Positions 1 to 64,000 of a DNA stretch of 64,000 nt are shown piece after piece (within the stretch, counting starts at the first letter, position 1; each line of letters starts with the position of its first letter). The notes beneath the pieces were generated by a model, which did not search any database, was not told where the DNA came from, and saw nothing but the letters and a program-made list of their open reading frames with translations. The position numbers and the translations under genes were made by a program. The stretch comes from Dyella halodurans (lineage in GTDB: Bacteria > Pseudomonadota > Gammaproteobacteria > Xanthomonadales > Rhodanobacteraceae): NCBI RefSeq assembly GCF_026283925.1, contig NZ_JAPDPF010000008.1:186001-250000 (forward strand). The letters run 5' to 3'.

Positions 1-140
1 TTCGGCACCTGGCTGTCGAGCAGCGCATGCAGTGCCCGGGCGCGTGCGCTGGCAGGCGGTTCCGTCTTTCCCGCGCCGGCGCAGGCGCTCAAGGCCAACG
101 TGAGGCATAGGGCACCGCAGATCGTCCGTGCGCGTTTCAT
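1..140 (-). CDS. Lipoprotein N-terminus, gene runs off the window
   Basis: Only the first 46 codons are inside the window. The reading starts MKRARTICGALCLTLALSAC, a positively charged n-region, a short hydrophobic core and an LSAC lipobox, so the product should be exported and lipid-anchored at Cys20. The rest (AGAGKTEPPASARARALHALLDSQVP) gives no family. The ATG overlaps the TGA of the upstream serine hydrolase gene as ATGA, which suggests translational coupling and a functional link between the two. The start is supported by the overlap and the clean lipoprotein signal. The function is unknown because the body of the protein lies outside the window. Confidence 0.7.
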   Translation of the reverse strand, partial: MKRARTICGALCLTLALSACAGAGKTEPPASARARALHALLDSQVP

Positions 141-1756
141 GGCCTGTCCTTGCTTGGGGTGGTCGTTGGTTGCTTGCTCAGCTCGGCCCATTGGGCCAGC
201 ACGAAGCCGCGGTTCTGGATGCGCTGCGGGCGCGGTTGGCCATCGACCGAGGGGAACAGGCCGTGCGTGGGCGATACTCCGTCATCATCGGCACGTGCCG
301 TGATGGCGCCATCGAGCCGATGGCCGTCACGAAGCTTGAGGTTGAAGCCGAGGACATAAGGGCGTCGCGCGGCATCGTCGATATGCAGGCTGCCCGTGGT
401 GACGCCGCGCAGGAAGCCGCTCTTGGTGATGTGGGCTTCGTTGAGCAACGAAGTCAGCTGATCCTCGAGCGTGACCTTGATATCGCCGGACGGCAGCACC
501 TGCAGGGTGATCGGGATGGCGCCCTGATAGGTGTCGACCGTCCCCTTCCATACACCGATCCACTCGTCGGGTGGTTCGAACGTCGTTGTGGTCGAGGAGG
601 GGGATTTTGGCGCAGGCGTCCATCCGGGCAACATCGCTTGCATGATCTGGTCGGCGACGACGGGAGCCAGCCGTTCCTCGGCATTGGTGAGCACGACCAC
701 GACCAGATTCCTGGCAGGAATCAGGCGTAGCTCGGTGCGCACGCCAGGCATGTCGCCGTCATGCGAAATTACTTCATAGCCGGATTGCTGGCTGATTTCC
801 CAGCCGACGCCATAACTCTTGCCATTGCCTTCATCCATCGTCGGCTGATGCATGGCGTCGATCAGGGCATCGGGCAGGATGGCCGCCTGGTCGGTCAGGT
901 GGCTTTTCAGCTGGAACATGCCGAAGCGCGCCATATCGTGGGCGCTCGCGTAGATCGCCGAGGCGCCGTCATGATCGGTCTGATAGGGCGGAATGGGCTG
1001 CCCGTCGTGGCCATAGCGAACGGCTTCGAGGGCGCCCAGCCTGGCGGTCGTATCGACCGCGCTGCGCTGCATGCCAAGCGGAGCAAACACCGCATCGTGC
1101 ATGACCTCGGCAAAGGACTTGCCCGCGAGCCTGGCGATGACGTGGTCGAGGATGCCGTAGCCGAGATTGGAGTAGCGAAACGTCTCCCCCGGCGGGGTCA
1201 TGAGCTGGCCATAGCGCTGGATGATGATGTCGGCCGTGGGCCGCCGCCATGGCTCGTTGGCATAGAAGAACTGGTAGTGCTCGGGCAAGCCGGAGGAGTG
1301 ATTGGCCACGCGTCTTACCGTGGCGTTGCGCGCGTCGCCAATCCGCGCGACCAGGGGCGAGTTGCCCAGGTAGTCATTGATCGGATGGTCGAGATCGAGC
1401 TTGCCTGCACGCACCAGCGTCATCAGCGCGGTGGCGGTCAGCGGCTTGGAGATGGACGCAAGCGAATACATGGTCTGTGCGGTGGCGGGCCGTTGGTGTT
1501 CCTTGTCCGCGAGGCCGAAGCCCTGTTCCCAAACGATGCGGCCATCCTGCGCTACCGCGACGGCAAGCGAGGGCACGTGCTGCTGTTGCAACTGGGCGGG
1601 GATGGAGCGGCGAATGGCCTCGAAGGGATCGCTGGGCGCCAACGCATGGGCGGCACACATCATGCCGGCAGCGAGCAGCACGATGCGGGGTGTGCGCAAA
1701 CGCCCAAGGGTTGGAAAGCAGCTGCGGAGTGGACGTCTGACGCGATGCACGAACAT
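137..1756 (-). CDS. Serine hydrolase (beta-lactamase / class C PBP-like family)
   Basis: A 539-residue protein of the beta-lactamase-related serine hydrolase family (AmpC, D-aminopeptidase and esterase EstB relatives). The SxxK nucleophile motif is S101-I-S-K104 in SLASISKPLTAT. The Tyr motif is YSN in FRYSNLGYGILDHV, and HDG in VISHDGDMPG fits the third motif. A hydrophobic N-terminal stretch (RIVLLAAGMMCAAHALA) looks like a signal peptide, so the enzyme is probably periplasmic. After the catalytic domain there is a separate C-terminal beta-rich region of about 130 residues (EWIGVWKGTV onward). I chose ATG at 1756 because GGGGAG lies eight bases upstream; the open frame continues to 1945 but the extra residues look non-coding. 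The gene overlaps the following lipoprotein gene by ATGA. The substrate cannot be inferred. Confidence 0.88.
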   Translation of the reverse strand: MFVHRVRRPLRSCFPTLGRLRTPRIVLLAAGMMCAAHALAPSDPFEAIRRSIPAQLQQQHVPSLAVAVAQDGRIVWEQGFGLADKEHQRPATAQTMYSLASISKPLTATALMTLVRAGKLDLDHPINDYLGNSPLVARIGDARNATVRRVANHSSGLPEHYQFFYANEPWRRPTADIIIQRYGQLMTPPGETFRYSNLGYGILDHVIARLAGKSFAEVMHDAVFAPLGMQRSAVDTTARLGALEAVRYGHDGQPIPPYQTDHDGASAIYASAHDMARFGMFQLKSHLTDQAAILPDALIDAMHQPTMDEGNGKSYGVGWEISQQSGYEVISHDGDMPGVRTELRLIPARNLVVVVLTNAEERLAPVVADQIMQAMLPGWTPAPKSPSSTTTTFEPPDEWIGVWKGTVDTYQGAIPITLQVLPSGDIKVTLEDQLTSLLNEAHITKSGFLRGVTTGSLHIDDAARRPYVLGFNLKLRDGHRLDGAITARADDDGVSPTHGLFPSVDGQPRPQRIQNRGFVLAQWAELSKQPTTTPSKDRP

Positions 1757-1925
1757 CGGTGATGCTCCCCATCCTGTAGGAATCGCCACGCGCCGCGATG
1801 GCCGCCCCGAACTGCGATGCGGCATGCTGCCCCAAAGGTTTAAGCTGGTGCAGTGCCGTTCGTCCTGGCGACCCAGGTCGCGCACGCATGCCAACCTGGT
1901 GGCAGATGCCTGAAGGAGAGCCGTG

Positions 1926-2783
1926 ATGCGACTGCTGCGTTTCATTCAAGGCGACCGCGAAGGCGTGGCCATCGATAGCGATGGCGGCTATCGGGCGCGC
2001 TTCGCGGGCGAAGCCGGCTACCCCGGTCCCCTCTCGTCGCTGGTGGGCATGAGCGCGGGCGACCTGGCTCGCGCCGCGGACGATCTTCGCGCCGGTGAAC
2101 GCATCGATCTCGCGGCCGTCACGTTTCTTCCACCGTGCGGCGAGAGCGGCAAGATCGTCTGCCTCGGCCTGAACTATCGCGACCATGCCCACGAATTCGA
2201 CTTCGAGCCACCGGCCTATCCCACCTTGTTCGCGCGTTTTGCGTCCAGCCTGATCGGGCACGAGCAACACCTGATCCGTCCGCGTGTCTCGGACAAGTTC
2301 GATTACGAGGGCGAGCTGGCGGTGATCCTCGGTCGCGGTGGACGGCATATTGCGCAGGCGGCCGCGCTGGATCATGTCTTTGGCTACGCCGCTTTCAATG
2401 ACGGCTCGATCCGTGACTACCAGCTGCTCACACCCCAGTGGACCGTGGGCAAGAACTTCGACGGCACTGGCGCTTTCGGGCCGTGGGTGGTGACGGCGGA
2501 CGAATTGCCGCTGGGGGCGACGGGCCTGATGCTGGAGACACGTCTCAATGGCATGGTCATGCAGCGCGCATCGACCAGCGACATGATCTTTGGCGTGGCG
2601 CAGACCATCGCCTTGCTCAGCGAGGCAATGACCCTGGATGCGGGCGATGTGATCGTCATGGGTACGCCGTCGGGCGTGGGCTATGCGCGCAAGCCGCCTG
2701 TATACATGAAGGCCGGTGATGTCTGCGAAGTCGATATCGAGCGCATCGGCGTCCTGCGCAATGTGGTGGCTGACGAGGCCTGA
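1926..2783 (+). CDS. Fumarylacetoacetate hydrolase (FAH) family protein
   Basis: A 285-residue member of the FAH superfamily, cytosolic metal-dependent enzymes that cleave or hydrate 2-keto acids such as fumarylpyruvate, acylpyruvates or 2-keto-4-pentenoate. The core signature is visible: GLNYRDHAHE, the metal-binding acidic pair in DYEGELAVI, and NDGSIRDYQ followed by WTVGKNFDGTGAFGPWVV. The late motif GDVIVMGTPSGVG is also typical. A GTG at 1923 directly precedes ATG at 1926. The strong ribosome site GAAGGAGAG (1912-1920) gives better spacing to the ATG, so I start there. It is divergent from the serine hydrolase, so 1757-1925 should hold two promoters. The exact substrate is unresolved. 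The family call is firm. Confidence 0.92.
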   Translation: MRLLRFIQGDREGVAIDSDGGYRARFAGEAGYPGPLSSLVGMSAGDLARAADDLRAGERIDLAAVTFLPPCGESGKIVCLGLNYRDHAHEFDFEPPAYPTLFARFASSLIGHEQHLIRPRVSDKFDYEGELAVILGRGGRHIAQAAALDHVFGYAAFNDGSIRDYQLLTPQWTVGKNFDGTGAFGPWVVTADELPLGATGLMLETRLNGMVMQRASTSDMIFGVAQTIALLSEAMTLDAGDVIVMGTPSGVGYARKPPVYMKAGDVCEVDIERIGVLRNVVADEA

Positions 2784-2855
2784 GGCCGTGGCACTGGAGC
2801 AGGAGGGCCGTGCCGTGGTTCCCTGGGCGCCCTTTCCCGGCATGGCCTCGCTGCA

Positions 2856-3422
2856 GTGATTGCACGTCTACTCGGTACCTTGCTGCGCGGACGCCGTGCC
2901 GGCGATCGACACCTGCTTTGCCGCGACTTGCCGGTGGAAGCCGGTGAGACGGCCTTGCAACTCGCGAGCACCGCTTTCACCGCGGGAGGAATGATTCCCG
3001 TACGGTACGCGGGCGCAGGCGTGGGTGCCAACGTATTCCCCGCACTGGCCTGGTCGGCCACGCCGCCCGGTACGGTCGAGCTGGTATTGGTGATGGAGGA
3101 CCCGGACGCGCCGTTGCGGCGCCCGTTTGTTCACCTGATCGCCGCAGGCATCGATCCTTCTTTCACGCTGGTGGATGACGGCGGCCTCGGTGCAGATGAC
3201 GGCGTACCGTGCGTGTTCGGCCTTACCACCTTTCGCCACCTGGGCTATAGCGGGCCGCGTGCCTTGCCGGGGCATGGCACGCATCGCTACGTATTCCAGC
3301 TGTTCGCCTTGGGTCGGCCGTCCGGGCTCGCGCAGGGCGCGCGCCGCGCTGCGTTGGTCGATGCGCTCCAAGGGAAGCTGCTGGCGCGCGGAACGTTCGA
3401 AGGACTCTTCGAGCGTCGCTGA
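2856..3422 (+). CDS. YbhB/YbcL family PEBP-like (Raf kinase inhibitor-like) protein
   Basis: A 188-residue phosphatidylethanolamine-binding-protein family member. The PEBP ligand-pocket signature is present as VMEDPDAPLRRPFVHLI, and the second signature as GPRALPGHGTHRYVFQLFAL. Bacterial relatives (YbhB, YbcL) are small periplasmic or cytosolic proteins of uncertain function. The start is uncertain. The frame opens with GTG at 2856 and no convincing ribosome site is visible. About 35 residues precede the first conserved beta strand (LQLASTAFTAGGMIP), so a downstream start is possible. It follows the FAH gene by 72 bases and converges with the S53 peptidase gene, with seven bases between the two stop codons. 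Confidence 0.85.
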   Translation: MIARLLGTLLRGRRAGDRHLLCRDLPVEAGETALQLASTAFTAGGMIPVRYAGAGVGANVFPALAWSATPPGTVELVLVMEDPDAPLRRPFVHLIAAGIDPSFTLVDDGGLGADDGVPCVFGLTTFRHLGYSGPRALPGHGTHRYVFQLFALGRPSGLAQGARRAALVDALQGKLLARGTFEGLFERR

Positions 3423-3429
3423 TCCTCGG

Positions 3430-6151
<2,722 letters not shown>

Positions 6152-6220
6152 GGGTTGCTTGATTACCTCCCTCAAGGACGCGTTGATAGCCTAGTCGTGA
6201 TGGACATGGCGCGCTCTGTG

Positions 6221-6627
6221 CTCCTTCTCCCCTCCGGGGAGAAGGCTGGGATGAGGGGCGGGTGCTCGCGGTAGCGCGACAACTGAGCGTGGCTGCGAGG
6301 GTGCCGCTTACGCAGCGGGCGTTTCGACTGCCTGCCGGCAGCCGAGTCACTTTTCTTTTGCTGGCCCAAAAGAAAAGTAACCCAAAGAAAATGGCCTGAA
6401 GAGCTCGTAGCATTACGTTGGATGCGAGCCTGACGGGCGTGGCCAGCCGGACGGGTGTCGGCCCATGGCCGACACACAGCAGCTACACCGCAACGCACCT
6501 AGGCGGAGAGGGCTTAAGGCGTGGGCTTGCCGTCATGCCGCGACTGGGCTGGCGATAGCGCTCGGTTGTAGGGCTACCGCGAGCACCCGCCCCTCACCCC
6601 AACCCTCTCCCCGGAGGGGAGAGGGAG
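6221..6627. repeat. 407-bp noncoding element with inverted ends, copy 1
   Basis: This fills the 490-base gap between hemB and the tautomerase gene. The outer ends are an imperfect inverted repeat of about 67 bp (6221-6287 against 6561-6627). Each end is itself a hairpin of the type CCTTCTCCCC/GGGGAGAAGG. In the middle is a perfect 11-bp inverted repeat ACTTTTCTTTT-8 nt-AAAAGAAAAGT at 6349-6378. A second copy of the same length lies at 42164-42570 with long identical blocks. Short open frames through it (for example the one translating to FLLGQQKKSD) look accidental. Similar sequences around the central hairpin are common in Xanthomonadales genomes to my knowledge. There is no transposase, so it resembles a miniature mobile or intergenic repeat element. 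Confidence 0.85.
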
Positions 6628-6641
6628 TTGGAGCGCGCCGA

Positions 6642-7022
6642 TCATGCGTACGACGCAATCCCATTGCCAAACGACCAGTTCTCCTTGGTCGTTTCCAGCA
6701 GGCTGATGAACACGTCCTGCGGGCGCAGGCCGGGTTCGGTGCTCAGCAGTTCGGCGACGCGTGCATAGAACACCTTCTTCTGCTCAACGGTGCGCGTGTT
6801 GTTGCAGGTGATCTGGATGATCACCAGGTCGTCGGTGCGTGGGATGTCCAGATAGTTCGCGTCGTAATCGAACTCATCGGCATCGTGCTGGTGCACGAGG
6901 ATGAAGCGGTCGTTCTGCGGCACGTTGAACGCCTCGATCATGGCGCGATAAATGCTGTTGCGAATGGCGGCAATGTATTGCGGCGGCTTGCCACGGCGAA
7001 GGCTGATGCGGACGAGGGGCAT
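6642..7022 (-). CDS. Tautomerase family protein (4-oxalocrotonate tautomerase fold)
   Basis: A 126-residue protein beginning MPLVRISLRRGKPPQYI. After Met removal Pro1 would be the catalytic N-terminal base of the tautomerase superfamily. The length matches the fused two-unit group of MIF/4-OT-like proteins better than the 62-residue 4-OT itself. Conserved features include the FILVHQHDADEFDYD and VIIQITCNNTRTVEQKK segments, which resemble annotated tautomerase family proteins that neighbour DUF4865 genes. It lies 12 bases after the DUF4865 gene and is surely cotranscribed with it. The substrate is unknown. The stop codon is 14 bases from copy 1 of the 407-bp repeat. Confidence 0.85.
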   Translation of the reverse strand: MPLVRISLRRGKPPQYIAAIRNSIYRAMIEAFNVPQNDRFILVHQHDADEFDYDANYLDIPRTDDLVIIQITCNNTRTVEQKKVFYARVAELLSTEPGLRPQDVFISLLETTKENWSFGNGIASYA

Positions 7023-7034
7023 GGGGGGGAGTTC

Positions 7035-7598
7035 CTAGTGGTGGGCTTGCGGTTGGGAGATGTGACCGACGTGATAAAGCTGGCGATGTTCCGCGGCGAG
7101 GGCCGGGTCTGGCTCGTCCCACAACCGAAAGCGCACGCGCGTCCAGGTGGTGGGCTCGAATGCGTTCGCAGCGCCCAGTGCGCCGTGATCGAGATCGTCC
7201 TGCAAGGTCCCGTGCTCGTGCTCACGCAGCACATCAAGAGCCGTGTAGGGCGCAATGCGGACCACATCCCGCGTAGCGAAGCGGGCGAGGCGTGCATCCG
7301 GCGTGAGATAGGCGTCCCATACCGGCCAGCACTGGATGCTTGGCCAGCCAAAAGCCTGGGCCAGGCCGGCAAACATGGCACTGCCGAGAAAGCGCTGCAT
7401 GGCGGCGCTGTCTTCCCATAGATAGAACGGCGCGTAGAGATTGTCCCGCGATGTCGCGCCACGCTCGGCGTAGAGATACGCCTTCAGGTGCAGGCCTTCG
7501 AAATCGTCCAGCACGTGTCCTTTGTCGGCGATGCGCTGGCGCACGATCGCCATGTCATAGTCGGCGGGCAGCACGAAGCTGTATTGCATCGCGATCAT
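7035..7598 (-). CDS. DUF4865 family protein
   Basis: A 187-residue cytosolic protein without a signal or membrane segment. The sequence (MQYSFVLPADYDMAIVRQRI, DNLYAPFYLWEDSAAMQRFL, FGWPSIQCWPVWD) matches the DUF4865 family as I know it. The aromatic-rich pattern suggests a dimeric alpha-beta barrel or monooxygenase-like ligand fold, but that is inference. ATG 7598 has GGAG ten bases upstream; ATG at 7589 is an alternative. It leads a two-gene unit with the tautomerase downstream. Its start overlaps the end of a possible 53-codon reading frame as ATGA. An 11-base word in its upstream region recurs in front of the nearby LysR gene, which suggests LysR control. The function is unknown. Confidence 0.85.
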   Translation of the reverse strand: MIAMQYSFVLPADYDMAIVRQRIADKGHVLDDFEGLHLKAYLYAERGATSRDNLYAPFYLWEDSAAMQRFLGSAMFAGLAQAFGWPSIQCWPVWDAYLTPDARLARFATRDVVRIAPYTALDVLREHEHGTLQDDLDHGALGAANAFEPTTWTRVRFRLWDEPDPALAAEHRQLYHVGHISQPQAHH

Positions 7599-7756
7599 GT
7601 CGAGGCGGCTCCATCGGGGCTACGTACCGGATGACCTGTGCTGACCGCACGCGTCCAGCCGGTATGGGCCGCGACGGGCGTGGTCAGCCCGGCCATTTTC
7701 TTCCGGCCGGAGTCACGATCCTGTGGGCACAGGTCACGGCGAGCGGCGTCGTTCAT
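7595..7756 (-). CDS. Possible small ORF coupled to DUF4865 gene
   Basis: A 53-codon frame beginning MNDAARRDLCPQDRDSG and ending in ATGA overlap with the DUF4865 start. Codon third positions are mostly G or C, as in neighbouring genes, and the overlap is the arrangement expected of a coupled upstream cistron. Against it, the ribosome site is weak (AGGG ten bases before ATG) and the sequence (KKMAGLTTPVAAHTGWTRAV) matches nothing I recognise and has no signal or membrane segment. It could be an uncharacterised leader peptide or a chance frame in the promoter region of the tautomerase unit. Confidence 0.3.
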   Translation of the reverse strand: MNDAARRDLCPQDRDSGRKKMAGLTTPVAAHTGWTRAVSTGHPVRSPDGAAST

Positions 7757-7812
7757 GTGGTGGTTGCCCTGTGAGTTCGCAGGATTCCACTCTAGACTGG
7801 TCTTTTCATTCA

Positions 7813-7823
7813 GAAAAGCGGGA
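7813..7823 (+). promoter_or_regulatory. Candidate LysR-type operator word upstream of DUF4865
   Basis: The word GAAAAGCGGGA lies 215 bases upstream of the DUF4865 start and recurs exactly at 9322-9332, just before the LysR gene. Such a shared word fits a common regulator-binding site. The 394-base gap 7599-7992 otherwise holds only the doubtful small ORF and AT-richer promoter-like DNA around 7800-7850. Confidence 0.35.
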
Positions 7824-7992
7824 AATTCTTGATTGTCATTGCTGATAATCGGGATGATTGCCCGAGATCCAGGCGTGCGCAGATGCTTCGTCCAGCGCAA
7901 AAATTGACGGCCGCGATCACCATCCCGCCAGATCCTCCAAGGCTGTGTCGACCGCTATGATGGGGGCGGGGATTCCACGAGGGTGTACCGCA

Positions 7993-9078
7993 ATGATGTT
8001 CGAAGGGGAGGGCTCAAGGCGTCACGAGCGCCTCTATGCCTTATGGCTGTCCGTGGGGCTCTTCGCAGTCCATCAGCTGCTTGAGCTGCTGGTCGCGTTC
8101 GCTTACCACCGCCATGTGCTGGACGTCTGCTACTGGGACTGCAAGTGGTATGCGGGCATTTCCCTGCATGGCTATGCACAGACGGCGACCGCGGCGAATC
8201 ACCAGGCCAATTGGGCGTTCTTCCCGCTGTTTCCCCTCCTGGTACTGCTGATCAACACGGCAACCTCGCTGTCGATTCCGTTGGCGTCGGTGTTGCTCGG
8301 GAAAGTACTGTTCCTTTTTTCGATCTACGCTTTCATCGAGTTCGCGACGAGATACAGCGAGAACGTACCGCCGCTTTGCGCGGGAATGATTGTCGCGCTG
8401 AGTCCCTACGCCCTTTATGGCAACACGGGATATACCGAGCCGCTATTCCTGCTGCTGACCTGCGCGTTCTTCGTGTTCCTGAAAGACCGTCGATACCTGG
8501 CTTGCGGCCTGCTCGGCGCCTTGCTGTCGGCCACCCGCGTGCCCGGGATCTTCGTGGCGCTGCCCTACGCCGTGGTAGTCGCCCAACACTTCCTGCCGGC
8601 AAGCCGTGAGCAGAAGCTGGAAATGGTGCTGGGCGGCTTGCTAATTCCGCTGGGCCTCGCGCTGTTCATGCTGCACCTGCATGCCGTCACCGGCGATGCG
8701 CTGGCATTCATCCACGTGCAGAAGGCCTGGGGACGCCCGCTCAGCAATCCGCTGGCGGTGATCGTCGGCGGCTTCGAGCGCGGCAACATCCACCTGATCT
8801 GGGCGTTGATGTCGGTGCTGGCCCTGGTCGCCTCACTGTTCCTGATCTTCACGCGGCGGCTGACGCTGGGGCTGTTCTCGCTGTTTTGCACGCTGGTTCC
8901 ACTGTGGACGGGATTGCAGTCGATGCCGCGCTATATCTGGTGGCAGGCGCCGATCCTGCTGGTGTTGGCAAACGTGATCAGCCGGCGGGCGACCATGATC
9001 ATCTTCATGCCCATCTTCGTGCTTGGGCTGGCCTATATGTACATAGCGTGGATGGCGGTGAAATCATGGGTCGTCTGA
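7993..9078 (+). CDS. Integral membrane glycosyltransferase, PIG-V / mannosyltransferase-like
   Basis: A 361-residue polytopic membrane protein with about ten hydrophobic segments. The first extracytoplasmic loop reads YWDCKWYAGISLHGYAQ, close to the WDxxWY-IA-xGY pattern of the PIG-V mannosyltransferase family. These are GT-C enzymes that use a lipid-linked sugar on the outer face of the membrane. NWAFFPLFPLLVLL and GYTEPLFLLLTCAFF are also typical of PIG-V-like proteins. ATG 7993 is followed by a second ATG, and GAGGG lies nine bases upstream. The frame is open to 7858 but the extra 45 residues are hydrophilic and unlike the family. It overlaps a 49-codon membrane ORF at its 3' end. The acceptor is unknown. 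It separates the LysR gene from the tautomerase/DUF4865 pair. Confidence 0.75.
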   Translation: MMFEGEGSRRHERLYALWLSVGLFAVHQLLELLVAFAYHRHVLDVCYWDCKWYAGISLHGYAQTATAANHQANWAFFPLFPLLVLLINTATSLSIPLASVLLGKVLFLFSIYAFIEFATRYSENVPPLCAGMIVALSPYALYGNTGYTEPLFLLLTCAFFVFLKDRRYLACGLLGALLSATRVPGIFVALPYAVVVAQHFLPASREQKLEMVLGGLLIPLGLALFMLHLHAVTGDALAFIHVQKAWGRPLSNPLAVIVGGFERGNIHLIWALMSVLALVASLFLIFTRRLTLGLFSLFCTLVPLWTGLQSMPRYIWWQAPILLVLANVISRRATMIIFMPIFVLGLAYMYIAWMAVKSWVV

Positions 9079-9215
9079 GCCGTTTCTACCCGCTGCTCAT
9101 CGTTGCCTTGCTGGTGTTCTACTTCGTGCTGGCGTTCTGGGTGCTGCATCCGACGGCCAGCGTGGCGTATTCCCAGTACTACCTCTCAGGCAGCCAGGCC
9201 GTCACGCCGCCCTGA
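9066..9215 (+). CDS. Small single-span membrane protein
   Basis: A 49-residue frame (MGRLSRFYPLLIVALLVFYF and on) with one transmembrane helix at about residues 7-29 and a short C-terminal tail (HPTASVAYSQYYLSGSQ). It overlaps the end of the glycosyltransferase gene by 13 bases in another frame, with GGTGA a few bases upstream of ATG. That suggests coupled translation and perhaps a partner subunit of the transferase. No family is recognised. The basic n-region followed by a hydrophobic core supports a real membrane peptide rather than a chance frame. Confidence 0.55.
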   Translation: MGRLSRFYPLLIVALLVFYFVLAFWVLHPTASVAYSQYYLSGSQAVTPP

Positions 9216-9321
9216 CGCGTAGCTCACGCCCACTGCGCAGGGACAAGGGGCACGCGATCCATGTGCGTGCGGTGGTCGGTTTCGCTTGACGGCCACCGGC
9301 GCCGGGCAGCAATCTCTTGCT

Positions 9322-9332
9322 GAAAAGCGGGA
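9322..9332 (+). promoter_or_regulatory. Second copy of candidate LysR operator word
   Basis: GAAAAGCGGGA ends 37 bases before the LysR start codon. It is identical to the word at 7813-7823 in front of the DUF4865 unit. LysR-type proteins usually bind both their own promoter and that of their target, so this fits autoregulation. It is a proposal from a shared word only. Confidence 0.35.
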
Positions 9333-9369
9333 GCGACTGCGCTCGGTTTCCCGCGCGATGGGATGATCT

Positions 9370-10260
9370 ATGCGACGTGTCACGTTCGATCTGGATGTCT
9401 TGCGCAGCTTCGTCACCGGCGTTGAGCTGGGCAGCTTTGCGAAGGCGGCGGAGCGCCTCGGACGCTCCACTTCAGCGGTGAGTGCGCAGCTCAAGAAGCT
9501 GGAGGAACAGGCCGGCACGCCGGTATTGCGCAAGTCGGGGCGGGGCATGGTGTTGACCGAGACCGGCGAGACCATGCTGTCGTATGCGCGGCGCCTGCTG
9601 GAACTCAATGACGAAGCCGCCACGGCGCTCCAGGGCGTCGAGCTGGAAGGTTGGGTGCGGCTGGGCCTGCAAGAAGACTTTGGTGAAACCCTGTTGCCCG
9701 AAGTGCTGGGACGCTTCGCGCGGGCGCATCCCAAGGTGCGCATCGAAGCGCGTATCGCACGCAATGCGGAGTTGCTTGATCGGTTAGCGTCTGGGCGGCT
9801 CGATCTTGCGCTGGCCTGGGACGCGGGCGCGGTGTCCCCGCATGCCGAACGCTTGGGCGATGCGCCGCTGCTGTGGATCGGTGGACCGGATGCCGAGGGC
9901 TTAACCGTACGCGATGGTCGTGACCCACTTCCGCTGGTGATGCTGGAAGCACCCTGTCTCATGCGCACGGCGGCGATCGCCGCGCTCGATCACGCCGGCA
10001 TGCCCTGGCGCATCGCATTCACCAGCGCCAGCCTGTCCGGTATCTGGGCGGCGGTAGCGGCCGGCCTGGGGGTGTCGGTGCGCACGCCATTCGGCTTGCC
10101 GTCGAGCGTCCGTGCGCTGGCACCGCATGAAACGAGCTTGCCGGCGCTCGGCACGCTGGGGCTCTGCCTGCATCGTGCCGATGCCGAGCCATCACCGGCA
10201 GTCGACCGACTGGCGAACATCATTGCGCAGCAGTGGCAGGGATTGCCGCGTGTCATGTGA
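9370..10260 (+). CDS. LysR family transcriptional regulator
   Basis: A 296-residue LysR-type regulator. Residues about 6-65 form the winged helix-turn-helix domain (LDVLRSFVTGVELGSFAKAA, then LGRSTSAVSAQLKKLEEQAG). A linker helix follows, then the periplasmic-binding-protein-like effector domain from about residue 95 (GWVRLGLQEDFGETLLPEVL). Start at ATG 9370 follows GGGATGATCT and gives the usual N-terminus. Regulators of this kind commonly accompany DUF4865/tautomerase genes. The shared 11-base word supports control of that unit, although the glycosyltransferase gene lies between and on the other strand. The effector is unknown. Confidence 0.92.
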   Translation: MRRVTFDLDVLRSFVTGVELGSFAKAAERLGRSTSAVSAQLKKLEEQAGTPVLRKSGRGMVLTETGETMLSYARRLLELNDEAATALQGVELEGWVRLGLQEDFGETLLPEVLGRFARAHPKVRIEARIARNAELLDRLASGRLDLALAWDAGAVSPHAERLGDAPLLWIGGPDAEGLTVRDGRDPLPLVMLEAPCLMRTAAIAALDHAGMPWRIAFTSASLSGIWAAVAAGLGVSVRTPFGLPSSVRALAPHETSLPALGTLGLCLHRADAEPSPAVDRLANIIAQQWQGLPRVM

Positions 10261-10358
10261 TGGGCCGCACCGTCAACCCGGGGTGCGCCATCGGTTGGAT
10301 GTGGTTTATTGCATGCAAGGGCGAGGAATAATGGCCGTTGCCCGAATGGAGCGCGCGA

Positions 10359-12200
10359 ATGGATAGCCACCATTTCCTGCAGACGGCCCTGGTCTTTCTG
10401 GTGGCGACGGTCATCGCCGTACCGTTGACCAAGCGTTTCAAATTGGGCTCAGTGCTGGGTTATCTGTTGGCCGGCATCGTGATCGGTCCGCAGGAACTGG
10501 GCCTGGTCAACGACACCGCCGGGGTCGCCACCATTTCCGAATTTGGCATCGTGCTGATGCTGTTCGTGATCGGCCTGGAGTTGTCGCCGCAACGTCTTTG
10601 GGTGATGCGTCGTTCCGTGTTCGGCACCGGCGTGTTGCAGGTGCTGGCGACGGGCATCGTGATGGGCGCTGCAGCCTACTATCTGTTCGGTCTTACGGTG
10701 AAGGCAGCGAGCATCGTGGGTGGTAGCCTGGCCCTGTCGTCCACGGCGTTCGGCTTGCAGATACTCGCCGAACGCAAGGAGGCCGGCTCGCCCTATGGCC
10801 GCCAGGCGTTCGCCATCCTGTTGTTCCAGGACCTTGCGGCGATCCCGTTGATTGCCGCCGTGCCTTTACTGGCCAGCGCCTCGACCAAGCACGGCTTCGA
10901 TCTCACGGCGGTCACGCGCATGGTGGGCACCATCATCGCCGTGATGGTGGGTGGGCGGTATCTGTTGCGGCCCGTATTCCGTTTCGTTGCCAAGACCGAT
11001 TCGCTGGAGGTATCCACGGCCACGGCCTTGCTGGTGGTGATGGGTACCGCCTGGCTGATGGAGCTGGTCGGCGTGTCGGCGACGCTTGGCGCGTTCCTGG
11101 CCGGTGTGCTGCTTGCCGACTCCGAGTACCGGCATGACCTGGAGTCTCATCTCGAGCCGTTCAAGGGACTATTGCTCGGCTTGTTTTTCATCAGCGTCGG
11201 CATGTCGATGGACGTCACCTTGCTGCTGCAGCAACCGTTGCGCGTGGCCACGCTGGTCGGCTACCTGATGTTGATGAAGGGCGTGTTGTTGTGGCCGCTG
11301 GGTCGCATCGTGGGCGCGCTCGATCGCCGCGATGCCTTGCGTCTGGCCGTGCTGCTGGCCTGTGGCGGCGAGTTCGCCTTCGTGGTGTTGAAGCTGGCGC
11401 GCGAGCAGAACCTGATTTCCATCGAACAGCAGAACCTGCAGGTCCTGGTCATCACGTTGTCGATGGCGCTGACCCCATTGCTGGTCGTGCTGTGCGCCCG
11501 GGCGTTCGGCACCAAGCCGAAGAAGACCCGGGAGTTCGACACCATCACGGCCGATTCGCCGCGGGTGATCATCGCCGGCTATGGCCGCATGGGCCAGATC
11601 GTGGCGCGCGTGTTGCGCGCGCAGGGCATCTCTTTTGTGGCGCTCGACCCCTCGGTCGAGCAGATCGAAATGGTGCAGCGCTTCGGTGGTGCCAGCAACA
11701 TCTTCTACGGCGATCCGGCGCGGCCGGAAATGCTGCGCGCGGCGAAGATCGACCAGGCCGAGGTCTTCGTGCTGGCCACGGACGATCCCGAGGCGAGCCT
11801 GCGCACGGCGCGCGTGGTGCGCCGGCTGTATCCGAAGCTGAAGATCGTCGCCCGAGCACGCAATCGCCAGCATGTGTGGCGCCTGATGGATCTTGGCGTG
11901 GATGGCCCGATCCGTGAAACGCTGTATTCCAGCCTCAAGATGACGCGACAGACGCTGGAGGCGTTGGGCATGACGCCGGAACTGGCGGCGGACCGTGTGG
12001 AGCGCTTCCGTCGAAACGACGCCGAGCTGCTCGCGCGGCAGTACCTGGTCTACGACGACGACGCGCGCATCGTGCAGACCTCGCGCGAAGCGCTCAAGGA
12101 TCTCGACCAGCTGTTCCAGGCCGATGCCGAGCCGGAGCCCGCGCGCGAGCGCAACCGGCCCACCGGCGTGACGCCGGATGACAAGGATGTGACGCGCTAG
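10359..12200 (+). CDS. Monovalent cation:proton antiporter (CPA2, KefC/YbaL-like)
   Basis: A 613-residue inner-membrane antiporter. Residues about 1-385 form a Na+/H+ exchanger domain with roughly twelve helices (LGSVLGYLLAGIVIGPQELG, FGIVLMLFVIGLELSP, FLAGVLLADSEYRHDLE). A RCK/TrkA-N domain starts near residue 400 (VIIAGYGRMGQIVARVLRAQ), a Rossmann fold that binds NAD(H) or a similar ligand. The architecture is that of KefB/KefC/YbaL, which exchange K+ for protons and acidify the cytoplasm under electrophile stress. No kefF/kefG partner gene is adjacent, so glutathione gating is not shown. ATG 10359 has GGAG (10348-10351) seven bases upstream; an upstream TTG at 10338 is unlikely. Confidence 0.92.
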   Translation: MDSHHFLQTALVFLVATVIAVPLTKRFKLGSVLGYLLAGIVIGPQELGLVNDTAGVATISEFGIVLMLFVIGLELSPQRLWVMRRSVFGTGVLQVLATGIVMGAAAYYLFGLTVKAASIVGGSLALSSTAFGLQILAERKEAGSPYGRQAFAILLFQDLAAIPLIAAVPLLASASTKHGFDLTAVTRMVGTIIAVMVGGRYLLRPVFRFVAKTDSLEVSTATALLVVMGTAWLMELVGVSATLGAFLAGVLLADSEYRHDLESHLEPFKGLLLGLFFISVGMSMDVTLLLQQPLRVATLVGYLMLMKGVLLWPLGRIVGALDRRDALRLAVLLACGGEFAFVVLKLAREQNLISIEQQNLQVLVITLSMALTPLLVVLCARAFGTKPKKTREFDTITADSPRVIIAGYGRMGQIVARVLRAQGISFVALDPSVEQIEMVQRFGGASNIFYGDPARPEMLRAAKIDQAEVFVLATDDPEASLRTARVVRRLYPKLKIVARARNRQHVWRLMDLGVDGPIRETLYSSLKMTRQTLEALGMTPELAADRVERFRRNDAELLARQYLVYDDDARIVQTSREALKDLDQLFQADAEPEPARERNRPTGVTPDDKDVTR

Positions 12201-12337
12201 CGTTGCGTCGGCGCGGCAACGTCGATCGGTGCGATGCCTTCGATGCGCGCTCGCGAGTGCGCAAAGACCATGCGCTTCATGCTCGCGCCGGTACACGCAA
12301 GGCAGACGTGGCAACTTTCGCCGCGTTCGCAACTCAT
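12197..12337 (-). CDS. Possible 46-residue four-cysteine micro-protein
   Basis: A frame antisense to nothing but the last bases of the antiporter gene, inside the 237-base gap before the GT9 gene. It reads MSCERGESCHVCLACTGASM, with Cys at 3, 9, 12 and 15 and His at 10, a dense metal- or cluster-ligand-like pattern. The tail is basic (KRMVFAHSRARIEGIAPID). Its stop overlaps the antiporter stop by three bases. No good ribosome site is visible upstream of 12337. It may be a real small metal-binding protein or a chance frame; the composition is the only support. Confidence 0.3.
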   Translation of the reverse strand: MSCERGESCHVCLACTGASMKRMVFAHSRARIEGIAPIDVAAPTQR

Positions 12338-12437
12338 TTCGACGCGAATAAGGAAAGATGGCGCGGCCGGGAAGCCGTGCCGTCGAGGGGCGGATCGCTT
12401 CCGGGATCGGGCGTGGCCCGACGCCGGCTCTTCGTGC

Positions 12438-13607
12438 ATGCATTCGCGCGTTCCAGCCCATCCTGTCGTCATCCGCTTCGGCCGTCTTGGCGACACCATC
12501 TTGCTGCAGCCCTTGCTGCACAAGCTGCGTTGCCGCTACGGCAGGAAGTGCATCCTGGTATCGCTGGGCGACTGCTCGCGTGTGCTGTACGAGGGCCATG
12601 AGGATGTTGCCGAAGTCAGGCACTTCGACCAGCAGCATGGTTCCCTGTGGCTCAATCCGCGGCGCTTGCGCACCGCCTTGTCGATGCGTGCCATGCGCGG
12701 GGCACCGTTCTATATCTGCGAGCCCGACGTACGCGCACGCACCAAGGTACGCCCCATGCTTGCGCTGGCCGGCATTGCGAGCGAGCACTGCGTCTTTATC
12801 GAGGACCACCCGTTGCGCCCGGATGAGCACTGGGTCGACTGGCTGATGCGCTTTGCCGATGAAACACCAGACGCGTTCGCCGGTGTGCCGGGCGCGGGGC
12901 CTGGCCTGGCGCATGCGCCCCGCCTGGCACCTACCCAGGCAGAGCGCAACGGCGCTCGGGTCTGGCTGGCAGAGCGCGGCCTGGAAGGCCGCCCCCTGTT
13001 GCTGTTGCAGCCTGCGAACAAGCGAACCATGCGCTGGAATGGCGTGCGCCAGGCCGACGATGACGAAAAGTCATGGCCGGTCGAACGCTGGGCTGGCCTG
13101 GCCCGCGCGATGCTGCAGGAGATGCCGCAGGCAAGCGTGCTGCTGTGCGGGTCGGCGGCCGAAGCCGGCTATCTGGCATCGATAGGTGGCGCGGCCAGGC
13201 ATGCGCAGGTGATCGTGCCCAAGGAGGGCGTGCCGCTGGGCTATCTGCGTGCGCTGATGCATACCGCGCACAGCATGGTGTCGGTCGACACGGGGCCGGC
13301 CCACCTGGCCGCGGCGGTGGGGTGTCCGCTGGTGGTGCTGTTCGGTAATCGGTGGCCATCGCTGTGGACGCCGCGCAGCGGGGTGGGCAGCGCGGTCAGC
13401 GTACTCGGTGGCTTGCCGCAGGTTGAGCGCGTCGACCGGATCGGACTGGATCAGGTGGTACAGGCGTGGCGGCAATTGCCGCCACGGCCGGAGCCTCTGG
13501 CCAGGAAGCTGGCCGAGGATGCCCTTCAGTCAGATGGCTGGGCCGGCTGCCGCAGCATCTGCCGCACGCTCGGGATCGACGAGCCGGCGCGCGCGGCCAA
13601 TTCGTGA
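12438..13607 (+). CDS. Glycosyltransferase family 9 (heptosyltransferase-like)
   Basis: A 389-residue GT-B enzyme of family 9, the ADP-heptose:LPS heptosyltransferase family. The N-terminal Rossmann motif is VVIRFGRLGDTILLQPLLHKL at residues about 8-28. In the C-terminal half are LLLLQPANKRTMRWN, SVLLCGSAAEAGYL and the donor-site signature SVDTGPAHLAAAVGCPLVVLFG, which are diagnostic. ATG 12438 puts the Rossmann strand eight residues from the start, as expected. The upstream 68 codons of open frame are arginine-rich and unlikely to be coding. The gene stands alone, not in an LPS cluster, so the sugar and acceptor are uncertain. Its last 82 bases overlap the convergent ankyrin gene. Confidence 0.88.
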   Translation: MHSRVPAHPVVIRFGRLGDTILLQPLLHKLRCRYGRKCILVSLGDCSRVLYEGHEDVAEVRHFDQQHGSLWLNPRRLRTALSMRAMRGAPFYICEPDVRARTKVRPMLALAGIASEHCVFIEDHPLRPDEHWVDWLMRFADETPDAFAGVPGAGPGLAHAPRLAPTQAERNGARVWLAERGLEGRPLLLLQPANKRTMRWNGVRQADDDEKSWPVERWAGLARAMLQEMPQASVLLCGSAAEAGYLASIGGAARHAQVIVPKEGVPLGYLRALMHTAHSMVSVDTGPAHLAAAVGCPLVVLFGNRWPSLWTPRSGVGSAVSVLGGLPQVERVDRIGLDQVVQAWRQLPPRPEPLARKLAEDALQSDGWAGCRSICRTLGIDEPARAANS

Positions 13608-16600
13608 GCGATATCGACGTAGCCGATGGCGCGGGCCACGTCAGCCGCGGTGCGGCCAAACGCATCGGCGGCTTGGCGGTCGGCGCCGCGCGCCAGCAGC
13701 ACGCGCGCCGGTGCCAGCATGGCGTGCATGGCGCAGGCGTGCAGTGCGGTGACGCCACGCTGATCCGCGTGTTCCAGCACGGCGCCGGCATCCAGCAAGA
13801 CCGGAACCAGCGCGCCGATGTGGGTCGCGTCGCAGTCGCTGCCCGGGCGCAGGTGCGCACCCAGCAGCAATAGCAGTGGCGTCTTGCCTTCCTTGTCGGC
13901 CAGGCTTACGTCGGCACTGCGCTTCAGCAGCGCGTCGAACAGGCGCCGGGCACGCAGGCTGTCGTTGTACTCAAAGCCGAACTGCGCCGCGGCGTGCAAG
14001 GCGCCATGGCCACGCGCATCCACCGCGTTCACCTCGGCGCCGGCATCCAGCAACTGTTCGGCAATCTCGGGATAGCCCAGCGCAGCGGCCATCATCAGTG
14101 CAGTGGCATCGCCGGGCAGGCGTTGGTCCACGCTGACGCCATGCTGCAGCAATAGCGCGATCAACGCCTCGCGGCGTGCGCCAACCGCGGCGGTCAGCGG
14201 CGTCATGCCGTTGTTGGCGGCAAGCGTGGCATCCGCACCGGCTTCCAGCAGCAGGGCAGCGACGTCGCGGTGACCGGCGCCGCAGGCGTGCAGCAGGGCC
14301 GTGGCGCCTTGCTGGTCGCGCGTGTCCACTGCGAAGCCGAGTTCCAGCAGGCGCTCGACGGCGGTCAGCGCGCCAGCGGCGGCGGCCTGCGGCAGATCAT
14401 CGTCCCGCAGCGGCCGGCGTGGACGCGCCCAGTCGCCCCAGTTCAACCAGCGCTGCACCGCGGCGTGTTCCAGTGACAGGCCGAGCGGCGTCTCGCCATT
14501 GGCATCGATCGCCTCGGGATCGGCGCCGTGCGCCACCAGCGCACGCACCAGCGGCAGCGCGTTTTCGCCGTGCTCCAGCGCGGCGAACAGCGGCGTGCGG
14601 CCGTAATGGTCGCGGGTATTGGGATCGCAGCCGCGCGCCAATAGTGCCTGCAGCAGGGTGGGCTGCCCAAAGGTGGCAGCCAGGTGCACCGGAGTGCGTT
14701 CGCGCGCATCCGCGGTAAACGGATCGGCGCCGCGCTCGAGCATGGCCAAAGGCAAGGCGGCGCCCTGCACGCTGTCTTCCAGTCGCAGCAGGGCCTGGGT
14801 CATCAGGCCCGCGCCGGCCGGCGTCGCGCCGGCCTGCAGCAGATCCTCCACCGCCTCGGTGGCGGCAGGCAGCTGTTGCAGCAGCGCGTCGAACAGGCGG
14901 CGACCGAGCGGCGGCAGCTGTGGCTCGCGCTCTTCGATGGTGTCGGCATCGTCGACCAGCTGCGGTTGCAGGCGCGCCTCGGGATCGAGGGCGTGATCGA
15001 GCAACCAGCGCCGCGCCGCGCCCAGGCCCGCTGCGGAGAGATCCAGATAGAGCTGGGCCAGCTGCGCCTGCGGCCATTCGCGTACGCGTGCCGCAAAGGT
15101 CGACACGATGGCCCAGTGGCCGAAGCGCAGCGCATCGAGCAGGTGCGCCGGGGTATCGGCGCCTTCCGGCAGCGCGTCCATGCTGAGGCTGGCGGGCAGC
15201 GGGGTTTCCGGGTCAAGCAGGGCGACCAGGTCCCAGCGGCCGGCAGCCGCAGCATGGTCCAGCGCGCTGCGCCCGTCGCTGCCGACGGTCTTGGGCTCGG
15301 CGCCCAGTGCAAGCAGGGCACGCACCATGTCGGCATGCGCGTGTGGCGATTGGCAGGCCAGAGTCAGTGCATCGCGTCCGTGGCTGTCGCGCACGCGCGC
15401 ATCGGGCTGCGCTTCGGCCAGCAGTTTCACGATGCCCACGGCGCCGGCGCGCGAGGCTTCCATCAGGGCGGTGCTGCCGTGGCGATCGGTGAGTCCCACA
15501 TCGGCACCCGCGGTGCGCAATGCACGCGCAATCTGTTCGTGACCTTCCGCCGCGGCGGCCATCAAGGCGCTGCGATGGCGCGCACATACGGCATTGACGG
15601 AGGAGCGGTGCTTGAGCAGCAGCTTGACGCCTTCCACATCGTCGTCGGCCACGCCAGCCGCGGCGACGATCGCCGGCTCGCCATCGGGCGGATTCGGTTT
15701 GGCGCCACGTTCGAGCAGGAACTTCGCCACCGGCCAGTTGGCTGCGCGGCAGGCGACGGCGAGTGGACTGAGGCCGGCCTTGTTGAGCGCATTGATGGTG
15801 GCGCCAGCGTCGAGCAGCATGGCCGCCACGATCGGTTCGCCGCTCAGCACGGCGCCGTGCAGCGGGGTATTGCCCTCGGTGTCCGCCGCGAGCGGGCTGG
15901 CACCGTTGGACAGCAGGGTCATCACCGCGTCGGCGCGGCCGTGCCAGCTGTCGCGGGTCACCGCGAGCAGGGGCGTGAGGCCGCCATTGGCGCGGTTCAC
16001 GTCGGCACCTTTGGCGATCAGCGCACGCAACAGCCGGGTGTCGGGCAGCAAGGCCGCCAGGGTCAGCACGGGGCGCTGATCGCGCTCGCCGCTGGCTGCG
16101 ATGGTGTTCGGATCGGCGCCCGCCTCGACCAGGGCCAGGGCGCGCTCGATGTCGCTGTCTCGTACGGCAGCCAACAGGGCGCGTGCCTGTTCCGGCGTGC
16201 CGGCGGTGCGCTCTTCCTCGCTGAGTTGCGGCACGGGCTTCGGCGCCGGGGCCGATGGTCGCGGTTCGACCACGCCGGCAGACGGCTGCCGCAGCGGGCG
16301 TCGCGTTTCGCACAACAGGGCGCGCAGGGTGCGATTGGCAATCACCAGGCAGCCCAGTGGCATCAGCACCACGCCATAGATGGCCAGCGCCGCCGTGCGC
16401 AGTTCCGACGGCAGCACGCCGTAGAGCCCGGTCAGCGCGATGGCGACGAAGGCCAGCACCAGCAGCGCGAACGCCGCCGGCAGGAAGTGTGTGAAGAAAC
16501 GCTCCTCGCGCGACAGGTGGCGGCCAAACGTCAGGCTGCGCGCCGTCGCCGTGAAGATCCACGAGCCGTCGCTTTGCGCCGGATAGGCGTCATCCCACAC

Positions 16601-16993
16601 ATACACCAGCCCGAAGGCGGGCCAGACGCGCCACAGCGCCGTCAGCGCCACCATCAGCGCGCCCGCGAGCAGCAGGGCCGCGCCAAGGCTCGGCGCCTGG
16701 TTCAAGCGGAGCATGGGCCAGGCGACCAGCAGAAACACCAGCACCACGTAGCCGGTGAACATCACCAGATAGGCTGCGCCCCGGCGCAGCACGGTGCGGC
16801 CAAAATGAGGCTCCGGATCGAAGCCGATGGCATGGCACACCGCCGCCATGGTCAAGGCGTTGGCGATCAGCAGCGGGATCAATGCAAGCGGGTGTGCGCC
16901 GAGCGCGGCAATCGCCGTGGCGATCAGCCCAGGCACGAACCAGGCGAGTGCTTGCAGCAGCGGGGGCGGGCGACGCGTTTTTGAGTAGGCCAT
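13526..16993 (-). CDS. Large ankyrin-repeat membrane protein
   Basis: A 1155-residue protein. Residues about 1-245 carry six hydrophobic segments in three pairs (near 12-50, 72-130 and 168-220), so the N-terminal part is an inner-membrane domain. The rest is a long tandem array of about twenty ankyrin repeats, each with the G-TPLH/ALxxA and VxxLLxxGAD signatures (for example NTPLHGAVLSGEPIVAAMLL, TPVHLAATFGQPTLLQALLA, GHGALHAAAQF). One stretch in the middle (residues about 575-690) is degenerate and may be a separate linker fold. The array should face the cytoplasm and act as a protein-binding platform, but no partner is evident. Start at ATG 16993. The 3' end overlaps the GT9 gene convergently by 82 bases. 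Ankyrin proteins of this size with a polytopic N-terminus are known in Xanthomonadales but uncharacterised. Confidence 0.9.
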   Translation of the reverse strand: MAYSKTRRPPPLLQALAWFVPGLIATAIAALGAHPLALIPLLIANALTMAAVCHAIGFDPEPHFGRTVLRRGAAYLVMFTGYVVLVFLLVAWPMLRLNQAPSLGAALLLAGALMVALTALWRVWPAFGLVYVWDDAYPAQSDGSWIFTATARSLTFGRHLSREERFFTHFLPAAFALLVLAFVAIALTGLYGVLPSELRTAALAIYGVVLMPLGCLVIANRTLRALLCETRRPLRQPSAGVVEPRPSAPAPKPVPQLSEEERTAGTPEQARALLAAVRDSDIERALALVEAGADPNTIAASGERDQRPVLTLAALLPDTRLLRALIAKGADVNRANGGLTPLLAVTRDSWHGRADAVMTLLSNGASPLAADTEGNTPLHGAVLSGEPIVAAMLLDAGATINALNKAGLSPLAVACRAANWPVAKFLLERGAKPNPPDGEPAIVAAAGVADDDVEGVKLLLKHRSSVNAVCARHRSALMAAAAEGHEQIARALRTAGADVGLTDRHGSTALMEASRAGAVGIVKLLAEAQPDARVRDSHGRDALTLACQSPHAHADMVRALLALGAEPKTVGSDGRSALDHAAAAGRWDLVALLDPETPLPASLSMDALPEGADTPAHLLDALRFGHWAIVSTFAARVREWPQAQLAQLYLDLSAAGLGAARRWLLDHALDPEARLQPQLVDDADTIEEREPQLPPLGRRLFDALLQQLPAATEAVEDLLQAGATPAGAGLMTQALLRLEDSVQGAALPLAMLERGADPFTADARERTPVHLAATFGQPTLLQALLARGCDPNTRDHYGRTPLFAALEHGENALPLVRALVAHGADPEAIDANGETPLGLSLEHAAVQRWLNWGDWARPRRPLRDDDLPQAAAAGALTAVERLLELGFAVDTRDQQGATALLHACGAGHRDVAALLLEAGADATLAANNGMTPLTAAVGARREALIALLLQHGVSVDQRLPGDATALMMAAALGYPEIAEQLLDAGAEVNAVDARGHGALHAAAQFGFEYNDSLRARRLFDALLKRSADVSLADKEGKTPLLLLLGAHLRPGSDCDATHIGALVPVLLDAGAVLEHADQRGVTALHACAMHAMLAPARVLLARGADRQAADAFGRTAADVARAIGYVDIAHELAARAGSSIPSVRQMLRQPAQPSD

Positions 16994-17065
16994 GGGCGCG
17001 GAGTATAGGAATCGTGACGAGGGCAGACGGTAATCCCGTGTTAACAGCGTCGATCGAAGTGACGT

Positions 17066-17374
17066 TCAACGATCGCGGCTGCGATCCTGCGGTGCGCTCT
17101 TGTAGGCGAGATGATTGGCAGCGGCGAGCGTCTGCTGTGGTGGCAGCTGCAAGTGCCAGCCCTGCTCGCGCAAATGTGCCATCACCTGCTGGGCATCTTC
17201 CTGGGGAAGCTTGCGCTGGTCGTTGAGCTCGACCTCGAGCACCAGGCGCAACTCGCCGAGCATCTGGGTGAGCGAATCCGGCAGGGGGCTGAAGTCGTCG
17301 CGGCGGCCCAACCACAGGTAGGTATCGGGCTTGCGTTGGCTGGCATAGACAAAACAGTGCATAGGGGCACCCAT
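17066..17374 (-). CDS. YcgL domain-containing protein
   Basis: A small cytosolic protein of the gammaproteobacterial YcgL family. The family's N-terminal pattern is visible as MHCFVYASQRKPDTYLWLGR, followed by FSPLPDSLTQMLGELRLVLEVEL and LREQGWHLQLPP. The function of YcgL is unknown. The open frame gives 102 residues from ATG 17374. The homologous start is more likely the internal ATG at 17362, because the family begins MxCxVY, which would give 98 residues. Neither ATG has a clear ribosome site. It lies 72 bases upstream of the ankyrin gene on the same strand and may share its transcript. Confidence 0.82.
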   Translation of the reverse strand: MGAPMHCFVYASQRKPDTYLWLGRRDDFSPLPDSLTQMLGELRLVLEVELNDQRKLPQEDAQQVMAHLREQGWHLQLPPQQTLAAANHLAYKSAPQDRSRDR

Positions 17375-17559
17375 CGGCGCGAATCGTTAAGGAGGGCGCA
17401 CCGGCATCGGTACGGGCTGCAAGGGTAGCAGTCCGTGGCGTTGACGTCCCTGTCACGGCCTGAACGCCGCGATCTTCGGCCAACGCCCACGAACAGGCGG
17501 CATGGGTGGCCATCCCCCAAGAAAGATTGCTGCAACTGCACTTGCAAGCCCCGCGGCGA

Positions 17560-17576
17560 GCCGGCACAGTGCCGGC
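17560..17576. promoter_or_regulatory. Perfect 17-bp palindrome upstream of the FadL-type gene
   Basis: GCCGGCAC-A-GTGCCGGC is a perfect inverted repeat with a one-base centre, 92 bases before the porin start. This is the geometry of a dimeric repressor operator (TetR or similar). It lacks a U-tract, so it is not a terminator. The rest of the 294-base gap 17375-17668 holds no gene. Confidence 0.4.
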
Positions 17577-17668
17577 CGGGGGTGTTAAACGCGCGTATGA
17601 AATTAGCGAAATCGTCAATCCTCCCGCTACGACCCGAGCCAGATCAACAATAAGCAGGAGCAATGCTG

Positions 17669-19108
17669 ATGCAGATGTCTTTCCGTCAATTTTCACGTGC
17701 GGGCCGTCCGCTCACGCTTGCTGCGCTGAGCCTGGCCATCCTGGGGACGCTCGCCGCGCCGCAGCGCGCCGAAGCCAGCGCTTTCCAGTTGCATGAAGAC
17801 AGCGCCGCCGCCATGGGCCGCGCCTACGCCGGTTCCGCTACGGCGGGGGGTGACGTGTCGGTGGTGGCCAATAACCCGGCTGCGATGTCCGACCTGAAGG
17901 GTACGTATTTCCAGGCGGACATTACCGCCATCAATTTCGGCACCACCTTCAGCGGTTCTGCGCATGACGCGCTGGGTCGTCCGATCAGCGGCGGCAACGG
18001 CGGCGACGCCGGCACCACCATGCCGGTCCCGGCGATCTTCTTTGCCACCCAGATCGACGACAAGTGGCACGTCGGCGCCGGCTTCACCGTGCCGTTCGGC
18101 TTCCAGACCGAGTACGACCAGAACTGGATCGGCCGCTACAACGCCATCAAGTCGCAGTTCACCTCGCTGGATGCCACCTTGTCGGTGTCCTACGACGTGA
18201 CCGACAACTTTGCGCTGGGCCTGAGCGGCATCGCGCAGCGGACCTCGGCCGAACTGACCAGCGCCATCAACTACAACGCGGTCGGTCTGGGCCTGGTCAA
18301 CCAGGCGGCGCTGGCGGGTGCGCTGACCCCGGCTCAGGCGCAGGCACTGGGCCAGCAGGTCAACACCATCATTCCGCCGGGTTCGGACGGTATCGCCCGC
18401 ATCAAGGGTGACGACTGGGCCTATGGCTACCAGATCGGCGCGTACTGGAAGGTCACCTCGAACGACAAGCTGGCCTTCGACTATCGCTCGAAGATCTCGC
18501 ACACGCTCTCCGGCACGGCCAACTTCACCATGCCGCCGAACGTGCAGGCGCTGCTGTCCAGCCCGACCGTAGCTCCGCTGCTGGCCGGTGCCGGCGGCGT
18601 GCCGTTCACGCGCACCGAAGGCACCGCGCCGTTCACCACGCCGGCCACCGCCACCGCCAGTTACTGGCACCAGGAAGAGAAGTGGGGCATCGGTTCCGAC
18701 GTGTCCTGGACCAAGTGGGACGTGTTCAAGAACCTGACCGTCAACTACGCCAACCCGGCACAGCCGGCCAGCGTGGAACAGTTCAACTGGAAGAACAGCT
18801 GGTACGTGGCGGTCGGTGGCGACTACTACCTCAACGAAAAGGTCACGCTGCGCGCAGGCTTCGCGGTCGACACCACGCCGACCACGAACAGCACCCGCGA
18901 CCCGCGCGTGCCCGATGGCACCCGCCAGCTGCTGTCGTTCGGTATGGGCTACAAGGCCAGCGAGCATTTCGTGCTCAATGCCTCGTACGCGCACATCTTC
19001 GTCAACAAGGCGACCATCAACGCGACCAGCTCCACCGGCGACGTGCTGACCGGCAGCTCGGACGACTACGGCAACCTGCTGAGCTTCTCGGCCCAGTACA
19101 AGTTCTGA
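17669..19108 (+). CDS. FadL/OmpP1-type outer membrane transport protein
   Basis: A 479-residue outer-membrane porin of the FadL family, which carries long-chain fatty acids or other hydrophobic compounds. The signal peptide ends AAPQRAEA, and the mature N-terminus SAFQLHEDSAAAMGRAYAGSA with NNPAAM is the FadL hatch signature. The C-terminus SFSAQYKF ends in Phe, as beta-barrel substrates of BAM do. Three in-frame ATGs occur at 17663, 17669 and 17675. AGGAG ends at 17660, so 17669 has the best spacing (eight bases). A strong intrinsic terminator follows, and the gene is monocistronic. The substrate is unknown, but the next operon includes an aldehyde dehydrogenase of aromatic compounds, so a hydrophobic aromatic is possible. 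Confidence 0.93.
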   Translation: MQMSFRQFSRAGRPLTLAALSLAILGTLAAPQRAEASAFQLHEDSAAAMGRAYAGSATAGGDVSVVANNPAAMSDLKGTYFQADITAINFGTTFSGSAHDALGRPISGGNGGDAGTTMPVPAIFFATQIDDKWHVGAGFTVPFGFQTEYDQNWIGRYNAIKSQFTSLDATLSVSYDVTDNFALGLSGIAQRTSAELTSAINYNAVGLGLVNQAALAGALTPAQAQALGQQVNTIIPPGSDGIARIKGDDWAYGYQIGAYWKVTSNDKLAFDYRSKISHTLSGTANFTMPPNVQALLSSPTVAPLLAGAGGVPFTRTEGTAPFTTPATATASYWHQEEKWGIGSDVSWTKWDVFKNLTVNYANPAQPASVEQFNWKNSWYVAVGGDYYLNEKVTLRAGFAVDTTPTTNSTRDPRVPDGTRQLLSFGMGYKASEHFVLNASYAHIFVNKATINATSSTGDVLTGSSDDYGNLLSFSAQYKF

Positions 19109-19142
19109 TTCGCCGAACACCGCGAGTCACGAACGGTTCCAC

Positions 19143-19178
19143 AAAAAAACCTCCCCGCCTTGGCGGGGAGGTTTTTTT
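19143..19178. terminator. Intrinsic terminator, bidirectional
   Basis: The stem CCTCCCCGCC/GGCGGGGAGG (19150-19159 and 19162-19171) is flanked by seven A's before and seven T's after, so it can stop the FadL-type transcript on the plus strand and any transcript arriving from the right on the minus strand. Confidence 0.92.
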
Positions 19179-19212
19179 ATGGGGATCGTGCCAACCCGAC
19201 GCGCCCTTTTTT

Positions 19213-19285
19213 GTAGGAGCGCACCCTGTGCGCGAACACCCTACGTAGCGGTGACGCCGTGGTCGCGCACAGGGTGCGCTCCTAC
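19213..19285. repeat. Short palindromic repeat (GTAGGAGC family), copy A
   Basis: Two 23-base arms, 19213-19235 (GTAGGAGCGCACCCTGTGCG...) and its exact reverse complement at 19263-19285, enclose a 27-base centre containing GCGGTGACGCC. A related longer copy lies at 38241-38385. Both sit immediately after an intrinsic terminator. The type resembles REP/BIME elements of pseudomonads and xanthomonads and is noncoding. Confidence 0.8.
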
Positions 19286-19308
19286 ATCGAAAAAACGCGG
19301 GCCGTCGG

Positions 19309-20721
19309 TCAGCCGTGGCGAAGCAGCAGCGCGAGCATGCGACGGAAGCGTGCGCCGTAAGGCGGACTGAGCATGCCGGTGCCATTGATGCGCGACTGGT
19401 GGAATACCGGCTTCATGTGCGAGAACGTGCGGAAACCGGCTTCGCCGTGATAACCGCCCATGCCGGAAGGGCCCACGCCACCAAACGGCATGCCATGCTG
19501 CGCAATGTGGTAGATCGTGTCGTTGACGGTGACGCCACCCGCATGGGTGCGTGACAGCACGCGGTCGATGCTGGCGCGGTCCTGTTCGAACAGATACAAG
19601 GCCAGCGGCTGCGGATGCGCAGCGACGTACGCAATCGCCTCGTCCAGCGTGTCATAGGGCAGCAGCGGCAGCAGCGGGCCGAAGATCTCGTCCTGCATCA
19701 CGGCCATGCTGTCGTTCACGCCCGTCAGTATCACCGGCGGCATCAGCCGACGCGAAACGTCTTCCTGCGCCTCGCTGAGTGGCTCCAGGCGCGCGCCGGC
19801 GGCCACGGCATCGTCGCGCAGCTTGGCCAGGCGCGCGTACTGGCGGTCGGTGATCACGGTGGCGTATTGCCCCAGCGTGTCCAGCGAGGGATACAGCCGT
19901 GCCGCTGCCGCGCGGGCGGCGTCGACAAATTCGGCGACCCTTGCACGCGGAACCAGCAGATAGTCGGGCGCAATGCAGGTCTGCCCGGCATTCACCAGCT
20001 TGCCGGCCACGATGCGCTCGGCAGCGTGCGCCAGCCGCGCCGTCGGACCGACGATGGCTGGTGACTTGCCCCCCAGTTCCAGCGTCACCGGGGTGAGATT
20101 GGCGGCCGCGGCGCGCATCACGTGGTAACCGACCGCGGTCGAGCCGGTGAACAGCAGGTGGTCGAACGGCAAGGCCGTGAAGGCCTGGGCAACGTCCGCG
20201 TCGCCGGTGATCACCACCACGTCGTCGGGCGTGAAGTAGCGCGCCACCTGCTCGGCGAACAGCGCCGAGAAACGTGGCGTGTACTCGCTCATCTTCAGCA
20301 TCACGCGGTTGCCCGCGGTGAGCGCGTCGATCAGCGGGCCGACGGCGAGGAAGATCGGGTAGTTCCACGGCACGATGATGCCGACCACGCCGCGTGGCTG
20401 TGGCAGCTGCGAAATGCTTGCAGGCAGGAACACCATGTTGGCGAGCCCGCGCCGCGGCCGCATCCAGCGGCGGCCCCGGCGCAGCGAGTGCCGCAGGTTG
20501 GACAGGCTCGGGTAGATCTCCAGCAGTTCGGTCTCCTCGACCGGGCGATGGCCGAAGTCAGCGCTGATGGCCTTGGCAAAGGCATCGCGCTGTTCGGTCA
20601 ACATCTTCTCCAACGCCCGCAGGCGGGCGGCGCGCACCGGCCACGCAGGCATCGGGTCCTGCGCCTGCGCGTTGCGCAGGCGCAGGAAAGTGGCGTTGAG
20701 AGACTGGCTGGTTTCGGTCAT
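19309..20721 (-). CDS. Coniferyl aldehyde dehydrogenase-like ALDH
   Basis: A 470-residue NAD(P)-dependent aldehyde dehydrogenase of the short form that includes coniferyl aldehyde dehydrogenase (CalB) and class-3-like fatty aldehyde enzymes. The substrate-channel and cofactor motifs are VVGIIVPWNYPIFLAVGPLI and LLFTGSTAVGYHVM. The catalytic Glu is in VTLELGGKSP, and the nucleophile is C249 in NAGQTCIAPDYLLV. The C-terminal motif HAGGVTVNDTIYHIAQHGMPFGGVG is also typical. It begins six bases after the TonB-dependent receptor stop and so is the last gene of the probable operon 25665-19309. It would oxidise an aromatic or medium-chain aldehyde in the cytoplasm. The substrate assignment is by family resemblance only. 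Confidence 0.88.
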   Translation of the reverse strand: MTETSQSLNATFLRLRNAQAQDPMPAWPVRAARLRALEKMLTEQRDAFAKAISADFGHRPVEETELLEIYPSLSNLRHSLRRGRRWMRPRRGLANMVFLPASISQLPQPRGVVGIIVPWNYPIFLAVGPLIDALTAGNRVMLKMSEYTPRFSALFAEQVARYFTPDDVVVITGDADVAQAFTALPFDHLLFTGSTAVGYHVMRAAAANLTPVTLELGGKSPAIVGPTARLAHAAERIVAGKLVNAGQTCIAPDYLLVPRARVAEFVDAARAAAARLYPSLDTLGQYATVITDRQYARLAKLRDDAVAAGARLEPLSEAQEDVSRRLMPPVILTGVNDSMAVMQDEIFGPLLPLLPYDTLDEAIAYVAAHPQPLALYLFEQDRASIDRVLSRTHAGGVTVNDTIYHIAQHGMPFGGVGPSGMGGYHGEAGFRTFSHMKPVFHQSRINGTGMLSPPYGARFRRMLALLLRHG

Positions 20722-20727
20722 GTCGGA

Positions 20728-23208
20728 TCAGAACTTGGCATGCAATTCGACGCCGTACACGCGTGGCGGCGAAATGCTGGCGAACGGCGTGCCGAACACG
20801 CTGGTGCTGATGTTGTTCACGCCGGTCACGTACCGTTTGTTGAAGATATTGGTGCCATACAGTGCCACACCCCAGCGATCGCCGGCTGCGCTCCAGCCCA
20901 GGCGCGCGTCAGTGCGCTGCTGGCTGGTGCCGATCTGGAAGTTCGGGCTGATATTGCACGAGCCCTGCACCTGCGAATCGGAATTGCAGCGCGCCTTGCC
21001 ACGATAGGCCTGCGACAGGTCGAACTCCACATCGCCGTTCGCTACATGATGCCATGTATAGGCCAGCGAGGCGGCGGCAGAGAACTTCGGCGTGCCGGTC
21101 GGCTGGCCGTCCAGGTTGGTGCCATCGGGCGCCGTCGCATTGCGATACGTGTCATCGATATAGGCGCCGTTGAAGCTGATGCGGAAGCTTTCGATCGGTC
21201 GCCACTGGGCTTCGAGCTCCAGGCCCTTCGCTTCCTGGTTGCTGCTGTTGACGATATAGACCGGCACGGCCGAACCGGCGCTGTTCGGGTCCAGCGCCAG
21301 CGACTGCAGGTTGTTGTAGCGGTAGTAGTACATCGAGGCATTCAGCAGCAGGTTCTGATCAGGGAACAGGCTCTTGATGCCGGCCTCGTAGTTCGTCACC
21401 GTTTCCGGTGCGAAGGTCGAGCCGACTTCCACGCTGTTGTAGCCGCCCGCCTTGTAGCCGCGCGTCACCGACACATAGCCCATGACATCGGGCGTGAACT
21501 TGTAGTCGGCCACCACGCGGGGGCTGAAATTGTTCCAGGTATTGTGGGCCGATACCGGCACGCCCACAAAGTTCGGGAAGATCACATTGCCGCCGAACGC
21601 GGCCAGCGCCATCTGCGCCTGCGGCGGCAGCAGCTGGGTGATGCCCAGCCCGTTGAGCCCGGCAATCACGCCGTCGAACGCGGGTGCGCTGCGCGGCATG
21701 TTGTACCAGCTGAAGTCCTTCTCATCACGCGTATAGCGCAGGCCGGTGGTGATGTTGAACTTGTCGTTGACATGCCAGATCACGTCGCCGAACGCCGCAT
21801 ACGCCTTGAAGTTGCCGTCGTTGCTGATGGCTTCGTGCCAGGGATAACCAAGCAGTGAGAACGGCAGGCCCATCGCGGCCAGCCCATTGGTGATGTCGGT
21901 CAGCGGCGTACCGACGCCAAGGACATTCTGCGCCAGCGTGTCGAGGCTGCTCGTATTGGTATTGGTCTGGCTCTGCTGGCGTGCCTGTTCCTGGTAGTAG
22001 CTGACGCCGCTCACCCAGTCCATCAGGTCGTTGTTGCCGGTGAGCTTGAACTCCTGATACCAGCTGTTGTTGTGTTCGACATTGGTCGTGTCGAGGTAGG
22101 TGACGACGTGGTTGGTGCCGTCGTAGTCGCCGCGATTGAAGGTGTCGAAGCCGCGCCAGGCCGTGGTCGAGACCAGGCTGCCCCAGCTGAAGGAATGATC
22201 GATCGACAGCGTGGCACCGTCGAATCGGCGCGTTTCCGCCGCGCCAATCGCGTCGTTGTAGAGCGGCGCGTGCAGCGGGTTGAGATAGGTGGTCGGATCG
22301 GCCGGGAACGGCGCGCGCTGGTTCGTGTCATTGGACAGCGGAATCAGGCCGATGGCGGGTTCCGGCGCCTGGTTCAGCTTTTCGTGATCCCACGACAGCA
22401 GCACACGGGTATCGTCGGTGATGTTCCAGCGATACACCGCGCGGGTGCCCCACTGGTTCGCACCGCCGTATTCCTTGCCGGTGGCGGCATCCTTGATCCA
22501 GCCGTCGCTCTGGTTGTCCAGCACGCTCAGGCGCAGCGCCATGTCCTTGTTGATCGGGATATTGAGCAAGGCGTCGGCATAGCGCTGGCCCTCGTTGCCG
22601 ATGCGCACGCGCGCGTCACCCTCGAACTTGTCGGTGGGCTCGTTGGTGACGATGGAGATCGCGCCGCCGGCGGCATTGCGGCCAAACAGCGTGCCCTGCG
22701 GACCCTTCAGCACTTCGATGCGCGCGATGTCGTTGAACGCCAGCAAGGCGCCACCCGAACGCGCCGCATAGACGCCGTCGACGTAGACGCCGACGGCGGA
22801 TTCGGTGCCGACACCAAAGTTGGAGGTGCTGATACCGCGCAATTCATACGTGGGCTGGGTTGGCTGGCTGGCGTCGACGACCAGGCCCGGCACGAAGATA
22901 TCCATCTTGCTGAGGTCGGTCGCCGCCAGCGTATCGATCTGCTTGGCGGTGACGATCTGCAGCGCAATCGGCACCGACTGCACTTCCTGGGTGCGGCTCT
23001 GCGCCGTCACGGTGACGTTGCCGAGCAGCTTCGCCCTGTCCGGGTTCGCGGCGGTGCTGCTCGCACCTGCGCTTGATGTGTCCGGTGGTGTCTGCTGCGT
23101 CTGATCGTCAGCGAACGCGACGGCGGCATGGCTGCCGAGCAGACATACCGTGCCACCGAACAGCAGGCGGCGCAGGCAAACGGACAGCGGACGTGGACGC
23201 ATGGTCAT
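20728..23208 (-). CDS. TonB-dependent outer membrane receptor
   Basis: An 826-residue TonB-dependent receptor. A signal peptide ends near AAVAFADD. The plug domain runs from about residue 60 (LGNVTVTAQSRTQEVQSVPIA) through LRGISTSNFG and VEVLKGPQGTLFGRNAAGGAI-like sequence (IEVLKGPQGTLFGRNAAGG). The 22-stranded barrel follows and ends VYGVELHAKF with C-terminal Phe. The sequence is of the iron-complex/pesticin-like group commonly used for unknown organic ligands in sphingomonads and xanthomonads. GTG 23211 and ATG 23208 are both possible; GGGGAG nine bases before the ATG favours 23208. It lies 61 bases after the cytochrome gene and six before the aldehyde dehydrogenase gene. The ligand is unknown. 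The neighbours suggest an oxidisable organic compound rather than iron. Confidence 0.92.
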   Translation of the reverse strand: MTMRPRPLSVCLRRLLFGGTVCLLGSHAAVAFADDQTQQTPPDTSSAGASSTAANPDRAKLLGNVTVTAQSRTQEVQSVPIALQIVTAKQIDTLAATDLSKMDIFVPGLVVDASQPTQPTYELRGISTSNFGVGTESAVGVYVDGVYAARSGGALLAFNDIARIEVLKGPQGTLFGRNAAGGAISIVTNEPTDKFEGDARVRIGNEGQRYADALLNIPINKDMALRLSVLDNQSDGWIKDAATGKEYGGANQWGTRAVYRWNITDDTRVLLSWDHEKLNQAPEPAIGLIPLSNDTNQRAPFPADPTTYLNPLHAPLYNDAIGAAETRRFDGATLSIDHSFSWGSLVSTTAWRGFDTFNRGDYDGTNHVVTYLDTTNVEHNNSWYQEFKLTGNNDLMDWVSGVSYYQEQARQQSQTNTNTSSLDTLAQNVLGVGTPLTDITNGLAAMGLPFSLLGYPWHEAISNDGNFKAYAAFGDVIWHVNDKFNITTGLRYTRDEKDFSWYNMPRSAPAFDGVIAGLNGLGITQLLPPQAQMALAAFGGNVIFPNFVGVPVSAHNTWNNFSPRVVADYKFTPDVMGYVSVTRGYKAGGYNSVEVGSTFAPETVTNYEAGIKSLFPDQNLLLNASMYYYRYNNLQSLALDPNSAGSAVPVYIVNSSNQEAKGLELEAQWRPIESFRISFNGAYIDDTYRNATAPDGTNLDGQPTGTPKFSAAASLAYTWHHVANGDVEFDLSQAYRGKARCNSDSQVQGSCNISPNFQIGTSQQRTDARLGWSAAGDRWGVALYGTNIFNKRYVTGVNNISTSVFGTPFASISPPRVYGVELHAKF

Positions 23209-23236
23209 CACCGGTTTCTCCCCTTTGTATATGTAG

Positions 23237-23259
23237 AGCCGCGGTTTCAGCCCGCGGCT
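23237..23259. other. Intercistronic hairpin between cytochrome and receptor genes
   Basis: A perfect 8-bp stem AGCCGCGG/CCGCGGCT with a seven-base loop lies in the 61-base gap of the operon. On the minus strand it is not followed by a U-tract, so it may stabilise or process the mRNA rather than end it. It may also be a member of a short repeat family. Confidence 0.5.
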
Positions 23260-23269
23260 TGCAGAGCAT

Positions 23270-24415
23270 TCAATGAATCGCGACGCAGCCCCCCGACTGC
23301 GCCGCGATCCATGCCTTGATCAGTGCAACGCCCTCACGGTGCACTGTGCTTCTCCCCAACTCGGGCATCATCACGCCAGGATCGGCCGAGTCCATGCGAT
23401 ACGGCAGGATGGAGTCGTTCGGAACGCCTGGCACGATGTCGAACATATGATCACCCGTGCCGCGACCGGCCGCGACGGGCGGCTTGCAGATGCCCAGGTG
23501 ACGGTCTTCGGGTGCGCTCACGTCCAGCGTCAGCGCAGTCGTATTGGCCGCGCCCTTCGGATTGTGGCAGTGCCCGCAGTTGATATCGAGATAGGCACGC
23601 GCACGCGCGTCGAGCGACGCATGCGTGTCCATCCAGTTCGCGTTGCGCGGCGCTTCCGCCGGTGCTGGCGCGCCGGTGAGATAGCCCACCTTCATGAGAT
23701 GGGCGAGCTGGTTTTCCTCACCGCCCGCGTAGTGATAGTCGCGGTTGAGATGGCGCGCCTTGGGTCCGATCGGATGGATCTTGCGCGTGACCCAGTCCTG
23801 CGCGTGGCAGCTGGAGCACTGGCTCTCGTCGGGCACCACATAGTTGAAGTCTTCGCGCTCGCCGGCATCGGCGACCAGGGTCAACGGAATCACCGCGCCG
23901 GTACGCGCCAGTTCGGCGTCGCTCTGGTCATCCTTCCACACATACGGGATGGCCGCCCAGCCCGCTTCGCGATGCACCAGGACGCGCGTCTCGACCAGGT
24001 GCACGTTGGCCAGGTCGAGGCCTTGTCCGGCGAAATCGCGCGAGCTGTCGTAGGTGCGCGCGACGTCGCTGAACTTCCCGTCCGCCGTCTTCGGGTAATA
24101 GAAGGTCTTGCTGATGATGGTACCGACCGGGAAGTCGAACGTATCGGTGGCGTCGTACTTGGCGGCGACGCCCTTGGGCATCCAGATCGTGCGCAGCTTG
24201 TGCGCGTAGTCGGTGAACAGCGGCGTGTTGAGGTCGTACGGCACCACGCCTTCGTTGAGCACGAGCTTGCCGCCGCGCACTTCCACGACATGCCAGTCGC
24301 TCAGCTTCGGTGGACGGCCCTCCGCCTGGAAGGCCACCGGATCCAGGCCACGGTGGCAAGCACTCACCAGCAGCAACGCCAGCAACAGGCCGGCACGCAA
24401 ACAATACTTCATCAT
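23270..24415 (-). CDS. SO2930-type diheme c-type cytochrome lipoprotein
   Basis: A 381-residue exported lipoprotein with lipobox LVSAC at residues 16-20. It has two heme c attachment motifs, C200-S-S-C203-H204 and C280-G-H-C283-H284. It matches the TIGR03806 / SO2930 family, whose members occur regularly in pairs with a TIGR03805 parallel beta-helix protein; that partner lies 11 bases upstream here. The N-terminal half (LSDWHVVEVRGGKLVLNEGV, YDLNTPLFTDYAHKLRTIW) is the family-specific domain. The frame is open upstream to 24631, but only ATG 24415 gives the signal peptide (ATG 24412 follows it). It should be a periplasmic or outer-membrane-anchored electron carrier or peroxidase-like enzyme. 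The function of the pair is unknown. Confidence 0.88.
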   Translation of the reverse strand: MMKYCLRAGLLLALLLVSACHRGLDPVAFQAEGRPPKLSDWHVVEVRGGKLVLNEGVVPYDLNTPLFTDYAHKLRTIWMPKGVAAKYDATDTFDFPVGTIISKTFYYPKTADGKFSDVARTYDSSRDFAGQGLDLANVHLVETRVLVHREAGWAAIPYVWKDDQSDAELARTGAVIPLTLVADAGEREDFNYVVPDESQCSSCHAQDWVTRKIHPIGPKARHLNRDYHYAGGEENQLAHLMKVGYLTGAPAPAEAPRNANWMDTHASLDARARAYLDINCGHCHNPKGAANTTALTLDVSAPEDRHLGICKPPVAAGRGTGDHMFDIVPGVPNDSILPYRMDSADPGVMMPELGRSTVHREGVALIKAWIAAQSGGCVAIH

Positions 24416-24426
24416 CGACGACTGCC

Positions 24427-25665
24427 TCAGGCTTTCGGTTCCGGATCGAGCACAACCGGCGGCAGCTTGGGCAGCGTGCACTGGTACGGCTTGGTGTCGG
24501 TGCTGGGATTCTTGAAGTCGTGCGGGCCGTCGGCGTTGATTACGCCCACGTCGCCGTTCTGGATGCAGAAGCGGTCGCCCTCGGGCGGCAGGCCGTTCAC
24601 CTGCGTCTTCTCGTCCACATAGCCATCCCACAGGATGTCCGGGAACTTGCCGTTGATGCCGTAGACGGCGGTCTTCAATGCCTTGAACTTCAGGCCGTCG
24701 GGCGAATCGCCGCCACCCTTGAAGCGGTTGTCGTAGATGAAGATGCCCTTCGGGTAGGGGTTGTAGTCGGCCGCCACGCCCCGGGTGTTGTAGTAGTTGG
24801 TGGAGAAGTAGCTGGAAATGATGATATTGGCGGTCTGGCTGTTGGAGATGTCGTTGTCGAAGATCTCCACCTTGTCGTTGGAGTTCACCACCACGCCGGC
24901 GCCGCGCGGCACGCTGGCTACCGCAGCACCCTTGGCGGCGAAGTTGTCGGTGTTGTTGTCCACCACCTGGTTCTTGAAGATGCGCGTGCTGTGGCCGGCC
25001 TGCGACAGGTTCGGCATGTTGAACACCAGGATGCCGCCAGTGTTGTGCGTGGCCATGTTGTCGTAGACGTCGGCATTCACCGAATTCTCGATCTCGATGC
25101 CGGCCACGTTGTATTCGGCATGGTTGCGGCGTACCACGATGTTGTTGGACTGGCCGACGTAGATGCCCGCGTCGGAGGCGCCAATGACGACCGAGTCTTC
25201 AATGAGGACGTTCTGCGTCTTCACGGGGTACAGGCCGTAGGCACCGTTGGTGGTCTTGGGACCACCGGTCCATTCCACGCGCACGCCACGGATGGTGATG
25301 TTCCTGCCCTGGTTGATCTTCAGGGCATCGCCCTTGGTGTCTTCCAGGGCCAGGTTCTCGATGGTGAAGTCGTTGGCATTGACCAGCAGGCCTTCGGGGC
25401 CGACCAGTTGGCCCTTGAACGACAGTACGGTCTGGTCCTTGCCGGCGCCCTTGATGGTCACGCCGTCCGTGCGCAGGCTCAGGCCGCGCTGGAGATGGTA
25501 GTGACCCGCGGGAATCTCGATCACGCTGCCCGGCTTGGCGTCGAGCAACTGTTGCTGGAGCTTGGCCTCGAAGGAGGCGTCGGTGCTGCTCTGCGTGGGG
25601 GCCTGTTGACTGCTGCAGGCGGCCAGCAGGAACGGAATGATCACGGCCAGATGAGTTTTGCGCAT
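24427..25665 (-). CDS. Parallel beta-helix repeat lipoprotein (TIGR03805 type)
   Basis: A 412-residue exported protein. MRKTHLAVIIPFLLAACSSQ is a clear lipoprotein signal with Cys17. The mature part is a right-handed parallel beta-helix with repeated I-x-N-N and V-x-x-N turns (ITIRGVRVEWTGG, NVLIEDSVVIGASDAGIYVG, IVVRRNHAEYNVAGIEIENS). It is the constant partner of the diheme cytochrome family and leads the four-gene unit. Beta-helix folds usually bind or cleave polysaccharides, but no pectate-lyase catalytic set is obvious. ATG 25665 is chosen for the signal peptide; AAGG lies just upstream. The open frame to 25710 is unlikely to be coding. Confidence 0.88.
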   Translation of the reverse strand: MRKTHLAVIIPFLLAACSSQQAPTQSSTDASFEAKLQQQLLDAKPGSVIEIPAGHYHLQRGLSLRTDGVTIKGAGKDQTVLSFKGQLVGPEGLLVNANDFTIENLALEDTKGDALKINQGRNITIRGVRVEWTGGPKTTNGAYGLYPVKTQNVLIEDSVVIGASDAGIYVGQSNNIVVRRNHAEYNVAGIEIENSVNADVYDNMATHNTGGILVFNMPNLSQAGHSTRIFKNQVVDNNTDNFAAKGAAVASVPRGAGVVVNSNDKVEIFDNDISNSQTANIIISSYFSTNYYNTRGVAADYNPYPKGIFIYDNRFKGGGDSPDGLKFKALKTAVYGINGKFPDILWDGYVDEKTQVNGLPPEGDRFCIQNGDVGVINADGPHDFKNPSTDTKPYQCTLPKLPPVVLDPEPKA

Positions 25666-25839
25666 GGTTGCCTTGCTTCCCCGGGTGCGACAGTGTGCTT
25701 GACGAGCCACTGTCTCGGAATCCGCTGGCGGCGGGGAGGGGCGTAGCAGCGGTGAAGGGGGGCAATTCGGCCAGCGTCGCTCCCCCGGATGACCGCGACG
25801 GTCAGTCCGGAGGAGTCGGGTCGCGCCTGGGCAAGCGGT

Positions 25840-27951
25840 TTACCAGCGGTAACGCGCCGATACGGTGATTTCGCGCGGATAGCCGTAATAGCACCAGATC
25901 GCGCTGTTGCAGGCGCTGACGTAGGTCCGGTCGAACAGGTTGGCGGCGGTGACCTGGAAGCGCCAGTTCCGCAGGTCGTAGTGGGCATTGGCGTCGTACA
26001 GCACATAGCCGCCGGTGCGGAACTGGTTGTTCGCGTCGCCGTAGTGCGCGCCGATGTAGCGCACGCCGCCGCCGAAGCCGAGGCCGGCCAACACGCCGGT
26101 ATGCACGTTGTAATCGGCCGAGACCGAGGCCTGCTGCTTGGGCACCAGGGCGACCTGCTTGCCCAGGGTGGCATCGTTGGCGCGCGTGACCTTGGCATCG
26201 GTATAGGCGTAGGCGGCCGTCATGCTCAAGTAGTCGGTCAGCGCGACATTTGCTTCCAGTTCGGCGCCACGGGTGCGGGTCTGGCCCTGCTGCAGCGAGA
26301 AGAACAGGTGCTCGGGATCGACGGTGAGCGAATTCTTCAGCGTCAGCTGGTACACCGCAGCCGTGATCAGCGTGCGCCCCGAGGGCGTCTGGTATTTCAC
26401 GCCGCCTTCGTACTGGTCGCCGGTGGTCGGCTTGAACGCGTTGCCTTCGAAGGTCTGGCCCACCGTGGTCATGAACGAATGCGAATAGGCGATATACGGC
26501 ACCAGGCCGATGTCGGTGGTGTAGTTGAGGCCGAGGCGACCGGAGAAGGCGCTGTCGTTCTGCTTGTCCTGGGTGTTGGCGATCTGGTCGTCGACCTTGT
26601 TGGTCACCCAGTCGTTGCGTCCGCTGGCGACGAGGCCCCAGCGGCCCCAGTTGATCTGGTCCTGTACGTAGGCGCCGAGTTGTTCGAGCACGCTATGCGT
26701 GTGGAAGGTGTACGGCGTCGGGGTAATCGGCGCGCCGTAGACCGGATCGAAGATATCGATGGGCGGCGCGGCGCCGAAGCCGGACTTGTAGTCGTTCGTG
26801 CTGTGCAGGTAGTCCACGCCCATCAGCACCGTGTGCTGCACGTCGCCCTGGGCGAATTTCGCCTCGGCCTGGTTGTCCACGGCAACCACATGCGCCTCGT
26901 CCACCAGCGGATAGTTGTAGCGGTTGAGCGTGCGCAAGTCGTCCTGCAGACCCAGGCTGCCGATCGAACGGTGATCCACCGTTTCGTTCTGCACGCGCAG
27001 GTCCTGGCGCACCGACCACACCTCGTTGAAGCGGTGGGTGAATTCGTAGCCGAGCGACGCGTCGGTCTTGTGGTAGTAGTCGTAGTCGGGCTCGCCGGTA
27101 TTGACGTCGCGCGGGATCTGGCCGTTTGGATTGGGGTAAAGCGTGCCCTGCGAGGGCAGGAAGCCGCCCACGCCGCTGGACAGGCTGCGCTGGTAGCGCG
27201 CCAGCAAGGTCAGCGAGGTGTCGTCGTCCGGCTTCCAGGTGAGGCTGGGGGCGAAGTAGTAGCGATCGTCCTGCGAGTGCTCGATGTTGGAGTCGCCCTT
27301 GCGGGCGAGCGCCACCACGCGCCACAGCCAGTGGCCGTCGCTGTCGAGCTGGCCGCCGGTATCGCCGGCCAGCTGGCGCTGGCGAAAGCTGCCCACGGTC
27401 GCCTCGATCTCCTGCGGCGCCTCCAGGCTGGGGCGCTTGCTGGTCATGTCGATCATGCCGCCCGGCGGCATCTGGCCGTACATCACCGAGGTCGGGCCCT
27501 TGTTCACTTCGACGCGCTCCAGGCCGTACGGCTCGATGCGCGAGTCGGCGGTCCACACGCCATTGGGCAGTGCCAGACCGTCCAGGAACTTGGCCGGGTC
27601 GTAGCCGCGGATGAGGATCCAGTCACTGCGCGGATCGGCGCCATAGCTGCCGCCCACCGCGCCGGCCAGGTAGCGCACGGCCTCGTCCAGGCCCTGCACG
27701 CCGTACAACTGCATGCGCTCGGGGGTGATGATGCTGACCGACTGGGGAATGTCGACGGTCGGCGTTTCGGTCTTGGTGGTCGAGTAGACGACATTGACAG
27801 CCTCGAGGGCGACGCTGTCTTTGCCGTCTTGGCTGGTGGTGGTCGTTTGCTGGGCGTTGGTGCTGTCGGTTTGCTCGGCTGCGAAGGCCGGGCCGGCGAG
27901 GGCAAGCGACATCGCGACCAGAAGCGCACTTCTGGGATAGGTGGCAGACAT
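25840..27951 (-). CDS. TonB-dependent siderophore receptor
   Basis: A 703-residue outer-membrane receptor of the FhuA/FpvA/FoxA siderophore class. The signal peptide is MSATYPRSALLVAMSLALAG with cleavage near AFA-AEQ. The plug starts at VALEAVNVVYSTTKTETPTVDIPQSVSIIT and contains ILIRGYDPAKFLDGLALPNG and GLERVEVNKGPTSVMYGQMPPGG. The barrel ends ITVSARYRW with C-terminal Trp, and LFDRTYVSACNSAIWCYYGYPREI is the class-typical last-strand region with paired Cys. ATG 27951 is preferred over the upstream GTG 28002. A promoter overlapped by a Fur-type box lies about 75-100 bases upstream. No siderophore synthesis or TonB genes are nearby, so it probably imports a ferric xenosiderophore. The gap 25666-25839 downstream holds no gene. 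Confidence 0.94.
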   Translation of the reverse strand: MSATYPRSALLVAMSLALAGPAFAAEQTDSTNAQQTTTTSQDGKDSVALEAVNVVYSTTKTETPTVDIPQSVSIITPERMQLYGVQGLDEAVRYLAGAVGGSYGADPRSDWILIRGYDPAKFLDGLALPNGVWTADSRIEPYGLERVEVNKGPTSVMYGQMPPGGMIDMTSKRPSLEAPQEIEATVGSFRQRQLAGDTGGQLDSDGHWLWRVVALARKGDSNIEHSQDDRYYFAPSLTWKPDDDTSLTLLARYQRSLSSGVGGFLPSQGTLYPNPNGQIPRDVNTGEPDYDYYHKTDASLGYEFTHRFNEVWSVRQDLRVQNETVDHRSIGSLGLQDDLRTLNRYNYPLVDEAHVVAVDNQAEAKFAQGDVQHTVLMGVDYLHSTNDYKSGFGAAPPIDIFDPVYGAPITPTPYTFHTHSVLEQLGAYVQDQINWGRWGLVASGRNDWVTNKVDDQIANTQDKQNDSAFSGRLGLNYTTDIGLVPYIAYSHSFMTTVGQTFEGNAFKPTTGDQYEGGVKYQTPSGRTLITAAVYQLTLKNSLTVDPEHLFFSLQQGQTRTRGAELEANVALTDYLSMTAAYAYTDAKVTRANDATLGKQVALVPKQQASVSADYNVHTGVLAGLGFGGGVRYIGAHYGDANNQFRTGGYVLYDANAHYDLRNWRFQVTAANLFDRTYVSACNSAIWCYYGYPREITVSARYRW

Positions 27952-28023
27952 ACGGGGCAACCTGGGCAGAAAGGAAGGGGTTGTGGCCCGTACCAGCGCC
28001 ACCCGCTCTGACGGCGGATGGTT

Positions 28024-28053
28024 AAATGATAGTGATTCGCATTATTAGTTCAA
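28024..28053 (-). promoter_or_regulatory. Sigma-70 promoter overlapped by a Fur box
   Basis: On the minus strand TTGAAC (28053-28048), a 16-base spacer and TATCAT (28031-28026) form a promoter for the siderophore receptor. The reverse strand word AATAATGCGAATCACTATCA, at about 28046-28027, matches the imperfect GATAAT/ATTATC hexamer array of Fur boxes. Fur with Fe2+ would block the -10 region, giving iron repression. Both calls are from the sequence pattern. Confidence 0.7.
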
Positions 28054-28193
28054 GTTTTTTGATCAAGGCATGGGCCGGCTGGCCGTGTTAGGGCAAGCCC
28101 TGGCGCCCGATGCCGAGCGCCCGGATGAGCTGGGTGCGGTTGGGAGCCGGCGCCTGAAGGCATGTCTCCGGCACGGACAGTCCTGCCTGGCGC

Positions 28194-29276
28194 TCAGGCC
28201 GCCTGCTGGCGGGCGCTGCGCGGCGGCATGCCGGTCCAGCGCTTGAACGCACGGCGGAATTCGCGTGGATCGCTGAAACCGATCTCGAGGCCGATTTCCG
28301 CCACGCTCAGCGCACCGCCATGCAACAGTTCCAGTGCCCGCTCGGCGCGGACACGATCATGGATCTCGCGGAAAATGCGGCCGCCTTCGGCCAGCCGGCG
28401 GCGCAGCGAGCGCTCGCTCATATTGAGCATGCGGGCCACATCCGGCAGCCGCGGCTGCTGGCGCAGGTGGCTACGCAGCAGGCGCTCGACTGAGACGACG
28501 ACCTCCTGTTGCATGCCACCGACACCGTGCTGTTGCGTGCACAGCGCGAGGGCCTGCTGCGCCGTCAACGGGTTGTGCGAGGGCAGTGGATGCCCCAGCC
28601 ATTGCGCGTCGAGCACGACGCGGTTGAGGCGCGCGCCGAACACCAGTTCGCACTGGAAGTAATCAGCATAGGCCTGGACATGCGCGGGCCTGGCGTAGGT
28701 CACCTCGAGCCGGGATGGCCGGAAGTCGCTGCCCACCAGCTGGCGCGCGATGGCCAGAGCGCTGGAGAACAACTCCTCGCACAGGAACGGCAGCAAGGGC
28801 GGATCGTTGAAGCGTGGCCAGGCGGCCAGGGCCACCTCGCGCGGGCCGGCGACTTCGAAGCTGACATCGAGCAGGCTGCCGCTGACCCGATGGTGCGTGA
28901 TGCCCGCGGTCATGGCATCGCCAAACGTGGGCGACGTCATCATGGCCAGACCGAGCAAGCCGAAGCTGCCCAGCGTCTCGCCCTGGCCGACCTCGAGCCC
29001 CAGTCCCGGCTCGCCCGTTGCCTGCAAGGCGCGACGTATCACCATCTGGGCCTGTCGATAGGACACGCGCAGGGTGGGGTCGTTCAGCTGGTCGCGGCGC
29101 AGCCCGGAACCGGTGAACCAGGCATCGCAGGAAAGGCCGCGCGAAAGCGCCAGCTGGGTGAGATGGACGAGGATGTTCGGTGGGGTTTCGGCCGCGGTAT
29201 AGCGCGGGTCGGCGCCCGCTGGCGTACCCGTGGAGTCCTCGGTTGCTTGACCGGCCATGGCCGCAACGGACGTCAT
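28194..29276 (-). CDS. AraC family transcriptional regulator (Arabinose_bd-type N-terminus)
   Basis: A 360-residue regulator. The N-terminal 200 residues resemble the PF12625-type ligand domain of the OruR/MmsR-like group (GLGLEVGQGETLGSFGLLGLAMMTS, VQAYADYFQCELVFGARLN). The C-terminal double helix-turn-helix is clear: LPDVARMLNMSERSLRRRLA and LSVAEIGLEIGFSDPREFRRAFKRWTGMPP. The last motif is the AraC signature. Start at ATG 29276; ATG 29258 is an alternative. An FNR-type site lies 44 bases upstream. It is followed by the Fur-regulated receptor promoter, but the 240-base gap makes co-transcription uncertain. The effector is unknown; this group often controls amino-acid or lipid catabolism. 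Confidence 0.9.
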   Translation of the reverse strand: MTSVAAMAGQATEDSTGTPAGADPRYTAAETPPNILVHLTQLALSRGLSCDAWFTGSGLRRDQLNDPTLRVSYRQAQMVIRRALQATGEPGLGLEVGQGETLGSFGLLGLAMMTSPTFGDAMTAGITHHRVSGSLLDVSFEVAGPREVALAAWPRFNDPPLLPFLCEELFSSALAIARQLVGSDFRPSRLEVTYARPAHVQAYADYFQCELVFGARLNRVVLDAQWLGHPLPSHNPLTAQQALALCTQQHGVGGMQQEVVVSVERLLRSHLRQQPRLPDVARMLNMSERSLRRRLAEGGRIFREIHDRVRAERALELLHGGALSVAEIGLEIGFSDPREFRRAFKRWTGMPPRSARQQAA

Positions 29277-29319
29277 CTGCTTACTCCAGCCCCTGACGCC
29301 GGATAAGCCCGACGCCGAC

Positions 29320-29333
29320 TTGATCTATATCAT
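29320..29333. promoter_or_regulatory. FNR/Anr-type binding site
   Basis: TTGATCTATATCAT matches the FNR consensus TTGAT-N4-ATCAA at nine of ten defined positions. It lies 44 bases upstream of the AraC start, inside its likely promoter, and no plus-strand gene follows. Oxygen-responsive control of the AraC gene is the simplest reading. The rest of 29277-29479 holds no gene. Confidence 0.55.
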
Positions 29334-29479
29334 GCGGAGCGACCCTACCGCTTTACGCAATGCACCAACGGCCGCATCCTGGCGGGAGAACCCCCGGTGC
29401 AACGGCCGGGCCGCCGTGCGCTGCCGGGCAAGCGCTGATCGAGCCGACGCCCTATGGAATACCACCCACACCGCCGCGC

Positions 29480-30208
29480 CTAGCGGGGTACGGGTGTCGC
29501 GGTCTGCCATCGTTCGATCCACCGGTTCAGATCCGCCAGCCGCTTCGCCTCGTCATCGCGCAGGCTCATGCCGATGGCGACGCCGGCGACGTGGCCGCTG
29601 GGGTCCAGCAACATCAAGGTGGGGTAGGTGCTGACGCCGAGCGTGTCGATCAATGCCTGGCCGCCGTGGAGGATGGGCCAGGCGAAGCCGCGGCTGCCGG
29701 CGAACCGACGCGCCGTGTCCGCGTCCTCATAAGTGATGGCGACAAAGTTCATGTCGCCGTGCTGGCGCGCAAAGGCACTGAGCGTCGGCACTTCGGCGAT
29801 GCATGGTGCGCAGTCGGCGAAGAAGAAACTGATCAGCGTATAGCGGCCCTGGTAGGAGCCTAGTCGTTGCGTGCCACCTTGCAGCGCCGGCAGCTCGAAC
29901 GGCGGAAACGCATCGCCGCGCTTGAACGCGAATCGAGCGGGCTGCCCGGGTGTCTGGATGCGCAGCATGGCGGCGCCAGCCTGGCTGTCCTTGGTGCTGC
30001 TGAAGGTCTTGCCGTCGCCAAGCAGGCGGGTGAACGCGGCGTAGTTGATGGATACGCCAGCTTGATCGAGATAGCGCACGGTGGGTGATGCACCCAATTG
30101 CAGCGATGCGATCAGGCTTTGCTCGTCGCGCGTCTGCGCGGCATGCAGCGAGGTGTTGCACAACGCCGCCAGTAACATCCATCCGAGCAGTGGCGATGCA
30201 CGTCGCAA
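29480..30208 (-). CDS. TlpA/redoxin-like exported thioredoxin-fold protein
   Basis: A protein of 242 residues from TTG 30208. The N-terminal segment RRASPLLGWMLLAALCNTSL with cleavage near LHA-AQ is a signal peptide, so it is periplasmic. The C-terminal half is a thioredoxin fold of the AhpC/TSA-redoxin or TlpA type: FPPFELPALQGGTQRLGSYQGRYTLISFFFADCAPCIAEVPTLSAF-like sequence. Its redox pair is C133-A-P-C136 and the cis-Pro segment is GVSTYPTLMLLDP. The N-terminal 100 residues have no recognised fold. TTG 30208 is chosen because GGAG lies six bases upstream and it yields a normal signal peptide; GTG 30256 would add 16 residues. It lies 65 bases after putA. The role in thiol reduction or cytochrome maturation is inferred from the family. 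Confidence 0.82.
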   Translation of the reverse strand: MRRASPLLGWMLLAALCNTSLHAAQTRDEQSLIASLQLGASPTVRYLDQAGVSINYAAFTRLLGDGKTFSSTKDSQAGAAMLRIQTPGQPARFAFKRGDAFPPFELPALQGGTQRLGSYQGRYTLISFFFADCAPCIAEVPTLSAFARQHGDMNFVAITYEDADTARRFAGSRGFAWPILHGGQALIDTLGVSTYPTLMLLDPSGHVAGVAIGMSLRDDEAKRLADLNRWIERWQTATPVPR

Positions 30209-30273
30209 GGGACTCTCCAGCGCTCCGTCGTCGATGACGGGCCGGCGCCTGTGCACCGGCCCGTGGTCGTGGC

Positions 30274-33200
30274 TTACTCGCCGATGGTCAGCAGCGATGC
30301 ATTGCCGCCGGCTGCGGTGGTGTTGATGGTGAGCGTGCGCTCGCCGGCGAAACGCAGCAGGTAGTGCGGACCGCCGGCCTTGGGGCCGGTGCCGGACAGG
30401 CCTTCGCCACCGAATGGCTGCACGCCGACCACCGCACCGATCTGGTTGCGGTTGACGTAGCAGTTGCCCACGCGGGCGCGGCTCTGGATGTACTCGACGG
30501 TGTCGTCGATGCGGCTGTGGATGCCGAGCGTGAGGCCATAGCCGGTGGCGTTGATCTCGTCGACCACCTTGGCCAGCTCGTCGCCCTTCCAGCGGATCAC
30601 ATGCAGCACCGGGCCGAAGATTTCGCGGGTCAGCGTGGCCAGCGAGGGGATTTCGTAGGCGCGCGGGGCGAAGAAGGTGCCGTTGCTGGTGGTGGCCGGG
30701 TCGAGCTTCACTTCGCCGATCTTTTTCGCTTCCTTGTCCATGCGCGCGGCATGGTCGACCAGGATCTTCTTGGCGTCCTCGTCGATCACCGGACCCACGT
30801 CGGTGGACAGCTGGCCCGGGTCGCCGACCTTCAGCTCACCCATGGCGCCGGCCAGCATCGCGCAGACCTTGTCGGCGATGTCTTCCTGAACGTACAGCAC
30901 GCGCGCGGCCGAGCAACGCTGTCCGGCGGACTGGAACGCAGAGGCGACCACGTCCTTGACGATCTGCTCGGGCAGGGCCGAGGAGTCGGCGATCATCGCG
31001 TTCTGGCCACCGGTTTCGGCGACCAGGGCGGCGATCGGCGCATTGCGGGCGGCGAGCGCGCGGTTGATCGCCCAGGCGGTTTCGGTGGAGCCGGTAAAGG
31101 CCACGCCAGATACGCGCGGATCGCGGGTGAGCGCGGCACCGACGGTGGCGCCATCGCCCGGCAGGAACTGCAGCACCTCGGCCGGCACGCCGGCTTCCTG
31201 CAACAGCTTCACGGCGACGTAGCCGATCAAGCTGGTCTGTTCGGCTGGCTTGGCAATGACGGCATTGCCGGCAGCCAGCGCGGCGCTGACCTGGCCCAGG
31301 AAGATCGCCAGCGGGAAGTTCCAGGGGCTGATGCAGACGAACACGCCGCGGCCGTTCAAGAACAGCTGGTTGCTCTCGCCGGTGGGGCCAGGCAGCTGTT
31401 CCGGATGACCGAACAGGCGGCGCGCCATGGTCGCGTAGTAACGCAGGAAGTCAGCCGCCTCGCGGATTTCGGCGATGGCGTCGGGCAGGCTCTTGCCCGC
31501 TTCGCGCACGCACAGCGCGATGAACTCGCCGCGACGCGCTTCGAGCTGCTCGGCCGCGTGCTCGAGGATGGCCGCACGGCTGGCGGCGGGCAGGCGATCC
31601 CAGTTGTGCTGGGCGGCGACGGCATTGGCCAGCGCCTTTTCGACCGTGGCGCTGTCGGCGCTGACATAGCTGCCGACGACCTGGCGACGATCGGCGGGAT
31701 TGGTCACCTGCACGGTGGCGCCGTTGCTCTTGGCGCCCGGCACCAGCGGCTCGGCGGTCCACGGACCGGTCTTGCTCTGGATCGCCTCGGCGAGGGCCTT
31801 CAGTTCGTTGTCGTTGGAGAAGTTGACGCCCATGGAATTCTTCCGAAGTTCACCGTAGAGATTCACCGGCAGCGGAATGCGCGGGTGGGGGATGGAGGCG
31901 AAGCCGCGCACGGTCTCGCAGGGATCGGCGACCAGTTCGCGCACCGGCAGGCTTTCGTCGACCACGCGGTTGACGAAGCTGGTGTTGGCGCCGTTCTCGA
32001 GCAGGCGGCGCACGAGGTAGGGCAGCAGGTCCTCATGCGTGCCGACCGGCGCGTACACGCGGCAGGGCACGTTGAGGTTCTGCTTGCCGATCACCTCGGC
32101 GTAGAGATCAGTGCCCATGCCGTGCAGGCGCTGGTATTCGTACGGACGACCCTGCGCCACATGATGCACGGCGGCGATGGTGTGCGCGTTGTGCGTGGCG
32201 AACTGCGGGTAGATCAGTTCCACGCCCGCATCGAACAGCTTGCGTGCGCAGGCCAGGTAGGAGACGTCGGTGTTCGGCTTGCGCGTATACACCGGATAAC
32301 CGGCCAGGCCGTTTTCCTGCGCACGCTTGACCTCGGCATCCCAGTACGCGCCCTTGACCAGGCGCACGTACCAGCGGCGGCCGCTGGCGCGCGCGGTTTC
32401 GATCAGCCAGTCGATCACGAACGGGGTGCGCTTCGCATACGCCTGCACCACGATACCCAGGCCATTCCAGCCCTGCAGCGAGGGATGCGCGAACACGTCG
32501 CCGATGATGTCCAGCGACAGCTCCAGGCGCTCGGCTTCCTCGGCGTCGACCGACAGCGCGATGCCGTGCTTCATCGCCAGCTGCGACAGCTCCAGCAGCT
32601 TGGCGCTGAGGTCGCGGCGGGCGATTTCGCGCTTGGCCACTTCGTAGCGCGGATGCAGGGCCGACAGCTTCACCGAGATCGACGGTGCGTCGGTGTGGTT
32701 GGCGAACGGACCGCGCGCGCCGATGGCGGCGATGGCGTTGCGGTAATCCTGCTGATAGCGCTCGGCGGTTTCGCTGGTGAGCGCCGACTCGCCGAGCATG
32801 TCGTAGGAATAGCGATACACCGCATATTCCTTCTGCGCGCAACGATCCAGCGCCTCGCCGATGGTGCGACCCATCACGAACTGGTGGCCCATGATGCGCA
32901 TGGCCTGGCGCACGGCGAGACGAATCGCCGGCTCGCCCGCGCGGCCGACCAGGCGACGCAGCGCGCCGGTGAAGTCGTGGCGGGTTTCCTCCGACAGCGT
33001 CACCAGCTTGCCGGTGAGCATCAGGCCCCAGGTCGACACGTTGACGAACAGCGACTCGCTCTGGCCGAGGTGCTTCTTCCAGTTCGCATCGCCCAGCTTG
33101 TCGCGGATCAGCTTGTCCGCGGTGGCCTTGTCGGGGATGCGCAGCAGGGCTTCGGCCACGCACATCAGCAGCACGCCTTCTTCCGACGACAGGTCGTACT

Positions 33201-33429
33201 GGCGCATGAAGGATTCGACGGCGCTCTGGTCCTTGGCGCGCAATCGCACGCGGGACACCAGGTCGGCGGCCAGGTCGATCACCTTTTCGCGTTCCACCGG
33301 CGGCAAGGTGGCCTGCGCCAGCAGGTCATTGACCGCTTCGGTCTCGTCACGCAGCCAGGCCGCGGTGATGCGGGCGCGGGCCGGCTCGACGCCAGTCGGA
33401 AGTTCGGGGCTGAGTATGGGCTGGGTCAC
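30274..33429 (-). CDS. putA: Bifunctional proline dehydrogenase / L-glutamate-gamma-semialdehyde dehydrogenase
   Basis: A PutA of about 1051 residues that oxidises proline to glutamate in two steps, with electrons passed from FAD to quinone and NAD+ reduced in the second step. The arm and dimerisation region come first. The proline dehydrogenase barrel then follows from about residue 200 ([73 protein letters not shown]). The aldehyde dehydrogenase domain has [19 protein letters not shown], Glu in [12 protein letters not shown] and C839 in [17 protein letters not shown]. The N-terminal ribbon-helix-helix repressor domain of enterobacterial PutA is absent. The start is uncertain: GTG 33429 ([11 protein letters not shown]) best fits relatives, while ATG 33525 adds residues of odd composition. 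No clear ribosome site is visible. Confidence 0.95.
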
Positions 33430-33846
33430 AGAGGCGTAGCCAAGGAATGCGGGGTGGGGAATCGCGGGATTGTACGCGGGGGTGGCGGCGCACGCATCCG
33501 TACGGCGTGTTGCAGCGCACGACACCTTTTAATAGGCATGCACAGGCGCCGCAGTTCACATGGGGGCGAGCAGGCTGCGACAAAAGCGCGCAGGCAGATG
33601 ATTTGGCGTGGACTTGGATGCGGGTTGCGGCGTAGGGACGTGCGCCGGGTCACCGCTTGCGCGTGTTCCGTGTGAGCGTCGCACCCCCGCTGCTCCATGC
33701 TCAGCCTCGATCACGCAACAGGAAAGCGAGACTCAACAACCCACTAGCGCTATTCATGCCTGCTTCAAATCAAGTGGGTGCGGCATTCTTGCCCATCGAG
33801 GCCATCGCGGCCTATCATTCCTGCGTTCCAGGCACGCCGGATCCCC
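33430..33846. other. Intergenic region between putA and the oxidase cluster
   Basis: About 417 bases with no convincing gene. Small frames here are arginine- and proline-rich and lack ribosome sites. It should contain the divergent promoters of putA and of the DUF2244-coxB unit. Somewhat AT-richer patches occur near 33525-33540 and 33715-33760. I see no terminator or named operator. Confidence 0.6.
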
Positions 33847-34332
33847 ATGATCGTGCTTCGACCAGCAGCGGCCGGCTTGCCGTGCGCGACGATGTGGCTT
33901 AAGCCCAATCGCGCCCTGAGTCGCCGTGACTTGCGTCGTGTGATCGGGGTATTGGTGGCGCTGGCGTTGACGACGGCCGGGTTGGGCGCGTGGCAGGGGA
34001 ATGTGTTCGCTCCGCTGTTTGCCCTGGTCGAGTCCTTTGCTGTGGCTTTCGCCTTGGGCGTGGCCTGGCGAGCCGGCGACCGCAGCGAGCGCATCACCCT
34101 CGACGAATCGTCGCTGGAGGTGCAATCCCTGCCAGGTCGGCGCAGTGCGCGTTTCCAGACTTACTGGGTACGCGTGCAGTTGCGCACCGGCAAGGGGAGA
34201 GCTCGTCTGCTGCTGACGTCGCATGGGCAGGAACTGGAGATCGGGGCCTTCCTCGCCGATGAGGAGCGCGCCGAACTGTCAAGGAAACTCAAGGTGTTGC
34301 TGGCCGCTATCAACGATCCGCAGCGCAGGTAG
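33847..34332 (+). CDS. DUF2244 domain-containing membrane protein
   Basis: A 161-residue protein with two adjacent membrane helices near residues 34-75 (VIGVLVALALTTAGLGAWQG, VFAPLFALVESFAVAFALGV). A soluble C-terminal domain follows (SERITLDESSLEVQSLPGRR, FQTYWVRVQLRTGKGRARLL, GAFLADEERAELSRKLKVLL), the pattern of DUF2244. Genes of this family are often found next to coxB in proteobacteria, as here with 20 bases between, which suggests a role in oxidase biogenesis or regulation. The function is not established. ATG 33847 gives the family length; the frame is open to 33778. It probably starts the oxidase operon. Confidence 0.85.
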   Translation: MIVLRPAAAGLPCATMWLKPNRALSRRDLRRVIGVLVALALTTAGLGAWQGNVFAPLFALVESFAVAFALGVAWRAGDRSERITLDESSLEVQSLPGRRSARFQTYWVRVQLRTGKGRARLLLTSHGQELEIGAFLADEERAELSRKLKVLLAAINDPQRR

Positions 34333-34352
34333 GTTCAACAAAGGTGCAAGAC

Positions 34353-35318
34353 ATGACATCTGGCGGCATCAGGCCTGGCAGTACCAAGCGAGTAGTCGCG
34401 GCATGCGCACTCATCGCCCTTGCAATGTTCGGTGGTGTGGCGATGGCCAATCCGCAGCCGGGCCAGTTGAACATGACGCGTGGCGCGTCCACGTGGTCTC
34501 CCGTTCCGTACTTCCTCAATAACGTCGCGCTCGGTGTTTGCGTCGTCATCGGCATCCTGGTGTTCGGCGCGATGTTCATCGCCATGTTCCGCTTCCGCAA
34601 ATCGCGCGGCGCGGTGGCCGAGAAGTGGTCGCACAACACCACGCTCGAGATCATCTGGACCACCATCCCGGTGGTCATCCTGATCGTGCTGGCCTACCTG
34701 GCCACCGGCGGCCTGCGCACGTTCTCCGACACCACCGGCTCGCAGATGACCGTGAAGGTCACCGGCTACCAGTGGAAGTGGCGCTACGACTACGTCGACT
34801 ACCAGGGCAAGGCGATCGACAAGGTCGGCTTCATGTCCAAGCTGGATCGCGAGAGCGACGAGACCCGCCAGCTGAATTCGGGCCTCGATCCGAACGCGGT
34901 GAAGGTGGACGGATACAACACCTACCTCATCAATGTGGATGAGCCGCTGGTGGTGCCGGTCGGCGTCAAGATCCGCTTCGTGATCACCGCCGGTGACGTG
35001 ATCCACTCGTGGTGGGTGCCGGCGCTGGGCTGGAAGATGGACGCCATCCCGGGCATCGTCAATGCGGCCTGGACCAATATCACCGAGCCGGGCGTCTACC
35101 GTGGCCAGTGCGCCGAGCTGTGCGGCCAGGACCACGGCTTCATGCCGATCGTGGTGAAGGCCCTGCCGAAGGAAGAGTTCGAGAAGTGGCTGGCCGACAA
35201 GGAGGCGCAGGCCAAGCAGCCGGCGCCGGCGGCTCCGGCCGCCGCCTCGACCGCGGCCGCGCCGAGCACGGCGCAGATTGCACCCGACGCACCTGTTGCC
35301 CAGGGCCACCAGGGCTGA
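34353..35318 (+). CDS. coxB: Cytochrome c oxidase subunit II
   Basis: A 321-residue subunit II of an aa3-type oxidase. A signal-like hydrophobic stretch (VVAACALIALAMFGGVAMAN) precedes two transmembrane helices (FLNNVALGVCVVIGILVFGA and LEIIWTTIPVVILIVLAYLA). The periplasmic cupredoxin domain holds the binuclear CuA site C253-A-E-L-C257-G-Q-D-H261-G-F-M264, and the first His is in VIHSWWVPALGWKMD. The WKWRYDY aromatic patch for electron entry is also present. There is no fused cytochrome c domain; the C-terminus is an Ala/Pro-rich tail. ATG 34353 has AAGGTG six bases upstream, better than the GTG at 34344. It precedes ctaD by 49 bases. Confidence 0.97.
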   Translation: MTSGGIRPGSTKRVVAACALIALAMFGGVAMANPQPGQLNMTRGASTWSPVPYFLNNVALGVCVVIGILVFGAMFIAMFRFRKSRGAVAEKWSHNTTLEIIWTTIPVVILIVLAYLATGGLRTFSDTTGSQMTVKVTGYQWKWRYDYVDYQGKAIDKVGFMSKLDRESDETRQLNSGLDPNAVKVDGYNTYLINVDEPLVVPVGVKIRFVITAGDVIHSWWVPALGWKMDAIPGIVNAAWTNITEPGVYRGQCAELCGQDHGFMPIVVKALPKEEFEKWLADKEAQAKQPAPAAPAAASTAAAPSTAQIAPDAPVAQGHQG

Positions 35319-35367
35319 TTCGTCAGCCCGCTTAACCGTTTCCGCATTTAGGTAGAGGTGCAAGGCC

Positions 35368-36984
35368 ATGGCTCACGCAGCCACTCACGACCACCACGAC
35401 GATCATCACGGCGCCCCGAAGAACTTCTTCGTGCGCTGGTGCATGTCCACGAACCACAAGGACATCGGCACCCTGTACCTGGTTTTCTCGCTGCTGATGT
35501 TCTTCATCGGCGGCAGCTTCGCCATGGTGATCCGCGCCGAACTGTTCAAGCCCGGCCTGCAGCTGGTGCAGCCGTACTTCTTCAATGAAATGACCACGAT
35601 GCATGCGCTGGTCATGATCTTCGGCGCGGTCATGCCGGCCTTCGTGGGCCTCGGCAACTGGATGATCCCGCTGATGGTCGGTGCGCCGGACATGGCGTTG
35701 CCGCGCATGAACAACCTGTCGTTCTGGATTCTGCCGTTCGCGTTCGCGCTGCTGCTGTCCACCCTGTTCCTGCCGGGCGGTGGCCCCGCCGGTGGCTGGA
35801 CCATGTACCCGCCGCTGTCGCTGCAGGGCAGCTCGACCGCCTACGTGGTGTTCGCGGTGCACTTGATGGGCATCAGCTCGATCATGGGCGCGATCAACAT
35901 CATCGCGACCATTCTGAACATGCGCGCGCCGGGCATGGACCTGCTGAAGATGCCGGTGTTCGTGTGGAGCTGGCTGATCACGGCGTTCCTGCTGATCGCG
36001 GTGATGCCGGTGCTGGCCGGTGCGGTGACCATGCTGCTCACCGACAAGTACTTCGGCACCAACTTCTTCAATGCCGCCGGCGGCGGTGACCCGGTGCTGT
36101 TCCAGCACATCTTCTGGTTCTTCGGTCACCCCGAGGTCTACATCATGATCCTGCCGGCCTTTGGCCTGGTCTCGGAGATCATCCCGACCTTCGCGCGCAA
36201 GCCGATCTTCGGCTACAAGGCGATGGTGTTCGCGATTGCCTCGATCGCCTTCCTGTCGTTCATCGTGTGGGCGCACCACATGTTCGCCGTGGGTCTGCCG
36301 CTGGGCGGCGAGATCTTCTTCATGTACGCGACGATGCTGATCGCGGTGCCGACGGGCGTGAAGGTGTTCAACTGGGTCAGCACCATGTGGGGCGGCTCGA
36401 TGACCTTCGAGACCCCGATGCTGTTCGCGATCGCCTTCGTGATCCTGTTCACCATCGGCGGCTTCTCCGGCCTGATGCTGGCGCTGGCTCCGGCCGACTT
36501 CCAGTACCACGACACCTACTTCGTGGTGGCGCACTTCCACTACGTGCTGGTGACCGGTGCGATCTTCGCCATCATCGCCGCGACGTACTACTGGCTGCCG
36601 AAGTGGACCGGCCACATGTACTCGGAGACGTGGGGCAAGATCCATTTCTGGAACAGCGTGATCTGGGTGAACGTGTTGTTCTTCCCGCAGCACTTCCTGG
36701 GCCTGGCCGGCATGCCGCGCCGCATTCCGGATTACAACGTCGCGTTCGCCAACTTCAACATGATCAGCTCCATCGGCGGCTTCCTGTTCGGCGCCTCGCA
36801 GCTGATCTTCCTCGGCGTGCTCGTCCACGCGGTGTGGTTCTCCAAGAAGAAGGCCGCCGACCGTGTATGGGAAGGCGCCAAGGGCCTGGAGTGGACCGTG
36901 CCGTCGCCGGCGCCGTACCACACCTTCGATGTGCCGCCGGTGATCCACGATCACGAGCTGGCTCACGGTCACGTCGAAGATTGA
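35368..36984 (+). CDS. ctaD: Cytochrome c oxidase subunit I
   Basis: A 538-residue heme-copper oxidase subunit I with twelve transmembrane helices. The heme a ligand is in MTTMHALVMIFGAVMPAFVG, and the CuB/Tyr crosslink motif is in HIFWFFGHPEVYIMILPAFG, with Tyr in the D/K-channel position of A-type oxidases. The His pair is in VWAHHMFAVGL. The paired heme ligands are in DTYFVVAHFHYVLVTGAIFA. These show an A1-family aa3 oxidase that reduces O2 and pumps protons. The His-rich N-terminus (HAATHDHHDDHHG) is typical of xanthomonad CtaD. A ribosome site GAGGTGCAAGG lies just upstream of ATG 35368. Confidence 0.98.
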   Translation: MAHAATHDHHDDHHGAPKNFFVRWCMSTNHKDIGTLYLVFSLLMFFIGGSFAMVIRAELFKPGLQLVQPYFFNEMTTMHALVMIFGAVMPAFVGLGNWMIPLMVGAPDMALPRMNNLSFWILPFAFALLLSTLFLPGGGPAGGWTMYPPLSLQGSSTAYVVFAVHLMGISSIMGAINIIATILNMRAPGMDLLKMPVFVWSWLITAFLLIAVMPVLAGAVTMLLTDKYFGTNFFNAAGGGDPVLFQHIFWFFGHPEVYIMILPAFGLVSEIIPTFARKPIFGYKAMVFAIASIAFLSFIVWAHHMFAVGLPLGGEIFFMYATMLIAVPTGVKVFNWVSTMWGGSMTFETPMLFAIAFVILFTIGGFSGLMLALAPADFQYHDTYFVVAHFHYVLVTGAIFAIIAATYYWLPKWTGHMYSETWGKIHFWNSVIWVNVLFFPQHFLGLAGMPRRIPDYNVAFANFNMISSIGGFLFGASQLIFLGVLVHAVWFSKKKAADRVWEGAKGLEWTVPSPAPYHTFDVPPVIHDHELAHGHVED

Positions 36985-37034
36985 TCCATGACTACCGCTC
37001 CGGCCTTGGCCGGGGCGGGCGGAAAACGCATTAG

Positions 37035-37166
37035 ATGAATCAGCTGTCGAACGATCTGATCAAGGAAGCGCGCCAGAAGGGCGTGCGGCGCACGGCCCTG
37101 GTGGTGGGTGCGATCGCCGTGGCGCTGTTCCTGCTCTCGATCCTGCAAGGGCTGCATTACTCGTAA
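37035..37166 (+). CDS. Small single-span membrane protein in oxidase cluster
   Basis: A 43-residue peptide, MNQLSNDLIKEARQKGVRRT followed by a single helix (ALVVGAIAVALFLLSILQGL). Small peptides of this form between ctaD and ctaG are annotated in other proteobacteria as cytochrome oxidase small assembly proteins. Here it occupies the ctaD-coxC gap alone. It has a plausible charged cytoplasmic tail, a good helix and a conserved location, but there is no strong ribosome site before ATG 37035. The role in assembly is inferred from position. Confidence 0.7.
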   Translation: MNQLSNDLIKEARQKGVRRTALVVGAIAVALFLLSILQGLHYS

Positions 37167-37279
37167 GCGTTACCGCAATCGTTATTCCTCCGTGGCGCCG
37201 GTGAGGCGTTCCGGGTTGAAGTTCCCCGCGCACTTCGGCGGGGGCGGAAGTAAACAAGAGAAATCCACGGGGTCTCACC

Positions 37280-38161
37280 ATGGGTCATCAGCAAGACGCT
37301 TATTTCGTACCGGCCAAGAGTTATTGGCCGATCGTGGCCGCGGTCGTCATGTTCGTCACCGTGTTCGGTGCCGCGCACTGGCTGAACGCACCTCCGGGTG
37401 AGGCCGGCTTCGGCAAGACCATGCTGACGATCGGCTTCGTCGGCATCCTGCTGATGTTCTTCGGCTGGTTCCGCTCGGTGATCCGCGAATCCCTGGCCGG
37501 CAACTACAACAGCCAGGTGGACCGCTCGTTCCGCATGGGCATGATGTGGTTCATCTTCTCCGAAGTAATGTTCTTCGGCGCCTTCTTCGGTGCGCTGTTC
37601 TATGCCCGCATGTTCGCGGTGCCGTGGCTGGGCGGTGAAGGCCACGGCGTGCTGACCCACCAGTTCCTGTGGAACGACTACACCGCGGCCTGGGGCACCA
37701 ACACCGGCCCGGGCCATGTCGGCGGTGACTTCCAGACGGTGGCTCCGTGGGGCCTGCCGCTGCTCAACACGCTGATCCTGCTCAGCTCCAGCGTCACGGT
37801 GACGATTGCGCACCACGCGCTGAAGGTCGGCCATCGCGGCAAGATCCTGCTGTTCCTCGGCCTTACCGTGCTGCTGGGCGCCACCTTCCTGTACTTCCAG
37901 GCGCACGAGTACATGGAGGCCTACCGCGAGCTCAACCTGACCCTGCACAGCGGCGTCTACGGCTCGACCTTCTTCATGCTCACCGGCTTCCACGGCATGC
38001 ACGTGACGCTGGGTACGATCATGCTGGCGATCATCTGGCTGCGCGTGGCCCGAGGCCATTTCAGCAAGGATCACCACTTCGGCTTCGAGGCGGTGGCCTG
38101 GTACTGGCACTTCGTCGACGTGGTGTGGCTGGGCCTGTTCATGTTCGTCTACATCCTCTGA
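37280..38161 (+). CDS. coxC: Cytochrome c oxidase subunit III
   Basis: A 293-residue subunit III with seven membrane helices. Characteristic segments are MMWFIFSEVMFFGAFFGALF, ITIAHHALKVGHRGK-like sequence (VTIAHHALKVGHRG), the YLYFQAHEYMEA region (FLYFQAHEYMEAY) and GVYGSTFFMLTGFHGMHV. FEAVAWYWHFVDVVWLGLFM at the C-terminus is the family end. The Glu in FSEVMFFG and the HFVDVVW motif are conserved. It is followed by a strong terminator, so the transcript from DUF2244 probably ends here. The 113 bases before it contain no gene. Confidence 0.97.
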   Translation: MGHQQDAYFVPAKSYWPIVAAVVMFVTVFGAAHWLNAPPGEAGFGKTMLTIGFVGILLMFFGWFRSVIRESLAGNYNSQVDRSFRMGMMWFIFSEVMFFGAFFGALFYARMFAVPWLGGEGHGVLTHQFLWNDYTAAWGTNTGPGHVGGDFQTVAPWGLPLLNTLILLSSSVTVTIAHHALKVGHRGKILLFLGLTVLLGATFLYFQAHEYMEAYRELNLTLHSGVYGSTFFMLTGFHGMHVTLGTIMLAIIWLRVARGHFSKDHHFGFEAVAWYWHFVDVVWLGLFMFVYIL

Positions 38162-38180
38162 GGCGCCTCGGCGTCACAGC

Positions 38181-38209
38181 AAAAAGCCCGCCGGAAGGCG
38201 GGCTTTTTT
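38181..38209 (+). terminator. Intrinsic terminator after coxC
   Basis: AAGCCCGCC (38184-38192), a GGAA loop and GGCGGGCTT, with an A-run before and a T-run after (38204-38209), form a strong rho-independent terminator 20 bases after the coxC stop. Confidence 0.93.
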
Positions 38210-38240
38210 GTGGGAAACCATGGCCCACGGGGCCCCTTCT

Positions 38241-38385
38241 GTAGGAGCACACCCTGTGCGCGACAAAGCGGCAGGACTGCCGCTTTGCACAGCGCAAGCT
38301 GCCCGAAGGGCGAGGGCCAAGGATGGCCCGAGTGAAAAGCCAACGGAGCGGTGACGCCGCGATCGCGCACAGGGTGCGCTCCTAC
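38241..38385. repeat. Short palindromic repeat (GTAGGAGC family), copy B
   Basis: Outer arms 38241-38263 and 38363-38385 are reverse complements of each other except one base, and match the arms of copy A at 19213-19285. The centre is longer (about 99 bases) and contains a small inverted repeat AAGCGGCAG/CTGCCGCTT near 38266-38285. It follows a terminator, as copy A does. It occupies most of the 314-base gap between coxC and the DUF2909 gene. Confidence 0.8.
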
Positions 38386-38400
38386 AAAAAAGAGAAAAGC

Positions 38401-38424
38401 AAAGGCCCGCCAGGGCGGGCCTTT
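38401..38424. terminator. Intrinsic terminator for the DUF2909 gene, bidirectional
   Basis: AAAGGCCCGCC (38401-38411), a two-base loop and GGCGGGCCTTT (38414-38424) form an 11-bp stem. On the minus strand it follows the DUF2909 stop by about 50 bases and is followed by T-rich DNA; on the plus strand it is also followed by a short T-run. Confidence 0.85.
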
Positions 38425-38475
38425 CTTCCAACAGGGTGTCGCACGCGAAGCGCTGGCGGCAGCGGGGCGCTACAA

Positions 38476-38691
38476 TTACTGACCCACGCCGTGCGGGTGT
38501 ATCCAGCCCATCCAGATGCCGAACACGACCATCAGGATGAGCAGCACCGACAAGCCGATGCGGCGGGTCAACGCCCACACCGTGCGCTTGCTGCCGTCCT
38601 TGTCGGTCATCATGAAGAACAGGGCCTGACCGAGATTGAACAGCACCACCAACAGCAGGATCACCAGCGCATATTTGTAGATGGTTTCCAC
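38476..38691 (-). CDS. DUF2909 family twin-helix membrane protein
   Basis: A 71-residue protein with two transmembrane helices (YALVILLLVVLFNLGQALFF and IGLSVLLILMVVFGIWMGW) joined by a short charged loop (MTDKDGSKRT). This matches the DUF2909 / twin transmembrane protein family that is found opposite or beside cytochrome oxidase genes in gammaproteobacteria. The start codon is GTG at 38691, without a clear ribosome site. It is the only minus-strand gene in the oxidase cluster. The function is unknown; oxidase assembly is inferred from location. Confidence 0.8.
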   Translation of the reverse strand: METIYKYALVILLLVVLFNLGQALFFMMTDKDGSKRTVWALTRRIGLSVLLILMVVFGIWMGWIHPHGVGQ

Positions 38692-38735
38692 GTGATAGGT
38701 CCGAACGCCTTAGACATCCGCAGTATAGCGGCCGC

Positions 38736-39491
38736 ATGCGGTGCCTCCGCGTGAAGTGGTTGCGCCGCCCATCCTGGTTCGCGCTGCTGCTCACGGCGGC
38801 CGGCGCCTTGTTGTTCATACGCTTAGGCGTGTGGCAGCTGCATCGTGCGGACGAAAAGGACGAGCTTCTGCGACGGTATGCCGCGGCGGATGCGGCGCCG
38901 CTGCGCGACTTTGCCGCCGTGGCCCTGACGCCGCCGGCGAACGCCTTTGCGCGAGTCCATGTGCAGGGCGAGTACCTCGCCGATCGCGCCTACCTGCTCG
39001 ACAACCCGAAGCACGACCAGCGCGGGGGGGTGGAAGTCTATGCGCCTTTCCGTCCGCGTGATGGCGAACGCGTGCTGCTGGTCGACCTGGGCTTCCTCCC
39101 TGGCAACGGTACCGACCAGGCGCCGCAGTTGCCGGCGCTGCCGGTGGGCGAGCAAACCCTGCAGGGCCTGTACCTGCCGCCGCCGGGCGTCGGCTTCGAG
39201 ATGGGCGGTGATGCGCTGGCGCGCCAGGCGCACTGGCCCAAGACCACGATCTACCTCAACCTGTCCCAGGTCGCGACCGATTTGGGCGCCCAGCTATACC
39301 CGCAGGTGCTGGCGCTGGATGCGGATCCGGCCGCGATCTTTGTGCGCGAGCACCTGCTCGATTTCTCCTCGATGCCGCCAGCCCGGCATCGTGCCTATGC
39401 CTTCCAATGGTTCACCTTTGCCGTGGCGGCGGTGGTGATCCTGCTGGTGCTGCACCGCCGCCGCCCCACGAAACCGTCGGACAAGTCATGA
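38736..39491 (+). CDS. SURF1 family cytochrome oxidase assembly protein
   Basis: A 251-residue SURF1-type factor, which helps insert heme a into subunit I. There are two membrane helices, near residues 15-30 (WFALLLTAAGALLFIRLGVW) and at the C-terminus (AFQWFTFAVAAVVILLVL), with a periplasmic domain between them. The family marks are LGVWQLHRADEK at the N-terminus, VQGEYLADRAYLLDNPKHDQRGG-like sequence and the HRAYAFQWFTFA end. It overlaps the next gene by ATGA at 39488-39491 and starts the second oxidase unit (SURF1, SCO-like, COX15, cyoE). It shares a 44-base divergent promoter region with the DUF2909 gene. Confidence 0.92.
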   Translation: MRCLRVKWLRRPSWFALLLTAAGALLFIRLGVWQLHRADEKDELLRRYAAADAAPLRDFAAVALTPPANAFARVHVQGEYLADRAYLLDNPKHDQRGGVEVYAPFRPRDGERVLLVDLGFLPGNGTDQAPQLPALPVGEQTLQGLYLPPPGVGFEMGGDALARQAHWPKTTIYLNLSQVATDLGAQLYPQVLALDADPAAIFVREHLLDFSSMPPARHRAYAFQWFTFAVAAVVILLVLHRRRPTKPSDKS

Positions 39492-40054
39492 ACAAGCCTG
39501 ATCCCGCCCTGCGCGCGAGTCGACTGAAACTGCTGTTGATCATGCTGGTGTTCGCCGCGCCCATGGTGGCGGCCGGCGTGCTCACCGTGATCGGCTGGCA
39601 GCCCAACGGCAAGGCCAATGGCCTGCCGATCGAACCGCAGCGCAACTTCGCCAGCGAGCAGTTGCAGGTGACCATGGCCAATGGCCAGCCCTGGGCATGG
39701 CGCGCGGACGAACCGCAGCTGACCCTGGTTGCCCTGGCCGGACCCGACTGCGCCGCCCAGTGTCTGGACGTGCTGACCAAGATGGCTGCCGCGCGCATCA
39801 CGCTCAACCAGAACGCGCCGCGCCTGCGCCTGCTCTACGTGGGCAAACCCCCGGCCGATGCGGCCAGTAACGGCATGAGCAGCTACTGGCAGCTGGGCCA
39901 GGACAGCAAGGACCAGTTGGCACCGTTCCGTCCCAGCACGCCCGACAGCGTGGCGGCGTTGCTGGTGGAGTCCGACGGCACCGCCTTGTCGCTCTATCCC
40001 GCCGGCTTCGATCCCACCGGCTTGCGCAAGGACCTGCAGAAGGTTATCCGCTGA
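39488..40054 (+). CDS. SCO-like membrane-anchored thioredoxin-fold protein
   Basis: A 188-residue protein with an N-terminal anchor helix (LLLIMLVFAAPMVAAGVLTV) and a periplasmic domain. C88-A-A-Q-C92 is a CxxxC motif, the copper-binding pair of SCO1/SenC proteins, following a LTLVALAGPDC strand as in thioredoxin folds. The later SCO His is not obvious: the C-terminal half (SSYWQLGQDSKDQLAPFR, VESDGTALSLYPAGFDPTG) is shorter and diverged. The gene overlaps SURF1 by ATGA and COX15 by one base (TGATG), so the three are coupled. A role in CuA or CuB assembly is likely from motif and context. Relatives are usually annotated hypothetical. Confidence 0.75.
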   Translation: MNKPDPALRASRLKLLLIMLVFAAPMVAAGVLTVIGWQPNGKANGLPIEPQRNFASEQLQVTMANGQPWAWRADEPQLTLVALAGPDCAAQCLDVLTKMAAARITLNQNAPRLRLLYVGKPPADAASNGMSSYWQLGQDSKDQLAPFRPSTPDSVAALLVESDGTALSLYPAGFDPTGLRKDLQKVIR

Positions 40055-41220
40055 TGGCTTCCCGTTCCTTGAGAATCCTGCGCGGCCTGGCCCTGCTCGC
40101 TGCCGTGTTCGCGTTTGGCGTGGTGATGTTTGGTGCGTTCGTGCGCTTGTCCAATGCCGGTCTGTCGTGTCCGGACTGGCCGACCTGCTATGGCAAGGCG
40201 AGCTGGCCGGAACACGCGCATGAGATCGTGCAGGCCAATGCGGCGTTCCCGGATCGCCCGTTCGAAACGAACAAGGCCTGGCGCGAGCAGGTGCATCGCT
40301 TCCTCGCCGGCACGCTGGGAACCCTGGTATTCGCCCTGGCCCTGATCGCCAGCTGGCGCCGCGCGTGGACGCGCTATGCGGTGATCGTGGGCGCCATCTT
40401 CGCTGCGGCCGGCGTGACGCTGTACATGCGAAACGAACACCACTGGTCCTTGGTGTTGTCGTGTTTCGCCATCGGCTTGCCGCTGCTCGCAGCGATCGGG
40501 CTGAAGCGGCCCGGGGCCTGGCGCATCAGCGTGCTGGCGCTCGCCGTGGTCATCTTCCAGGCCATGCTCGGGATGTGGACGGTGACCTTGCTGCTCAAGC
40601 CGATCGTGGTGATGGGTCACCTGATGGGCGGCATTACCACCTTCGCGCTGCTCGCTTATGCGGCGCTTCGTTTCGGCGGTGTAGGCGTCAACGACGAGCG
40701 CTATACGGGCGTGCGCAAGGCGGTCGTGCTGGGCATCGTGCTGCTGTTGGCGCAGATCGCCTTGGGTGGCTGGACCTCCTCGAACTACGCGGCGCTGGCC
40801 TGCGGCACCGATTTCCCCAAGTGTCTCGGCCAGTGGGCACCGCCCACCGATTTCCGCGAAGGCTTCGTGTTGTGGCGCGGCATCGGCGTGAACTACGAAG
40901 GCGGCGTGCTCGACATGGCGGCGCGCAGCGCGATCCAGATCGCGCATCGCATCGGCGCCCTGGTGGTGTTCTGCTATCTCGCGTGGCTGTCGCATCGCGT
41001 GTCGCGCCGCGGTCTGCGCGGGCAGGGCCTGGCGATTGCCGTGGTCCTGGTCACCCAGGTCCTGCTCGGCATCAGCAACGTGCATTTTGGCCTGCCGCTG
41101 CCGGTGGCCACGTTGCACAATGGCGTCGCGGCGCTGTTGCTGTTCACCTTGCTGGCCACGCTGGCGCGCACGCAGCGTCGGCATGACGACACTTTGCATT
41201 TTTCCTTTGGACACCACTGA
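40054..41220 (+). CDS. Heme A synthase (COX15/CtaA)
   Basis: A 388-residue membrane enzyme that oxidises the C8 methyl of heme O to give heme A. About eight helices are visible. The first loop [22 protein letters not shown] is the COX15 type-specific segment with a Cys pair. The His heme ligands are in [20 protein letters not shown], the [18 protein letters not shown] helix and [20 protein letters not shown]. It shares one base with the SCO-like gene and lies two bases before cyoE, in the order heme A synthase then heme O synthase common in this group. Confidence 0.94.
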
Positions 41221-41222
41221 CG

Positions 41223-42128
41223 ATGAGCAGCCGTTTCCACGAGTATCTGGAACTCACCAAGCCGCGCGTCGTCGCACTGCTGGTGTTCTGCGCTGTCATC
41301 GGCATGTTCCTGGCCGTGCCCGGCATTCCGCCGTGGCGCGCCCTGGTGTTCGGCACCCTGGGTATCTGGATGGCGTCCGGCTCGGCCGCCGCGTTCAATC
41401 ACCTGATTGATCAGCGCATCGACAAGCTGATGGCGCGCACGGCGCATCGTCCTTTGGCCACCGGCCATCTCACGCCGCGCCAGGTGCTGGCCTTTGCGCT
41501 GACGCTCGGCGTGGTGTCCATGTTGATCCTGGTGTTCCTGGTCAATCCGCTTACCGCGCTGCTGACGTTCGGTGGTTTGATCGGCTACGCCGTCATCTAC
41601 ACCGCGTATCTCAAGCGCGCCACGCCGCAGAACATCGTGATCGGTGGCCTCGCCGGCGCGATTCCGCCGGTGCTTGGCTGGACCGCGGTGACCGGAGCGC
41701 TGCATCCGTTCGCCTTGCAGCTGTGCCTGATCATCTTCGTGTGGACGCCGCCGCATTTCTGGGCGCTGGCGATCTTCCGTCGCGACGATTACTCGCGCGC
41801 CCAGGTGCCGATGCTGCCGGTCACGCATGGCGTGGTGTTCACCCGCTGGCACGTGCTGTTCTACACGATCCTGCTGGTGCTGGTGACCTTGCTGCCGGCG
41901 CTGACGGGTTACAGCGGCATGGTCTATCTGGGCGGCGCGGTGGTGCTCGGCGCAGGCTTTCTGTATTACGCCGTGCGCCTGTTGAATCCGCCGGACGAGT
42001 TTTTCGCGATGAAGGTGTTCAACTATTCCATCGTGTACCTGATGGCGCTGTTTGCTTTCCTGCTGGTGGACCATTGGGTGATGGAGCCCTTGCTGCAGCA
42101 GGGGATGGTGTTGCAGAAGGCGGCTTAG
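41223..42128 (+). CDS. cyoE: Protoheme IX farnesyltransferase (heme O synthase)
   Basis: A 301-residue UbiA-superfamily prenyltransferase (CyoE/CtaB) that adds a farnesyl group to heme B. The Asp-rich motif is [20 protein letters not shown], and the second motif is [20 protein letters not shown] with the YSRA/PMLPV end. Nine helices are expected. It begins two bases after the COX15 stop and is the last gene of the unit. It supplies heme O to heme A synthase. The gene is followed after 35 bases by copy 2 of the 407-bp element. Confidence 0.95.
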
Positions 42129-42163
42129 CCCACTGGCGGTCGCTGACTGCCGGCGCGCTGTGG

Positions 42164-42570
42164 CTCCTTCTCCCCCTTGGGGAGAACGCTGGGATGAGGG
42201 GCGGGTGCTTGCGATAGCGCTAAAACCAAGCGATATCGCCAGCTTGCCGCTTACGCAGCGGGCGTTCCGAACCGCTGCCGCGGTCCGGGTCACTTTTCTT
42301 TTGCTGGCCCAAAAGAAAAGTAACCCAAAGAAAATGGCCTGAAGAGCTCATAGCATTACGCTGGATGCGAGCCTGACGGGTGTGGCCAGCCGGAAAGGTG
42401 GCGGCCCACGGCCGCCACACAGCGGCTACACCGCAACGCGCCGAGGCGGAGAGGGCTTAAAGCGTTGGTTTGCTGTCTTGTCGCATCTGAGCTCGCGACA
42501 TGGCTCGGTTGTAGCGCTGCCGCGAGCACCCACCCATCATCCCAGCCTTCTCCCCGGAGGGGAGAAGGAG
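42164..42570. repeat. 407-bp noncoding element with inverted ends, copy 2
   Basis: The same length and order as 6221-6627. Inverted ends (42164-42230 and 42504-42570) carry the same CTCCTTCTCC hairpins. The central perfect hairpin ACTTTTCTTTT/AAAAGAAAAGT is at 42292-42321, and identical blocks include GATGCGAGCCTGACGGG and GGCGGAGAGGGCTTAA. Differences are scattered substitutions, concentrated near 42225-42285 and 42465-42500. It lies between cyoE and the mgtA leader in the same relative orientation as copy 1. Confidence 0.85.
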
Positions 42571-42679
42571 TAGAGGCGCCAAACCGGCGAAATCTCCCAT
42601 CAACGCAGCCCCACCGTGTGCACCATGCACACCCGCTTCACGCGCAGCAACTTTCGTTCCCAAACGCGCTGTCATCGGG

Positions 42680-42708
42680 TTGACACTTGCGCACCGCAGC
42701 AAGACAAT
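42680..42708 (+). promoter_or_regulatory. Candidate sigma-70 promoter for the mgtA leader
   Basis: A perfect -35 TTGACA (42680-42685), a 17-base spacer and GACAAT (42703-42708, four of six) lie 648 bases before the mgtA start. If used, the transcript has a long leader with a small ORF. The region 42571-42940 otherwise contains no gene, but has a CTAG palindrome at 42873-42888. Confidence 0.4.
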
Positions 42709-42940
42709 ACGCGAGCCCCCCGGCGCCATGGCGCCCTGTGGGCCTCTGTCCTACCAAACAAAGGCATATGGACGTTTACCCTAGTCGCAACGTCGACATC
42801 CGCGAGCATCGGGTGCCGGCATTGCAAAACAAGTTGATTGCCTGCGGCGACCGCCTGCGGTCGGCTGGCGCTTTCCTAGACTAGGGAAGTCCGGCCCACC
42901 TCTGATGGCGCCGTCGGCGCCGTTACGAGGAGATGGGCCC

Positions 42941-43186
42941 ATGAAGCTCCTTCGCGATTTCTTTCGTCTGCGCACCGCGGGACGCCAGTTGCTGGCCGGC
43001 CGTGGGGCAGAATCCCGCCGTTCCTGGACGATCACCGTCCCTGCGCCGCTGCATGAGGCAGCGGCTCCGGTCGTCATCGACATGCGTTGGAAAGCCGACG
43101 CTTCCCGCGGTCGCCCCGTCGCCCGTTGGCAAGAACATGTGCCGCCGCAAGCGCACCGTCATCTACAGCTGGTATCCAGTCACTGA
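42941..43186 (+). CDS. Small hypothetical protein upstream of mgtA
   Basis: An 81-codon frame (MKLLRDFFRLRTAGRQLLAG, then ESRRSWTITVPAPLHEAAAP and MRWKADASRGRPVARWQEHV) with a good ribosome site (GAGGAG about nine bases before ATG). The N-terminus is an amphipathic basic helix, and no signal, membrane segment or family is recognised. It lies 169 bases before mgtA on the same strand and may be a leader peptide gene or a small protein linked to magnesium transport. It could still be a chance frame, but the ribosome site and position favour expression. Confidence 0.5.
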   Translation: MKLLRDFFRLRTAGRQLLAGRGAESRRSWTITVPAPLHEAAAPVVIDMRWKADASRGRPVARWQEHVPPQAHRHLQLVSSH

Positions 43187-43355
43187 TGAAGCCGTCGTCG
43201 GCTCGCATCGATGTCCTGCGCAAGGGCTGGCCTCCGCCAGTCCCGTGGTCTCGATGGCGACGAAGGTCGTAGCGCAGGCATTGGCGTCACGCGCGGGGTA
43301 ACCCCGCCGGCTCGCTGGTCCGCATCACATGTCACCGATTTCACGGAAGCGAGTC

Positions 43356-46022
43356 ATGTTCAAGCACTCCACCCAGACCGTCACCGGCAAGCCGGCGGGC
43401 AAGAGCGCCGCCGCGCCGGTGCGCGTGGCCGTCGCGCAGGAAGCGTTCCGCCATAACGAGGCCCTGTACGCAGCGCTGGATACCAGCGCTGCCGGTCTCA
43501 ACGAGGAACAGATCGGCGAGCGCCTGGATCGGGACGGCCTCAACGAGGTTTCGCACGAGAAGCCCCCGCATTGGTCGGTGCAGCTGCTGCGTGCGTTCAA
43601 GAACCCGTTCATCATCGTGCTGCTGGTGCTGGCGGCGGTTCAGCTGTTTACCGATGCCAGCGACCTGACCGGGCCGATCATCATCGCCGTGATGGTGGGC
43701 ATCAGCGTGCTGCTGAGCTTCACCCAGGAATACCGATCGTCCAGGGCCGCCGAGAACCTCAAGGCGATGGTGCGCAACACCGCCACGGTGACGCGCCGCG
43801 CCTCGGACGGGCATAGCGAGCGCATCGAAGTGCCGGTGGGCGAGCTGGTCGCGGGCGATATCGTGCATCTGGCGGCAGGCGACATGGTGCCTGCCGACCT
43901 GCGCCTGGTTTCGGCCAAGGATCTGTTTATCAGCCAGGCCATCCTGACCGGCGAATCCCTGCCGGTGGAAAAGTCGGCGCCGGCGCATGCGCAGGCGTCC
44001 GACGAACTGCATGCCGGCGCGGCCGACAATCCGCTGGATCTGCCAACCGTGTGCTACATGGGCACCAACGTGGTCAGCGGTACCGCCACGGCGGTGGTGG
44101 TGGCGACCGGTTCGCGCACCTACCTGGGCTCGATCGCGCGCACCATCGTCGGCCAGCGCGTGCAGACCAGTTTCGATCGCGGCGTGAACAGCGTCAGCTG
44201 GCTGCTGATCCGCTTCATGGCGGTGATGGTGCCGATCGTTTTCCTGATCAACGGTCTGGACAAGCACGACTGGCTGCAGGCGTTTACGTTTGCGCTGTCG
44301 GTGGCGGTGGGCCTGACCCCGGAAATGCTGCCGCTGATCGTCACCGCGAACCTGGCCAAGGGCGCGCTGGCGATGTCCAAGCGCAAGGTGGTGGTGAAGC
44401 GCCTCAACGCGATCCAGAACTTCGGCGCCATGGACGTGCTGTGCACGGACAAGACCGGCACGCTGACGCTGGACAAGATCGTGCTGGAGCGCCACCTGGA
44501 CCTGTACGGCGAGGAGTCCGACGAGGCGCTGGAATACGGCTATCTCAACAGCCGTTTCCAGACCGGCCTGAAGAACCTGATGGACAAGGCGGTGCTGTCC
44601 CATCGGGATCTTGAAGAAACCGCCACGCATTACCGCATCGTCGACGAGATCCCGTTCGACTTCCAGCGTCGCCGCATGTCGGTGGTGCTGGGCAATGGCG
44701 ACGGCAACGAGTTGCTGGTGTGCAAGGGCGCCGTCGAGGAGATGCTGTCGATCTGTGCCTACGCCAAGGCCGGCGACGAGATCCTGCCGATGAGCGACGA
44801 GCAGCGCGCCGACATCAAGGCGATGACGCGCGGACTCAACGAGGACGGCCTGCGCGTGCTGGTGGTGGCGATCAAGCGCCAGCCGCCGGCAGGCCGCGCT
44901 TATGGCGTGGCCGACGAGAGCAACCTCATCGCAATCGGTTGCCTGGCCTTCCTCGATCCGCCGAAGGACACGGCAGCCACCGCCATCGCGGCGCTGCATC
45001 ACCACGGCGTCGAAGTGAAGGTGATCACCGGCGACAACGAGGCGGTGACGCGCAAGATCTGCCGCGAAGTGGGCCTGGATGTGGAGCATTCCGCCCAGGG
45101 CAAGCACATCGAGCCGCTCGACGACGAGGCGCTGGACGAATTGGTCAAGCGCACCACGGTGTTCGCCAAGATGTCGCCGCTGCAGAAGGCGCGCGTGGTG
45201 AAGTCGCTGCAGCGCCAGGGCCATACCGTGGGCTTCCTCGGCGATGGCATCAACGATGCGCCGGCACTGCGCGAGGCAGACGTGGGCATCTCGGTGGATA
45301 CCGCCACCGACATCGCCAAGGAGTCGGCCGACATCATCCTGTTGGAAAAGAACTTGATGGTGCTGGAAGAGGGGGTGATCGAGGGTCGCATCACCTTCGG
45401 CAACATCATCAAGTACATCAAGATGACCGCCAGCTCCAATTTCGGCAACATGTTCTCGGTACTGATCGCCAGCGCGTTCCTGCCGTTCCTGCCGATGCTG
45501 CCGCTGCAGATCCTGGTGCTGAACCTGCTGTACGACATCTCGCAGCTGTCGATTCCGTTCGATCGCATGGACGACGAATACCTGCGCAAGCCGCGCAAGT
45601 GGGACGCCAGCGACATCGGCCGTTTCATGGTGTGGATCGGCCCGGTCAGCTCGATCTTCGACGTCACCACCTTCCTGCTGCTGTGGTACGTGTTCGGCGC
45701 GAATTCGACGGAACACCAGGCGTTCTTCCAGTCCGGCTGGTTCATCGAGAGCCTGCTGACGCAGACGCTGATCGTGCACATGATCCGTACCCGCCGGATT
45801 CCGTTCCTGCAGAGCGTGGCGGCGGCGCCGGTGCTGGCCTTGACCACCGCGATCATCATCATCGGCATGCTGGTGCCCTATACCAGCCTGGGCGCGAAGA
45901 TCGGCATGGTGGCCTTGCCCGGCGTGTACTTCGGCTGGCTGGTGCTGACCGTGTTGACTTACTGCGTGCTGACGCAGTTGATGAAGCTGGTCTATATCCG
46001 CCGCTACGGACGCTGGTTGTGA
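43356..46022 (+). CDS. mgtA: Magnesium-translocating P-type ATPase
   Basis: An 888-residue P3B-type ATPase that imports Mg2+ driven by ATP. The phosphorylated aspartate is D365 in VLCTDKTGTLTLDK. TGES is in AILTGESLPVEK, the transmembrane proline motif is GLTPEMLPLIV, and the hinge is GDGINDAPALREADVGISVD. The N-terminal cytoplasmic part and about ten helices fit MgtA/MgtB length. ATG 43356 is preceded by GGAAGCGAG. An ATG at 43329 has no ribosome site. Expression of relatives is controlled by Mg2+ through a long leader; the 600-base upstream region here allows that but no riboswitch is identified. Confidence 0.95.
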   Translation: MFKHSTQTVTGKPAGKSAAAPVRVAVAQEAFRHNEALYAALDTSAAGLNEEQIGERLDRDGLNEVSHEKPPHWSVQLLRAFKNPFIIVLLVLAAVQLFTDASDLTGPIIIAVMVGISVLLSFTQEYRSSRAAENLKAMVRNTATVTRRASDGHSERIEVPVGELVAGDIVHLAAGDMVPADLRLVSAKDLFISQAILTGESLPVEKSAPAHAQASDELHAGAADNPLDLPTVCYMGTNVVSGTATAVVVATGSRTYLGSIARTIVGQRVQTSFDRGVNSVSWLLIRFMAVMVPIVFLINGLDKHDWLQAFTFALSVAVGLTPEMLPLIVTANLAKGALAMSKRKVVVKRLNAIQNFGAMDVLCTDKTGTLTLDKIVLERHLDLYGEESDEALEYGYLNSRFQTGLKNLMDKAVLSHRDLEETATHYRIVDEIPFDFQRRRMSVVLGNGDGNELLVCKGAVEEMLSICAYAKAGDEILPMSDEQRADIKAMTRGLNEDGLRVLVVAIKRQPPAGRAYGVADESNLIAIGCLAFLDPPKDTAATAIAALHHHGVEVKVITGDNEAVTRKICREVGLDVEHSAQGKHIEPLDDEALDELVKRTTVFAKMSPLQKARVVKSLQRQGHTVGFLGDGINDAPALREADVGISVDTATDIAKESADIILLEKNLMVLEEGVIEGRITFGNIIKYIKMTASSNFGNMFSVLIASAFLPFLPMLPLQILVLNLLYDISQLSIPFDRMDDEYLRKPRKWDASDIGRFMVWIGPVSSIFDVTTFLLLWYVFGANSTEHQAFFQSGWFIESLLTQTLIVHMIRTRRIPFLQSVAAAPVLALTTAIIIIGMLVPYTSLGAKIGMVALPGVYFGWLVLTVLTYCVLTQLMKLVYIRRYGRWL

Positions 46023-46197
46023 CGTTGCCGCTTTTGCAGAGGGCGAAAGCGTAAGGCAAGCGTTTCATGGCTTGCTGCGTTGCTTTGCCGCACACGACGA
46101 GGGCACCTGCATCGGTGCCCGTGAATGATCACCTCTTCTCCCGTCGAGGGAGGGGCGAGCGCGACGCGCGTTCGATTTGCATCAGGGAGGCCACGCC

Positions 46198-47853
46198 ATG
46201 AAAGGCACCTTCGCTCTACTCGACATTGCCGGTTACGTGGCCCTGCTGCTGTGGGGCACGCACATGGTCACCAGCGGCGTGCTGCGTGGCTATGGCAGTG
46301 CGCTGCGTCGCTGGATGGGGCGCTACCTGGGCCATCGTCCGGCGGCGTTCGGCTTTGGCGTGTGCGTCACCGCGATCCTGCAGAGCAGCACCGCGACGGG
46401 ACTGATGGCCACCTCGTTTGCCGCCAGCGGCTTCCTGGGCCTGGCGCCGGGCCTGGCCGTGATGCTGGGCGCCAACGTGGGTACGACCCTGATCGTGCAG
46501 GTGATGTCGTTCGACATCTCGATCGTGGCGCCGGTGCTGATCCTGATCGGTTTCACCATCCATCGCCGCAGCGACGATGTGAGTTACGAGAATATCGGGC
46601 GGGTCGCGATCGGCCTGGGCCTGATGCTGCTCGCGCTGCATCTGCTGGTGATCGCGATGGCGCCGGTGGAAAACGCGCAGGTGCTGCATGCGATCCTGCA
46701 GAGCCTGGCCAGCGAGCCGGTGCTCGCCATGCTGGTCGCGGCCTTGCTTACCTGGGCCTGTCATTCGAGCGTGGCGGTGGTGTTGTTGATCGTGTCGTTG
46801 GCCAGCGCCGGCGTGATCGACGCGCCGGGCGCCCTGGCCTTGGTGCTCGGCGCGAACTTGGGTGGCACCATTCCGGCCTTGCTGGAAGCCCATACGCCGG
46901 TGGCCCGTCGCTTGCCGATGGGTAATCTGATGGTGCGCGCGTTTGGTTGCGTCGTCTGCCTGCCGCTGCTGCCGTTGCTGGCGCACTGGCTGGCGCCGCT
47001 GGGCGCGTCGCCGGCGCGCATCGTGGTGAATTTCCACACGGCCTTCAATCTGGCGTTGGCGCTGATCTTCATCGTGCCGGTGCAGAGCCTCGCCCGCTTG
47101 CTGGTGCGACTGCTGCCGGAGCCGCCGCAGCCCAATGATCCGGGCGTGCCGCAGTATCTCGATGTAGGCGCACTCGATTCGGCCAATGTGGCCCTGGCCA
47201 ACGCCGTGCGCGAATCCATGCGCATGGCCGACATGGTCGAAGACATGCTGAAGGGGTTGGTCGAGGTATTCGGCAAGGACGACCGTGCGCGCGCGGCGTC
47301 GATCAGTCGCATGGACACGTCGTTGGATCGTCTCGGCGTGGCCATCCGCGAATACCTGACCGATCTCGGCGGCGAAGCCTTGAATGAAGAGGATGGCGAG
47401 CGCAGCCAGGAGATCCACGCCTTCGTCATCAACATCGAGCACATCGGCGACATCACCGCGAACAACCTGATGGAGTTTGCCGCCAAGAAGGCGCAGAGCG
47501 GGCAGGACTTCTCCGCCGACGACATCCAGGACCTTGCGGCCATGCATGCACAGGTGATGGAGAGCCTGCGCCTCGGCCTCACCGTGTTCCTGCGTGGCGA
47601 CCTGCGCGCGGCGCAGCAATTGATCTCGCGCAAGGAAGTGCTGTGGCGCCTGGAGAATGAAGCGTCCGACCGGCACGTGCGCGCGCTGCGTGAGCGCCGC
47701 GACGCCGGTGGCGGCGACGTCTACCTGCGCATCCTGCGCGACCTCAAGCGCGTGCATTCGCACCTGGCCGCGCTGGCCTATCTGCCGCTGCAACGCGCCG
47801 GCCTGTTGCAGGACCGCCTGGTGCGCGAGCCGGTGAGCCCTGGCGCGGCGTGA
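46198..47853 (+). CDS. Na/Pi cotransporter family protein with PhoU-like tail
   Basis: A 551-residue protein of the NptA/YjbB type. The N-terminal membrane domain (residues about 1-300) has two inverted halves with the QSS signature: AILQSSTATGLMATSFAASG and the variant CHSSVAVVLLIVSLASAG. The C-terminal 200 residues are helical and PhoU-like (LANAVRESMRMADMVEDMLK, AFVINIEHIGDITANNLMEF). Members export or import phosphate with Na+. ATG 46198 has AGGGAGG seven bases upstream. It follows mgtA by 175 bases. A weak hairpin GGGCACC/GGTGCCC at 46101-46120 without a U-tract lies between. Confidence 0.88.
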   Translation: MKGTFALLDIAGYVALLLWGTHMVTSGVLRGYGSALRRWMGRYLGHRPAAFGFGVCVTAILQSSTATGLMATSFAASGFLGLAPGLAVMLGANVGTTLIVQVMSFDISIVAPVLILIGFTIHRRSDDVSYENIGRVAIGLGLMLLALHLLVIAMAPVENAQVLHAILQSLASEPVLAMLVAALLTWACHSSVAVVLLIVSLASAGVIDAPGALALVLGANLGGTIPALLEAHTPVARRLPMGNLMVRAFGCVVCLPLLPLLAHWLAPLGASPARIVVNFHTAFNLALALIFIVPVQSLARLLVRLLPEPPQPNDPGVPQYLDVGALDSANVALANAVRESMRMADMVEDMLKGLVEVFGKDDRARAASISRMDTSLDRLGVAIREYLTDLGGEALNEEDGERSQEIHAFVINIEHIGDITANNLMEFAAKKAQSGQDFSADDIQDLAAMHAQVMESLRLGLTVFLRGDLRAAQQLISRKEVLWRLENEASDRHVRALRERRDAGGGDVYLRILRDLKRVHSHLAALAYLPLQRAGLLQDRLVREPVSPGAA

Positions 47854-48130
47854 CCAACGACCAAGTACCGATAGAGGAGAAACCCGACCTTGGACCCTAG
47901 TCCTTCAAGCGATCCGTCGATTCCGCATACGCCGTACTGATACCGCCATCGCGTGCTCTTCACTCTGAAGGGCATCCCCGGATGCGGTAGCCGACGACGG
48001 CCCTGACCGCGAACCGGGGCAACTCGGGCTATTTCTCCGCCCTTGTCTTCCCCTTGTCGTAAAACTCTGCTCTGTGGTCTTGGTGATCGCGGTGCTTTCG
48101 CTCGAGTTTCCATCCCGCAAGGGGAACGTC

Positions 48131-49252
48131 ATGTCCTTTCTTACCACCAAACACCTGTCCTGCCTGCCTGCCGCGCTCGCCATGGCGCTGAGCCTGGCCG
48201 CCTGCTCGCACTCCTCGAATGAAGCGACGCCGGCGCCCCACGTGATTGCGGATCACGGCGTGCTGCGGATTCCGGAAAAGTCCCCGCTGCGCTCCGAGCT
48301 GATCGTCCAGGCCGTCGAGATGCGCGAGATGCCGCACGCCATGACGTTCCCGGCCCAAGTCGAGGTCGATCCGGCGCATCAGGCCAATGTCCTGCCGGCG
48401 GTGACAGGCAAGGTGGTCGAGCTGAAGGTCGGCCTGGGCGATCACGTCACCCGTGGCCAACTGCTGGCGGTGATCGATTCGGGCGATCTGGCCCAGGCCT
48501 ATGCCGACGTCGACAAGGCCAATGATGCACTCGACCTGGCCAGGAAGAGCCTGGAGCGTGCGCGTGGCGTGCAGCAAGCGGGCGGCAACGCCGTGAAGGA
48601 TCTGCAGGCCGCGCAAAGTGGCTACAACCAGGCGCTGGCGGAAGCCGGTCGCGCACAGACGCGCCTGGCGGCCCTGGGTGGCGCGGGTTCGCATGTGGCG
48701 AAGTCGATGCAGGTCATCGCGCCGGTCAGTGGTTACATCACCGCGTTGTCGGTGTCGCCGGGCATGTATGTCAACGACGCCACCGCGGCCCTGATGTCCA
48801 TCGCCAATCTCGATACGGTGTGGATCACCGCCAATGTGCCGGAGAGTGCGGTCGGCCAGGTCGCCAAGGGGCAGGACGTCGATGCCACGCTGTCCGCCTA
48901 TCCGGACGAGGTGGTACACGGCAAGGTAAGTTTCGTCAGTCCCGTGCTGCAAGCGGATACCCGCCGCAGCATGGTGCGTGTCGCGGTGGCCAATCCGGAG
49001 GGACGGCTGAAGCCGAACATGTTCGCGAACGCGAGCTTCCATATTCCGCAGCCACCGCAGGTGATCGTGCCGGAAACGGCCTTGCTGATGAACAACGACA
49101 ACATCAGCGTGTTCGTGGAAGTGTCGCCGTGGGCGTTTGAACGCCGCACCGTCGAGCTGAGCTATTCGGAGACGGCAGGCGCGCGCGTGACCCGGGGCCT
49201 GAAGGCCGGCGACCGCGTGATCGTGCGGGGCGGAGTCCTGCTCAATGATTAA
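48131..49252 (+). CDS. RND efflux periplasmic adaptor lipoprotein
   Basis: A 373-residue membrane-fusion protein of the CusB/CzcB type. The N-terminus ends in the lipobox LSLAAC, so it is lipid-anchored. The biotinyl-lipoyl halves are VTGKVVELKVGLGDHVTRGQLL and MQVIAPVSGYITALSVSPGMYV, with a helical hairpin between them (LARKSLERARGVQQAGGNAV). The beta-barrel and membrane-proximal domains follow. ATG 48131 follows AAGGGGAA and gives the signal peptide; the frame open to 48074 is not coding. It overlaps the pump gene by eight bases and leads a three-gene operon. The 277-base gap before it holds no gene. Confidence 0.92.
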   Translation: MSFLTTKHLSCLPAALAMALSLAACSHSSNEATPAPHVIADHGVLRIPEKSPLRSELIVQAVEMREMPHAMTFPAQVEVDPAHQANVLPAVTGKVVELKVGLGDHVTRGQLLAVIDSGDLAQAYADVDKANDALDLARKSLERARGVQQAGGNAVKDLQAAQSGYNQALAEAGRAQTRLAALGGAGSHVAKSMQVIAPVSGYITALSVSPGMYVNDATAALMSIANLDTVWITANVPESAVGQVAKGQDVDATLSAYPDEVVHGKVSFVSPVLQADTRRSMVRVAVANPEGRLKPNMFANASFHIPQPPQVIVPETALLMNNDNISVFVEVSPWAFERRTVELSYSETAGARVTRGLKAGDRVIVRGGVLLND

Positions 49253-52200
49253 CGCGATCTTCCAGTTCTGCTTCCAGAAGCGGATGTTGTTCTTCGTCGT
49301 GACGATCCTCGTCGCGTGCTTCGGCTATTACTCCTGGACCCAGCTGGCGATCGAGGCGTATCCCGAGCTGAGCGATGTCACCGCCCAGGTCACCACCCAG
49401 GTGCCCGGCCTGGCCGCCGAGGAAATCGAGCAGCAGATCACCACGCCGCTGGAGCGTGGCCTTGCCGGTACGCCCGGCCTGGTCAGCATGCGTTCCAGCA
49501 GCACCTTTGGCCTGTCGCTGATCACCATGGTGTTCAAGGATGGGGCGGAGGACTACTGGTCGCGCCAGCGCATCATGGAGCGGGTGAGTCAGGTCACCCT
49601 GCCTGCCGGCGTGACGCCCGGTCTGGATGCGGTTTCCGGCCCTGCCGGCGAAATCTACCGCTATACGCTGGAGTCCAAGAGCAAGAATCTGATGCAGCTG
49701 TCGGAGCTGCAGACCTGGGTCGTTATTCCTGCACTGGAGAAGGTTCCAGGTGTGGCCAATGTCGATATCTTCGGCGGCTTCACCAAGGAATTCCAGCTGG
49801 AGCTGGACCCGGCCCAGCTGCTGCGCTTCGGCGTCAGCGTGAACCAGGTCAGCAGTGCGATCTCCGCCAATACCTCCAATGCGGGCGGCAGCCGCATTAC
49901 CCGTGGCGAGCAGTCGTACATCGTGCGCGGCATCGGCATGGTGCATACGCTGCAGGAGCTCGGCGACATCGTGGTCACCCAGAGCAATGGCGTGCCGGTA
50001 CTGGTGCGCGATCTCGGCAAGCTGCGCTATGGCCATCAGGTGCGCCAGGGCATTCTCGGCAAGAACAACAATCCCGACACCATCGAAGGCATCGTCGACC
50101 TGCTGAAGTACGAGAATCCCTCGCGCGTGCTGGAGGGCATCCACGCCACCGTCGATCAGCTCAACCAGCGCCTCGCCGCGCAGGACGTGCAGATCGTCCC
50201 GTATATCGATCGCGACGACCTGGTCAATGCGACCAAGGAAAAAGTCTTCCGCACCGTGATGGAAGGCGTGGGCCTGGTCTGCATCGTGCTGATCCTGTTC
50301 CTGGGCAGTCCGCGTTCGGCCCTGGTGGCGGCGGTCGCGATACCGATGTCGCTGGTCACGGTCTTCATCCTGATGCAGTTCACCCACATGCCGGCGAATC
50401 TGTTCTCGCTTGGTGCGATCGACTTTGGCGTGATCGTGGACGGCACCATCGTGGTGACCGAGGCGATCCTGCGGCGTCGTGAGGAAAAGCCCAACGAGGT
50501 GCTGACCGAAGACGATGTAATGACGGTGACCAAGCATGTGGGCCGCTCGATCTTCTTTGCGACCCTGATCATCATCACCGCTTATCTGCCGCTGTTCGCG
50601 TTCGAACATGCCGAGGGCAAGCTGTTCCGCCCGATGGCCTTCACCGTGGGTTACGCCTTGCTGGCGGCCCTGCTGTGCACGGTGACCTTGACGCCCGGCC
50701 TGGCCTATATCGCCCTGCGCAAGCCGCGCAAGATTTTCCACAACAAGCCGCTGGAGAAGCTGCAGGCGGCCTACCGTTCCAGTCTCGGACGTCTGCTGCA
50801 CAAGCTGCCGGTGGCCTACACCGCGGCCGGGGTGACCTTCCTGGGCGTGTTGGCCCTCGGTGCAACGATTGGTCGCGAGTTTCTGCCCGAGCTGGATGAA
50901 GGCGCGCTATGGCTGCAGGTGCAGATGCCGTCCGGCCTGTCGCTGGACAAGGCCAGTGCGATGACGGCCGATCTGCGCCGTGCCGTGCGCGAGTTTCCCG
51001 AGGTTTCCTATGTAGTGACCCAGCTGGGTCGTAACGATTCCGGCACCGATCCGTGGACACCGTCGCACGTCGAGGCTGGCGTGGGCCTCAAGCCCTACAG
51101 CAGCTGGGCGAGTGGCGAAAGCAAGGCGGAGTTCCTGCGTCGATTCAATGCGCGCATGCAGCAGATGCCGGGGATCAGCGTGGGCATCAGCCAGCCGATC
51201 GTGGATGGCGAGAACGACATGATCGGCGGGGCGCATAGCCCGCTGGTGCTGCGTATCTATGGCGATGACTTCGGCGAGCTGCGCCGCATCGGCGGCGAGA
51301 TCGTGGAGGTGCTGCAAGGCGTGCGCGGCACCGCCGAGGCATCGATCTTCCAGGAGCCGCCGATCCCCCAGCTGGCGATCACGGCAGATCGCGAGGCGGC
51401 GGCACGTTATGGCATCAATATCGCCGATGTCAGCGGCCTGATCCAGACGGCTATCGGCGGCGCGCCGATCGCGCAGGTCTATGTGGCCGACCGCATCTAC
51501 AACGTGACGGCCCGGGTGCCCAATGCGGTGGCCAACAATATCGAGGCGATCGGCCAGTTGCCGCTCACCTCGGCCACCGGTGCGCAGGTGCCCCTGAAAC
51601 AGGTGGCGCATATCGGCCTGGCCATGGGCGAAAGCACGATTGCGCACGAGCAGACCCATCGCCAGCTGACCATACGCATCGACAACCGCGATCGTGCGCT
51701 GTCGGAGTATCTCGCCGATGCGCAGAAGCAAATCGACGCCAAGGTCCATTTCGACAAGCAGAACTATCACCTGGAATGGGCAGGCACGTTTGAGAACCAG
51801 CAGCGTGCCGAGGCACGCCTGATCGTGGTGATGGGCCTGGTGCTGGCGATCATGGCGGTGCTGCTGTTTGCCGAGTTCGGCAAGTTGCACCAGGCGATCC
51901 TGGTGCTGGCCGTGGTGCCGCTGGCGACCGTAGGCGGACTGATCTCGCTGCATTTGCGTGGCGAGACCTTGAACATCGCCACGGCGGTCGGCTTCATCGC
52001 CTTGTTCGGCGTGGCGGTACAGAACGGCATCATCATGGTGTCGAACATCAATCGCGTTCGAAAGGAAGGGCTGCCGTTGGAGGAGGCGGTATTGGCCGGT
52101 GCGACGGAGCGCTTCCGGCCGGTACTGATGACCGCCACCGTCGCCAGCGTGGGCATGCTGCCGGCGGCACTCGCCACCGGCATTGGCACGGACGTGCAGC

Positions 52201-52340
52201 GCGGCCTGGCCACCGTGGTCGTCGGCGGCCTGCCAATCGCCACCTTGCTGACCTTGTATATCCTGCCCGGTTTCTATTTCGGAGTGGAGCGCTTCATCGA
52301 GAAGCACAAGCGTCGCGCCGCACCGGCGACGGGAGTCTGA
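49245..52340 (+). CDS. Heavy-metal-type RND efflux pump (CzcA/CusA family)
   Basis: A 1031-residue inner-membrane RND pump of the heavy-metal efflux group. Twelve helices and two large periplasmic loops are evident. The proton-relay segment in helix 4 is LGAIDFGVIVDGTIVVTEAI, with two Asp and one Glu as in CzcA. IATAVGFIALFGVAVQNGII is in helix 10-11. The N-terminus (FVVTILVACFGYYSWTQLAI, EAYPELSDVTAQVTTQVPGL) is the group's standard. It would export Zn, Co, Cd, Cu or Ni from the periplasm or cytoplasm; the metal cannot be decided from sequence alone. It is translated from ATG 49245 with an eight-base overlap with the adaptor gene. Confidence 0.93.
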   Translation: MINAIFQFCFQKRMLFFVVTILVACFGYYSWTQLAIEAYPELSDVTAQVTTQVPGLAAEEIEQQITTPLERGLAGTPGLVSMRSSSTFGLSLITMVFKDGAEDYWSRQRIMERVSQVTLPAGVTPGLDAVSGPAGEIYRYTLESKSKNLMQLSELQTWVVIPALEKVPGVANVDIFGGFTKEFQLELDPAQLLRFGVSVNQVSSAISANTSNAGGSRITRGEQSYIVRGIGMVHTLQELGDIVVTQSNGVPVLVRDLGKLRYGHQVRQGILGKNNNPDTIEGIVDLLKYENPSRVLEGIHATVDQLNQRLAAQDVQIVPYIDRDDLVNATKEKVFRTVMEGVGLVCIVLILFLGSPRSALVAAVAIPMSLVTVFILMQFTHMPANLFSLGAIDFGVIVDGTIVVTEAILRRREEKPNEVLTEDDVMTVTKHVGRSIFFATLIIITAYLPLFAFEHAEGKLFRPMAFTVGYALLAALLCTVTLTPGLAYIALRKPRKIFHNKPLEKLQAAYRSSLGRLLHKLPVAYTAAGVTFLGVLALGATIGREFLPELDEGALWLQVQMPSGLSLDKASAMTADLRRAVREFPEVSYVVTQLGRNDSGTDPWTPSHVEAGVGLKPYSSWASGESKAEFLRRFNARMQQMPGISVGISQPIVDGENDMIGGAHSPLVLRIYGDDFGELRRIGGEIVEVLQGVRGTAEASIFQEPPIPQLAITADREAAARYGINIADVSGLIQTAIGGAPIAQVYVADRIYNVTARVPNAVANNIEAIGQLPLTSATGAQVPLKQVAHIGLAMGESTIAHEQTHRQLTIRIDNRDRALSEYLADAQKQIDAKVHFDKQNYHLEWAGTFENQQRAEARLIVVMGLVLAIMAVLLFAEFGKLHQAILVLAVVPLATVGGLISLHLRGETLNIATAVGFIALFGVAVQNGIIMVSNINRVRKEGLPLEEAVLAGATERFRPVLMTATVASVGMLPAALATGIGTDVQRGLATVVVGGLPIATLLTLYILPGFYFGVERFIEKHKRRAAPATGV

Positions 52341-52342
52341 CC

Positions 52343-53869
52343 ATGCACATCATCAACAGCGCAACGACTCGTCATGGCAAGCGCAGCCTGCTTGCCCTGG
52401 CCATCACCCTCACGCTCAGCGCATGCGCGGTGGGGCCGGATTACCAGCGCCCGCAGGCGCCTGCTGCACACGACTATGCGCCGACAGCGTTGCCGCAGAC
52501 CACGGCATCGGCGCCGGGTGTGGGCGGCGGTGCCCAGCAGCTCGTGCAGGACATGGACATTCCCGGCCAATGGTGGACCTTGTTCCATTCCGCGCCGTTG
52601 AACGCGTTGATCGACGATGCGCTCAAGCACAATGCCGACGTCGAAGCGGCCCACGCGGCCTTGCAAGTGGCCTGGGAGAACGTGCGCGCCCAGCGCGGGG
52701 CGTTCTTCCCCAGCGTCAGCGCCAGCGTCGACCCCACCCGGCAGAAGACCGGCTCGGTGTTGTCCAGCAATGTCGCGTCCAACAGCACGCTGTACAACCT
52801 CACCACCGCCCAGGTCAGCGTGTCGTATTCGCCGGACCTGTGGGGCGGCAACCGCCGCCAGGTGGAGTCCCTGGTGGCCGAGGCGAATGCACAGCGTTTC
52901 CAGCTGGAGGCGACCTACCTCACGCTGACCAGCAACCTGGTGAATGCGGCGATCCAGGAAGCCTCGTTGCGCGCGCAGATCGACGCCACCCACCACATCA
53001 TCGATGACCAGCAGCGCATCATGACGACGCTGCAACGCCAGCTTGCGCTTGGCGATGCACCCGAAGCCGCCGTCGCGGCGCAGCAGGCGGCGCTCGAGCA
53101 GAGCCGGGCCAGCCTGCCTCCGCTGGAAAAGCAACTCGACCAGCAACGCGACCTGCTCGCCGCGCTCAGCGGGCGCATGCCGAGCGACAGCATGGATGCC
53201 CGCTTTACCCTGGATGGATTGCAGTTGCCGGACCAACTGCCACTGAGCGTGCCTGCCCGACTGGTCGAGCAGCGGCCCGACGTGCGCATGGCCGATGAAC
53301 AGTTGCACGCGGCCAGTGCGCAAGTCGGTGTCGCCATCGCGAACCGGCTGCCCAATGTGCAGATCACCGCGAATATCGGCAGTGCCGCCGACAGCGCCAG
53401 CAACCTGTTGGGCACGGGCACGGGCTTCTGGAATATCGGCGCCAGCATCACGGCGCCGATCTTCGACGGTGGCACGCTGAAGCATAAGCAACGTGCGGCC
53501 GAGGCGACCTATCGACAGAGTGAGGCGCAGTATCGCGGCACGGTGATCTCCGCTGTGCAAAGCGTGGCGGATGTCTTGCACGCCGTGCATGCCGATGCCG
53601 ATGCACTGGCGGCGGCGGAACGTGCCGAGCGCGCGGCGGCGCGCAGCTTCGAGATCGCGCGGCATCAACTTGAGCTGGGCGATATCAGCGAAGCGACGAT
53701 GCTCAATGCGGAACTGACCTGGCGGCAGGCGGAGATCGCGCTGATCCAGGCGCAGGCGAACCGCTATGCCGATACCGTGGCCTTGTTCCAGGCGCTCGGC
53801 GGTGGCTGGTGGAATCGGCAGGATGCAAGCGAGGTGGCGTCCTCGGCTGAGCCCACGCACCAGCCCTGA
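52343..53869 (+). CDS. Outer membrane factor lipoprotein, NodT/TolC family
   Basis: A 508-residue outer-membrane channel of the NodT group. The lipobox is TLSAC followed by AVGPDYQRPQAP, the usual start of these lipoproteins. Two OEP repeats follow, with long coiled-coil helices (LIDDALKHNADVEAAHAALQ; VLHAVHADADALAAAERAER) and the PARLVEQRPDVRMADEQLHA motif. It completes the tripartite pump with the two preceding genes and begins two bases after the pump stop. The end is 22 bases from the convergent dedA stop. Confidence 0.93.
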   Translation: MHIINSATTRHGKRSLLALAITLTLSACAVGPDYQRPQAPAAHDYAPTALPQTTASAPGVGGGAQQLVQDMDIPGQWWTLFHSAPLNALIDDALKHNADVEAAHAALQVAWENVRAQRGAFFPSVSASVDPTRQKTGSVLSSNVASNSTLYNLTTAQVSVSYSPDLWGGNRRQVESLVAEANAQRFQLEATYLTLTSNLVNAAIQEASLRAQIDATHHIIDDQQRIMTTLQRQLALGDAPEAAVAAQQAALEQSRASLPPLEKQLDQQRDLLAALSGRMPSDSMDARFTLDGLQLPDQLPLSVPARLVEQRPDVRMADEQLHAASAQVGVAIANRLPNVQITANIGSAADSASNLLGTGTGFWNIGASITAPIFDGGTLKHKQRAAEATYRQSEAQYRGTVISAVQSVADVLHAVHADADALAAAERAERAAARSFEIARHQLELGDISEATMLNAELTWRQAEIALIQAQANRYADTVALFQALGGGWWNRQDASEVASSAEPTHQP

Positions 53870-53891
53870 ACCACCACGTTCACGGACGGCC

Positions 53892-54521
53892 TCAGCGCGA
53901 ATCGGACGACGCGCAGGCCGTCCTGCGTTTATGCCGCCACCACAGCACCAGCACGACCACGATCACGATGCCGAAGAGGACCCACAGGCCGTTCTGGCCG
54001 CGGCGGATCCATTTGGCCAGCCAATCGTGGTTGTCGGCGCCGAAATAACCGAGATAGACCCAGATCGGCACGCTGATCAGCGCGGCCAGGCCATCGAGCA
54101 GGAAGAAACGCAGGAACGACACGCGATGGGTGGAGCCGGCGGTGATGTAGACGGCGGTGCGCATGCCAGGGAGGAAGCGCGCGAAGAACAGCAGGCGGTT
54201 GCCGTAGCGCTCGAACTTCTGCTGCACCTTGGCATAGCGCTCCGGCGTCAACAGGCGGGCGACGAGGCGCCATTGCCGAATGCGCGCGCCGTAATGATGA
54301 CCCAGCAGGAACATGGCGGAATCGCCGGCCAGCACGCCGACCATGGCCACGGCAAACATCCTGTGCACGTTCGCATAGCCCAGCCCGGCGATCACCCCGC
54401 CGGCGACCAGGGTGATGTCTTCGGGCAAAGGCACGCCCGCACCGCACAGCAGCAACGCGATGAATACCGCGAAGTAGCCGTTCTCAGCGAACACGGTCAC
54501 CAGTCGTTCAAGCAGTTCCAT
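53892..54521 (-). CDS. DedA family membrane protein
   Basis: A 209-residue DedA/SNARE-associated (VTT-fold) protein. Core motifs are the re-entrant ENGYFAVFIALLLCGAGVPL with PLPEDITLVAGG and the signature FFARFLPGMRTAVYITAGST. The C-terminal helix is VLFGIVIVVVLVLWW. Members are lipid flippases for undecaprenyl phosphate or phospholipids and keep the proton motive force stable. The gene stands alone, 143 bases after dnaG, and converges with the efflux operon. The substrate is unknown. Confidence 0.92.
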   Translation of the reverse strand: MELLERLVTVFAENGYFAVFIALLLCGAGVPLPEDITLVAGGVIAGLGYANVHRMFAVAMVGVLAGDSAMFLLGHHYGARIRQWRLVARLLTPERYAKVQQKFERYGNRLLFFARFLPGMRTAVYITAGSTHRVSFLRFFLLDGLAALISVPIWVYLGYFGADNHDWLAKWIRRGQNGLWVLFGIVIVVVLVLWWRHKRRTACASSDSR

Positions 54522-54664
54522 CTACATCCATGCCGGGGTCGTCGCCCATGCGGTAAGGGAGTGTCCGATGATCCCACACCAAGGCGCCCCAGCGCTTGCG
54601 GCAACGCACTGTTGAAGCCTGGGCAATGACCGTGCCGAGCACGTGGGGACGCGAGTGGAACCGC

Positions 54665-56401
54665 TCAGTCCGCGGGCGCGGCGGGCGGGACGCGCGCCGC
54701 CAGCAATTCGCGCAACTCGGCCTTTTCGGCGCTGTCCAGCGTGCCTTCGCGGCTTTTGGCGGTGAGCCATTCACGCCGCTGCGTGATGACTTGTTGTTCC
54801 ATGCGCTGCAAGGCACCGAAGAATTCGGCGCGCTGTGCTTCGGGTTCGCCCACCACCATCGCAGCCATCAGCTTCTGCAGCGACGTGTATTCGGGACGTT
54901 CGGCAAAGTGCTCGACCAGCATGGCCGGGTTGATGCCGGGGCGCGAGCGCGCCAGGTCGATCAATTCGGCCAGCAGTTCCACGCCAGGCTTTTCCAGGCG
55001 CAGGAAACCGTAGGGGCGTTCCACCTGATCGGCGATGCCGGGCTGGGCCAGCAATAGTGCAATCGCACTGCGTACCAGTGAGCGCTGCACCACGATGGGT
55101 CGCTGCACCGGGCGTCGGGCGCCAGCATCGGCCTCGAGCACGGCGCGAGCCCCGGTGCGCTTTTCCAGTTCCTGCGCCATCAGGTCGCGGAAGGCGCCAT
55201 CCGGCAGCTTTGCAATCAAGGGACGTGCACGCTCGGCCAGTCGTGCGCGGCCATCGAGGCTGCTGGTGTCCACGTCGTGGGCCAGTTCGTTGAAGAAGTA
55301 TTCGGACAGGGGCGTGGCCGCTTTCAGGCGCTTTTCGAAGCCGTCCTTGCCTTCCTTGCGAATCAGCGTATCCGGGTCCTCGCCATCCGGCAGGAACAGG
55401 AAATACGCCTGGCGTCCATCACGGATGCGCGGCAGCGCAGCCTCCAGCGCCTTCCACGCGGCAGCGCGGCCGGCGCGGTCACCATCGAAACAAAACACCA
55501 CATCCGGCGCGGCGCGAAACAGCACTTCGGTATGTTCGGGCGTGGTCGCGGTGCCCAGGGTGGCTACCGCGATGGGCAGGCCCGCCTGATGCAGCGCGAT
55601 GACATCCATATAACCTTCCACCACCACGATGCGCGCCAGGCTCGGATTGGCCTGCTTCACCTGCCACAGCGCGAACAGCTCGCGGCCCTTGTGGAACAGT
55701 GGCGTCTCGGGCGAGTTGAGGTACTTCGGGCCCTGATCGGAACTCAACACGCGGCCGCCGAACGCGATCACCCGACCACGCCGGTCGAGGATGGGAAACA
55801 TCACCCGTTCGCGGAAGCGGTCGTAGCGGTGCCCGCGCTCGTTACTGGCCACCATGCCGGCTTCGTTGAGCAGCTGCATGCGGCGATCGTTGCTGCCCAG
55901 CGCCTTGATCACGCCGTCAAACCCGGCCGGCGCCCAGCCGATGCGGAAGCGCTTGATGGTGTCCTCGTCCAGCCCGCGCTTGCGGCAATAGGCCTGCGCC
56001 TCGGCGTTCTTCGGCAGCTCGTTTTCGAACCAGCGCGCTGCCGCGTCGAGCAGGGCGTAGAGGTCGGTCTTGTCTTCGCGCGGGGCCTGGTCGTTGCCGC
56101 CTTCGCGCGGCACTGTGAGGCCGACGGACTGCGCCAGTTCCTCGACGGCATCCGGGAACTCCAGGCGCTCGTAGTCCATCAGGAATTTCAGCGCGCTGCC
56201 GTGTGCGCCGCAACCAAAACAGTGGAAAAACTGCTTGGCCGGACTGACATAGAACGACGGCGAACGCTCGTTGTGGAACGGACAACAGGCCGTCCATTCG
56301 CGGCCCGCCTTTTTCAGCGGAACGCGCCGCTCGATCACGTCGACGATGTCGACGCGAGCAAGCAGCTCGTCGATGAAACTGTCAGGGATACGTCCGCGCA
56401 T
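54665..56401 (-). CDS. dnaG: DNA primase
   Basis: A 578-residue DnaG that makes RNA primers at the replication fork. The N-terminal CHC2 zinc ribbon is CCPFHNERSPSFYVSP followed by FHCFGCGAHGSA. The catalytic core has the RNA-binding basic and TOPRIM motifs (VVVEGYMDVIALHQAGLP, FCFDGDRAGRAAAWKALEAA). The C-terminal helicase-interacting domain contacts DnaB. ATG 56401 gives MRGRIPDSFIDELLARVDIV, the family start; the frame runs open to 56542 in error. In most relatives dnaG follows rpsU and yqeY directly. Here three other genes lie between. Confidence 0.97.
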   Translation of the reverse strand: MRGRIPDSFIDELLARVDIVDVIERRVPLKKAGREWTACCPFHNERSPSFYVSPAKQFFHCFGCGAHGSALKFLMDYERLEFPDAVEELAQSVGLTVPREGGNDQAPREDKTDLYALLDAAARWFENELPKNAEAQAYCRKRGLDEDTIKRFRIGWAPAGFDGVIKALGSNDRRMQLLNEAGMVASNERGHRYDRFRERVMFPILDRRGRVIAFGGRVLSSDQGPKYLNSPETPLFHKGRELFALWQVKQANPSLARIVVVEGYMDVIALHQAGLPIAVATLGTATTPEHTEVLFRAAPDVVFCFDGDRAGRAAAWKALEAALPRIRDGRQAYFLFLPDGEDPDTLIRKEGKDGFEKRLKAATPLSEYFFNELAHDVDTSSLDGRARLAERARPLIAKLPDGAFRDLMAQELEKRTGARAVLEADAGARRPVQRPIVVQRSLVRSAIALLLAQPGIADQVERPYGFLRLEKPGVELLAELIDLARSRPGINPAMLVEHFAERPEYTSLQKLMAAMVVGEPEAQRAEFFGALQRMEQQVITQRREWLTAKSREGTLDSAEKAELRELLAARVPPAAPAD

Positions 56402-56540
56402 TAGCCCTTTAGTGTAGAGGGTGTGACGCCTATCCGTGCGTGGCCGCGAATGCCCGCCTAGGCGTCGGGGCGACCCCTGCGCGCCCGGCTGGCCTTGCCC
56501 TATGCTGCGCCTGGGGAGCCTGAGGGCTTTGGGGGCGATC

Positions 56541-57197
56541 ATGGGACAAGTGCTTGGAACGGCAAGGCCGGGCTTGCGGGTGCAGTTTCGTCCTGCACGG
56601 CCCGACGATGCGACGGTGGCGGTGCCCTTGATCTATAGCTCGGGGCCGGCTGCCTTCGACTATGTGTTTGCCGTGGATGGCGACGGCGCCGCCGAGCGTT
56701 TCCTGCAGCGCTGCTTTGTCGATGGCGCGGGTGAGTTTGGCTGGCGCAATCACTGGGTGGGTGTTGCCGATGACCGGGTGGTGGCGGTAGGCGCGGGTTA
56801 CGGGGCAAACACCAAATGGCCGTTCACGCTCGCCGCTGCGCGGCAAATACTCGCTCATTACGGCATGCGACAGGGCGCAGGCGTGATTGCGCGTGGGCTG
56901 CGGGTGGAGTCGCTGATCCGTCCGCCCGAGGGCGACATGCACTACCTGGCCCATCTCGCCGTGGTGCCGGAGCTGCGCGGGCGTGGCATTGGGCGTGCCT
57001 TGATCGACCAGTTGCTGGGTACGGCGCGGGAGGCGGGCAGGCGGCGCGTCGTACTGGATGTGGCGACGAGCAATCCGGGGGCCGAGGGGCTTTATCGGCG
57101 CGCGGGTTTCAAGGTGATCAGCGAGCGCCGCTCACGCCTGGCCAATGCACACGTGCGCGTGCCCGACCATCGGCGCATGGAGCGCGTGATCGACTGA
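56541..57197 (+). CDS. GNAT family N-acetyltransferase
   Basis: A 218-residue acetyltransferase. The acetyl-CoA binding motif is HLAVVPELRGRGIGRALIDQLL (R/Q-x-x-G-x-G/A as LRGRGIG), and the C-terminal motif B is NPGAEGLYRRAGF. The N-terminal part (VQFRPARPDDATVAVPLIYSSG) is the usual first strand. ATG 56541 follows GGGGGCGATC; ATG 56502 is an alternative. It is divergent from dnaG and convergent with DUF1328, and breaks up the rpsU-yqeY-dnaG order. The substrate is unknown. Confidence 0.85.
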   Translation: MGQVLGTARPGLRVQFRPARPDDATVAVPLIYSSGPAAFDYVFAVDGDGAAERFLQRCFVDGAGEFGWRNHWVGVADDRVVAVGAGYGANTKWPFTLAAARQILAHYGMRQGAGVIARGLRVESLIRPPEGDMHYLAHLAVVPELRGRGIGRALIDQLLGTAREAGRRRVVLDVATSNPGAEGLYRRAGFKVISERRSRLANAHVRVPDHRRMERVID

Positions 57198-57205
57198 GTC
57201 GTCAC

Positions 57206-57376
57206 TCAAATGGCCTTGATCAAGCCGATCATCACCAGCAACGCAAACAGGAACAGGACCACGAACACCGCGAAGAGCACCTTGGCGATGGTGGCTGCGG
57301 CGCCGGATACCCTGCCAAAGCCCATCCAGCCGGCAAGCAGCGAGATGATGAAGAAGATGATCGCCCACTTGAGCAT
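57206..57376 (-). CDS. DUF1328 family small membrane protein (YtjA-like)
   Basis: A 56-residue protein with two membrane helices: [20 protein letters not shown] and [20 protein letters not shown]. This is the DUF1328 / YtjA family pattern, including the GF-G-x-AA turn between helices. An excellent ribosome site AAAGGAG lies seven bases upstream of ATG 57376. Such proteins are stress-associated in other bacteria; the role is unknown. It converges with the GNAT gene with eight bases between the stop codons. Confidence 0.9.
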
Positions 57377-57527
57377 GCGTCACTCCTTTGCGGTGGCAGG
57401 CAGCCAGCGTTGCGGCTGACGACACGACCGCTTTTAGAGGCCGGGATGTGAAGAGGATGCAGCGAGGACTTGTTCGCCGCGGGCGCGGCCGGGCAAGCTG
57501 CCAGCTCGGTGCAGCAGGAGTCAGGCC

Positions 57528-57830
57528 ATGTTTCTTACCGCGCTGGTGATACGCAGGCAGGGCGCGATCGTGCGCAGCTTCGAGCGGGCCGGTGCCACCG
57601 GATCGGCATCGGCACGCACGGCGGCGGAACTGGGCCTCAAGCCGGATATGGCCTGGTATCAGCTGGTGGGGCGGGCGGTGCTGCGTTGTCCCGGGGCGGG
57701 GCGTTATTACCTGGACCGGCCGAGCTGGTTGCGCTTGCGCAAGCGCCGACGGATCACCGGGCTGTGGCTGGCCGCGGTGATCGTCCTGCTCATCGTGCTG
57801 TGGCTGTGGCTACGCGTGAAGGCGGCGTGA
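57528..57830 (+). CDS. Hypothetical protein with C-terminal membrane helix
   Basis: A 100-residue protein. The N-terminal 70 residues are soluble and basic (LVIRRQGAIVRSFERAGATG, ELGLKPDMAWYQLVGRAVLR, GRYYLDRPSWLRLRKRRRI). One C-terminal transmembrane helix follows (GLWLAAVIVLLIVLWLWLRV). The soluble part resembles a degenerate small winged-helix or a DUF found beside small membrane proteins, but I cannot name a family. A weak ribosome site precedes ATG 57528. The stop shares TGATCA with the convergent yqeY stop. Confidence 0.65.
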   Translation: MFLTALVIRRQGAIVRSFERAGATGSASARTAAELGLKPDMAWYQLVGRAVLRCPGAGRYYLDRPSWLRLRKRRRITGLWLAAVIVLLIVLWLWLRVKAA

Positions 57831-58277
57831 TCAGCCCGCCAGGCGTGCCTTGATGCGGCCCGATACCACGCCCATGTCGGCGCGGCCGGCGGCCTTTTCC
57901 TTCACGGCAGCCACCACCTTGCCCATGTCGCGGGCGGAGCTGGCGCCGGTCTCGGCGATCGCGGCGGTGATCAGCGCGTCGACCTCGTCGTCACTGAGCT
58001 TGGCTGGCAGGTAGGCCTCGATCACCAGCATTTCGGCGCGCTCGACCTCAGCCAGGTCCTCGCGGTTGGCGGCCACGTATTGGGTCACCGAGTCCTTGCG
58101 CTGCTTGAGCATCTTTTCCAGCACGGACAGGGTCTGCGCGTCGTCCAGCTCGATGCGTTCGTCCACTTCACGCTGCTTGATCGCCGCCAGCATCAGGCGG
58201 ATCACGCCCAGGCGATGCTTGTCGCCGCCACGCATGGCGGTCTTCATGTCTTCGGTGAGCTGCTGCTTGAGGGTCAT
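57831..58277 (-). CDS. GatB/YqeY domain-containing protein
   Basis: A 148-residue helical protein of the YqeY family, related to the tail of the GatB subunit of Asp/Glu-tRNA amidotransferase. Family marks are LKQQLTEDMKTAMRGGDKHR, VIRLMLAAIKQREVDE and the C-terminal MGKVVAAVKEKAAGRADMGVV. The role is unclear; in most proteobacteria the gene lies between rpsU and dnaG. GAGGAAAAG gives a clear ribosome site for ATG 58277. A terminator-like hairpin separates it from rpsU, so it is expressed at lower level by read-through or its own promoter. Confidence 0.93.
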   Translation of the reverse strand: MTLKQQLTEDMKTAMRGGDKHRLGVIRLMLAAIKQREVDERIELDDAQTLSVLEKMLKQRKDSVTQYVAANREDLAEVERAEMLVIEAYLPAKLSDDEVDALITAAIAETGASSARDMGKVVAAVKEKAAGRADMGVVSGRIKARLAG

Positions 58278-58301
58278 GGCTTTTCCTCGGAAACACACAA
58301 A

Positions 58302-58328
58302 GCCGGCGTTGCTCGAGGCAACGCCGGC
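58302..58328 (-). terminator. Terminator-like hairpin between rpsU and yqeY
   Basis: A perfect 11-bp stem GCCGGCGTTGC/GCAACGCCGGC with a five-base loop is followed on the minus strand by TTTGTGTGTTT. It can attenuate transcription from rpsU into yqeY. The remainder of the 164-base gap 58278-58441 has no gene. Confidence 0.7.
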
Positions 58329-58441
58329 CGGTGCAGAACTTGAAGACAGCGGCAGCGAATGGACGCGCCAGCTGCCGAGCTACTCGGGTGCGGCGCCGCT
58401 GGCGCCAGAACCCTTATCGTCCGCAGGGCGGACGACGGGGC

Positions 58442-58657
58442 TCAGTACAGGCGCGTACGACGCGACGTGTCGCGCGAGAGGCGGCGCAGGTGACGCTTCA
58501 CGGCGGCAGCACGCTTGCGCTTACGCTCCTGGGTCGGCTTTTCGTAGAACTCGCGCTTGCGGGTCTCGGCCAGAACGCCGGCCTTTTCGCAGGTGCGCTT
58601 GAAGCGGCGCAGGGCAAGCTCGAAAGGCTCGTTCTCGCGGACTTTTACGCTGGGCAT
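58442..58657 (-). CDS. rpsU: 30S ribosomal protein S21
   Basis: A 71-residue basic protein, [20 protein letters not shown] followed by [20 protein letters not shown] and a Lys/Arg-rich tail, the S21 sequence throughout. It binds near the 3' end of 16S rRNA and helps initiation. TTGGAG lies before ATG 58657. It is divergent from tsaD, with 69 bases between that should hold both promoters. The order rpsU then yqeY is kept, but dnaG is further away. Confidence 0.97.
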
Positions 58658-58726
58658 GGAAACTCCAAGTGTTAGACTGGCTCGCACTAACGAGCCGTTT
58701 GAATACGGTGAGCCGCGAAGTATAAC

Positions 58727-59806
58727 GTGGAAACGACAGCATTTTCAAAGCCCCAGTCCAGCAAGCCTGATCTCAGGCCCGTCCTGGGCATCGAGACGTC
58801 CTGTGACGAGACCGGCGTAGCCCTGCTGCGCTGGGAACCGGACGCGCCTGGGCGCGGCCTGCTGTCACATACCCTTTACAGCCAGATCAAGCTGCACGCC
58901 GACTACGGTGGCGTGGTGCCCGAGCTGGCCAGCCGCGATCACGTGCGCAAGCTGTTGCCCCTGGTACGCGAGGCGCTGGCCCAGGCGGGCCTGACTCCCG
59001 CCGACCTGGGGGGCGTAGCGTACACCGCCGGGCCCGGTCTGGTGGGTGCCTTGCTGGTCGGTGCCTCGGCCGCCCGGGCCATGGCCTGGGCCTTGGGGGT
59101 GCCCGCGATCGGCGTGCATCACATGGAGGGCCACTTGTTGGCCCCGCTGCTGGAAGAGAACCCGCCGGAACCACCCTTCGTGGCCTTGCTGGTCTCCGGT
59201 GGTCATTCCATGCTGGTCGAGGTGAAGGCCATCGGTGAGTACCGCATCCTGGGTGACACCCTGGACGATGCCGCTGGCGAAGCGTTCGACAAGACCGCCA
59301 AGATGATGGGCCTCCCGTATCCGGGTGGCCCGGCCCTGGCCAGGTTGGCCGAACAGGGGCGTCCCGGCCTGTTCCGCTTCGCGCGGCCGATGACTGATCG
59401 CCCCGGTCTGGATTTCAGCTTCTCTGGCCTGAAGACGCAGGTGCTGCTGGCTTGGCAGAACTCGGACCACAGCGAGCAGACCCGGGCCGACATCGCCCGT
59501 GGCTTCGAGGAAGCCATCGTCGACACCATGCTGATCAAGTGCCGGCGTGCGCTGCAGGCCAGCGGTGCGAAGCGGCTGGTGATCGCCGGTGGCGTGGGCG
59601 CCAACAAGCGCCTGCGGGCGGAACTGGCCACGACGGGTGCCAAGGAAGGATTCCAGGTGTATTTCCCGCGCCTGGATTTCTGCACGGACAACGGCGCGAT
59701 GATTGCGCTGGCCGGTGCGATCCGGCTGGCTGCCGGGCAGCATCAGGACGCGTCCGTGCAGGTATTTCCGCGCTGGGATCTGGAAACCCTGCCGCCGGCG
59801 AAGTGA
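58727..59806 (+). CDS. tsaD: tRNA N6-adenosine threonylcarbamoyltransferase
   Basis: A 359-residue TsaD (Kae1/YgjD), the catalytic subunit that transfers threonylcarbamoyl to A37 of ANN-decoding tRNAs. Marks are [16 protein letters not shown] at the N-terminus, the metal site H132-M-E-G-H136, [18 protein letters not shown] and [13 protein letters not shown]. The ASKHA end is [20 protein letters not shown] 58727 starts about 20 residues before the conserved segment; a later start is possible but no ATG is available. Divergence from rpsU is the usual arrangement. Confidence 0.96.
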
Positions 59807-59841
59807 TTCGTTCGACGGCCGCATCCGTTACCCTAGAGCGC

Positions 59842-60198
59842 ATGGATATCGTTTTCATCGAAGACCTGCGCATCGACGCCGTCATCGGCATCTACGACTG
59901 GGAGCGCCGCGTGCGCCAGACCTTGTCGTTCGATATCGAGATGGCGTTCGACAACCGCGTGCCCGCCGCGAGTGACGACATCGCGCTCACGCTCAACTAC
60001 AAGGACGTCTCCAAACGCCTGATCGACTACGTGAGTGCGTCGAGCTTCGGCCTGGTCGAGACCCTGGCCGAACGTTGCGCCGAGATCATTCGCGAAGAGT
60101 TCGGCGTGTCGTGGGTGCGGCTCAAGCTGTCCAAGCCCGGCGCGGTGCGCGGCGCGAAGGCGGTGGGCGTACGCATCGAGCGTGGTACGCGTTCTTAA
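59842..60198 (+). CDS. folB: Dihydroneopterin aldolase
   Basis: A 118-residue FolB that converts 7,8-dihydroneopterin to 6-hydroxymethyl-dihydropterin and glycolaldehyde in folate synthesis. MDIVFIEDLRIDAVIGIYDW is the N-terminal motif with the pterin-binding YDWERR. Conserved Glu/Lys are in TLAERCAEIIREEF and LKLSKPGAVRGAKAVGV. It lies 35 bases after tsaD and one base before folK, so folB and folK form one unit. The frame is open far upstream inside tsaD but ATG 59842 is the family start. Confidence 0.94.
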   Translation: MDIVFIEDLRIDAVIGIYDWERRVRQTLSFDIEMAFDNRVPAASDDIALTLNYKDVSKRLIDYVSASSFGLVETLAERCAEIIREEFGVSWVRLKLSKPGAVRGAKAVGVRIERGTRS

Positions 60199-60199
60199 G

Positions 60200-60682
60200 A
60201 TGGCACGTGTCTACCTGAGCCTGGGCTCCAATCTGGAGCCAAAGCGTTATCTCAATGACGCACTCGACGAGTTGCGCGTTCGCTTTGGCGAGCTGGCGGT
60301 TTCGCCAGCGTATCGCAGCAAATCCGTTGGTTTCGACGGCGCCGATTTCGTCAATCTTGCCGTGGGCCTGGATACCGAACTTTCGCCCGAGGCGTTGAAC
60401 GACTGGCTGCACGCGCTCGAGGATCGCCACGGTCGGCGGCGCGATGTGCCGCGGTTCTCCGACCGTACGCTCGACGTCGACATCGTGCTGTACGACGATC
60501 TGGTGCGACGAGGCGAAGGTCACCTGGACATTCCGCGCAAGGAACTCCGGCACGCGTTCGTGCTCAAGCCGATCGCGGATATCGCACCCACGCTGCGGCA
60601 TCCGCTCAGCGGTCTCACCATGGCGGCGTTGTGGGCCGCGTTCCCGGTGGATAGCGAGCCACTGGTGGTCGAGCCGCTGTAG
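60200..60682 (+). CDS. folK: 2-Amino-4-hydroxy-6-hydroxymethyldihydropteridine diphosphokinase
   Basis: A 160-residue HPPK, which pyrophosphorylates the product of FolB. ARVYLSLGSNLEPKRYLNDA is the N-terminus. The catalytic signature RRRDVPRFSDRTLDVDIVLY contains the two Mg2+-binding Asp in DVDIVLYDD. IPRKELRHAFVLKPIADIAP is the C-terminal motif. The aromatic-rich loop before the signature differs a little from E. coli. ATG 60200 follows TAAG of the folB stop region. It is the last gene of the folate pair. Confidence 0.95.
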   Translation: MARVYLSLGSNLEPKRYLNDALDELRVRFGELAVSPAYRSKSVGFDGADFVNLAVGLDTELSPEALNDWLHALEDRHGRRRDVPRFSDRTLDVDIVLYDDLVRRGEGHLDIPRKELRHAFVLKPIADIAPTLRHPLSGLTMAALWAAFPVDSEPLVVEPL

Positions 60683-60754
60683 GCGCTGCGCATGCACTGT
60701 CGCCCGCATGGAGCGGGTGATAGAACGCTCATGTTCTCAACAAGGAGGTAGCTC

Positions 60755-61612
60755 ATGGCAGGTCGCTTTTCACGTAGCTGGAGCCTGATGAAGGCCAGCG
60801 CGGCAGTGTTGCGCTCGGACAAGTCGCTGTTGATGTTCCCGCTGATCTCGGGCATCTGCTGCCTTTTGGTGGCGGCCAGCTTTCTGATTCCCATCGGCTT
60901 GACCGTCGCGGCTTCCGGGCATGCCCTGGAAGGCCATGAGCGCGCCCTGTCTGCTGGCGGGTACCTGGCGTTGTTCCTGTTCTACCTCGTGCAGTACTTC
61001 GTGATCATCTTCTTCAACACCGCGCTGGCGGGCGCCGCCTTGATGCATCTGCGCGGTGAGCCGGCAAGTTTTTCGGCGGGCTTCGAGTTGGCACGTCAGC
61101 GCGTGGCAAGCATCTTCGGTTATGCGTTGATCGCCGCCACGGTAGGCCTGGTGCTGCGCGCGCTGCAGGAGCGCCTGGGTCTGATCGGCCGCCTGGTCGT
61201 CGGCTTCCTCGGACTGGCGTGGACCGTGGCCACGTTCCTGGTGGTGCCGGTACTGGCCAGTCAGGAAGTGGGTCCGATTGACGCGGTCAAGCGCAGCGTC
61301 GAACTGCTGCAGCAGACCTGGGGCGAAAACATCATCGGCAACGCCGGGCTCGGCGTGGTGTTTGGCCTGGTGACGTTCCTGGCGATCCTGGTGTCCGGAG
61401 GTCTGCTCGTTGGCGCCTTCGCACTGCAATCTGCGGTTGCCATCGTGCTGGCCATCGCGATCATCGTGATCGGCCTGACCTTGCTCGGCCTTATCCAGGC
61501 ATCGCTGCAGGGCATCTATGCGGCCGCGCTGTACCGCTACGCCGAAGAGGGCCTGGTCGGCCACGGCTTCGACCAGGCGCTGCTCGAGCAGGCGTTCCGC
61601 CCGAAGAACTGA
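60755..61612 (+). CDS. DUF6159 family membrane protein
   Basis: A 285-residue polytopic membrane protein with six helices (LLMFPLISGICCLLVAASFL, YLALFLFYLVQYFVIIFFNT, then AILVSGGLLVGAFALQSAVA and the last pair). The N-terminus SWSLMKASAAVLRSDKSLLM and the FFNTALAGAALMHLRGEPAS loop are features of the DUF6159 family. AAGGAGG seven bases before ATG 60755 is a very strong ribosome site. It follows folK by 72 bases. The function is unknown. The 287-base gap 61613-61899 after it has no gene, only a short inverted repeat at 61677-61693. Confidence 0.85.
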   Translation: MAGRFSRSWSLMKASAAVLRSDKSLLMFPLISGICCLLVAASFLIPIGLTVAASGHALEGHERALSAGGYLALFLFYLVQYFVIIFFNTALAGAALMHLRGEPASFSAGFELARQRVASIFGYALIAATVGLVLRALQERLGLIGRLVVGFLGLAWTVATFLVVPVLASQEVGPIDAVKRSVELLQQTWGENIIGNAGLGVVFGLVTFLAILVSGGLLVGAFALQSAVAIVLAIAIIVIGLTLLGLIQASLQGIYAAALYRYAEEGLVGHGFDQALLEQAFRPKN

Positions 61613-61899
61613 CTTTATCGAGCATGTCGCGGGATCGGCGCACGATGGCGATACCGCTTAGTAAGGGCCAGTCGCGCAGGGGTAATGCCCCTGTCGACTC
61701 CTGCAAAAGTCTCGGTGTCGATGGTCTTGACGTTTCCGCTGTGCCGAGACCGCGTGCGGAGTGTTGCACGTGGCGCGCAACCCGCTCCATGTCAATGGGT
61801 GAATGATTTGCTGGCCCGAGTCATGCCAGGATCTGTTGCACGCGAGAATTCACGTCCAGTGTGCAGCCTACTTGTACCGCGCGGGATAATTACTTGCGA

Positions 61900-62349
61900 C
61901 TAACGGGCGGTCTTTCTCGCCGTGGTCTTCTTGCTTGCGCGCTTGGCCATCTTCCGGGGTGCTTTCTTCGCCGCCTTGGCTTGCTTGGCGGGCGTGGAGG
62001 ACTGTGCGGCGCCGCCGATGAGCAGGCTTTCCGCCGTCACGCCACGGCGCTTGAGCGCCTTTGAAAACCAGATCGGCTGACGGCCGCGGCCAGACCACGT
62101 CTGCGTGGGATCGGAAGGGTCGCGGTACTTCGGTGCCACCGAACCCTTGCCGCCTTTCTTGCCAGCAGCCTTCTTGCCGCGCGAAGGATAGACGTCGTCC
62201 AGGCTAAGGCCGCTGTTGGCCAGCAATGCATCGATTTTCTGCCGGATCGCCTGCACCTGCGTCGCATGGGCTTGCTGCATCTGGGCACTCGCGTTCGCGA
62301 TGAGCGCCTGAAGTTCTTTCGGGGATAAGGTCTTGAGATCGATGGCCAT
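61900..62349 (-). CDS. H-NS family nucleoid-associated protein with basic tail
   Basis: A 149-residue DNA-binding protein. Residues about 1-55 form a coiled-coil oligomerisation helix (SPKELQALIANASAQMQQAH). The H-NS C-terminal DNA-binding motif is TWSGRGRQPIWF at about 82-93, the XrvA/BpH3-type version (Q/RGR core) of Xanthomonadales. A histone-H1-like Ala/Lys-rich tail follows (AKQAKAAKKAPRKMAKRASK). These proteins silence horizontally acquired AT-rich DNA. Residues 57-68 (SRGKKAAGKKGGK) form a basic linker. Start at ATG 62349. It stands alone with 188 bases upstream. Confidence 0.9.
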   Translation of the reverse strand: MAIDLKTLSPKELQALIANASAQMQQAHATQVQAIRQKIDALLANSGLSLDDVYPSRGKKAAGKKGGKGSVAPKYRDPSDPTQTWSGRGRQPIWFSKALKRRGVTAESLLIGGAAQSSTPAKQAKAAKKAPRKMAKRASKKTTARKTAR

Positions 62350-62537
62350 GCGGATACCTTCGTGGGGATTTCTGGCTGAAGTCTAGGGCATGAGCGGCAG
62401 GGCCGTGTAGAAGAAGGCCGCGATGGTGATCGCGGCCGTCAGCACTTCTCATTGGATACAGGCGCCGAAGAACAAGCGTCATGCGAGATCGCGGCGCGAC
62501 CATCACGGATCTCGCCTGGTGGTCAGGAATGTCACGT

Positions 62538-63284
62538 TTACACCGACAGCGTGCGACCGCCATCGACATGGATGATCTGCCCCGTCACGAATGGCGCGTC
62601 GCGCAGCAGCCAAAGCACCGCGCCTGCCACGTCTTCCGGCGAGCCGGCGCGTTGTAGCGGCGTGCGCGCGAGCATGGCTTGCTGATCGTCGTAAGGCTTG
62701 CCGTCGCTGGGCCACATGACCGCGCCTGGCGCGACACCATTGACGCGTATATCAGGGCCAAGGTCGAGTGCGAGTGAACGGGTCATGGCGGCAAGCGCGG
62801 CCTTGGCCATGCAATAAAGCGGATGCCTGGCGAGTGGGCGCTCGGCGTAGATGTCCACCAGGTTGACGATGGCGCCTCGTGCTTCGCGTAGCGCCGGCAA
62901 CGCTGCCTGTGCCAGAAAGAAAGGTGCCTGCGCGTTGGATGCAAACAACTCATTCCATTGCGTGGGTGTCGCGCTGCCAACGGGGGTGGGGTAGAACGCG
63001 GAGGCGTTGTTGATCAGCGCATCGAGTCGACCATAGCGCGTCAGTATGCGTTCGATCATGCCGGGCAATGCATCGAGGTCGGCCAACTCGGTCTGCACCA
63101 GACATGTGCTGTCGCTGCGCTGACGCTCGAGTGACGAGGCGAGCAACTCCGCCTCTGCGGCAGAACGGCGGTAGTGCAGTGCCAGGTCATAGCCCGCGCC
63201 ATGCAAGCTGCGGGCAATCACCGCGCCGACACGCTTGCCGGCACCGGTGATGAGGGCGACGGGACGCTCATGGCGTGGGCTCAT
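62538..63284 (-). CDS. Pteridine reductase-like short-chain dehydrogenase
   Basis: A 248-residue SDR. The cofactor motif is TGAGKRVGAVIARSLHGAGY, in which R in the fourth position after TGA suggests NADP(H), as in PTR1 and FolM. NNASAFYPTPVGSATPTQWN is the pteridine reductase form of the NNAS motif. The catalytic Tyr-x3-Lys is in HPLYCMAKAALAAMTRSLAL, and the C-terminus is GQIIHVDGGRTLSV. It probably reduces dihydropterin or dihydrofolate as an alternative to FolA. Nearness to folB and folK supports this. The start is ATG 63284. Confidence 0.88.
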   Translation of the reverse strand: MSPRHERPVALITGAGKRVGAVIARSLHGAGYDLALHYRRSAAEAELLASSLERQRSDSTCLVQTELADLDALPGMIERILTRYGRLDALINNASAFYPTPVGSATPTQWNELFASNAQAPFFLAQAALPALREARGAIVNLVDIYAERPLARHPLYCMAKAALAAMTRSLALDLGPDIRVNGVAPGAVMWPSDGKPYDDQQAMLARTPLQRAGSPEDVAGAVLWLLRDAPFVTGQIIHVDGGRTLSV

Positions 63285-63344
63285 GCGTGGGCTCCTGCAT
63301 TGCGCGATGGAAGGCTGCGAGCTTGCCGCAAAGCGCGAGGTACG

Positions 63345-64000
63345 TCATCCCGAGGGCGTTCGACGCGTCACTTTGTGCAGTACGCGCCGGGCGAATCCGG
63401 TTCTGGGCGTGGCCGGCTCGGCATCGCTGGCCGGGCTGTCATCCGTTTCGATCGGCGCGCTGAACAGGGCGATGGTGGTACGCGCCACCTGTCCAGTGTC
63501 GTAGTAGGCATAGGCACCCACGCCAACGGCTCCCACCACTGGCAACCAGCGCGACAGGCCGTTGCCGACCGCGCGCTGAGAGACCTTCACGCCTACGCGT
63601 TTGGCGACGCGCGCGGCAACGGTATAGCTCATGCGCCGGAACAGCAGGCGATCGCCCACGCGCACCACCATGTCGCGGAACGCCTGTGCAGCGGTGTGGC
63701 GAAACAGACACCAGAGCATTTGCTCGCGTCCGAGCTCGGAGTGCTGGCCATACGCCGCCGCGATGTCGCTGACCATCTGCGCCTGGATCTTCCAGATGGC
63801 GATCAGCTCGGGCAGCACCGTGAGCCAGCCCAACGGACCCGGCGGCAGCGCCAATGAGCCAGCAGCCAGCGCTGCGCGTCGCGCGGCACGACTAGCCAGG
63901 CTTAGCGCTTCGCGTTCCGGGTCCTTGCTGCCACTGACGCTGCTGTCGGGAATCTGGCTGACGAAATCCAGGATCGCCTGGGTCACTCGGCTGTGATCGC
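63345..64000 (-). CDS. EcsC family protein, possibly truncated by the window end
   Basis: At least 213 residues from GTG 63986, with the frame open to the window edge, so the true start may be outside. The sequence (LPPGPLGWLTVLPELIAIWK, QMVSDIAAAYG, VGVKVSQRAVGNGLSRWLPV, GAVGVGAYAYYDTGQVARTT) fits the EcsC family. A small membrane-associated hydrophobic region lies at VVGAVGVGAYAYYDT. The EcsC family is linked to ABC-transporter regulation and protein secretion in Bacillus, but the role in gammaproteobacteria is unknown. It lies 60 bases upstream of the pteridine reductase-like gene on the same strand. Confidence 0.82.
   Translation of the reverse strand, partial: DHSRVTQAILDFVSQIPDSSVSGSKDPEREALSLASRAARRAALAAGSLALPPGPLGWLTVLPELIAIWKIQAQMVSDIAAAYGQHSELGREQMLWCLFRHTAAQAFRDMVVRVGDRLLFRRMSYTVAARVAKRVGVKVSQRAVGNGLSRWLPVVGAVGVGAYAYYDTGQVARTTIALFSAPIETDDSPASDAEPATPRTGFARRVLHKVTRRTPSG

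Follow-up and report, generated by a model that had tools for sequence, protein, structure and literature searches.

A beta-helix and diheme cytochrome lipoprotein pair travels with a TonB-dependent receptor and an AraC-type regulator in Dyella halodurans and its family

The window, by which we mean the whole 64,000-nucleotide stretch of Dyella halodurans DNA analyzed here, carries four adjacent minus-strand genes at 19309..25665, reconfirmed at the positions first described (Table 1). The gaps between them are 11, 58 and 6 bases (61 for the second, should the receptor begin with the ATG at 23208), which upholds the tight spacing claimed in the initial annotation. The first two products both score over the curated cut-offs of their families, TIGR03805 and TIGR03806, and the 11-base gap places their genes side by side. 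TIGR03806 is now named "SO2930 family diheme c-type cytochrome" in NCBIfam. No terminator-like site was listed inside the block on its own strand, in a window where such sites are not commoner than in shuffled sequence (9 versus 7.7, standard deviation 3.0). Upstream lies a receptor that scores 571 bits against the FhuA model, short of the 803 required there, but passes the cut-off of the TonB-siderophore subfamily; it separates the block from an AraC-type regulator gene, which the initial annotation did not list.

Table 1. Genes and features at the locus
Feature	Positions	Strand	Evidence and standing
AraC-type regulator	28194-29276	-	Pfam PF12625 (Arabinose_bd) and PF12833 (HTH_18); core
FhuA/FoxA-like siderophore receptor	25840-28002	-	Between regulator and block; addition, non-core
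Beta-helix lipoprotein	24427-25665	-	TIGR03805, 428.6 bits (cut-off 141.5); core
Diheme c-type cytochrome lipoprotein	23270-24415	-	TIGR03806, 401.2 bits (cut-off 313.3); core
TonB-dependent receptor	20728-23211	-	Pfam Plug and barrel; core
ALDH3-like aldehyde dehydrogenase	19309-20721	-	Last gene of likely transcript; resident neighbor
Terminator-like hairpin and T run	19300-19314	-	At end of dehydrogenase gene
FadL-type transporter	17663-19108	+	Toluene_X, 305 bits; convergent neighbor, non-core

The arrangement recurs in the bacterial family. Among 68 other family loci (a set that excludes the window and genome G078, and in which locus L068 stops at a contig end), the beta-helix gene is directly upstream of the cytochrome gene on the same strand in all 68. 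The receptor gene comes next downstream of the cytochrome gene in 62, and a dehydrogenase gene follows within 4.5 kb in 51, the end of the stretch cutting it in L075, L147 and L149. Such repetition of position indicates that the order of the block is not due to chance. The FhuA/FoxA-like receptor is shared by 4 of the 68 loci.

Presence and absence across 147 family genomes distinguish the genes that travel together. TIGR03805 and TIGR03806 occur over cut-off in the same 70 genomes, that is, 69 plus G078, which was scored as pair positive although its cytochrome is split over two contigs; with sub-cut-off matches included, TIGR03805 reaches 83 of the 147 at an E value of ≤0.001. The regulator, at an E value of ≤1e-70, was found in 71 genomes, comprising all 70 with the pair and one other (G101). 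A copy of the receptor, at an E value of ≤1e-100, was found in 70 of 70 pair-positive genomes versus 3 of 77 pair-negative genomes, and so the receptor does belong with the pair, as had been suggested. In three pair-positive genomes (G028, G065 and G121) that copy lies outside the examined cassette locus, which slightly lowers our confidence in the unit. The regulator may be displaced and still retained, lying about 14 kb away in G052 and on other contigs in G037 and G063. We conclude that the cassette is very probably a four-gene unit of AraC-type regulator, beta-helix lipoprotein, diheme lipoprotein and TonB-dependent receptor.

The aldehyde dehydrogenase behaves differently. It was found in 139 of the 147 genomes versus 70 for the pair and is not kept or lost with it, so the expectation that all four genes of the block would be conserved together held for the receptor and failed for the dehydrogenase. 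Although the block is missing, 13 of 20 pair-negative loci retain the dehydrogenase gene, placed between putA and a fadL gene in convergent orientation. The distance from putA to the dehydrogenase, estimated from alignment ends like the gaps given for the 68 other family loci, is 101 to 2,468 bases at 14 pair-negative loci versus 6,159 to 10,402 bases at 35 pair-positive loci; within one genus (g4) it is 101 bases in one species versus about 6,300 in three others. On a quick dehydrogenase tree of 52 cassette-positive and 20 cassette-negative rows, the cassette label switches 12 times, a count of changes irrespective of gain or loss, with at least 7 forced by the starred branches. The dehydrogenase thus looks like a resident gene of the site, a neighbor of the cassette and not a core or defining member. 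This conclusion is qualified by the closeness of the receptor and dehydrogenase genes, which lie no more than about 25 bases apart at 40 of the 50 loci where the gap was measured, and by related dehydrogenases downstream of the receptor in L221 and L247, outside the family's putA-fadL site. Distances of the regulator, compared at 35 loci, also do not favor a unit without the dehydrogenase, since they correlate only weakly with those of the pair (0.27 and 0.35) and better with those of the dehydrogenase (0.51).

The same close gaps and correlation would fit catabolism of a hydrophobic compound, in which the receptor or FadL imports a compound that is long-chain, terpenoid or derived from lignin, the cytochrome contributes to external oxidation of an alcohol to an aldehyde, and the ALDH3-like enzyme completes the oxidation inside the cell. 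By sequence, the best PDB matches of the dehydrogenase include a steroid aldehyde dehydrogenase (9nxl), the nearest, with a fatty aldehyde dehydrogenase (4qgk) close behind. The fadL gene is convergent in 42 of the 68 other family loci and, in L118, immediately precedes a gene in which beta-helix and cytochrome are fused, while the regulator resembles the QhpR, GliR and CypR models, all below their cut-offs. However, both the dehydrogenase and FadL are retained where the cassette is missing, and the substrate of the cassette is therefore not defined by them. We consider this explanation unlikely, also in view of the receptor contexts and beta-helix fold described below.

The pair itself is widely conserved, with the beta-helix and cytochrome genes paired in 112 of 115 loci examined. 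In 7 of the 112 the two form one open frame, and both families were confirmed in one 881-residue fusion protein. A natural fusion is encoded, for example, at 7223-9868 of L079. No function for the pair was found in the available text of the full-text literature, including PMC5829830, PMC4837345 and PMC10986466, nor did full-text searches return a description of this gene combination; the earlier statements that the pair is conserved and uncharacterized, and that no description of the combination was known, agree with the literature searched. The cysteine presumed to be acylated is conserved without exception in the 48 aligned beta-helix and 47 aligned cytochrome sequences, which fits lipoproteins, and the earlier assignment of both as lipoprotein-like is consistent with these alignments.

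The cytochrome has two CxxCH motifs, at residues 200 to 204 and 280 to 284, whose cysteines and histidines are at least 95% conserved in the alignment of 47, as expected of a diheme protein. Its structure model (pLDDT, 89.5) has no PDB fold match in Foldseek at an E value of ≤0.001 (of the weaker matches, 50 of 269 were listed), and its sequence profile matches one PDB entry, a cytochrome c555 construct, over one short stretch (E value, 4e-4). The rubber oxygenase RoxA system likewise involves a diheme protein, import and aldehyde oxidation, with a receptor and an aldehyde dehydrogenase. A literature search found no publication on RoxA with such a receptor and dehydrogenase, and a RoxA-like oxygenase was rejected because no solved chain matches the cytochrome fold at the above threshold. 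In L171 to L173 this cytochrome module recurs on the C-terminal side of a different domain, a GSDH-type PQQ dehydrogenase domain that occupies the place of the beta-helix in the fusions; the TIGR03806 domains there score below the family cut-off. We count this arrangement in favor of the carbohydrate proposal made below. A PQQ partner for the cytochrome in this genome was dismissed, the sole GSDH match being unlinked on a different contig.

The beta-helix protein, modeled at a mean pLDDT of 92.9, is predicted to share the fold of carbohydrate-active beta-helix enzymes. The best PDB match is the C-5 epimerase AlgE4 (E value, 3.6e-9; TM scores, 0.53/0.57), and the 50 listed of 108 Foldseek matches at an E value of ≤0.001 are carbohydrate active, including AlgE4, AlgE6, RbmB, PL6, inulin fructotransferase, GH28 and the like. 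These fold neighbors count against a hydrophobic substrate. By sequence, no AlgE-type epimerase or PL6 lyase was matched at an E value of ≤10; the profile matched inulin fructotransferase in the PDB over 35 residues (E value, 0.028), and WD-40 matches from the single-sequence search were taken as spurious. Mannuronan C-5 epimerases have a catalytic histidine. The cassette protein has their predicted fold, but no histidine reaches 90% conservation in the 48 sequences, and it further differs from AlgE4, AlgE6 and PL6, its closest solved folds as judged from the model, in its lipoprotein anchor and cytochrome partner. The beta-helix protein is at most a candidate enzyme.

A match to the NosD Pfam domain (45.6 bits; cut-off, 23.6) could instead suggest metal acquisition, with a NosD-like beta-helix and a heme reductase stripping or reducing a copper or iron complex that the receptor imports. 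The receptor does match siderophore-receptor models, all below cut-off, and a siderophore-type receptor adjoins the block here. Yet the latter is confined to the few loci noted above, and the full-length NosD family TIGR04247 is far from reached (34.1 bits; cut-off, 300). The absence of a conserved histidine, which led us to reject copper handling by similarity to NosD, and the restriction of conserved cysteines to the presumed acylation site and two positions close to the C terminus make metal acquisition very unlikely.

Outside the family, the pair keeps varied company. Across 397 genomes of the phylum, TIGR03806 exceeds its cut-off in 44 and is present in 53 at an E value of ≤0.001; its weakest matches fall in families f53, f63 and f72. 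Receptor relatives adjoin the pair in Kordiimonas and Maricaulis; in many other lineages no related regulator and receptor were found beside it, and none was found within 9 kb of the pair at the Pseudomonas and Microbulbifer loci, a few of which were represented by shorter stretches. Neighboring open reading frames, picked by length and third-position G+C, gave 121 proteins from 21 loci, of which 91 from 16 loci outside the order were used (three Pseudomonas loci, L200, L251 and one reading frame of L227 were left out). Those 16 are not all bare pairs, some having a related receptor. Among the families listed, the 91 proteins had no common theme and included 5 AraC-type regulators and 3 TonB receptors; of their 140 families, the 25 listed included no glycoside hydrolase, which counts against a carbohydrate substrate. 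Pairs with no related receptor or regulator nearby would suit a general outer-membrane electron conduit for respiratory or extracellular electron transfer, the receptor being incidental, as would the listing of SO_2930 as outer membrane or extracellular in Shewanella in the available text of PMC4837345. The regulator and receptor copies that accompany the pair in every pair-positive family genome, and the Kordiimonas and Maricaulis receptors, argue against such a conduit, which we regard as quite unlikely.

Receptor copies elsewhere bear on the substrate. A family search listed 21 outside cassettes; four were examined, and three of these are in sugar loci, which counts against a hydrophobic compound. 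The 68% copy in this genome (L276) lies with DGOK, MR_MLE, GH35 and alpha-galactosidase genes, and L278 has a similar context. A copy in G002 (57%) adjoins a fatty-acid hydroxylase, as the hydrophobic explanation would have it. In L147, genes for an FGGY kinase, a class-II aldolase and an aminotransferase lie between cytochrome and receptor, and L075 and L149 have the same gene clusters, so that a sugar operon is inside the cassette in three species; G121 has a similar operon elsewhere, together with the receptor. On a quick tree, cassette receptors and sugar-locus receptors are intermixed.

In light of these contexts, we propose that the cassette is a locus of the carbohydrate-uptake type, under its own regulation and equipped with a pair of redox lipoproteins. 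Like the Xanthomonas CUT loci for carbohydrate utilization by TonB receptors, as described in the available text of PMC1790865, it has a TonB-dependent receptor with a linked, dedicated regulator, and some relatives of its receptor adjoin sugar-catabolism genes. Unlike CUT loci, the core has no inner-membrane transporter or sugar-converting enzyme, neither having been found from regulator to dehydrogenase in the window, and it has the beta-helix and diheme lipoproteins. It resembles other TIGR03805/TIGR03806 pairs in that both members are adjacent and over cut-off, and is here additionally joined to the regulator and receptor.

On this proposal the regulator would sense the substrate, and at the outer membrane the beta-helix protein would bind, and perhaps modify, an oligo- or polysaccharide-like compound along a conserved face that is acidic and aromatic. 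Electrons from oxidation of the compound would travel through the attached cytochrome to periplasmic c-type carriers, and the receptor would import the product. In this genus the resident dehydrogenase would be read through from the cassette and may oxidize an aldehyde generated intracellularly. The least certain part of the scheme is the oxidation step. The earlier scheme of capture, redox chemistry and import thus remains sensible, with the receptor joined to the pair, and loses the dehydrogenase as a defining member. A carbohydrate substrate is itself a tentative assignment: the dehydrogenase, FadL and the G002 copy all speak for hydrophobic compounds, but a substrate of the lignin, terpenoid or alkyl kind is less well supported. 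Taken as a whole, a four-gene cassette handling a sugar-like compound is the best explanation, and we put it forward as a possibility short of an even chance. It is doubtful that the cassette represents a new class of oxidative glycan use, in which a surface beta-helix and diheme complex under its own regulator oxidizes an oligo- or polysaccharide, with the respiratory chain accepting the electrons and a dedicated receptor taking up the product.

TIGR03805 and TIGR03806 occur in many Proteobacteria, and we found no function for them in print. The four-gene unit shows which genes to delete jointly and offers the regulator as a handle for finding an inducer, while close species with and without the cassette, as in genus g4, provide natural presence/absence comparisons. 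If the pair does oxidize glycans at the surface, this would be a respiratory route beside the known hydrolytic and lyase routes.

The initial annotation had described a tightly joined block in which a beta-helix lipoprotein, a diheme cytochrome lipoprotein, a TonB-dependent receptor, and an aldehyde dehydrogenase are transcribed in that order. This layout was borne out: the successive genes are separated by 11, 58 or 61, and 6 bases.

Features around the lipoprotein pair in the window
Feature	Position	Strand	Remarks
putA	30274-33525	minus	Named from translation
TlpA-like protein	29480-30256	minus	After putA in transcription order
AraC-type regulator	28194-29276	minus	After TlpA-like gene in transcription order
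FhuA/FoxA-like receptor	25840-28002	minus	Between regulator and block; common to 4 of 68 other family loci
Beta-helix lipoprotein (TIGR03805)	24427-25665	minus	Block
Diheme cytochrome lipoprotein (TIGR03806)	23270-24415	minus	Block
TonB-dependent receptor	20728-23211	minus	Block
Aldehyde dehydrogenase	19309-20721	minus	Block
FadL-type transporter	17663-19108	plus	Opposite strand, facing block
Small protein	17066-17374	minus	102 aa; conserved (cluster c6, 44 loci); perhaps YcgL
Ankyrin-repeat protein	13526-16993	minus	1155 aa; downstream of fadL; probably a member of cluster c4, near the cassette site in 47 family loci

The two lipoproteins show the highest protein-distance correlation across 35 loci (0.87). 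Their genes adjoin in 112 of 115 fetched loci, and in 7 of the 112, 3 of them from one genus, they form a single open frame. The three exceptions (L171, L172, and L173) encode long proteins of 1196 to 2369 aa in which a GSDH-type PQQ domain is followed by, and joined to, the TIGR03806 domain; the L172 protein additionally has F5/8 type C and ThuA domains. Among loci of named organisms (the best 80 of 577), the genes lie side by side in 78, and in both misses (L223 and L228) the cytochrome is at a contig end. The lipobox cysteine is invariant in both proteins. Aspartate at position +2 occurs in 0 of 48 beta-helix and 4 of 47 cytochrome sequences, which fits an outer-membrane location for most. 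A weak second TIGR03805-like stretch (41 bits, one internal stop) lies elsewhere in the window's genome (G000:C20:219798-220244).

All E thresholds were fixed ahead of each search and kept unchanged. Among the 147 Rhodanobacteraceae genomes, 70 had the beta-helix protein over the cut-off and 69 the cytochrome, the sole difference being G078, where the cytochrome is split over two contigs. A receptor copy (E<=1e-100) was present in all 70 pair-positive genomes and 3 others, and the regulator (E<=1e-70) in 71, namely, the same 70 and G101. The regulator match in one pair-positive genome (G057:C80:14212-15249) holds one stop codon. Of 68 other fetched loci, 62 have the receptor directly after the pair and 3 have it farther downstream; it is absent from the fetched stretch in L068 (genome G065), L122 (G028), and L160 (G121), whose genomes carry their copies elsewhere. 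The dehydrogenase (E<=1e-90) was found in 139 of the 147 genomes. The proposed joint conservation of the four block genes thus held for the pair and receptor but not for the dehydrogenase, which stays without the block.

Stretches were fetched from 20 of the 25 pair-negative genomes (counted by eye) with a dehydrogenase of at least 60% identity. tblastn found no match to the regulator, beta-helix, cytochrome, or receptor in any of the 20; 14 of them contained a strong match to putA, and 13 contained fadL, oriented toward the dehydrogenase just as it is in the window. On a quick dehydrogenase tree, presence of the cassette (regulator, pair, and receptor) changes 12 times, at least 7 of them forced by starred branches, counted without direction. 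Because these four genes co-occur, and the dehydrogenase and fadL persist without them, species keep or lose the cassette as a block. A short-chain dehydrogenase (scanned in L132) and an opposite-strand small gene recur upstream of the cassette (clusters c7 and c12; L132, L166, and other loci of genera g17 and g22).

In 40 of 50 measured loci, an estimated gap of at most ~25 bases separates receptor and dehydrogenase; therefore, the dehydrogenase is probably cotranscribed with the receptor where it lies downstream. In Stenotrophomonas nitritireducens (L221) and in a metagenome genome (L247), the receptor is likewise followed by a related dehydrogenase (47 to 48%); three further Stenotrophomonas loci (L214, L231, and L238) have none. 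Distance correlations with the pair were 0.62 and 0.50 for the receptor and 0.27 and 0.35 for the regulator. The regulator correlated at 0.51 with the dehydrogenase, which does not favor a cassette without it. In our view, the dehydrogenase is an optional partner.

Outside the family, the pair and the receptor are accompanied by a divergent regulator, and usually by no dehydrogenase, in loci of Pseudoxanthomonas, Stenotrophomonas, Luteimonas, and Arenimonas. Pair and receptor also occur in Kordiimonas (L211) and a Maricaulis metagenome (L253). On a Novosphingobium plasmid (L254), a related receptor gene precedes the pair, broken by an IS5 element (L254:6780-10572). Within 9 kb of the pair, the Pseudomonas and Microbulbifer loci showed neither a related receptor nor a related regulator. 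Family f25 has a fused beta-helix-cytochrome protein, and a related AraC-type gene lies close to it; in L118 (family f12), the fused gene comes directly after FadL and has such an AraC-type relative 6.6 kb upstream.

Our literature search found no paper naming TIGR03806; the two naming TIGR03805 concern other systems, judging by their titles and abstracts. SO_2930 appears as a list entry in the available part of PMC4837345. The nearest known layout is that of the CUT loci (PMC1790865), with the lipoprotein pair of the cassette standing where those loci have hydrolases.

Searched against the PDB, the predicted beta-helix structure (mean pLDDT, 92.9) had 108 matches at E<=0.001, of which the 50 listed are carbohydrate-active enzymes, with mannuronan C-5 epimerase AlgE4 at the top. 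Conserved polar residues include E91, D113, K116, Y143, Y146, D165, Y169, E191, and E193, with no conserved histidine among them; they appear to line one face, as read from the repeat register rather than a computed surface. For the cytochrome model (pLDDT, 89.5), none of the 269 PDB matches at E<=10 reached E<=0.001, although the model is heme free, which may mask relatives; the sequence profile of the cytochrome matched one cytochrome c555 segment (E, 4e-4).

Contexts were taken for 4 of 21 listed receptor copies outside the cassette. The copy in the window's genome (68%) and that in another species of the genus (65%) lie among galactonate-type and galactosidase genes, the G121 copy lies with an FGGY kinase, class-II aldolases, and an aminotransferase, and the G002 copy (57%) adjoins a fatty-acid hydroxylase. 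In L075, L147, and L149, sugar genes like those of G121 separate the cytochrome from the receptor (scanned in L147, assigned by common gene clusters in the others). Starred branches place three of the four outside copies among the cassette receptors on a quick receptor tree. Against a carbohydrate, no glycoside hydrolase occurs among the 25 of 140 neighbor families listed for 16 loci outside the order. A hydrophobic compound would fit the dehydrogenase, whose nearest PDB entry is a steroid aldehyde dehydrogenase followed closely by a fatty aldehyde dehydrogenase, as well as the nearby FadL and the regulator, which resembles the QhpR, GliR, and CypR models at scores below their cut-offs. It also counts against the oxidative carbohydrate reading that the beta-helix protein may be limited to binding and that an enzyme encoded elsewhere may supply the electrons. 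Taken together, the beta-helix fold matches, receptor-copy contexts, inserted genes, and receptor tree make a carbohydrate or polyol the likeliest cargo of the cassette, with a putative redox step by the cytochrome.
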